Below are positions 1-23,059 of a stretch of 23,059 bases of DNA, in pieces. Positions within the stretch are counted from its first letter, which is position 1. Each line of letters begins with the position of its first letter. The position numbers were made by a program, and so were the translations under genes. The stretch comes from a virus. The notes beneath the pieces were generated by a model. The model was not told the origin of the DNA, did not search any database, and was given only the letters and a program-made list of their open reading frames with translations. The stretch is from the IMG/VR virus record IMGVR_UViG_3300020457_000107, positions 1 through 23,059 of that record; one strand, given 5' to 3'.

Positions 1-642
1 ATAACACCAGAACAAGCAAAAGAAGAAGTTGAAAAAGAATTAGGATATGAAATAGATGTTAAGAAACATATTAAGTTTGATCCAGGTGCTTTAAAAGATA
101 CTTGGATTAAAAATTGTGTTGCAGTTGGTTTAAGTGCTAACTTTATAGAACCTTTAGAGGCATCCTCAATTGGTTCTTCTATTCAATCAGCATATGTTTT
201 AAGTCAAAATATATTATCTTATGACGATAGTACTATCAAGTGGTACAATAAAAATATTACAAGTATTAATAATAACATTAGAGATTTTGTAGCACTACAT
301 TATATTACTGATAGAAACGATACTAAATTTTGGCAAGACATAAAAGATATGCCTATACCTGATACTTTACAAGAGAAACTAGACTTATGGAAAACTAGAT
401 TACCTTGTCAAGATGATTTCGCTGGGGATAGTGGATACGTTTTGTTTAAAGCATTTAATTGGATTGTTATATTGTATGGGTTAAATAAAATTGACAACGA
501 TATAGCAAAAGAAAGATACTCACAATTAGATAAAGAGTTTAAATCAAAATTAGATTATTTTGAAGCTGATAAAAAGGCTGTAATGGATAAGATGAATTTG
601 ATAAAACATAAAGAGGCAATAAACTATATAAACAATGGCTGA
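1..642 (+). CDS. Flavin-dependent tryptophan halogenase, C-terminal part (5' end outside window)
   Basis: The reading frame is open from the first base to the TGA at 640-642, giving 213 residues of a protein whose N-terminus lies upstream. Fragment residues 38-60 (NCVAVGLSANFIEPLEASS and following) match the family signature of PrnA/RebH-type tryptophan halogenases around the conserved EPLE segment, which as I recall carries the active-site glutamate next to the flavin. Residues 95-110, with DFVALHYITDRND..FW, match the next conserved block. These enzymes use reduced FAD, oxygen and halide to make HOCl/HOBr, which a lysine (not in this window) delivers to an indole ring. The FAD-binding GxGxxG part is also outside, so intactness cannot be judged. 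Halogenase genes of this type are known in marine T4-like phages; the substrate is unknown. It overlaps the next gene by 8 bases. Confidence 0.85.
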   Translation: MTPEQAKEEVEKELGYEIDVKKHIKFDPGALKDTWIKNCVAVGLSANFIEPLEASSIGSSIQSAYVLSQNILSYDDSTIKWYNKNITSINNNIRDFVALHYITDRNDTKFWQDIKDMPIPDTLQEKLDLWKTRLPCQDDFAGDSGYVLFKAFNWIVILYGLNKIDNDIAKERYSQLDKEFKSKLDYFEADKKAVMDKMNLIKHKEAINYINNG

Positions 643-892
643 AAAGAAACAAAAGGTACGATTTAGAAAAGGCGATAAGAGACCTGCTAAACATAAGTTT
701 ACACTTTCTTATGAAACTAAACCAGTTAAAAAGGGTAGAAAAATAGTCTGGCAAGTCATAGAAAAACCTACTGGTTCTATCATAAAAGAATGCTTTTTTG
801 AAGAAGACGCTGATAAGTTAGCGAAATTTCAGAATAAACATAAGGTATGGCAAGAAAACGGTGGCGTTGTTAAACATTTATGTATAAACTAA
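635..892 (+). CDS. Small basic hypothetical protein (85 aa)
   Basis: The ORF starts inside the end of the halogenase gene (ATG at 635, halogenase stop at 642), so it is probably translationally coupled to it. The N-terminal 35 residues are rich in Lys and Arg (KKQKVRFRKGDKRPAKHKF). The remainder has alternating hydrophobic residues suggestive of a small beta fold (KIVWQVIEKPTGSIIKECFF), then a charged helix. There is no signal peptide or membrane segment. I do not recognise the family. A role in nucleic-acid binding would only be a guess from charge. No strong Shine-Dalgarno precedes it. Confidence 0.6.
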   Translation: MAEKKQKVRFRKGDKRPAKHKFTLSYETKPVKKGRKIVWQVIEKPTGSIIKECFFEEDADKLAKFQNKHKVWQENGGVVKHLCIN

Positions 893-904
893 ACTATTAA
901 ATCA

Positions 905-912
905 TATAAATA
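905..912 (+). promoter_or_regulatory. T4-type late promoter box TATAAATA
   Basis: An exact TATAAATA lies in the 82-base gap between the small hypothetical gene and the gene at 975. This octamer is the T4 late-promoter consensus, recognised by the phage gp55 sigma factor with gp33/gp45. Transcription would start about 6-7 bases after the box, leaving a leader of about 55 bases. GAGGG at 967-971 is a suitable ribosome site. It would drive the tightly packed genes from 975 to about 9438. Confidence 0.75.
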
Positions 913-974
913 TTAGTATGATTTGTTAATGGGTGCGTGATGATAGATTATACTAATGGAATAAATGAGGGACA

Positions 975-2189
975 ATGTTTAGTTTTAAAAGTTTTTTCAC
1001 ACAGGACAAAAACACTCACATAGAACATTTAGAAGATGAGATAATTAATAAAGGTTCTAAAGGTGGGCAAAATGCTATAAGTTTTTTAAAGTCAGTAAGA
1101 GATATGCTGGCTGGTAATACTAGTGGCAAATTTAATACAACTGTTAAATGGGATGGTGCTCCAGCAATAATATGCGGAGTTAATCCTGAAAACGGTCGTT
1201 TCTTTGTTGGTACAAAATCTGTATTCAACGTTAATCCAAAAATCAATTACACAACTGGAGACATAAGACAGAACCATACAGGTGCTGTTGCTAGTAAACT
1301 AGCAGTATGTTTAGCACATTTAAAAACATTAAACATTAAAGGTATACTACAAGGTGATTTGTTATATACAGATGATAGAAAAGTTGCGTCTATTGATGGA
1401 CAAAAGATGATAACTTTTACACCTAATACAATTACATATGCAGTACCAATTGATAGTGATATAGGAAGAAAAATTGCTCGTTCTAAAATGGGTATAGTTT
1501 TCCACACATTGTATAGTGGTAAGACTATGAAAAGTTTAAGTGCAAATTTTGGTAATGTTAGCGGTTCAGGTAATGCAAGAGTATGGGTTGCAAGTGCAGC
1601 TTATAAAGACCATTCTGGAAGTGCTATGTTTACGAAGTCAGAAACAAAACAATTTGATGGTCTAATAAGAATGGCAGAAGGTTCTTTATATAAAGGTTCA
1701 AGTATACTGGATGAAATGACTAGTAATGCTAGTGATCCATTGTCAGTAGGCTTTAGATTAAAAAGTTTCTTTAACTATTATATAAAGAATACAAAAGGTG
1801 GTATGGGTAAGGTTGCTTCTTTACAGAAATTGTTTAGAGATTATTATGAGAATACTTTACAAGCAGAAATAGACTCTAGAAAAACTGATAAAGGTAAAGT
1901 AAAATATAAACAAGCATTAGCAGATGGTTTAAGATTTATTAATAGAAATAAAACATCTTTATATTTTGCAATAGCAAGTTATATAACTTTACAAAATGCA
2001 AAGAATGCTTTAGTGCAAAAGATGAGTCAGATACAACAGATAGGACATTATATAAGAACACCTAAAGGATATAGAATAACATCACCAGAAGGTTTTGTTG
2101 CTGTTGATAGAGTAGGTGGTGCAGTTAAACTAGTAGATAGATTAGAATTTAGTAGAGCAAACTTTACAATGCCGAAAGGATGGAGTTAA
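975..2189 (+). CDS. Divergent DNA/RNA-ligase-like nucleotidyltransferase (predicted)
   Basis: This 404-residue protein belongs, from memory of similar marine T4-like phage sequences, to a conserved family of unknown function. It carries what look like the ordered motifs of covalent nucleotidyltransferases (ligases and capping enzymes). Motif I is TVKWDG with K58 as candidate adenylated lysine. A strand GRFFVGTKS at 74-82 follows, then GILQGDLLY at 123-131 (motif III-like) and GIVFHTLYSG at 173-182 (motif IIIa-like). SPEGFVAV at 370-377 is motif IV-like, and AVKLVDR at 383-389 is motif V-like. A helical insertion of about 180 residues separates IIIa from IV. Ligase activity is inferred, not shown; it could be a degenerate or structural derivative. 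The start has GAGGG eight or so bases upstream. The stop shares a base with the next start. The N-terminus MFSFKSFFTQ weakly resembles the head-targeting peptides described for neighbours. Confidence 0.6.
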   Translation: MFSFKSFFTQDKNTHIEHLEDEIINKGSKGGQNAISFLKSVRDMLAGNTSGKFNTTVKWDGAPAIICGVNPENGRFFVGTKSVFNVNPKINYTTGDIRQNHTGAVASKLAVCLAHLKTLNIKGILQGDLLYTDDRKVASIDGQKMITFTPNTITYAVPIDSDIGRKIARSKMGIVFHTLYSGKTMKSLSANFGNVSGSGNARVWVASAAYKDHSGSAMFTKSETKQFDGLIRMAEGSLYKGSSILDEMTSNASDPLSVGFRLKSFFNYYIKNTKGGMGKVASLQKLFRDYYENTLQAEIDSRKTDKGKVKYKQALADGLRFINRNKTSLYFAIASYITLQNAKNALVQKMSQIQQIGHYIRTPKGYRITSPEGFVAVDRVGGAVKLVDRLEFSRANFTMPKGWS

Positions 2190-3277
2190 TGGCAATACAA
2201 ACATTTAAAGAAGTATCAACGTCAAGAGCTTTTGATATGGAGAAAGCAATTGTAGATGGTATGAATGGAGATAAACATACTGTAAAATCTATTGACAAAA
2301 AGGCTGTAGATAATATAATTAAGTTTATGAAAAAAGCAAAAGTATCTGGTAAGGCAAGAATGCCAGCAGGTTCTTATCCTACAAACAGTAGAAAGTGGGA
2401 CAAGTATTTTCCAGGTGGTAAAGTTCCAGGTGGAACTAAAACACCTAAAACAGATATGATAATAGGTAGACATAAAGTATCTTTAAAAACAGGACCAGCA
2501 CAATTAACAAGTGGTGGTAAGTATGAGGCAATGGCATTATATTATAATGCAGTAGAGAGGTCAGGTAAAAGACCAACAGGAATAGTTAGAGAGATACAAG
2601 AAGGTTTGAAAAATTTAGCACCGTCTACTACAGCACAGGTCAAAGGTAATTTAGGAAGTCTTATTAAGAGTAAGAAAGATGAAATAGTAAATAAAGCAAA
2701 TGCATTAAATCATAAATTAAAAAAACAAATTAAAGAACAATTTGCTAGTGGTGGACAGATACCTTATTACTTTGTAGAAGAAGCTATATCTGGTGACATT
2801 AAGTTTAATAGAAATGATGGAACAGCAGATTATATTTTGGTTACAGATTTTAATGGTGTTAATAATAGAATACATAAGACAAGTAATAAAACATATGTAA
2901 ATTATTTAGCAAAACAAGTTAGACCAGAAGTTAGATTTAAGTCTTCTTCTCAAAAAGTTTCTGGAACTAAAACAGGTTACTATAGATATTGGGGTGTGAT
3001 TGGATTAGTATCTGAACAAATTGCTGATACTGAATTTAATATGTTGCAAGAAGAGTTAAAACAAGAAGGCTTATTAACAGAAGGTTGGTTTGATACTATT
3101 AAAGCAAAAGGAAGAGAAGTATTAGATAGAATAAATCAAACCTTAACAAATATTAAAAACAAAATTATGAACTTTGTAAAAGGTGTCATAAGTTTTATAA
3201 AAGATAGTTGGGAAAATGTGTTAGAGTTTATGGATATAGAACCAGAAGTTTCACATAACAACTATGTAGGATGGTAA
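2189..3277 (+). CDS. Predicted PD-(D/E)XK nuclease-fold phage protein
   Basis: I start this 362-residue protein at the ATG at 2189, which overlaps the preceding TAA by one base and has AAAGGA about eight bases upstream. An in-frame ATG at 2180 lies inside the previous gene and is less well placed. Residues 87-100 (KTDMIIGRHKVSLK) fit the D-x(n)-(D/E/S)-x-K core of PD-(D/E)XK nucleases, with D89, S98 and K100. An N-terminal glutamate helix (DMEKAIVDGMN, E18) and a following helix with AQLTSGGKYEA also fit. The substitution of Ser for the second acid occurs in some members but leaves activity uncertain. The last 60 residues, after LLTEGWF, look like amphipathic helices. LLTE/G also resembles sites cut by the T4 gp21 prohead protease. 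It sits between ligase-like and kinase genes, suggesting a shared nucleic-acid role. Confidence 0.55.
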   Translation: MAIQTFKEVSTSRAFDMEKAIVDGMNGDKHTVKSIDKKAVDNIIKFMKKAKVSGKARMPAGSYPTNSRKWDKYFPGGKVPGGTKTPKTDMIIGRHKVSLKTGPAQLTSGGKYEAMALYYNAVERSGKRPTGIVREIQEGLKNLAPSTTAQVKGNLGSLIKSKKDEIVNKANALNHKLKKQIKEQFASGGQIPYYFVEEAISGDIKFNRNDGTADYILVTDFNGVNNRIHKTSNKTYVNYLAKQVRPEVRFKSSSQKVSGTKTGYYRYWGVIGLVSEQIADTEFNMLQEELKQEGLLTEGWFDTIKAKGREVLDRINQTLTNIKNKIMNFVKGVISFIKDSWENVLEFMDIEPEVSHNNYVGW

Positions 3278-3278
3278 G

Positions 3279-5981
3279 ATGAAGTTTAAAGAATTTTTAT
3301 TACAGGAAGGTATATACGATCCAGGTATATTTAAAGCCTTCTTTATGGCAGGAGGACCTGGTAGTGGTAAATCATTTATAGCTGCTAATACTTTTACTGG
3401 AACTGGATTAAAGTTTGTCAATTCTGATACAGCATTTGAAAGAGGATTGAAAAAGGCAGGTCTTTCAGATAAAATGCCTGACCAAGAAAAGTATTTTAGA
3501 GATATTATAAGAAACAAAGCAAAAGGTTTAATGAATAAACAATTAGACGCTTATGTTTCAGGAAGATTAGGTTTAGTTATAGACGCAACTGGAAGAGATT
3601 ATGATAGAATTAATAGTGAGTATCAAATGCTACACGCATTAGGCTATGATTGCTATATGATATTTGTTAATACAACTTTACCTGTTGCGTTAGAAAGAAA
3701 TAAAATAAGAAGTAGAACTATACCAGAATATATTGTACAAACATCTTGGGAGAAAGTACAAGCTAATATAGGTAAGTTTCAAAGATTATTTGGTATGAGT
3801 AATATGATGATTGTTGATAACAACAAGTCAGACCAAGAATTGGTTACAAGAACTTTACAAAATTGTGATAGAATAGTTAGACGATATATGAGAGCACCAG
3901 TTAAAAGTTATGTTGCAAAAAACTGGATGGAAAAGGAAAAGATGTACAAGAATAAATTAAATGAGGCTGTTATAGACGCACCTAGGACTACATATGCTCC
4001 TGGTGTATTTGACGACCACGCAACTAGTAATCCAAAAATAAAATCTAGTGTTAGAGAAATGATTGATAATCAACTTAAAGAATTTAGTAAAGAATATCCT
4101 GTTTTAAAAGTTAGTTTAGTTGGTTCTATACTTACAAAGAGATATAGAAATGACGCTGATTTAGATTTCAATGTATTGTTTGATGTGCCAGTAGAGAAAC
4201 AAGAAGAAGAGAGATTAAGATTATCTCAAAAGTATCTATCTGCTAAAAGTCCAGAGAAAGTTAATGGAACATTAATACCTGGTACACAACATCCTATTAA
4301 CTATTATTTTATTACTGATCCTAAAACTCATCAAGACCAAGAAGATAAAGCGGATGCTGTGTTTGATTATAGAGGTAATATGTTTACTAAAAGACCAGCA
4401 GATTTTACGTTTGATATGAAAGACTATCTATCAGCGTATCAAAGAAAAGTACAAGAGATAGACATAGTTAAAGGAGAATTAAAAAGAGATATTATAGACT
4501 ATGATGAACTAAAAGGTTTGTCTACAGACGAAGTTTTAAATTTACAAGATAAGATTAATGAAAAGTTAGAAGAGATTGAACAGTCTTTAAAAGATATTGT
4601 TGATATTGGAGATGATGTATTAACTGCTAGAAGAGCTGCGTTTGATTCTGATATGACGCCTGAACAAATTAAAAAGTTTAGTATTAAAAATAGATTACCT
4701 AAAGCAGTTATCTATAAGTTATTAGAAAAATATCATTACTTAAAATTTTATAAGAAGTGTAAAGATATATTAGATGATAACAAGGTTACGGATGCTGAAA
4801 TAGATAGTTTAAAAACTGAAGCTGTTGCTGATAAGTCTATTGCAATTACATTTGGAAGATTTAATCCACCTACAATAGGTCACGAAAAACTTATTAATAG
4901 AGTTGTAAGAGCAGATAGAAATTATAAAATATATTTAAGCAGGTCAGAAGATAGTAAAAAGAATCCATTATCAGTTAGAGATAAGTTAAAGTATATGAAA
5001 CAAATGTTTCCTCAATATGCTAGAAACATTGAAATCAATACAACAAATATGATATTAGATATTGCAACTATGCTATATAAGAAAGGTTATAATGTTCTTA
5101 AATTTGTAGTAGGTAGCGATAGAGTAAGAGAGTTTGATACTATACTTAAAAAATATAATGACCAAAGAAATAGACACGGTTATTATAACTTTAAAACAAT
5201 AGATGTTATATCTGCTGGTGAAAGAGATCCAGACGCTGAAGGTGCTTCAGGTATGAGTGCAAGTAAGATGAGGGACGCAGCTTCTAAAGATGATATAGCT
5301 TCATTTAAGAGAGGCCTACCATCTGGTTTTAGAGATGTTGATGGACTATTTAAAGCAGTAAGAAAAGGTATGGGTTTAAAAGAAGAGTATAAAGAAGACA
5401 CTTCAAAACCTATTATGACACTACAACAATTTGAACAAAAACAAGTTAGAGATTTATATGTTAGAGAAATGATATTTAACATAGGCGACAAAGTTAAGTA
5501 TCTTAAAGAAGACAAAGAAGGTAAAGTAGTACGAAGAGGTACGAACTATGTTGTAATAGAAGAGAATAATAATTTACACAAATGTTGGATATGGGATTGT
5601 ATTCCAATTGCAGCTGATAAAGAACCAGTAATAAGAGAATACAACCTAGACATTGATTATGGTTTCAAAGCAGTATCAAAGAAAGAAGAATCTTATGAAA
5701 TAGGTGCTGATTATGCTAATCATTGTAAACAAATAACACCAGGAGAGAAAGAAGACGCACCTCCTGTTGACTCAAAAGACCGTGGAAAACCTACTGATCC
5801 ATACATATCTCACCCTGGTAAAGCAACGGATGCTAAAGTAGGAGAAGATAAGTTAAGTAAGAAAGAAGTAAAAGAATGGGCCGCTTCAGAGTCGGTAATA
5901 GATAAATATAAGCAGCGATACGCAGAAGAATGGAAATCTAAACTAAACGAAGTAGTCGCTAAGATGATTGAGAAATTATAG
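3279..5981 (+). CDS. Three-domain fusion: P-loop kinase, pol-beta-type nucleotidyltransferase, HIGH-family nucleotidylyltransferase
   Basis: This 900-residue protein starts one base after the preceding stop. Residues 1-10 (MKFKEFLLQE) resemble the ten-residue capsid-targeting peptide of T4 internal proteins. Residues 20-190 form a P-loop kinase of the polynucleotide kinase/zeta-toxin type, with Walker A GGPGSGKS at 25-32, a DATGRDYDR segment at 102-110 and a lid region rich in Arg near 140-147. Residues 270-350 look like a pol-beta superfamily domain: VGS at 281-283, then DADLDFN at 292-298. Residues 520-690 are a HIGH-type nucleotidylyltransferase like NMNAT or cytidylyltransferases, with FGRFNPPTIGH at 525-535 and GMSASKMR at 658-665. 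Residues 732-775 look like an SH3/KOW-like barrel (IGDKVKYL...GKVVRRG), followed by a charged tail. The substrate is unknown. NAD salvage (NadR pairs NMNAT with a kinase, in the other order) and RNA end processing are both possible. Confidence 0.75.
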   Translation: MKFKEFLLQEGIYDPGIFKAFFMAGGPGSGKSFIAANTFTGTGLKFVNSDTAFERGLKKAGLSDKMPDQEKYFRDIIRNKAKGLMNKQLDAYVSGRLGLVIDATGRDYDRINSEYQMLHALGYDCYMIFVNTTLPVALERNKIRSRTIPEYIVQTSWEKVQANIGKFQRLFGMSNMMIVDNNKSDQELVTRTLQNCDRIVRRYMRAPVKSYVAKNWMEKEKMYKNKLNEAVIDAPRTTYAPGVFDDHATSNPKIKSSVREMIDNQLKEFSKEYPVLKVSLVGSILTKRYRNDADLDFNVLFDVPVEKQEEERLRLSQKYLSAKSPEKVNGTLIPGTQHPINYYFITDPKTHQDQEDKADAVFDYRGNMFTKRPADFTFDMKDYLSAYQRKVQEIDIVKGELKRDIIDYDELKGLSTDEVLNLQDKINEKLEEIEQSLKDIVDIGDDVLTARRAAFDSDMTPEQIKKFSIKNRLPKAVIYKLLEKYHYLKFYKKCKDILDDNKVTDAEIDSLKTEAVADKSIAITFGRFNPPTIGHEKLINRVVRADRNYKIYLSRSEDSKKNPLSVRDKLKYMKQMFPQYARNIEINTTNMILDIATMLYKKGYNVLKFVVGSDRVREFDTILKKYNDQRNRHGYYNFKTIDVISAGERDPDAEGASGMSASKMRDAASKDDIASFKRGLPSGFRDVDGLFKAVRKGMGLKEEYKEDTSKPIMTLQQFEQKQVRDLYVREMIFNIGDKVKYLKEDKEGKVVRRGTNYVVIEENNNLHKCWIWDCIPIAADKEPVIREYNLDIDYGFKAVSKKEESYEIGADYANHCKQITPGEKEDAPPVDSKDRGKPTDPYISHPGKATDAKVGEDKLSKKEVKEWAASESVIDKYKQRYAEEWKSKLNEVVAKMIEKL

Positions 5982-5989
5982 AGAGAGAA

Positions 5990-6376
5990 ATGGCAACTAA
6001 TTACAAAGAATACGTACATAATTTGTGGGTAGCGGAAAGCTCATCAATGGTTATGAAAGGTGTAGACGACTACATTAAAATTGGTAGAGAAAAAATTAAG
6101 AACCATCCACAATTTGCTAACCTATACAAAGACCAAAAAAGAGATTACTCAACTTCCATTGGTCCTAAATACATTAAAATCTGGGATATGGAACGAGGAC
6201 AAAAAAGAAGTATCCACGCTTTTATAGACAAGGTTTCAGGAGATGTTTTAAAGGCTGCTGGAGTTAATGCACCTGCAAAAGGTCCAAGAGGAAACGTATT
6301 AGATAGAAATTATATGGATAGTTTAAGACGTATGTTTGATACACACGGCGGACATCTATACAAAAGAAGATACTAA
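5990..6376 (+). CDS. Conserved small phage protein of unknown function (128 aa)
   Basis: The ATG at 5990 has AGAGAGA immediately upstream (5981-5988) and lies 8 bases after the previous stop. The protein is basic and soluble. Its middle region has IKIWDMERGQKRSIHAFIDK followed by SGDVLKAAGVNAPAKGPRGNVLD. That segment reads like a small compact domain (an 'FID...GDVLKPA...APAKGxRxN' pattern) that I associate, from memory, with short conserved proteins in several tailed phages. No catalytic motif is evident and its role is unknown. Position inside the late transcript suggests a virion or packaging-associated protein. Its last codons are two bases from the next start. Confidence 0.65.
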   Translation: MATNYKEYVHNLWVAESSSMVMKGVDDYIKIGREKIKNHPQFANLYKDQKRDYSTSIGPKYIKIWDMERGQKRSIHAFIDKVSGDVLKAAGVNAPAKGPRGNVLDRNYMDSLRRMFDTHGGHLYKRRY

Positions 6377-6377
6377 A

Positions 6378-7904
6378 ATGGGATCCTTAAAAGAAGAACT
6401 AGAAAAGTGGAAGAAAAGTAGGTATCAAAAACCTATGAGTGTGGCTCTTGCGGAAGTAAGAGAAGGTCACGATTGTGATAAAGAACACCCAAAAAGATCC
6501 CACAAAGACTGGATGAATACTGAACCAGTTAAAACAGTTAAAGAAGATATGTTTGATGAAGGTAGAATGAAAGATATCTACACGATGGATCAAGAAGGTA
6601 AATCTCCAGAAGAGATTGCTAAGAAATTAAAAATAAATGTCAAGACTGTAAAAGGAATACTTGGCGAAGAAACATTACACGAATTTTCAGACGCTCAAAT
6701 AAATCAACTTAAAAAAGAGTATGAACCATTAAGAGGTAAAACTATAAGTGGTCCTAACGCTACCAAGTTGATGAGTATATTTGATAAGTTTGATAAGAAT
6801 AAACAGCTTTTAATTAAGATATTAAAAGCAAATATTCCATTTGTGTCAATGTTAGCGCAAGCAAGACTTATTTCCAAACACGGAGCGAATGCTGCCCAGT
6901 TGGCACAAATGAGAAAAGAAGAATTAGAAGAAAATGCTGCTGTTGAATTACAAAAGAAAGTAGCAAAAGGTGGTATGGATAAACAGATGTTTCAAAAGTC
7001 TGTTGACCTATTAAAATCTAAAAAATATGATGAGTTGAAAAAGCATTTAAAAGCTAGTGATACTGCTCCAAGAGAATATGTAATGGATTTAATTGCTAAA
7101 AAAGAACCTGCTACATTTAAAAAGATGTATGGTAATCAAACAGGTTACTATTCATTAATGAATCAAAATGAAGAATTAGAAGAAGCAAAAATGCCTTTCA
7201 GATTATCTTATGATGACAAGTATGGAAAACACGCAGGCTTTGAAGACGCAAAAACATTACAAGATTTACAAAACAAAGCACAGAAATTAAGAGCTAAAGG
7301 ATTCAAGATTAATAAAATGGGTAGAAATACATCTCCCGTTGAACAAAAGTTACCAGAACCAGAAGGTAAAAGAGAAGTAGAAGAAGATACAGATTATTTA
7401 AAGAGTAGATTAAATCCTACACAAATTAATAACATTAAGAAAACTTGGTCAATGAAGACAGCAAAAGATATTACTCCTGCTGTAAGAGCTATGATTAAGA
7501 GAATGGATATACCTACTCAATTAGCTATCAAACAAGCAAACATACCTCATCTATCAAAATTAGTTGAAGGTACAGATGAAGCTTTAATAGAAGCTTGTTG
7601 GAAAGGTTATACGCAAGTTGGTATGAAAGAAAAAGATGGTAAAGAAGTACCTAATTGTGTGCCAAATAAAGACGGTAAGATTCCTCCACAAAAGAAACAA
7701 GAGGATAAAGCACACGCAATTGGTATGGCAAAGGCTAAAGAAATTATGAAAGATGAGCCACCATTAGAAAAGAAAACTATTAAGAAAGCACACGATATTG
7801 CTAAGGCTATCAAAAGAGATGAGAGTATAAATAGTCGTACAGGTCCCCAAAAGACTTTTGAGCGAATCTGGATGCAACATAAGAGGGGAGATAAAAGAAA
7901 GTAA
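6378..7904 (+). CDS. Multidomain phage protein with HTH-like segment and duplicated helical module (508 aa)
   Basis: I choose the ATG at 6378, two bases after the preceding stop; an in-frame ATG at 6336 lies deep inside that gene. The protein is lysine/glutamate-rich and mosaic. Residues 62-96 (GRMKDIYTMDQEGKSPEEIA and following) look like a helix-turn-helix of the 'EGKSxxEIAKxLxxxVKTVK' type. Residues 105-160 and 347-396 are a degenerate internal duplication: AQINQLKK... with KANIPFVSMLA, versus TQINNIKK... with QANIPHLSKLV. Residues 407-429 hold CWKGYTQVG...KEVPNCVP, a Cys-containing motif I have seen in other phage head-associated proteins. No enzyme signature is visible. A virion or internal head protein is likely from the late operon position, but this is inference. 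Confidence 0.6.
   Translation: MGSLKEELEKWKKSRYQKPMSVALAEVREGHDCDKEHPKRSHKDWMNTEPVKTVKEDMFDEGRMKDIYTMDQEGKSPEEIAKKLKINVKTVKGILGEETLHEFSDAQINQLKKEYEPLRGKTISGPNATKLMSIFDKFDKNKQLLIKILKANIPFVSMLAQARLISKHGANAAQLAQMRKEELEENAAVELQKKVAKGGMDKQMFQKSVDLLKSKKYDELKKHLKASDTAPREYVMDLIAKKEPATFKKMYGNQTGYYSLMNQNEELEEAKMPFRLSYDDKYGKHAGFEDAKTLQDLQNKAQKLRAKGFKINKMGRNTSPVEQKLPEPEGKREVEEDTDYLKSRLNPTQINNIKKTWSMKTAKDITPAVRAMIKRMDIPTQLAIKQANIPHLSKLVEGTDEALIEACWKGYTQVGMKEKDGKEVPNCVPNKDGKIPPQKKQEDKAHAIGMAKAKEIMKDEPPLEKKTIKKAHDIAKAIKRDESINSRTGPQKTFERIWMQHKRGDKRK
7826..7833 (+). promoter_or_regulatory. Candidate internal late promoter TATAAATA
   Basis: An exact TATAAATA lies near the 3' end of the 508-residue gene, about 72 bases before the start at 7906. 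Its distance to that start is like those of the other late boxes here, so it could boost transcription of 7906-9438. Being inside coding sequence of an AT-rich genome, it may also be chance. Confidence 0.4.
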
Positions 7905-7905
7905 A

Positions 7906-8934
7906 ATGAGTAATTATTTAAAACATAAACCAGGTAGTCTTGAAGATACAATTAATAAAAATCTTCCAGAAGATGGTTACCAAGATAAATTTAAAAAAGA
8001 ACTAGATAAAGCTGGTAAAGGCATTGGTGCAATGACACCAAAAGAAAAGTCAGCTTTCTTTAACAAAGTAGACAATATCAAAAAAACTAAAGACGAAGAC
8101 GCTAAGAAAGTACAAAAGCAAAACGTAGATAGTAAAAAATTAAAAGAAGATAATGATACTGCTTTCGCTATATCAGGAGTAGAATCAGAAAGACCAGTAG
8201 AGAATCCAGATTTAAGATCCGAACTACAAGAAAGAGGCGGAGCTAATACATCTACAAGACAAGGTAGTTTTGCTAAAAGTAGAAAACCAAAATATAGATT
8301 TGGATATAGAGTTGCAGAAAAAGATCCATCTGTTAAAGAGAAAAAAGAAAATTTAGAAAATACTATTAAAGGTATGTGGGGAGAGGCTGCTAAAGATACA
8401 GAAGAGAGAGGCGACTCAAAACTATTACCTACTAAAAACAAAGTAGAAACTAAAAAAGAAGACGCTATTCCAGCAATTAAAAAAGATAATAAACCAGGTG
8501 TTAAAATTGCAAAGATAAGAGCATTAAGAGATAAAGAAACAGGACAAGATGGCGCACCAGGAGAACCTAAAAAAGATCCTGAAGCTATGGAGAAACAAAT
8601 TTTAACTCTTCAAGGACAAGTTAATCAATTAAAAGTTAAATTAGAAAATGAAAAGAACAAAGCAGTTAAACCTACACCTGATAAAGAAACAGGTGAAGTT
8701 CCTTTAACAGTTGGTCTTGCTCATAAACTTTTAAGAGATAAAGCTGAAAAGAAAGAAGAAGAAGAAAAGAAAGACGTTAAAAAAGAAGACGTTGACAAAC
8801 CAGGTTTCAAAGACTACGTGATGAAATACCTTAAACAAGAAAAAGAAAAATCTGAAAAAGGTAAAGGTAAAACTATGACAGGTGAACCTGCTACAAAAGT
8901 AGATACAAAGCCAGAGATTAAATATACCGCTTAG
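7906..8934 (+). CDS. Highly charged, lysine/glutamate-rich phage protein (342 aa)
   Basis: I start at the ATG at 7906, one base after the previous stop; an ATG at 7858 lies inside the preceding gene. The protein is dominated by Lys, Glu and Asp with few hydrophobic residues, so most of it is probably disordered. One stretch (nucleotides about 8581-8670; EKQILTLQGQVNQLKVKLEN) has a heptad pattern and should form a coiled coil. A more ordered block is RKPKYRFGYRVAEKDPS at about residues 124-140. There is no signal peptide or enzyme motif. Such composition is typical of internal head, scaffold-core or assembly proteins in T4-like phages, but no specific family is recognised. Confidence 0.55.
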   Translation: MSNYLKHKPGSLEDTINKNLPEDGYQDKFKKELDKAGKGIGAMTPKEKSAFFNKVDNIKKTKDEDAKKVQKQNVDSKKLKEDNDTAFAISGVESERPVENPDLRSELQERGGANTSTRQGSFAKSRKPKYRFGYRVAEKDPSVKEKKENLENTIKGMWGEAAKDTEERGDSKLLPTKNKVETKKEDAIPAIKKDNKPGVKIAKIRALRDKETGQDGAPGEPKKDPEAMEKQILTLQGQVNQLKVKLENEKNKAVKPTPDKETGEVPLTVGLAHKLLRDKAEKKEEEEKKDVKKEDVDKPGFKDYVMKYLKQEKEKSEKGKGKTMTGEPATKVDTKPEIKYTA

Positions 8935-8949
8935 GAGGCAAGTTTCATT

Positions 8950-9438
8950 ATGCCTCTTCCATTTATATATTGCGATATGGACGGAGTTTTAGCAGACTTT
9001 AAACGAGGTGCTGAAAAAGCAACAGGTGTGCCTATTAATAAATGGATGAGTTTAACTAAAGCAGATAAATGGAATCCAATTAAAAACGATAAAAGATTTT
9101 GGGAAGACCTTCCTTGGATGCGTGATGGAAAACAACTTTGGAATTTCATTAGCAAATATAAACCAGCATTACTTTCAGCTTATACAGATAGAGATCCTAA
9201 TTGTAAACCAGGTAAGATGAAATGGGCAGCTAAAAATTTAGGTTTAGGTACTAATAGAGTTAATCTAGTTATGAGAAGTCAGAAACAAAACTATGCTCAG
9301 ACAGGTTATAGAAGTCCTGCAGTATTAATTGACGATTATCCAGCAAACGTACAACAGTTTAGAGCAAGAGGTGGTATAGGAATAGTACATACCACAGCGT
9401 CTAAAACTATAGCCGAGTTAAAAAAACTAGGTTATTAA
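8950..9438 (+). CDS. HAD-superfamily phosphatase (5'(3')-deoxyribonucleotidase-like)
   Basis: This 162-residue protein has the HAD signature: FIYCDMDGVLADF at 5-17 with nucleophile D9 and acid/base D11, a motif II serine in LLSAYTD at 74-80 (S76), candidate motif III lysines at 87-91, and motif IV LIDDYPAN at 126-133 (D128, D129). Length and layout fit the NT5C-type 5' nucleotidases rather than large capped HADs. Likely reaction: phosphate removal from a (deoxy)nucleotide or from a nucleic-acid 3' end, as in the phosphatase domain of T4 polynucleotide kinase. GGAGG at 8934-8938 precedes the start. It closes the gene run that begins at 975 and may supply the phosphatase partner to the kinase fusion, which is inference. 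Confidence 0.8.
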   Translation: MPLPFIYCDMDGVLADFKRGAEKATGVPINKWMSLTKADKWNPIKNDKRFWEDLPWMRDGKQLWNFISKYKPALLSAYTDRDPNCKPGKMKWAAKNLGLGTNRVNLVMRSQKQNYAQTGYRSPAVLIDDYPANVQQFRARGGIGIVHTTASKTIAELKKLGY

Positions 9439-9450
9439 ACACCTCCTACA

Positions 9451-9458
9451 TATAAATA
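9451..9458 (+). promoter_or_regulatory. T4-type late promoter box TATAAATA
   Basis: An exact TATAAATA lies in the 80-base gap after the HAD phosphatase gene, 60 bases before the start at 9519. It is the only promoter-like element in this gap and is followed by a good ribosome site (GAGGAGAG at about 9506-9513). Confidence 0.75.
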
Positions 9459-9518
9459 TACACATATATTAAGAATTGAGTACTTTAAACAAAGATAACA
9501 TTTAGAGGAGAGAATACT

Positions 9519-9800
9519 ATGTCATCACATTCAAGTGCAGACTCGGCTGCTGGCGCACCTTTATGGGCGTGTGCGGCTGCTAAATTAGCGTTCACGTCAG
9601 CAAATAGAACAAACTTATTTGAAGACGCAACTGCTGATAACTTTATCACAGGAATAACTTTAGGTTTATTCAACTATGCAGATGGAGAAGTACCAGCTGG
9701 TGCTGCTCACGCAGGTTGGAACTTAAAGACAACTGGTTCTGGTGGTAGAAGTGGTAGAGTCCAATACGAAACTATAGTAGCATTAACAAACGCTGCTTAA
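9519..9800 (+). CDS. Small virion structural-type protein (93 aa)
   Basis: The start is well supported by GAGGAGAG just upstream. The protein begins MSSHSSADSAAGAP, is rich in Ala, Gly, Thr and Asn, and ends with HAGWNLKTTGSGGRSGRVQY followed by ETIVALTNA. This shape, with the 'SANRTxLFxxxTADNF' core and the 'GGRxGRVQYETLVA' end, matches a short structural-type protein that recurs, often in several copies, in marine T4-like phages. It has no membrane segment. It sits as a single-gene transcription unit between a late promoter and a hairpin terminator, which implies high expression and fits a decoration or tail-associated protein. The exact virion position is unknown. Confidence 0.7.
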   Translation: MSSHSSADSAAGAPLWACAAAKLAFTSANRTNLFEDATADNFITGITLGLFNYADGEVPAGAAHAGWNLKTTGSGGRSGRVQYETIVALTNAA

Positions 9801-9813
9801 TAAACAATAATAT

Positions 9814-9839
9814 AGGGGCGACCTATATAGGTTGCCCTT
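9814..9839 (+). terminator. Hairpin terminator after the small structural gene
   Basis: The stem is AGGGGCGACC paired with GGTTGCCCTT (10 pairs, two of them G-U) around the loop TATATA. It starts 13 bases after the stop at 9800. The tail is only weakly U-rich (TTATAAAT), so termination may be partial. The last base of the 3' arm is the first base of the next late promoter. Confidence 0.65.
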
Positions 9840-9846
9840 ATAAATA
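9839..9846 (+). promoter_or_regulatory. T4-type late promoter box TATAAATA abutting a terminator
   Basis: An exact TATAAATA begins at the end of the hairpin's 3' arm. It lies 70 bases before the start at 9917, giving a leader of roughly 64 bases. It would drive the run from 9917 to about 14437. Confidence 0.75.
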
Positions 9847-9864
9847 ACTATATAAACAAAGTGA

Positions 9865-9900
9865 TTGCGTCAACTGGCGCAAGTAGCATTCCCGAAAGGG
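9865..9900 (+). other. Structured leader RNA with two small hairpins
   Basis: Within the leader of the gene at 9917, TTGCG (9865-9869) can pair with CGCAA (9878-9882) around an eight-base loop. CCCGAAAGGG (9891-9900) forms a short stem capped by a GAAA (GNRA) tetraloop. The second hairpin ends four bases before AGGAG, the ribosome site. It may stabilise the mRNA or expose the ribosome site. The stems are short, so this is a moderate call. Confidence 0.4.
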
Positions 9901-9916
9901 TTAATAGGAGATAAAA

Positions 9917-10378
9917 ATGGCAGACAAAAAAGTCACCCAGCTTACCGATTTAGGTAACGCATTAGCAAGTGTGGATTTATTCCACGTAATTGATGATCCA
10001 TCAGGAACACCAATCAACAAAAAAGTATCAGCGGAAAATGTATTTCATAACGTTCCATCTTGGATCGGTATGGCACAGGTTAGTCAATCACTAGTAAGTG
10101 ATGGCTCATCAGCATTAACGGTTGATGTAGAATCAGCGGTAACAGAAATTAATGGAACTGCTGGTATAGCAACTTGTAGTTTAGCAGATGGTTCAAACGG
10201 ACAAGTTAAAGTTATCATTAATACAGCAACATCAGGAACATATACACAAACTATAACACCTACAAATTTAAGAGGTTATACAAGTGTATTATTAAACGCA
10301 CCTGGAGAAACTGTAACCTTAATGTTTAAGAATTCAAACTGGAACATTATTGCTGGTAACGGATACGCAACAGCGTAA
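9917..10378 (+). CDS. Phage structural protein, tail-fibre/appendage type (153 aa)
   Basis: The start is preceded by TAGGAGATAAAA. The N-terminus MADKKVTQLTDLGNALASVD and following DLFHVIDDPSGTPINKKVS resembles an N-terminal module I recognise from many marine phage appendage proteins. The rest is rich in Thr, Ser, Gly, Asn and Val, alternates polar and hydrophobic residues, and ends NSNWNIIAGNGYATA, like the beta-rich C-terminal domain common in such proteins. No signal peptide, membrane segment or catalytic motif is visible. It is short, so it may be a minor fibre, whisker or decoration protein rather than a receptor-binding fibre. It is the first gene after a late promoter with a structured leader. 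Confidence 0.65.
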   Translation: MADKKVTQLTDLGNALASVDLFHVIDDPSGTPINKKVSAENVFHNVPSWIGMAQVSQSLVSDGSSALTVDVESAVTEINGTAGIATCSLADGSNGQVKVIINTATSGTYTQTITPTNLRGYTSVLLNAPGETVTLMFKNSNWNIIAGNGYATA

Positions 10379-10401
10379 TTATATTATAGGAGTATTAAAG
10401 A

Positions 10402-10614
10402 ATGGCAACAATAGATTTGAATACCCTAACGAATCAAAAGTTAGAATTACAAAGTGATTTTAATAAGTTAGGCGCTAATATTAAACAAGTTGAAGTGGAT
10501 TTAGCACAGATGAAAGCAAACTTAAATGCTTTAAATGGTGCTATGCAACAAGTAAACAAGTTAATAGAAATGGCTGGCGGAAATCCAGTAGAAAAAAATG
10601 ATAAAAAAGTTTAA
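10402..10614 (+). CDS. Small coiled-coil phage protein (70 aa)
   Basis: ATAGGAGTATTAAAG precedes the ATG. The sequence is almost entirely a predicted heptad coiled coil: NQKLELQSDFNKLGANIKQ, then EVDLAQMKANLNALNGAMQQ, then VNKLIEMA, ending in a short charged tail. Similar short coiled-coil proteins accompany structural genes in marine T4-like phages. A chaperone or assembly role is plausible but not shown. Its last codons overlap an upstream start option (10598) of the following gene. Confidence 0.65.
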   Translation: MATIDLNTLTNQKLELQSDFNKLGANIKQVEVDLAQMKANLNALNGAMQQVNKLIEMAGGNPVEKNDKKV

Positions 10615-10714
10615 AAGTTTTGCAGAAGATAAACAATTAGACGATTTTGAAGAAGAATTAATTAACGCTGATTGTCCTAAAACGGACACAGTAGAAATAA
10701 AAAAAGAGGAGAAA

Positions 10715-11152
10715 ATGAAGACGTTAAAACAACACATAAAGGAACAATCCAAATATGGAAAAGGTAACGTTGGTACACCAGAAGTTAACGCTGTAGAAGA
10801 CGGCAACATTGGTGTTCATAATATCCACGATAAAGATGTACTAGAAAGAGTTAATGCTTTTGTTGGTTCAATTGCAGACCTAGAGTACATTAAACCTCAA
10901 CAAGCTGTTGATAGTTTAAGAGAAAAACTAAACAGAATAGGTTTAACAGTATCACCAGTAAATATGGAAGGTACTAGTGGAAAAGTAAGTGCAAAAGTAA
11001 GTCAATTCGGTGGTAGATTTGGAAAAGATACTGATGGTAGCGATTTAAATGATGATGGAATATCACATAAAAAAGAAGGCGGCTTAAATTTAGAAGTATC
11101 TTACGAAACGTTAAAGAACGGAAGTTCCAAAGTCTACGCTAAATTAGTGTAG
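10715..11152 (+). CDS. Phage head-associated-type protein with capsid-targeting-like N-terminus (145 aa)
   Basis: The ATG at 10715 has an ideal GAGGAG at 10706-10711, so I prefer it. The same frame is open back to an ATG at 10598 (184 aa), which lacks a clear ribosome site and overlaps the previous gene by 17 bases. The preferred N-terminus is MKTLKQHIKE, ten residues ending in I-x-E, like the T4 internal-protein targeting peptide. Residues 30-75 include a helical segment (HNIHDKDVLERVNAFVGSI), followed by a Gly/Ser-rich section containing DTDGSDLNDDGISHKKEGG and a beta-like C-terminus ending YAKLV. No enzyme motif is seen. An internal head or core protein is the best guess. Confidence 0.6.
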   Translation: MKTLKQHIKEQSKYGKGNVGTPEVNAVEDGNIGVHNIHDKDVLERVNAFVGSIADLEYIKPQQAVDSLREKLNRIGLTVSPVNMEGTSGKVSAKVSQFGGRFGKDTDGSDLNDDGISHKKEGGLNLEVSYETLKNGSSKVYAKLV

Positions 11153-11156
11153 TACA

Positions 11157-11516
11157 ATGGAAGAAATAACCAAAGATAATTGGTTGCATTTTGCTAAGGA
11201 TAATTATGATAATACATCTCTTGACCGAGATGTGGAGTTTGAAGAAGACTTAAAGCGATTTAAATATCTTAAAAGGTTATTTCGTAAGTACCATACTACA
11301 GGCGAAGTAAAGATACGATTAATTATTAATCATATCATAGTTTTGCAAAATGTATTTGGTGCTGACGTTGCGGTCACCTTGTTATTATTTAAGATTGAAA
11401 AAGAATATTGGTCAGTATTAAAAACTATATTAAATTATTTAAAGTTTTTATATGCTCACGAACTAGGAGACATTGACGAAGACGATAAAATAAAGGATAT
11501 GCTAAAGGAACTATAA
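11157..11516 (+). CDS. Conserved T4-like phage protein of unknown function (119 aa)
   Basis: It begins four bases after the previous stop without an obvious ribosome site, so coupling is likely, and its TAA shares a base with the next ATG. The protein is helical, with an acidic N-terminus and the core FKYLKRLFRKYHTTGEVKIR followed by LIINHIIVLQNVFGADVAV. I recognise this core ('KxRLxxNHxIVLxNVFG') from conserved hypothetical genes of marine T4-like phages, where it travels with the next gene. It has no membrane segments despite the hydrophobic stretches, which look like buried helices. Its function is unknown; an assembly or virion role is inferred from context. Confidence 0.7.
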   Translation: MEEITKDNWLHFAKDNYDNTSLDRDVEFEEDLKRFKYLKRLFRKYHTTGEVKIRLIINHIIVLQNVFGADVAVTLLLFKIEKEYWSVLKTILNYLKFLYAHELGDIDEDDKIKDMLKEL

Positions 11517-11989
11517 TGGCTGGAGTAATAGATACATTAATTACGTATAGAATATTAAAACTTATGGTTACACCTTGGGAAAGACAAGAGGCTTTCAAAC
11601 GAGGTATAATTGATAAGAACGGTAATGTATTGAAAAAAAGAAAAGAACTCAAAGACAGACAAGATAAGAAAGCATATACTATATTACATAGATTTGTTTT
11701 TAATATGAAACGAATACTTAAACGAGTAGGTTTAGGAAGTAGATTTGGTTCGTTTGCAGCTGCTTTAGCAATGGTATTAAGAGAAGATAAAAATTTGTTA
11801 TTACACAAAGACGCTATAGAAGCAGGTGTTATAACATACTTGAAAGAAACCAATCAGTATGAACAACTATTAAACGAAGTAAGGGAGATACCAGATATAG
11901 ATGATGAACCAGTAATGACCTGTTTAGGTATAGACATCTATGAAAAAAATAATCAATTGGTATCTGAAATGGACTATGAAAAGTTATAA
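11516..11989 (+). CDS. Conserved T4-like phage protein of unknown function (157 aa)
   Basis: ATG overlaps the previous TAA (TAATG), with AAAGGAAC just upstream. The protein opens with DTLITYRILKLMVTPWERQE and AFKRGIIDKNG, a segment typical of a conserved marine T4-like phage family that follows the 119-residue protein. A basic central part (KKAYTILHRFVFNMKRILKR) is followed by GLGSRFGSFAAALAMVLRED and an acidic C-terminus. It is soluble and helical, with no enzyme signature. The fixed pairing with its neighbour suggests that the two products interact, as an inference from gene order only. Confidence 0.7.
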   Translation: MAGVIDTLITYRILKLMVTPWERQEAFKRGIIDKNGNVLKKRKELKDRQDKKAYTILHRFVFNMKRILKRVGLGSRFGSFAAALAMVLREDKNLLLHKDAIEAGVITYLKETNQYEQLLNEVREIPDIDDEPVMTCLGIDIYEKNNQLVSEMDYEKL

Positions 11990-12308
11990 ATCAATGATGG
12001 ATGAAATCATCAACAAGATTGATGAGGATGCTCCAACAAATGCAGTAGGCGATGGTGGTAATGTAGCGTTGCCTCCAAAGCACGAACCAGGTGTGGATAA
12101 AAAGAAGAAAAAAGATCCAATTTTAGGTACGTTAAAACGAAAAGTACAAGAAAGTAATGATAATAACAATGTTGTTTTGAAAGGTATTGAAAGTATAATA
12201 AATAAATTAGAAGAAAAGATTGACGAAATTTCTGGAGTAGTCAAAGAGGAGATAAAAATAGAAACTCCTAAAAGAAAAAAGACTATTAAAGAGAAAGCAA
12301 AACTATGA
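11976..12308 (+). CDS. Small phage protein with capsid-targeting-like N-terminus and APTNAVG motif (110 aa)
   Basis: I prefer the ATG at 11976, which overlaps the previous gene by 14 bases and gives the N-terminus MKSYKSMMDE, a ten-residue peptide ending in Glu like the T4 internal-protein signal. Upstream (11940) and downstream (11994) ATGs are possible; none has a strong ribosome site. Residues 19-42 include APTNAVGDGG...EPGV, a motif recurring near the N-termini of marine T4-like phage head-associated proteins. Then come a lysine cluster (KKKKKD) and a coiled coil (GIESIINKLEEKIDEISGVV). The end is very basic. A scaffold or internal head role is plausible. It overlaps the next gene by four bases (ATGA). 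Confidence 0.6.
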   Translation: MKSYKSMMDEIINKIDEDAPTNAVGDGGNVALPPKHEPGVDKKKKKDPILGTLKRKVQESNDNNNVVLKGIESIINKLEEKIDEISGVVKEEIKIETPKRKKTIKEKAKL

Positions 12309-12586
12309 AATCGTTTAAAGAGTTTATAGGAACAACAGGAGTTAGAATAGGAAACTATTCAAACCACCAACCTATTGCTAGTTTAGGCGATACACCACCA
12401 AAGAAAAGAGCTGGTGGAAAAAATGTTAGAGGTGTAGGTTTACACGCTGCTTATACAGGTGCTGTAAATCAAAGACCTATGGTTTCTGCCGATCCAAAAA
12501 AAGGCAAGAAAGAAAATACTATGGGGGGAATGGTTCACGTAAGAGGTGCTCAACCAACTGCCAGTATAAAAACGAAGAGGAAATAA
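12305..12586 (+). CDS. Small basic glycine-rich phage protein with capsid-targeting-like N-terminus (93 aa)
   Basis: ATGA overlap with the preceding stop. The N-terminus MKSFKEFI closely matches the first eight residues of the T4 internal-protein targeting peptide (MKTYQEFI), although the following GTTG lacks the glutamate normally used for cleavage. The remainder is basic and glycine-rich, with KKRAGGKNVRGVGLHAAYTG and a C-terminus ending SIKTKRK, consistent with a disordered nucleic-acid-binding or capsid-lumen protein. There is no hydrophobic core. The family is not recognised. It is the last gene before the membrane/lysis-type cluster. Confidence 0.55.
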   Translation: MKSFKEFIGTTGVRIGNYSNHQPIASLGDTPPKKRAGGKNVRGVGLHAAYTGAVNQRPMVSADPKKGKKENTMGGMVHVRGAQPTASIKTKRK

Positions 12587-13168
12587 ATGGAACTATTAAT
12601 AAGTTTAGCAATGAAATTCTGGATGTGGTCTATATTAATTTTGGTTGTAATAGCAGGATTTATTATCAACCTATTTGATAAAAAGAAACCTAAATGTCAT
12701 AACTTTAGTTATACAAAAATGCCAGTTATGAGACCTATACCTATAAGAACAAAAGGCAAAGGATTTTTTAAAGGAATACTTTTGTGGTTACTTGGTGTTA
12801 GACATTGGGAAATTACAGAAGATTTTAATTACGAAATAAATGACGTTAAGTACGTCATACCAGCAGGTTTTAAATTTGATGGTGCAAGTATACCAAAATT
12901 CTTGCATACATTTTTATCACCAGTTGGAGTGCTTTTAATGGGTGGATTGGTACACGATTATGCTTATAAGTACCAGACACTATTAAAAATAAATAAGGCA
13001 GATACCCTTGGTATTATATCTCAAAAAAGAGCAGATGAAATCTTTAGAGATATTAATATTGGAGTAAATGGTTTCTATCTTATGAACTACTTAGCATACT
13101 GGTCGTTAAGACTAGGTGGCTTTGTTGCGTGGAATAAACACCGTAAAGTCAACGCTAAGATTAAGTAA
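12587..13168 (+). CDS. DUF1353 family protein with N-terminal membrane segment (193 aa)
   Basis: It starts right after the previous stop, with GAGGAA upstream. Residues 8-30 (AMKFWMWSILILVVIAGFII) form a transmembrane segment. The core matches the phage DUF1353 family: EITEDFNYEINDVKYVIPAG followed by FKFDGASIPKFLHTFLSPVG and GGLVHDYAYKYQ. Conserved His and Asp of the VHDYAY motif and the DGAS turn are present. DUF1353 proteins are often encoded close to lysis genes in tailed phages, but their biochemical role is not established as far as I know. The membrane anchor and adjacent spanin-like pair support a cell-envelope role. An alternative start is the ATG at 12611. Confidence 0.8.
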   Translation: MELLISLAMKFWMWSILILVVIAGFIINLFDKKKPKCHNFSYTKMPVMRPIPIRTKGKGFFKGILLWLLGVRHWEITEDFNYEINDVKYVIPAGFKFDGASIPKFLHTFLSPVGVLLMGGLVHDYAYKYQTLLKINKADTLGIISQKRADEIFRDINIGVNGFYLMNYLAYWSLRLGGFVAWNKHRKVNAKIK

Positions 13169-13184
13169 AAAGGAGACAAAAAAT

Positions 13185-13343
13185 ATGGAGTTTATTAAAG
13201 GAAGAATTAAAGAACTAACATCTTTACACGGTGGAGTATTAATCGGTTTAGGTGTTGTGGTTTTGTTTTTTAGTCCGTTAGCCAAAATTGCTGCTTGGGC
13301 TGCAATTGCTTATGGCGCTTGGGCTATATTAAAGAAAGACTAA
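13185..13343 (+). CDS. Small membrane protein (52 aa), holin-like candidate
   Basis: The start at 13185 has AAAGGAGA at 13169-13176; an in-frame ATG at 13116 lies within the previous gene and gives a less sensible N-terminus. The protein is MEFIKGRIKELTS followed by about 33 hydrophobic residues (GGVLIGLGVVVLFFSPLAKI, AAWAAIAYGAWAIL) that could make two short membrane helices with a turn at SPLAK, then KKD. This small glycine/alanine-rich protein type recurs in marine T4-like phages. Position between DUF1353 and the spanin-like pair makes a holin or other lysis role possible, but the size is at the lower end for holins. Confidence 0.65.
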   Translation: MEFIKGRIKELTSLHGGVLIGLGVVVLFFSPLAKIAAWAAIAYGAWAILKKD

Positions 13344-13347
13344 TAAA

Positions 13348-13824
13348 ATGTTTGGTACAATTAGAATGGTAATGGTTGGAATTTTGATTACTGGTATCGC
13401 AGGTGCTGGTATGTACGTAATGAAATTACGTTCCGATAATGCTATTTTAAAAGCCAATCAAATTAAACTTGAAGAAGCAGTCAGCTCTCAAAAGGAGCTG
13501 ATTGCTAAACAGCAAGAAGACTTTAAAGAAATTTTAGCAGCAAACAATAAGATGAACGAACTTGTTGCAAATTTAAAAAAAGATTTAGATGATTTAGATA
13601 AAAGATTTAACAAAGGTGGAAGAGATTTTGGTAAACTTGCAATAGAAAAGACTGAAACAATACAAAGAATAATTAATGGTGCAAGTGATAAAGCAATAAG
13701 ATGTGTTGAAATAGCAGGTGGGTCACCACTTACCGAACAAGAACTAAACGCAACTAAAAAATCAGAAATTAATAGAGAGTGTCCATCAATAGCGAACCCG
13801 AATTATGTACCGTATAATAATTAG
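13348..13824 (+). CDS. i-spanin-like inner-membrane coiled-coil protein (158 aa)
   Basis: The protein has a single N-terminal transmembrane helix (residues 5-25, IRMVMVGILITGIAGAGMYV) and then a long periplasmic coiled coil from about 28 to 90. A conserved-looking segment RDFGKLAIEKTETIQRIING follows at about 92-111, then a Cys-containing C-terminal part (RCVEIAGGSPLT, ECPSI). This single-pass plus coiled-coil architecture is that of Rz-type i-spanins, which join an outer-membrane lipoprotein to fuse the membranes at lysis. The 3' end overlaps a lipoprotein gene in another frame by 20 bases, the typical Rz/Rz1 arrangement. No endolysin is in the window. Confidence 0.7.
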   Translation: MFGTIRMVMVGILITGIAGAGMYVMKLRSDNAILKANQIKLEEAVSSQKELIAKQQEDFKEILAANNKMNELVANLKKDLDDLDKRFNKGGRDFGKLAIEKTETIQRIINGASDKAIRCVEIAGGSPLTEQELNATKKSEINRECPSIANPNYVPYNN

Positions 13825-14179
13825 TATAATTTTCATAGGACTTTTAACAGGCTGCTCTGTAGGAGAGAAGAAGTTAAGTATATTTAAACTAGAAGAACCT
13901 AGACAAAAGTTAGACTTGAAGAAGCCTACTATGCCTGAACTAGAAAAGTTGAGATGGATTATTATTACTTCTGAAAATGCTACGGAAGTATTTCAAAAAA
14001 TGGAAGCAGAAGGACTTGATCCAGTATTATTTGGTTTAAGTGATAAAGACTTCCAATTAATCGCAAAAAACTTTGCTCAAATAAGAGCACATTTAAAACA
14101 CACTAACGATTTGTTAGAACAATATAAAGAATACTACGAGCCAGAAGATAAGAAAAAAGAGAAAAAGGAAACTGAATAA
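13805..14179 (+). CDS. Outer-membrane lipoprotein, o-spanin-like (124 aa)
   Basis: The N-terminus is a lipoprotein signal: MYRIIISIIFIGLLTGC with lipobox LTGC and C17 as the lipidated residue. The mature part has KPTMPELEKLRWIIITSENA, TEVFQKMEAEGLDP and a helical region ending in a Lys/Glu-rich tail. It overlaps the i-spanin-like gene by 20 bases. It is longer than classical Rz1 and not proline-rich, so if it is the o-spanin it is of the larger, T4 PseT.2-like kind. Residues 40-100 look like a small folded domain I do not recognise. A lipoprotein of other envelope function is the alternative. Confidence 0.65.
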   Translation: MYRIIISIIFIGLLTGCSVGEKKLSIFKLEEPRQKLDLKKPTMPELEKLRWIIITSENATEVFQKMEAEGLDPVLFGLSDKDFQLIAKNFAQIRAHLKHTNDLLEQYKEYYEPEDKKKEKKETE

Positions 14180-14189
14180 GAAAGACTAA

Positions 14190-14354
14190 ATGGACCTAGA
14201 GGTAATTACTATAATCAGTAAGATGTGGCCAATTTTTGTGGCATTTATTTTACTAATAGTTACCTTAGCTCAAGCACATTATAGAATTAAAGTATTGGAA
14301 GAAAAAGTAAAAGTAGCGTTTGAATTAATTAATAAATTAAACGATAAAAAATGA
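14190..14354 (+). CDS. Small single-pass membrane protein (54 aa)
   Basis: The frame runs ATG (14190) to TGA (14352-14354). The product starts MDLEVITIISKMWPIFVAFI and continues LLIVTLAQAHYRIKVLEEKV before a charged helix ending INKLNDKK. There is one transmembrane segment (about residues 12-28), then a short coiled-coil-like helix. AAGAAAG at 14178-14184 could serve as ribosome site. It lies 10 bases after the lipoprotein gene and its stop overlaps the next start (ATGA), so it is likely a real, coupled gene. The function is unknown; context suggests the envelope/lysis cluster. Confidence 0.55.
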   Translation: MDLEVITIISKMWPIFVAFILLIVTLAQAHYRIKVLEEKVKVAFELINKLNDKK

Positions 14355-14437
14355 AAATACTTTATACCCTAGCAGGTATTGTGGCAATCTTAACTATTAT
14401 TATAGTTATGAGTGTCTTTGTAATTGCTTCTATTTAA
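14351..14437 (+). CDS. Tiny hydrophobic membrane peptide (28 aa)
   Basis: The ATG at 14351 overlaps the preceding TGA (ATGA), which suggests translational coupling. The product is MKILYTLAGIVAILTIIIVM then SVFVIASI, a single hydrophobic helix of the length of a membrane span, with one N-terminal lysine. The stop at 14435-14437 lies within the last codons of the convergent cyclase gene. Its tiny size makes it uncertain, but the coupling and composition argue for a real micro-protein. Confidence 0.4.
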   Translation: MKILYTLAGIVAILTIIIVMSVFVIASI

Positions 14438-16046
14438 TAGAATAGATAGTAACCTTTTCCTCTTTACCTTTAACCTTTACATCATCTAGTTTATACCAAT
14501 CAAAACCAGTTAAATCTTTACGTGTGAACTCACTAATTACTATGTTAGTATCATAGTTTTTACTTACACCTTCTAGTCTACTTGCCAAATTAACAGCGTC
14601 ACCTATAACAGAATAATCAAACCTTTGTTCACTACCCATATTACCTACAAGACAAGGGCCTGTATTGATACCAATACCTATGTTTAGAGGTGGATCAAAT
14701 GTCATCTCTTTAAGTTTTTTTCTCATCTCTTGAGCTGACTTAACTGCTAATCTTTTATGCTCAGCATTATCTAGCGGTGCATTCCAAAAAGCCATTATAC
14801 AATCGCCCATATACTTATCAATAGTACCACCATTTTTTAATATTATATCAGTCATTGCAGTTAAAAACTTATTAACATATTGAGTAAGTTTTTCTGGTTC
14901 ACCTTTAAACTTTTCTGATATAGGAGTAAAACCTCTAATGTCTGAAAACAAAAACGTTAACTCTTTTCTTTCACCACCAAGTTTTAATAGAGATGGATTT
15001 TTTTGCAGTTTCTTAACCATATCTGGAGATAGATAGTGTTCAAATTGTTTTTTAATTTGCAATCTTAATTTATTTTCTTTTGCATAATTTTCATAAGTTA
15101 ATTGTGCCCATACAATAGAACCTATAACAAGTGGACTAAACCAATCAACTAAAATTAAATGTTGTGACCATAGATAAGCACTCATAATACCTATATCACC
15201 TACATAACTAGCGTACCATATTGCAGACCACTTAACACTACAACGAGGTATAGTCTTTACAAAAAATAAAATACTTACTAATATAAATGCCAATTCAGAA
15301 TATTTTATCCATTGTGGTCTACTAATAAAATTTTTAGACAATAAAGTTTCTGTGCTTATTGCCATAATTTCGTGTGTATTTTTTAAACCATTAGGAGTGG
15401 TAACAAATGTTGAACCTTTAAATGTAGTACCTATAAAAACTATTTTACCTTTCATAGATGACCAATCTTTATCTGTATAATCTATTCTAGGAATATGATG
15501 TCTAAAATCTATCCATATTTCTTCAGCGTTTGTTTTAAATTTAATTACATCTAAAATTGTTTTAGGTATAGAACCATCTAATGGAAGTTTTCTTATTGTA
15601 CCATCAATATCAACAGGTACAGATACGTTTCCTATTGCAAGTGCTTTACGTGAAATACTTTGTAGATTTTTTACTTCATCCGTTTCAGTAAGTATGACTG
15701 GATATTTTGAAATCATTTTTAAAAACATTTCATCACCACCTAATCTATCTTTATATGGAAAGACAACTTGTAAAACTACTAGAGCGGCACCATTTTTATA
15801 CGCATTGATTATTGTACGTCCTAATAGGTCTCTTTTCCAAGGCCATTGACCTTGCTTTTTCAAGGCTTGATCCGATATGTCCAAGAGTACTAGACTTTTG
15901 GATTCATAATTCTTTCCAAATTTTTGGTAGGAATCAAATGTATTTAACTTTGCTATCTGAAGCAATACTGGATTGACCAAATAAATTGTCAGTAAAACCA
16001 CTAGCGTCAAATATATTGACCACTTCTTTATATAATTCAACTTCAT
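14430..16046 (-). CDS. CHASE2-domain membrane adenylate cyclase (class III)
   Basis: This 538-residue protein is the only sizeable minus-strand gene. Residues 11-31 are a membrane helix. Residues about 40-245 are a periplasmic CHASE2 sensor, with LVLLDISDQALKKQGQWPWK at 52-71 and KGKIVFIGTTFKGSTFVTTP at 199-218. Three membrane helices follow at about 250-315. Residues 360-538 are the class III cyclase: metal-binding D369 (FSDIRGFT) and D415 (DKYMGD), adenine-specifying K411 and D483 (IGDAVN), and transition-state N486 and R490 (NLASR). All are intact, so it should convert ATP to cAMP. Base composition matches its neighbours. It diverges from csgF with 43 bases between them and runs towards the late genes. 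No clear ribosome site precedes its ATG. Such cyclases are common in bacteria, often near FecR-domain genes, but unusual in phages. Confidence 0.9.
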   Translation of the reverse strand: MKLNYIKKWSIYLTLVVLLTIYLVNPVLLQIAKLNTFDSYQKFGKNYESKSLVLLDISDQALKKQGQWPWKRDLLGRTIINAYKNGAALVVLQVVFPYKDRLGGDEMFLKMISKYPVILTETDEVKNLQSISRKALAIGNVSVPVDIDGTIRKLPLDGSIPKTILDVIKFKTNAEEIWIDFRHHIPRIDYTDKDWSSMKGKIVFIGTTFKGSTFVTTPNGLKNTHEIMAISTETLLSKNFISRPQWIKYSELAFILVSILFFVKTIPRCSVKWSAIWYASYVGDIGIMSAYLWSQHLILVDWFSPLVIGSIVWAQLTYENYAKENKLRLQIKKQFEHYLSPDMVKKLQKNPSLLKLGGERKELTFLFSDIRGFTPISEKFKGEPEKLTQYVNKFLTAMTDIILKNGGTIDKYMGDCIMAFWNAPLDNAEHKRLAVKSAQEMRKKLKEMTFDPPLNIGIGINTGPCLVGNMGSEQRFDYSVIGDAVNLASRLEGVSKNYDTNIVISEFTRKDLTGFDWYKLDDVKVKGKEEKVTIYSIK

Positions 16047-16059
16047 ACATTATATTTAT

Positions 16060-16067
16060 TATAAATA
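16060..16067 (+). promoter_or_regulatory. T4-type late promoter within a palindrome between cyclase and csgF
   Basis: An exact TATAAATA lies 22 bases before the csgF start, giving a leader of about 16 bases that includes AGAGAGAGG (16078-16086). The box is half of a perfect palindrome TATTTAT-T-ATAAATA (16053-16067). On the minus strand the same palindrome gives AATAAATA, one mismatch from consensus, facing the cyclase. Late, and possibly bidirectional, transcription is inferred. Confidence 0.65.
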
Positions 16068-16089
16068 ATAGCATTAAGAGAGAGGTTTA

Positions 16090-16548
16090 ATGAAGTATAT
16101 TTCCAGTATATTTGCTGTATTATTTCTATCTTCTACTGTATATGCGAGTGAACTTACCTTTGAATTTGGGAGTCCTTCGTTTAGTGGTAAAGGTAAATCA
16201 TCACACTATTTAACAATAGAGAACATTGAGAAGACTAGAAAAGACGCTATCAAAGCTGCCGATAAAGCTGCTAAAGAAAAGGCAGAAGCGGATGCTAAAG
16301 CAACAGCTATATCAAAATTTAAAGCAAATTTAGAAGCAAGATTTTACACAGCTCTTGCTAAACAAATAACAGACAACGTATTCGGTACAGATGGTCTACA
16401 ACAAGACTCAGGAACATTTACATCACCTATTGGTGGAGAAGTGGTAACTTGGACAACACCATCTGGAACAGGTAATGTAGTAGTAACCGTAACCGAGTCT
16501 GATGGAACGGTAACAACATTTACGTTGCCGAAAGAAGACAACTCATAA
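16090..16548 (+). CDS. csgF: CsgF-like curli assembly factor
   Basis: The 152-residue protein has a Sec signal peptide, MKYISSIFAVLFLSSTVYA, cleaved before SELTF. The mature start SELTFEFGSPSFSG aligns with mature E. coli CsgF (GTMTFQFRNPNFGG), the segment that inserts into the CsgG pore. The asparagines at positions 9 and 11 are Ser here. A lysine/alanine-rich helix follows (about 45-80), then KFKANLEARFYTALAKQITD and a C-terminal part rich in Thr and Val ending TTFTLPKEDNS, matching the beta-rich C-terminal part of CsgF. CsgF sits extracellularly on CsgG and couples secretion to curlin nucleation. It is the first gene after a late promoter and overlaps csgG by the TAATG junction. AGAGAGAGG precedes the start. 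Confidence 0.85.
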   Translation: MKYISSIFAVLFLSSTVYASELTFEFGSPSFSGKGKSSHYLTIENIEKTRKDAIKAADKAAKEKAEADAKATAISKFKANLEARFYTALAKQITDNVFGTDGLQQDSGTFTSPIGGEVVTWTTPSGTGNVVVTVTESDGTVTTFTLPKEDNS

Positions 16549-17600
16549 TGATTAAATACATAGGAATATTTTTACTAGCATTGTTGCTGGCTGGTTGTGC
16601 AGGAAAGCCAAAGTTTGATGTAAGAACTCAAACAGTTGCTTATAAAGACTTATCAACTATAAAAGCACCAGAAGGTGATCCAGTTATAATTGCTGTGTAT
16701 GATTTTTTAGATATGACAGGACAAAAGAAACCTGGTGGTTCTTTTGCGTCTATGAGTACAGCGGTTACTCAAGGATCGTATCAGTTATTAATTAAAGCAC
16801 TTGCAGACGCAGGTGATGGTAAATGGTTTAGAGTTGTAGAAAGAACAAGTTTACCTAGTCTATTACAAGAAAGAAAATTGATTAGGTCTACAAGACAACA
16901 AGTTAATGGAGAAGGTGCAGAACCTTTACCACCATTACTATTTGCTGGTGCCTATATCACAGGTGGTATTGTAGGTTATGATAGTGATATTAAATCAGGT
17001 GGTCTTGGTGCTAGAATTTTAGGTATACAAAGTAATAAACAATATAGACAAGATATTGTAACCATTATATTAAGATTAGTAAATGTACAAACTGGTGAAG
17101 TAGTAATTTCAACTAGTGTTGAGAAAACAATAGTTTCTACATCAATTGGTGGAGATATATTTAAGTACTTTGATACTGATACAATGTTATTAGAAGTAGA
17201 AGCTGGTTATGCTAAAAATGAACCAGTTACCTTTGCAGTAAGAAAAGCAATAGAAAAAGGTGTAGTAGATTTAATTAATCAAGGTGCAGAAAAAGGACTA
17301 TGGGAGTTTGAAAAGATTAAAGAGGTTGAAGTACCTGAAATAAAAGATTATATAGATGATGATGGTACCAATAAAGTAGAAAATGGTATACACGTAGATA
17401 TGGGTGAAGTAAAACCAGAGAAAACTTATGAAGACTATTTGGAAGAAAAGAAATTAAAGAAAGAAAACGAAGCGGCAGATGAAGTATTAAAAGAATTAGC
17501 TGCTGAAGAAGAGTGGAATCAATTAGAAGAAACAGAAAAGGAGAATGCTGATGAAAAAGATAATGATAGCGATAGTGATTCTTCTGGCGACAACAATTAA
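16548..17600 (+). CDS. csgG: CsgG-like outer-membrane curli secretion channel lipoprotein
   Basis: This 350-residue protein has a lipoprotein signal with lipobox LAGC (C17). Family landmarks are clear: VIIAVYDFLDMTGQKKPG at 46-63, STAVTQGSYQLLIKALADAG at 70-89, WFRVVERTSLPSLLQERKLI at 93-112, SDIKSGGLGARILGI, RLVNVQTGEVVIS and a C-terminal EKGVVDLINQGAEKGLWEF. CsgG forms a nonameric outer-membrane pore that exports curlin subunits. The constriction loop (residues 62-70, PGGSFASMS) is one residue longer than in E. coli and lacks its Tyr and Phe at the equivalent places. After residue about 260 there is an extra acidic tail of about 90 residues, absent in E. coli CsgG, ending in an Asp/Ser-rich stretch. 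The tail's coding region overlaps the start of the curlin gene by 50 bases. Confidence 0.92.
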   Translation: MIKYIGIFLLALLLAGCAGKPKFDVRTQTVAYKDLSTIKAPEGDPVIIAVYDFLDMTGQKKPGGSFASMSTAVTQGSYQLLIKALADAGDGKWFRVVERTSLPSLLQERKLIRSTRQQVNGEGAEPLPPLLFAGAYITGGIVGYDSDIKSGGLGARILGIQSNKQYRQDIVTIILRLVNVQTGEVVISTSVEKTIVSTSIGGDIFKYFDTDTMLLEVEAGYAKNEPVTFAVRKAIEKGVVDLINQGAEKGLWEFEKIKEVEVPEIKDYIDDDGTNKVENGIHVDMGEVKPEKTYEDYLEEKKLKKENEAADEVLKELAAEEEWNQLEETEKENADEKDNDSDSDSSGDNN

Positions 17601-18639
17601 TTGTTGGGCAGGTAATTCTGTTTATATTCAACAAGACGACCAGACAGCTCCAGGATCAATCTATATTAAACAAGATGGTTCAGGCAATAAGGTAGGTATA
17701 AGTACCTCTTCAACCTTTAATGTAAAAGGTGCAAATTTAACACTTATCATCAAACAATTAGGTAATAATAACGTTGCTACTGATAGCAACCACAAGTCAT
17801 TTATGGGTTCCAATATGACTTTTGATTATTCAGCAACAGGTAACTCAAACGTATTAAGATTAGACCTAGATGACGTAGGTGCTGATGGTCATTATTACGA
17901 TATTGATATTACAGGTGCTTCAAATATAGTAGAAATAGATTCAAATACAAGTGATGACATACAAGATACTCACATAGATTTAGATATAAGAGGAGACTCA
18001 AATGATTTTTGGGCATATGTTAGAGGTGATTCACACTTCTTATATGTTCTTATGTCAGGTGACTCAAATGATGTAGAATTTTATGGTGCAACTAACTCAA
18101 CTGGTATGGTTGGTTCTAGTAAAGCAAACGTAATGATAGGTCCTGATGTAGAGTCTCACGGTATCTTTGCTGATACAAGCGGTGATGAAGGTGCAACTAT
18201 TGACGTTTATATAATTGGAAGTTCCAATACAGTACATATGGCAAGTTGGGGTGCAAGCAACTATCAAGTACACGATATTATAGGTGACTCAAATGTTTTA
18301 GATGTTCACCCAGACGCAGTTGGTTCACACGTTAGAATGATCCAATATGGAGATAACAATTATATGAAAACGGTAACTAGTGGAGACGATAATACATTTA
18401 GATATTATGGAAGTGGTGGAAATAATAAAGCATATGTTTATATCTACACATCGGACGCAACTGTAGAATTAAAACAAACAGGTGGTTCTAATACTGCTAC
18501 TTTAACAGTAAATGGTTCATCAATTTATGACTTTACTTTATTAGTAGACCAAGACGGTTCAGACACTTGTACTTACACATACAATAGAAGCAATCAAACA
18601 GCAGACACAACTGTACAATTAAATAACAGCGGGTGTTAA
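17551..18639 (+). CDS. Curlin-like secreted fibre subunit with GxxN repeats
   Basis: I start at the ATG at 17551, seven bases after AAGGAG; the ATG at 17545 is too close to it. The 362-residue protein has a Sec signal, MKKIMIAIVILLATTINCWA, then about 340 residues of repeats with the curlin hallmark G-x-x-N between alternating strands. Examples are IKQDGSGNKV, IIKQLGNNNVA, SATGNSNVL, DIRGDSND, IIGDSNVL and ELKQTGGSNTA. Thirteen or so such units occur, and from residue 223 to 311 the glycines fall in an exact 11-residue register. It is much longer and more acidic than CsgA (about 150 residues), with a Cys-terminated end (SGC). Being directly downstream of csgG, it is the presumed cargo of the CsgG/CsgF channel, forming an amyloid-like beta-solenoid fibre on the infected cell. 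Whether it is major subunit or nucleator is open. Confidence 0.8.
   Translation: MKKIMIAIVILLATTINCWAGNSVYIQQDDQTAPGSIYIKQDGSGNKVGISTSSTFNVKGANLTLIIKQLGNNNVATDSNHKSFMGSNMTFDYSATGNSNVLRLDLDDVGADGHYYDIDITGASNIVEIDSNTSDDIQDTHIDLDIRGDSNDFWAYVRGDSHFLYVLMSGDSNDVEFYGATNSTGMVGSSKANVMIGPDVESHGIFADTSGDEGATIDVYIIGSSNTVHMASWGASNYQVHDIIGDSNVLDVHPDAVGSHVRMIQYGDNNYMKTVTSGDDNTFRYYGSGGNNKAYVYIYTSDATVELKQTGGSNTATLTVNGSSIYDFTLLVDQDGSDTCTYTYNRSNQTADTTVQLNNSGC
17677..18492 (+). repeat. Curlin-type GxxN protein repeat array
   Basis: Degenerate repeats encode G-x-x-N turns at residues 43, 71, 97, 122, 148, 170, 223, 234, 245, 267, 278, 289 (imperfect) and 311. The early units are 22-28 residues apart. The later ones are multiples of 11, matching one beta-strand plus turn of a curlin solenoid. 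The repeats are visible at protein level and diverged at DNA level, so recent slippage is unlikely. Confidence 0.7.
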
Positions 18640-20799
18640 ATGAGAAAGATATTTTTTCTAATATCTTTTTTAGTACTTTTCTGTACTAGTATAGGTGCTC
18701 AAATAACATCACCTAAAGTAGGTGAAGTTATAGGTCAAATGGGTACTACTTGGAATGAACGTGATGGCCAAACTCAAAATACATCAATGGGTTATGAGTT
18801 GCAGATGAACGACTTTTTACAAACTGGTGAAGATGGTGGTATGATTATATCATATGTTGATAAAACTAAATTTACTATGGGACCTAATACAGAATTAATT
18901 ATTGATGAATTTGCTTTTGATACTTCGGTTGTACCTATAGAATTGGCAATGAATATATCAGTTAACGTTGGTACATTTACATATGAATCAGGAAGTGTAT
19001 CAGCATTAGGTGGCGAAGTAAATATAAATGCTGGTAATGCCACAATTACAGTACAAGGTACTGCCTTTTCAGGATCAGTTGATACCTCAGGTAAAGCAAC
19101 AATTACTTTGTTGCCTGATAGTGATGGTGCAGTAGGTCAAGTAACCGTATCCAATGACGCAGGTTCTCAAACAATAACTAACGCTTACAATTCAGTAACC
19201 GTTTATAATAATGATTTAGCACCTACGCCTCCAAAAATAGAAACTAATAAACAAGATATTATTGAGTTAGATAAATTTGAAGATGAAATAAAAGATGAAT
19301 CATCAAAATCTTTTGGTGATGTAGATAAGAAATCTGAAATGTCTAAAGAAGAAGCAAAGGCACAGGAGATGGAAGAGGCAATTATTAATGAAGAAGCAAG
19401 TGTTGTAGAAGATAGTAATACAATTGTTGCTACAGATATGTCTGCTAGTGAAACAGATTCAATGATTGAAATGGAATCAGTAGAAGAAAAAGGTTTAGAT
19501 ACAACTATTGAATCAGAAGTAGATACATCTTATTATGATGAATGGGAAGATGATTTAAAAGAGTGGGGTTATATAGATGAAGATAACCAAATTTCAGTAT
19601 GGGATGCTGAAGGTGAAAAGACTATGGATTGGGATGACGCTAAACAAATGTATGCTGAAATGGATCAAGCATATTTTGACGCCATTGGTTGTTCAGATTG
19701 TACTTGGGATAGTGTTGATTGGGATAATATAAATTGGGACGAGGTTGATTGGGATGCTTATGATGAAGCATATAACGAAATTTTATCTGACTATGGTTTA
19801 ACTTCTTGGAATGTAGAAGTAGAATCAACAGACGTAGTTGAAGAAACAAAAGAAGAAACAGAAGTTGAACTATCAGAAGGTTATACTTGGGAAGACTTTG
19901 CTTTAGATGATTCATATTATAAAAACGCTGAATATATTGCTCAAGGTGGTCCTCCTAAATTAACAGTAGAAAACTATTGTGTGTATAATGGTTACGAAGA
20001 CTATTGGTGTAACCAAGAGTACATTGATTACTTAAACGAATGGTACAAAGATGACTGGGATTTAAAAGTAACCTATGATAGTTGGGATAAGAAATCTAAA
20101 AAATTATTTGGTAAGATGTATGGTTGGTGTGGAACTTGGCCGAATTGGGAAATGTGTCCTGACCAACCTAAACCTTGGAAGATGAAAGACTTAAAGAAAA
20201 AGTATCTTTCAGAATGGTCTTGGAATGATTGGGATGTTTACTGGGACGCATTATACGATTGGTGGTATACAGGTTACGATTATAACAATGAAGATACAGA
20301 AACAAGCTGGGAAGATGAATATGCTTATGAAGATGATTATGATATAGACGCTGAATTAGAGTTATGGTTAGCAGATATAGATAACGAGGAAGATTGTACT
20401 GCCTGGGGTTATTTCTGGGATAAAGCAAACTCTAAATGTGGTACTGAATGGGTTGACAATAGTGGTTCAGAAACTACAATAACTGCTAGTGGTGAAACAT
20501 TAAACTATACTACAGGAGATATCACACAAACTATTACTACAACAAATGAACTTACAGGTTCATCTTCCGAAACTAGAACAGGAAGATACTCAACATTAAA
20601 TAACGATTTTGACGCAACAGCAAGTGAGAGTGGAGACTACACAATTATAAATAGATATAACGATAATCATAGAGCTTATATCAAAACTGAAACTGATAAT
20701 GAGGCTGATGTTCAGATATTACAAGATAAAGAAGCTCAACACCTTGACGTAGGAGATACTCTCTTACAAAATAATATTACAATAATACAAACGGATTAA
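18640..20799 (+). CDS. Secreted FecR-domain protein with acidic tryptophan-rich region
   Basis: The gene starts immediately after the curlin stop. The 719-residue product has a signal peptide, MRKIFFLISFLVLFCTSIGA, and a FecR domain at about 25-190: KVGEVIGQMGTTWNERDG, NDFLQTGEDGGMIISYVDKT, MGPNTELIIDEFAFDT. Residues 195-290 are acidic and low-complexity. Residues about 300-605 are dense in Asp, Glu, Tyr and Trp, with about 29 tryptophans, spaced WD repeats (WDSVDWDNINWDEVDWDAYD) and roughly ten cysteines, including CSDC. The end is Thr/Ser-rich and beta-like. FecR-type domains occur in periplasmic or surface proteins and often accompany CHASE2 cyclases in bacteria. No membrane anchor is visible, so it is probably periplasmic or exported. 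Calcium binding or disulfide cross-linking are guesses from composition. Confidence 0.75.
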   Translation: MRKIFFLISFLVLFCTSIGAQITSPKVGEVIGQMGTTWNERDGQTQNTSMGYELQMNDFLQTGEDGGMIISYVDKTKFTMGPNTELIIDEFAFDTSVVPIELAMNISVNVGTFTYESGSVSALGGEVNINAGNATITVQGTAFSGSVDTSGKATITLLPDSDGAVGQVTVSNDAGSQTITNAYNSVTVYNNDLAPTPPKIETNKQDIIELDKFEDEIKDESSKSFGDVDKKSEMSKEEAKAQEMEEAIINEEASVVEDSNTIVATDMSASETDSMIEMESVEEKGLDTTIESEVDTSYYDEWEDDLKEWGYIDEDNQISVWDAEGEKTMDWDDAKQMYAEMDQAYFDAIGCSDCTWDSVDWDNINWDEVDWDAYDEAYNEILSDYGLTSWNVEVESTDVVEETKEETEVELSEGYTWEDFALDDSYYKNAEYIAQGGPPKLTVENYCVYNGYEDYWCNQEYIDYLNEWYKDDWDLKVTYDSWDKKSKKLFGKMYGWCGTWPNWEMCPDQPKPWKMKDLKKKYLSEWSWNDWDVYWDALYDWWYTGYDYNNEDTETSWEDEYAYEDDYDIDAELELWLADIDNEEDCTAWGYFWDKANSKCGTEWVDNSGSETTITASGETLNYTTGDITQTITTTNELTGSSSETRTGRYSTLNNDFDATASESGDYTIINRYNDNHRAYIKTETDNEADVQILQDKEAQHLDVGDTLLQNNITIIQTD
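20646..20653 (+). promoter_or_regulatory. Candidate internal late promoter TATAAATA
   Basis: An exact TATAAATA lies inside the 3' part of the FecR gene, about 150 bases before the next start. It could add transcripts of the two genes at 20801-21303, but the distance is long and coding sequence could produce it by chance. Confidence 0.3.
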
Positions 20800-20800
20800 A

Positions 20801-20893
20801 ATGGACTACGGAACTATCAATTTATTCTTAATATTTGGTTTATTAATTTATATGGATTGGTCCATTTACAAATGGATTGATAGAGAATTCTAA
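20801..20893 (+). CDS. Tiny single-pass membrane protein (30 aa)
   Basis: ATG at 20801, one base after the FecR stop; the TAA at 20891-20893 shares its last base with the next ATG (TAATG). The product is MDYGTINLFLIFGLLIYMDW followed by SIYKWIDREF, a single membrane helix flanked by aromatic and charged residues. Both junctions suggest coupling, which makes it more credible than a random short ORF. The function is unknown. Confidence 0.5.
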   Translation: MDYGTINLFLIFGLLIYMDWSIYKWIDREF

Positions 20894-21303
20894 TGGCAAA
20901 CGAAGTTGAAATAGCAAAATTAAAAAAAGATATTGAACAAGTCAATACTATCCACTCACGTTTAGACACAGCAATAGACAAACTAACAGACGTATCCACG
21001 TCTATTAAATCTATGTTAGCAGTACATAGTGAAAAAATAAGCAGACAAGAACAAGTTGATGAGATAATATTTGAGAAATTAAAAGAACGTGCTGGAGAGA
21101 TAGATAAAGTCCATACAGAATTAACAAACGAATTAAATCAAGTAGAAAAAAGACTATTGCTTGAGATAAAAGCAATAAGAGTAGACATAGGTTCCAGAGT
21201 TGGAATGCTAGAAAAATATAGATGGATTATACTTGGCGGCGCTATAGTAATAGGTTGGATAGTAGCTGGCAATTTTGAGGCTATTCTTGAAATGATGAAC
21301 TAG
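20893..21303 (+). CDS. Tail-anchored coiled-coil protein conserved in marine T4-like phages (136 aa)
   Basis: The protein opens MANEVEIAKLKKDIEQVNTI and HSRLDTAIDKLTDVSTSIKS, then MLAVHSEKISRQEQVD, a pattern I recognise from a conserved hypothetical family of marine T4-like phages. Residues 5-105 are almost continuous coiled coil. VGMLEKYRWIILGGAIVIGW then gives a C-terminal membrane helix (about 112-128) and a short tail. The topology predicts a long cytoplasmic coiled coil anchored in the inner membrane, or one inserted the other way. Its role is unknown; the membrane anchor would suit an infected-cell envelope protein. It is the last gene before the hairpin at 21318. Confidence 0.7.
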   Translation: MANEVEIAKLKKDIEQVNTIHSRLDTAIDKLTDVSTSIKSMLAVHSEKISRQEQVDEIIFEKLKERAGEIDKVHTELTNELNQVEKRLLLEIKAIRVDIGSRVGMLEKYRWIILGGAIVIGWIVAGNFEAILEMMN

Positions 21304-21317
21304 GAAAAAGCCATCCA

Positions 21318-21361
21318 TTTTTAGGGGTGAAATTATCCTGGGCATATTTTTACCCTAAAAA
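21318..21361 (+). terminator. Long inverted repeat/hairpin closing the late transcript
   Basis: TTTTTAGGGGTGAAA (21318-21332) can pair with TTTTTACCCTAAAAA (21347-21361), giving a nine-pair perfect core plus about four more pairs after a one-base bulge, with a loop of about 14 bases. The arms carry T and A runs, as in bidirectional terminators, but GTCGG rather than a U-tract follows, so factor-independent termination on the plus strand is uncertain. It lies between late genes and the replication block, so it could also be a processing or protein-binding site. Confidence 0.5.
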
Positions 21362-21375
21362 GTCGGCAACGAAAC

Positions 21376-21404
21376 TTGACTATTTTTGTTAAATGTAGTA
21401 TAGT
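21376..21404 (+). promoter_or_regulatory. Sigma70-like promoter for primase
   Basis: TTGACT (21376-21381) and TATAGT (21399-21404) are separated by exactly 17 bases, each one mismatch from the sigma70 consensus. The expected start near 21411 leaves only about five bases before the primase ATG. No TATAAATA is near, so this looks like an early or middle promoter using host sigma factor, unlike the late boxes upstream. Confidence 0.65.
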
Positions 21405-21415
21405 GAAAACGTGTT

Positions 21416-22411
21416 ATGTCAAGTTATATAGATTTAAAATTTATCAATTCAATCTCTTCAAGATTGAGTCAGTTTAAAAAGAAAAACGACTATCTGTTTA
21501 ATTTCAGATGTCCCCATTGTGGTGATTCACAGAAGAGTAAGACTAAAGCAAGAGCATATCTTTATAGGGTAAAAAATGATATGTTCTTCAAATGCCACAA
21601 TTGTGGTATGGGACAGAATTTGGCAAATTTTATCAAATTTTTGGATCCCAAAATTTACGGCAATTACGTTTTAGAAAGATATAAAGGTTCGGCAACACAA
21701 TCCACGCCACAACCGAAGTTTGATTTTAAACCCGCTTTTGAGGAATCAAACCTATTAGATGATTGCGTAAAAGTTAGTACTTTAGAAGATGGACATCCTG
21801 TAAAAGAGTATGTCAAGAAAAGACTAATCCCTGAAAAATATTATGATATAATTTATTTTGTTAATAAGTTTCATAAATTTGCTAACAAAGTAAAACCGAA
21901 TACATTTAAGGAAGAATATGAACACCCTAGATTAATTATTCCTTTCTTTGATACAACTGGTAAATTATTTGCGTTTCAAGGTAGAGCATTTGGTAAAGAA
22001 CAACCAAAGTATATTACTATTAAACTTGATGAGAACAAACAAAAAGTTTATGGTCTTGAAAGAATAAATTATCAAAAACATATTTACATAGTTGAAGGAC
22101 CACTTGATAGTTTATTTTTAGAAAATTGTTTAGCAGCTGGTGGTGCTGATTTGACGCTACGAATACCTAAAGACCAGGTAACTTATATCTTTGATAATGA
22201 ACCTCGTAATAAAGAAATTGTGAAACGTATGTATGACGTGGTTGAAAAAGATTATAATGTAGTAATATGGCCAAATGAGATTCAATTTAAAGATGTAAAT
22301 GAAATGATTATGAATGGAATCTCAATTTCAGAATTAAGAAAGATTATATATAATAATACCTATTCTAAATTAGAAGCAATAACAAAATTAAGTTATTATA
22401 AAAAATGTTAA
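21416..22411 (+). CDS. 61: T4 gp61-type DNA primase
   Basis: The 331-residue protein aligns by eye over its full length with T4 gp61 (about 340 residues), including the start MSSYIDLKFI. The zinc-binding domain has C32-P-H-C35 and C60-H-N-C63. The TOPRIM domain has IVEGPLDSLF (E227, D231) and IFDNEPRNKE (D260, E262). The conserved PRLIIPFFDTTGKLFAFQGR at 171-190 also matches. It synthesises RNA primers for lagging-strand replication together with the gp41 helicase. The start is fixed by the homology, yet only about five bases separate it from the predicted transcription start and there is no ribosome site, so translation may be nearly leaderless. nrdA follows 15 bases after its stop. Confidence 0.92.
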   Translation: MSSYIDLKFINSISSRLSQFKKKNDYLFNFRCPHCGDSQKSKTKARAYLYRVKNDMFFKCHNCGMGQNLANFIKFLDPKIYGNYVLERYKGSATQSTPQPKFDFKPAFEESNLLDDCVKVSTLEDGHPVKEYVKKRLIPEKYYDIIYFVNKFHKFANKVKPNTFKEEYEHPRLIIPFFDTTGKLFAFQGRAFGKEQPKYITIKLDENKQKVYGLERINYQKHIYIVEGPLDSLFLENCLAAGGADLTLRIPKDQVTYIFDNEPRNKEIVKRMYDVVEKDYNVVIWPNEIQFKDVNEMIMNGISISELRKIIYNNTYSKLEAITKLSYYKKC

Positions 22412-22426
22412 AGAAAGAGAGTGTCA

Positions 22427-23059
22427 ATGGTTAATGAAAATATAAGTGTGGTGAAAAGAAATGGTAGAGGAAAGGAACCTCTAAACATTGAAAAGATCCA
22501 CCAAATGGTTGAGTATGCGTGTGAAGATATAACTGGTGTATCTGCTTCTTCGGTTGAAATGAATAGTGGTTTACAATTTTATGATGGAATAACCACAAAT
22601 GAAATCCAACAAATTTTAATAAAATCAGCAAACGATTTAATTACTTTAGATAATCCAAATTATCAATATGTTGCCGCTAGACTATTACTCTATAGTTTAA
22701 GAAAACAATTATTCAGAAAAATGTGGGATCATCCACATATTTACCACCACGTACAAACTGGTATTGATAGAGGAGTTTATGATCCTTCTATTTTAAAATG
22801 GTATGATAGAAGAGATTTTGACCGAATGGAAAATTGGTTAAATCACGAAAGAGATTATAATTTTACATATGCAGGATTAAGACAAGTCATTGACAAATAT
22901 CTAGTGCAAGACAGAAGTACAGGAGAAGTATTTGAAACTCCACAATTTATGTATATGATGATTGCAGCTACTGTTTTTGCTCAATACCCAAAGAACAAAA
23001 GGATGAGTTATGTTAAAAAATATTATGACGCTATTTCACGTTTTAAAATCAATATTCCA
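22427..23059 (+). CDS. nrdA: Ribonucleoside-diphosphate reductase alpha subunit, N-terminal part (3' end outside window)
   Basis: The frame is open from ATG at 22427 to the window edge, 211 residues. The N-terminus is an ATP-cone (VVKRNGRGKEPLNIEKIHQM and on to about residue 90), the allosteric activity domain of class Ia enzymes. YVAARLLLYSLRKQLFRKMW and TPQFMYMMIAATVFAQYP are typical of NrdA just before the catalytic barrel. It reduces ribonucleotides to deoxyribonucleotides with NrdB, supplying DNA precursors for replication. The active-site cysteines lie beyond the window. AAGAAAGAGAG precedes the start, and it is co-directional with primase, probably in the same early/middle transcript. 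A retained ATP-cone implies dATP feedback could still operate, if its residues are intact. Confidence 0.92.
   Translation, partial: MVNENISVVKRNGRGKEPLNIEKIHQMVEYACEDITGVSASSVEMNSGLQFYDGITTNEIQQILIKSANDLITLDNPNYQYVAARLLLYSLRKQLFRKMWDHPHIYHHVQTGIDRGVYDPSILKWYDRRDFDRMENWLNHERDYNFTYAGLRQVIDKYLVQDRSTGEVFETPQFMYMMIAATVFAQYPKNKRMSYVKKYYDAISRFKINIP

Follow-up and report, generated by a model that had tools for sequence, protein, structure and literature searches.

The operon and candidate leaders

The window, a stretch of 23,059 nucleotides (IMG/VR record IMGVR_UViG_3300020457_000107, positions 1 to 23,059), covers part of the genome of a T4-like marine myovirus akin to Pelagibacter phage HTVC008M. 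Its features of interest are collected in Table 1. Within the 900-residue protein, residues 230-900 matched PF01909 (E=1.5e-6), PF01467 (E=4e-4) and the PHROG 395 cytidyltransferase (E=8e-67); PF13671, PF06414 and PF01909 passed the Pfam gathering cut-off, with PF01467 just under it (20.9 bits vs 21). The Walker A motif GGPGSGKS, the nucleotidyltransferase motif GS..DxD, and the motifs TIGH and SASKMR are all invariant in 14 relatives. Foldseek comparison of the nucleotidyltransferase part with the PDB gave weak matches of the MNT/aminoglycoside-nucleotidyltransferase type. Sequence searches of the PDB returned no match, and neither the AlphaFold models of the fusion (mean pLDDT 46) and the DUF6267 protein (60) nor the Foldseek searches added anything firm to these weak matches. 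An assignment of the gene set as an injected RNA-repair kit, comprising a PNK-like kinase, a KWDG ligase-like DUF6267 protein and a HAD phosphatase, was dropped as unsupported.

Table 1. Features of the window: the operon and candidate leaders (↓ marks the end of a candidate leader or a predicted cut site).
Feature	Position	Strand	Evidence or remark
T4-type late promoter -10 element TATAAATA	905..912	+	First operon gene (975) begins 63 bp downstream
DUF6267 protein, KWDG motif	975..2189	+	Pfam PF19782 E=2e-121
Unknown protein, operon gene 2	2189..3277	+	MAIQTFKEVS start, without Glu-ended leader
Leader codons MKFKEFLLQE of 900-residue protein	3279..3308	+	Cleavage predicted behind E10 (L-Q-E↓G)
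P-loop kinase domain (residues 11-229), resembling AAA_33/Zeta toxin	3309..3965	+	PF13671 E=2e-12, PF06414 E=1e-6
Predicted internal protease site E229↓A230 (K-L-N-E↓A-V-I-D), fusion junction	3963..3968	+	
Nucleotidyltransferase (NTP_transf_2) and cytidylyltransferase-like part, residues 230-900	3966..5978	+	
DUF7717 protein, candidate 16-residue leader MATNYKEYVHNLWVAE↓SS	5990..6376	+	PF24835 E=3e-17
Small frame, MIKKFKSFAE↓D start, candidate leader	10598..10714	+	Precedes 10715 in the same frame
Leader codons MKTLKQHIKE of protein 10715-11152	10715..10744	+	Predicted cut after E10
MKSYKSMMDE start, weak candidate	11976..12005	+	Homologues MPKHYKDMMDE[IL]INKIDED conserved across supposed boundary
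MKSFKEFIGT start	12305..12334	+	F4, F7, I8 as in T4; without Glu-10

The promoter element lies 67-112 nt upstream of the gene homologous to 975 in 21 of 24 distinct relatives and occurs in 1.4% of random 130-nt stretches; its count within the window alone is at chance level, and only its position and conservation are informative.

A sequence-only reading had proposed that four proteins of the window begin with leaders like the capsid-targeting sequence of T4 internal head proteins. The four N-termini, at 3279, 10715, 11976 and 12305, are indeed encoded there. Mechanical ORF calling places 10715 and 11976 inside longer frames (10598-11152 and 11940-12308), each start being an internal ATG, and homologues start at matching positions (MKSFKDFQ... 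in HTVC008M gp139 and MPKHYKDMMDE... in relatives, respectively); 10715 also has a strong ribosome-binding site, AGAGGAG. Measured against the strict decapeptide pattern M[KQR]x[FYL]xx[FYHLI][ILVMF]xE (R1), only 10715 fits exactly. At 3279 the register is shifted by one residue, Glu-10 is missing at 12305, and 11976 has no aromatic residue at position 7. In T4, positions 4 and 7 serve targeting and positions 8 and 10 processing (PMC9026906). A T4-type capsid-targeting sequence is an N-terminal propeptide of some 10-19 residues with L/I-x-E at its end. This ending is present at 3279 (LLQE), at 10715 (HIKE) and in all their homologues, and is absent from 12305 (no Glu) and 11976 (M-D-E). At the targeting positions, aromatic in T4, 12305 has F4 and F7, 10715 has L4 and H7 (F4 and H7 in most relatives), and 3279 has F3 and F6, one residue early.

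The packaging-tag proposal is largely supported. Support is found for 3279 and 10715, where hydrophobic-x-Glu is invariant at the boundary between leader and domain in relatives, but not for 11976, where conservation runs on across the supposed cut and the determinants are missing, nor for 12305, which lacks the Glu. The 12305 start resembles that of T4 IPI (MKTFKEFTST...); the targeting half is kept, and targeting without processing is possible. The original list was also incomplete, with further candidates at 5990 and 10598. Relatives of the DUF7717 protein at 5990 carry the leaders MATKFKEYVHNLYIAE↓SS and MKTYKQIRELVNE↓Q, and in relatives the 10598 frame stands alone as a small ORF (MLKKFKEFNE↓D). 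A Glu-ended leader is absent from four other genes of the operon in the window. The 975 protein has a leader-like N-terminus without Glu (MFSFKSFFTQ↓DKNTH); its homologues start MYNDLLVE↓D in HTVC008M and INFSKYITE↓D in Melnitz, and cyanophage DUF6267 proteins are leaderless. Homologues of 2189 start MLSFTGYSNLSE↓A in HTVC008M and MQGFKTFLSE↓A in Melnitz, the latter matched by cassette position.

Leader conservation and the fusion junction

The leaders of 3279 and 10715 differ in length and sequence among relatives, and their hydrophobic-x-Glu end directly precedes the conserved domain. The 14 distinct kinase leaders span 8-14 residues and are otherwise free to vary, with P3 Leu or Ile, P1 Glu and P1' Gly in 14/14. 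In the 10715 family, P1 is Glu in all 11 distinct leaders and P3 is Ile, Leu, Val or Met. P1 Glu likewise occurs in 16/16 leaders of split second genes and 19/19 cytidylyltransferase homologues; the HTVC008M cytidylyltransferase start, MKTLKELLRKK, is without Glu. Across families the boundary Glu is invariant despite leader lengths of 7 to 30 residues, and the combination of a hydrophobic P3 and unconstrained P2 and P4, found in four unrelated families, is identical to the T4 L/I-x-E rule. Control families taken from these loci (11157, 11516 and 12587) have no such leader.

The 900-residue protein contains only two canonical sites of the form [ILVMF]xE↓[AGS], E10 and E229, both at boundaries. 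The kinase domain ends in KNKLNE and is a stand-alone gene in HTVC008M (gp129) and many relatives; at exactly the position of E229, relatives have a second gene that is separate and bears a leader of its own, and E229 aligns with the leader ends of those split second genes (E↓SIID at 20/20 loci). The site is retained in 9/9 distinct fused junctions. The 900-residue fusion may accordingly be a polyprotein. A second cut, at E229, is probable, and the protein would then not work as a single enzyme of that length.

Pattern specificity, virion proteomics and the prohead protease

In a motif search of the suggested kind, R1 was commoner at N-termini than chance would give: among the proteins of three related phages it occurs at 7 of 635 annotated N-termini, against 0 of 2671 internal Met positions (p about 1e-5). 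In 48 kb of T4 it recovered exactly ipII and ipIII, and it was absent from ~181 genes of three non-T4-like marine phages. Looser patterns (R2, R4 and any I/LxE) barely separated N-termini from background, matched ordinary proteins and were not used as evidence; a cassette-vs-rest test of R4 in HTVC008M (p=0.003) is exploratory.

Published mass spectrometry of virions covers homologues that carry the same leader (PMC3037559, PMC9146016, PMC9602691, PMC10665884). The leader-bearing cytidylyltransferases detected in virions start MKKFSAFLNE (S-SM1), MKNFSSFLTE (S-CREM2), MRFRQFIIE (S-SZBM1) and MKSFLQFLKE (S-SCSM1), and the S-CRM01 virion kinase starts MISFDQFLSE. The leaderless cytidylyltransferase of S-PM2 was not detected in virions, for which the proteomics was perhaps less deep. 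Equal frequency of the decapeptide among early cytoplasmic proteins would have told against packaging. It is not seen in S-CREM2: all five strict-pattern proteins were virion-detected, and none of the 167 undetected proteins fits the pattern. With the strict pattern frozen after S-CREM2, the held-out phages S-SZBM1 and S-SCSM1 showed no virion enrichment (1/78 vs 3/422, p=0.49; 48 S-SCSM1 products are flagged as virion proteins in the annotation table vs 45 in the paper). Pooling all three phages gave p=0.0016 with the discovery set S-CREM2 included. The S-CREM2 authors regarded such proteins as possible co-purified contaminants (PMC10665884); kinases and cytidylyltransferases recur in cyanophage virions, and the authors left packaging vs contamination undecided (PMC10665884, PMC9602691).

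A gp21 homologue, for which the sequence-only reading had suggested a check elsewhere in the genome, is present as a PF03420 protease in HTVC008M and in G001 and G002, two close relatives that carry this enzyme cassette (E 1e-34 to 4e-37). The protease gene is not in the 23-kb window, a fragment without that genome region. In the major capsid protein, at the position that aligns with the T4 cut (FLTE↓A), four relatives have hydrophobic-x-Glu ([FLIY]LxE): YLAE↓A in G001, ILTE↓A in S-SZBM1, LLTE↓A in S-CREM2 and FLGE↓I in HTVC008M.

Probable capsid targeting and alternative explanations

We consider it likely that the 3279 and 10715 products, if not others too, bear T4-type capsid-targeting propeptides as their leaders, and that the tagged proteins are packaged, cleaved (also at E229↓A230) and ejected. 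Transcription of the operon from 975 would occur late; the leader would bind the prohead scaffold core, so that the enzyme is carried inside, and the gp21-family protease would cut behind the Glu, so that the mature enzyme stays packed with the DNA until its ejection from the head at the next infection. A cut at E229↓A230 would yield a 219-residue kinase (11-229) and a nucleotidyltransferase-cytidylyltransferase (230-900). Several enzymes would probably be delivered into the host along with the phage DNA. For the window's own proteins, we infer that they are packaged, cleaved and ejected and that they act in the new host at time zero.

The closest precedent is the capsid-targeting sequence of T4 IPI, IPII and IPIII (Mullaney and Black), which shares the short N-terminal propeptide, in some leaders aromatic residues at or near positions 4 and 7, the L/I-x-E end, the gp21-family protease and a leader common to otherwise unrelated proteins. 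The T4 proteins are small and basic, whereas the cargo here comprises multi-domain enzymes of up to 900 residues, including a fusion in which a second protease site is predicted internally. T4 Alt, a packaged ADP-ribosyltransferase, is likewise a large head-carried enzyme that gp21 cuts near its N-terminus (PMC9026906), as we infer here, but its enzyme family is unrelated; the likeness lies in size, packaging and N-terminal cleavage. The virion cytidylyltransferase/NMNAT proteins (T4-GC190) and kinases of S-SM1, S-CREM2, S-SZBM1, S-SCSM1 and S-CRM01 share the homologous cytidylyltransferase domain and the same leader; there the proteins were detected in virions, the cytidylyltransferase is a separate gene and the kinases are APH/Ser-Thr-like rather than P-loop. 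The published reports searched on these proteins make no mention of a targeting sequence. In phage P1, an N-terminal signal of DarB suffices for loading a large protein into the capsid (PMC9024508), although that phage belongs to another lineage with different head assembly and no L/I-x-E decapeptide has been described for it.

The leaders might instead bring proteins into the prohead core for head assembly, to be kept or degraded there with no delivery of working enzymes. T4 IPIII is linked to head morphogenesis and gp21 cuts up T4 core proteins (PMC9026906), and the tagged 10715 and 10598 products are small and without an enzyme domain. We think this unlikely, given that the motifs of the tagged enzymes are invariant and that the protease sites fall at domain boundaries and never inside domains. 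Somewhat less probable still is that the Glu and its flanks belong to folded domains (E↓GxYDPxIxKAxF in the kinase, E↓SIIDxPR in the nucleotidyltransferase) and are conserved for structure and not for cleavage; the residues directly after the Glu are conserved as well, and the AlphaFold model of the fusion is too poor for a judgement, but the T4 rule recurs in four unrelated families.

The least credible alternative holds that these are ordinary cytoplasmic enzymes that co-purify with virions and whose N-termini resemble one another because of base composition and favourable translation starts (MK..., K/E-rich helices). The AT-rich genome, the matches of the loose pattern R2 to ordinary proteins and the negative held-out test speak for it. 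Such an origin is hard to reconcile with the absence of the strict pattern at internal Met, the boundary Glu that persists across leader lengths, the leaderless control families and the late promoter, and we judge it very improbable.

We are evenly balanced on a broader proposal: that the head cargo of Kyanoviridae is a late-made, leader-tagged set of kinase, nucleotidyltransferase and cytidylyltransferase, joined in some relatives by the DUF6267 protein and a nucleotidase; that the fusion is a head polyprotein split at its junction by the prohead protease before delivery; and that the leader predicts injected proteins from sequence alone. If true, the loading of an enzyme polyprotein by a tag, followed by its cleavage by the prohead protease, would extend the theme of the T4 internal proteins in a new way. 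The conserved, cleavable leader would provide a sequence-level answer to whether virion kinases and cytidylyltransferases are packaged or contaminants, and a simple rule for listing the injected enzymes of the most abundant oceanic T4-like phages, uncultured ones included. The leaders are themselves testable as delivery tags.

Glu-ended leaders in the window and its relatives

The window, a virus record of 23,059 bases, derives from a T4-like marine myovirus. Among the isolates of the phage collection, Pelagibacter phage HTVC008M (Kyanoviridae) is nearest, and its gp126-gp148 are syntenic with the window region. The sequence-only reading had proposed capsid-targeting leaders at 3279, 10715, 11976 and 12305, and all four N-termini are encoded there; 10715 and 11976 are internal ATGs within longer mechanical ORFs, with homologues starting at corresponding positions. 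The 10-residue T4 sequence uses residues 4 and 7 for targeting and 8 and 10 for processing, gp21 cuts after L/I-x-E, propeptides span 10-19 residues, and Asp at 10 blocks cutting while keeping targeting (PMC9026906). The T4 starts are MKTYQEFIAE/A (ipII and ipIII) and MKTFKEFTSTTTPVSTITE/A (ipI; slash, cut site).

Cassette orthologue starts were read at 79 IMG/VR loci that code for a relative of the 900-residue protein from 3279. Its kinase has 14 distinct leaders of 8 to 14 residues (for example MKFKEFLLQE/G, MKSYSQILTE/G, MKNLKEIREFIKE/G, MKTFNYKQFLIKE/G and MIPFILKE/G), all 14 with Leu/Ile at P3, Glu at P1 and Gly at P1', immediately followed by a conserved YDPxIxKAxF. Eleven distinct leaders occur in the 10715 family (including MKTFKQHIKE, MKTFKEHLKE and MKTFREHLTE), every one with Glu at P1. 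Capsid targeting is well supported for 3279 and 10715. It is weak for 11976, where conservation runs across the supposed cut, and plausible without cleavage for 12305, whose relatives keep MK[ST]FKE[FY][IL]G and in no case have Glu at 10. It is additionally plausible for 5990 and 10598, the latter opening a small frame that in the window is joined in frame to 10715 and in relatives is a separate small ORF; its start, MIKKFKSFAE/D, is likewise leader-like. The 11157, 11516 and 12587 families from the same loci, outside the original claim, have no such leader.

Features of the window and of related phages
Feature	Position	Strand	Remark
T4-type late promoter element TATAAATA	window 905-912		upstream of operon's first gene
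Small frame fused to 10715	window 10598-10714		
Adenylate/guanylate-cyclase-like protein, 538 aa	window 14430-16046	minus	resembles HTVC008M gp019 annotation
Region matching HTVC008M csgF, csgG and curlin-associated gene	window 16090-18639		
Melnitz-3 cassette	L179:1239-8771		
S-CREM2 ORF12, annotated Cas9/Csn1	L089:7704-10313		virion-detected
S-CRM01 g128	L181:3702-4253		
S-SZBM1_191	L096:27312-27629		near terminase genes
S-SCSM1_30	L180:4216-4536		near terminase genes

The cyclase-like gene is the sole long minus-strand gene of the window; curli genes were already known from pelagimyophages (PMC7029224).

Protease, timing and the fused enzyme

A gp21 homologue was found in related genomes: Peptidase_S77 genes, with E 1e-34 to 4e-37, occur in HTVC008M and two large window relatives (177 kb; 67 kb), and at the aligned T4 cleavage position the lineage's major capsid proteins carry the same motif as the leader end. 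The T4-type late promoter element of the window recurs at the equivalent position in 21 of 24 distinct relatives, versus 1.4% expected. Its count across the entire window is not over chance. Late synthesis is a requirement of head cargo, not of an early metabolic enzyme.

The proposed cargo comprises a P-loop kinase (AAA_33/Zeta), an NTP_transf_2 nucleotidyltransferase and a cytidylyltransferase-like domain, with catalytic motifs invariant in 14 relatives; structure prediction was too weak for anything beyond domains. Many relatives encode the kinase and the nucleotidyltransferase-cytidylyltransferase as two genes; the product of the second then starts with a leader of its own, 7 to 30 residues long, whose Glu end abuts SIIDxPR at 20/20 loci. 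Fused junctions have hydrophobic-x-Glu/[AS] at the same place (9/9 distinct; KLNE/AVID in the window), and among the 21 hydrophobic-x-Glu sites of the window fusion, Ala, Gly or Ser follows only at E10 and E229. On the simplest reading of these sequences, the fused protein would be loaded via its first leader and then cut twice.

Pattern specificity and virion proteomes

Across 48 kb of T4, the strict pattern M[KQR]x[FYL]xx[FYHLI][ILVMF]xE matches ipII and ipIII and nothing else. It matches no start among ~181 genes from P-SSP7, HTVC011P and one half of PSS2, and, in three related phages, 7/635 N-termini versus 0/2671 internal Met. Published virion analyses detected the cytidylyltransferase (T4-GC190) in S-SM1, whereas it had been missing from the S-PM2 results (PMC3037559). 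Further detections come from S-SZBM1 (PMC9146016), S-SCSM1 (as NMNAT; PMC9602691) and S-CREM2 (PMC10665884). The detected proteins start MKKFSAFLNE/A (S-SM1), MRFRQFIIE/A (S-SZBM1), MKSFLQFLKE/A (S-SCSM1) and MKNFSSFLTE/A (S-CREM2); that of S-PM2 starts VFLATATMDN, without a leader.

All five strict-pattern proteins of S-CREM2 (a SAM hydrolase, an APH-like kinase, the cytidylyltransferase and two unknowns) belong to its 52 virion-detected proteins, a test that is exploratory because the starts had been seen before the pattern was fixed. The frozen pattern gave four matches in S-SZBM1 and S-SCSM1, one virion-detected, with no enrichment (p=0.49); pooling the three phages, discovery phage included, gave 6/130 virion-detected versus 3/589 other proteins (p=0.0016). 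In S-SZBM1 and S-CREM2 the DUF6267 proteins lack a leader and are not in the published virion tables. The orthologous small proteins S-SZBM1_191 and S-SCSM1_30 bear perfect leaders (MKSFKSFLSE/S and MKTFKQFMSE/S) and are absent from the virion reports; they are candidates for small head proteins missed so far. S-CREM2 ORF12 and S-CRM01 g128 have a W-rich start and a leader motif shifted to residues 16-25 (...KPLRFASFMAE/A and ...LSLDSFIKE/A); Pfam found no Cas9 domain in ORF12, so its label looks doubtful.

Among the open-access papers searched, none was found that ties the leader to virion enzymes of marine T4-like phages. Melnitz-3 carries Glu-ended leaders on nearly its whole cassette (MQGFKTFLSE/A, INFSKYITE/D, MKKFSEIIE/A, MTRYNKTMSE/A and MKSIVEVTSINE/E), which suggests an entire operon of head cargo. 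For the window, we infer that its own proteins are packaged, cleaved and ejected; an NMNAT-like activity could rebuild NAD+ as infection starts.

Follow-up and report, generated by a model that had tools for sequence, protein, structure and literature searches.

Curli gene clusters of phages were described by Zaragoza-Solas et al. in 2020 (PMC7029224), and in 2022 it was reported by Wittmers et al. that the curli clusters of pelagiphages also contain an adenylate cyclase and FecR, for which an alphaproteobacterial origin was argued, together with transfer between phage families (PMC9599517). In Pelagibacter phage HTVC008M and in four Melnitz isolates, where the cyclase was recovered by tblastn, it is annotated as an adenylate/guanylate cyclase and stands at the end of csgF-csgG-curlin-FecR operons. 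A CHASE2 cyclase in a phage curli module is therefore already known as a kind, and the novelty that an earlier note on the DNA analysed here had claimed for it was overstated; neither is the gene restricted to a single contig, the outcome which that note had named in advance as speaking against its reading, since relatives are encoded on at least 599 stretches in IMG/VR. Among bacteria, consecutive locus numbers in S. meliloti run from clr (SMc02175) through the CHASE2 cyclase gene cyaD1 (SMc02176) and the FecR-domain gene smc02177 to smc02178, and mutation of smc02177 did not lead to a significant loss of the signal response (PMC5498481). In the literature on these phage modules, no earlier description was found of the variant in which cyclase and csgF lie head-to-head with a pair of late motifs between them, of the complete retention of the cyclase in csg loci of the present type, of selection on the cyclase at the level of its domains, or of the absence of a canonical cAMP receiver in presumed hosts and phages.

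The cyclase gene and its catalytic site

The stretch analysed, here called the window, comprises 23,059 nucleotides of the IMG/VR virus record IMGVR_UViG_3300020457_000107 and contains the following features.

14430..16046, minus strand: CHASE2-type membrane class III adenylate cyclase, 538 aa (ORF call, Pfam, AlphaFold2)
15270..16001, minus strand: CHASE2 domain, residues 16-259, with TM1, a compact periplasmic sensor and the start of TM2 (PF05226, 1e-25; AlphaFold2 model)
14436..14966, minus strand: class III cyclase catalytic domain, residues 361-537, with D369, K411, D415, S479, N486 and R490 (PF00211, 7e-24; solved structures 3r5g, 2w01/6fht)
16053..16060, minus strand: late-promoter-like element AATAAATA facing the cyclase, 12 nt before its ATG (TAAATA conservation)
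16060..16067, plus strand: T4-type late promoter element TATAAATA facing csgF (NATAAATA conservation)
16090..16548, plus strand: csgF (Pfam CsgF, 1.3e-11)
16548..17600, plus strand: csgG, outer-membrane secretion pore (Pfam CsgG, 2.9e-51)
17545..18639, plus strand: curlin-repeat protein (CsgA/B-like) with a signal peptide-like start (Pfam Curlin_rpt, 1.4e-4)
18640..20799, plus strand: FecR-domain-like secreted protein, 719 aa, with an acidic, Trp-rich tail (Pfam FecR, 1.9e-4; PHROG 37870, 7e-22; synteny)

The minus-strand open reading frame at 14430-16046, read in the earlier note as a cyclase, is real and encodes a protein of 538 aa in which two Pfam domains lie far above their cut-offs, namely CHASE2 (91.2 bits against a PF05226 cut-off of 26.3 bits, E 1e-25, profile positions 4-252 of 257) and Guanylate_cyc (PF00211, 84.8 bits, E 7e-24, residues 361-537). 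The AlphaFold2 model, built on an alignment of 48 phage and bacterial sequences, has a mean pLDDT of 88.9 and predicts helices at residues 2-24, 245-268, 271-296 and 303-335, the last of which continues into a coiled coil, and thus a 1+3 topology of an N-terminal helix, a periplasmic domain and three helices leading into the catalytic domain. The four membrane helices proposed previously are backed by this model, hydropathy by itself giving three clear peaks. The CHASE2 sensor is full in the sense that the whole Pfam model is spanned, yet it has a compact form, the loops after residues 126 and 175 each being about 30 residues shorter than in phages of the HTVC008M type. With a CHASE2 domain above the curated cut-off and a 1+3 layout, the protein belongs among the CHASE2 receptor cyclases, and fold comparison places it nearest to solved class III catalytic domains, those of P. 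aeruginosa CyaB (3r5g), Synechocystis Cya2 (2w01) and the engineered 6fht.

The catalytic set had been described as complete, and D369, K411, D415, N486 and R490 do stand at the positions given for them; D483, on the other hand, had been misassigned: it does not recognise the base and represents instead the Asp that is invariant in the VIGDAVN loop. The second base-recognition position is S479, the partner of K411, as seen when the loop Y-S-V-I-G-D-A-V-N is aligned to its counterpart in mammalian C2, Y-D-I-W-G-N-T-V-N; the roles of the residues are assigned from established knowledge of class III cyclases. On this assignment D369 and D415 form the metal-binding Asp pair, invariant in 84/84 aligned phage rows, N486 and R490 are the transition-state Asn and Arg, and K411 with S479 corresponds to the adenylate-type combination of an adenine-recognising Lys with an Asp, Thr or Ser partner. 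The catalytic D/K/D/R residues are present in all 84 phage rows and the Asn in 83 of them, and the S479 position is occupied by Ser or Thr in 79/80 viral and 80/80 bacterial homologues; judged from these alignments, a K/S(T) combination is the norm for this CHASE2 cyclase family, bacterial members included. In the alignments with PDB entries, position 411 is Glu in the Cya2 of 2w01, labelled a guanylyl cyclase by its depositors, and Lys in 6fht, labelled an adenylate/guanylate cyclase, and for this reason K411 favours ATP as substrate. Melnitz, where N486 is replaced by Ser and the S479 position holds Asp, is the sole phage exception, suggesting that full cyclase activity may be dispensable in some phages. 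The view that the phage carries an apparently active receptor-type adenylate cyclase is supported by the intact predicted catalytic set of the window protein.

Both domains of the cyclase have been kept. Compared with its nearest relatives, the window cyclase shows synonymous distances of 0.65-0.67 and non-synonymous distances of about 0.15, and dN/dS amounts to about 0.12-0.15 in CHASE2 and about 0.24-0.28 in the catalytic part (window versus L004 and L006, and L004 versus L006), the two comparisons that involve the window giving 0.12-0.14 and 0.24-0.26, respectively; this indicates purifying selection on sensor and enzyme alike. The domains are also exchanged by recombination, as indicated by two chimeric cyclases that join a window-type CHASE2 to an HTVC008M-type catalytic domain (L026:8894-10549 and L027:9983-11638) and by synonymous distances that differ strongly between the two domains in L004, L006 and L007. 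In the tree the phage cyclases constitute one viral clade, apart from MAG-derived members; 4 of the 80 best bacterial-genome matches fall inside this clade, L131 being a phage-type curli locus.

Linkage to the curli module and its predicted expression

The physical tie between cyclase and curli module, on which the earlier note had remarked for the window, recurs in related loci. A search seeded by csgG, in which the cyclase was not used as query, returned 50 loci, and the cyclase is present in 41/41 of those whose flanks allow a decision, a count that represents fewer independent cases because some of the contigs are near-identical. It is head-to-head with csgF, as in the window, in 27 of these loci, and at the operon end after FecR in the remaining 14. 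The window cyclase thus sits in a csgF-csgG-curlin-FecR cluster of the pelagiphage kind, in a divergent position upstream of csgF instead of the usual, though not strictly defining, one after FecR on the operon strand. In a tree of window-type cyclases the head-to-head arrangement falls in two separate clades, indicating either two origins or a single reversal. At least two contigs with related cyclases, L061 and L080, have no csg genes in the flanking sequence covered, so that across all relatives the tie is very strong and not absolute. The FecR gene of the window is weak by Pfam (22.2 bits, just under the 24-bit cut-off) and syntenic with FecR of HTVC008M and Melnitz; its identity, tentatively assigned, leans mainly on position and on PHROG 37870.

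Several further observations concern the surroundings of the cyclase. Genes up to 4 kb downstream of it form no family common to most loci, and no conserved receiver gene was found beside it. An overlapping Rz/Rz1-like spanin pair (PHROG lysis families) adjoins the window cyclase on the opposite strand at 13348-14179, and between the two lie small unannotated ORFs for membrane peptides at 14190-14354 and 14351-14437, the former being convergent to the cyclase and kept in 12 related loci. A second, opposite-strand cyclase copy occurs after the FecR gene in L217:14503-14742, L218:14361-16286 and L219:14503-15657, and in L014:3086-4381 a second copy faces the first and may be an assembly artefact.

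The earlier note had described the cyclase as divergent to csgF with promoters 43 bases apart; the divergence holds, and the 43 bases are the spacing of the start codons. The two late-promoter-like octamers in this interval, at 16053-16060 on the minus and 16060-16067 on the plus strand, overlap by one base. Among distinct loci, NATAAATA lies no more than 90 bases upstream of csgF in 40/43, as against 1.6% of random 90-mers, and TAAATA lies upstream of the cyclase ATG in 24/25 divergent loci, mostly at 12-22 bases, as against 5% of random 75-mers. Owing to the relatedness of the loci these counts are not independent, but the intergenic sequence around the motifs varies widely. The single divergent locus without TAAATA is L018, whose start call is doubtful. 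Taken alone, TATAAATA is not above chance in the window (6 found, 6 expected), and it is therefore informative only through its conserved position before csgF. Classical sigma-70 promoters were also considered for the region and discarded, their counts equalling the shuffled background. The conserved placement of the motifs supports late, divergent expression of the cyclase and csgF transcripts, as predicted from sequence. HTVC008M, curli and the cyclase all go unmentioned in a paper on pelagiphage transcriptomes (PMC12753301).

As regards the genomic site, nrdA relates the window contig most closely to Pelagibacter phage Mosig (82%), and we infer that the host of the window phage is probably SAR11. 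Mosig has no curli-cyclase module, no match to the cyclase being returned in the searches for relatives, and it retains the DUF7201-primase-nrdA order that stands just after the FecR-like gene in the window; among the genes at that end of Mosig, no match to cyclase, CsgF, CsgG or FecR profiles was found that would represent a curli relic. This conserved order in a phage lacking the module suggests an exchangeable surface-protein cassette at a conserved site beside primase and nrdA. In Mosig, different putative secreted proteins occupy the site of the window's module (L084:37548-40213).

The predicted cyclic-nucleotide signal and its possible receiver

A FecR neighbour is also found for CHASE2 cyclases outside phages. 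Of the 80 best bacterial-genome matches, about 76 lie outside the viral clade and have no curli genes, and a FecR-domain gene is located within 10 kb of the cyclase in 21 of these, within 2.1 kb in 20 of the 21 and in several orientations; six of the 21 are Thalassospira loci, so that not all are independent, and FecR was confirmed by Pfam in 4/4 curli-free loci tested. FecR and the CHASE2 cyclase consequently form a recurrent pair independent of curli, which the phage module, as far as its gene content indicates, combines with type VIII secretion. The same combination exists in L086, apparently a genuine piece of Caulobacteraceae chromosome with a TonB receptor and glycosyltransferases, in the order csgF-csgG-curlin-FecR-cyclase. 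At L086:12482-13075, 442 bp downstream of the cyclase, lies a PycTM-like two-helix gene (PF18967, 8.8e-25), whose product is a possible nucleotide receiver. In a marine Rickettsiales MAG (L168, on contig C17 of genome G003) a gene for a cNMP-binding protein stands beside a cyclase that matches the phage CHASE2-cyclase profile, a candidate natural cyclase-receptor pair.

From the gene, its domains, linkage, selection and promoter motifs, all of which can be read in the DNA, we infer a ligand, cAMP as product, a receiver and a benefit, and it is considered probable, with some reserve, that the gene encodes a functional receptor-type adenylate cyclase of a phage curli (type VIII secretion)/FecR module, giving a late, envelope-coupled cAMP signal to a non-CRP receiver. 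Late in infection, CsgG/CsgF, the curlin-repeat protein and the FecR-domain protein would reach the periplasm and outer membrane, and the CHASE2 domain would read the state of this envelope module, possibly that of the FecR protein. Transmembrane signalling would switch on dimeric conversion of ATP to cAMP, which would act on a receiver other than CRP that is not recognisable in the phage. What counts against this reading is that neither host nor phage shows a recognisable receptor for cAMP, that Melnitz carries substitutions in the catalytic set, that L061 and L080 have the cyclase with no csg genes in the flanks covered, and that the S. meliloti smc02177 mutant kept its response; by analogy with the latter, FecR may be an output and not the ligand of the sensor. 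A more specific version is possible, if rather doubtful: a receptor-driven phage cAMP circuit in a group essentially without its own cAMP system, whose receiver would have to be a so far unrecognised protein, encoded by the phage (or by SAR11), that binds cAMP without being CRP and exerts control over curli secretion or lysis.

The alternatives that place the target in the host depend on what SAR11 cells contain, for which 147 genomes were used, of unstated completeness, from the family of the 'Candidatus Pelagibacter' MAG G001, a set identified as SAR11 by the name of G001 and by the two sigma factors, a SAR11 trait, in most genomes. It had been suggested that the phage might reprogramme its host by raising cAMP, which would have to act on a CRP-type regulon to redirect metabolism, and the catalytically intact look of the predicted enzyme would suit this, as would S. 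meliloti, in which CHASE2 cyclases feed the CRP-family regulator Clr (PMC5498481). However, the cNMP-binding domain PF00027 is found in 9/147 of these genomes, a Crp-type HTH above cut-off in 2/147 and a class III cyclase in 3/147 (the copy in G001 being on a phage contig and that in G014 scoring like the phage type), compared with 145/147 for the sigma-70 control, and no phage-encoded cNMP-binding domain occurs in 16 cyclase-bearing phage records, among them the complete genomes of HTVC008M and Melnitz. The textbook cAMP receptor being absent on both sides, such reprogramming through CRP has no visible wiring and is quite unlikely. Still more improbable is the second suggestion of the earlier note, namely interference with cyclic-nucleotide defence, in which the cyclase product would jam or flood such a system of the host (Pycsar/CBASS). 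PADLOC PycC models do match the catalytic domain (5e-27), and L086 offers a bacterial csg-FecR-cyclase operon with a PycTM-like 2TM gene, but the match to the best PycC model is confined to its generic cyclase domain (positions 186-340 of 374), and the K/S pair marks a purine-type active site. PycTM was found in 0/147 genomes of the presumed host family, and the few class III cyclases there argue in the same direction, as do the strict curli linkage and late promoter, which this explanation leaves unaccounted for. Neither the window nor any of 16 related phage records yielded a PF18967 nucleotide-gated effector; identity as a Pycsar cyclase was rejected on the partial PycC coverage and the lack of an adjacent effector.

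Two further readings keep the cyclase within the phage. It could be a passenger, brought in as part of an alphaproteobacterial curli operon and of no function in itself to the phage, an idea consistent with the identical gene order in the Caulobacteraceae contig, with the alphaproteobacterial origin argued previously (PMC9599517) and with the lack of a recognisable receiver; a dN/dS well under 1 in both domains, retention in every resolvable csg locus and the occurrence, in two separate clades, of a cyclase head-to-head with csgF behind a late-type promoter motif of its own are difficult to reconcile with a gene of no use and render it unlikely. We judge it similarly unlikely that lysis or envelope stress is what the cyclase detects, and that it sets the moment of lysis via the CsgGF pore instead of serving curli fibres: the spanin-like pair adjoins the cyclase, a role of CsgGF in timing lysis has been proposed for Melnitz (PMC9004378) and the promoter motifs are late, whereas no gene is kept directly downstream of the cyclase across phages and the retained curlin-repeat protein points to fibre secretion. 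Few components of the curli module of abundant marine phages are retained as strictly as the cyclase, and for the signal expected from it the presumed hosts have no known receiver. An auxiliary gene that was known and lacked an explanation thereby poses a precise question, namely which component of a SAR11-type cell responds to cAMP made by the phage. The results also point to FecR and the CHASE2 cyclase as a pair with a general part in envelope signalling, open to testing in culturable bacteria such as Thalassospira or S. meliloti.

Comparison with described cyclases

Among described systems, the cyclase of the pelagiphage T8SS/curli cluster in HTVC008M (AGE60353.1) is like that of the window in its CHASE2 and class III cyclase domains, in its linkage to csgF, csgG, curlin repeats and FecR, and in belonging to the same viral clade; the two share 33% identity, and the window protein differs by its compact CHASE2 and by the head-to-head instead of operon-end position of its gene. 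The cyclase of Methylophilales phage Melnitz (QZI94833.1) matches that of HTVC008M in domains and operon position and is 28% identical to the window protein, from which it departs by a catalytic Asn replaced by Ser and by Asp at the S479 position. CyaB (3r5g) and Cya2 (2w01/6fht) have a class III catalytic fold like that of the window, with 33-42% identity over the aligned part, and for these PDB entries no CHASE2 is reported, unlike the window cyclase. CyaD1, CyaD2 and CyaK of S. meliloti are receptor-type CHASE2 cyclases, as is that of the window, with a FecR-domain gene neighbouring cyaD1, and they are activated by an envelope-relayed signal through NsrA (PMC5498481, PMC13001267). They act via the CRP-family regulator Clr, for which neither the SAR11 family nor the phages yielded a counterpart, and, in contrast to the window cyclase, they are not described within a curli operon.
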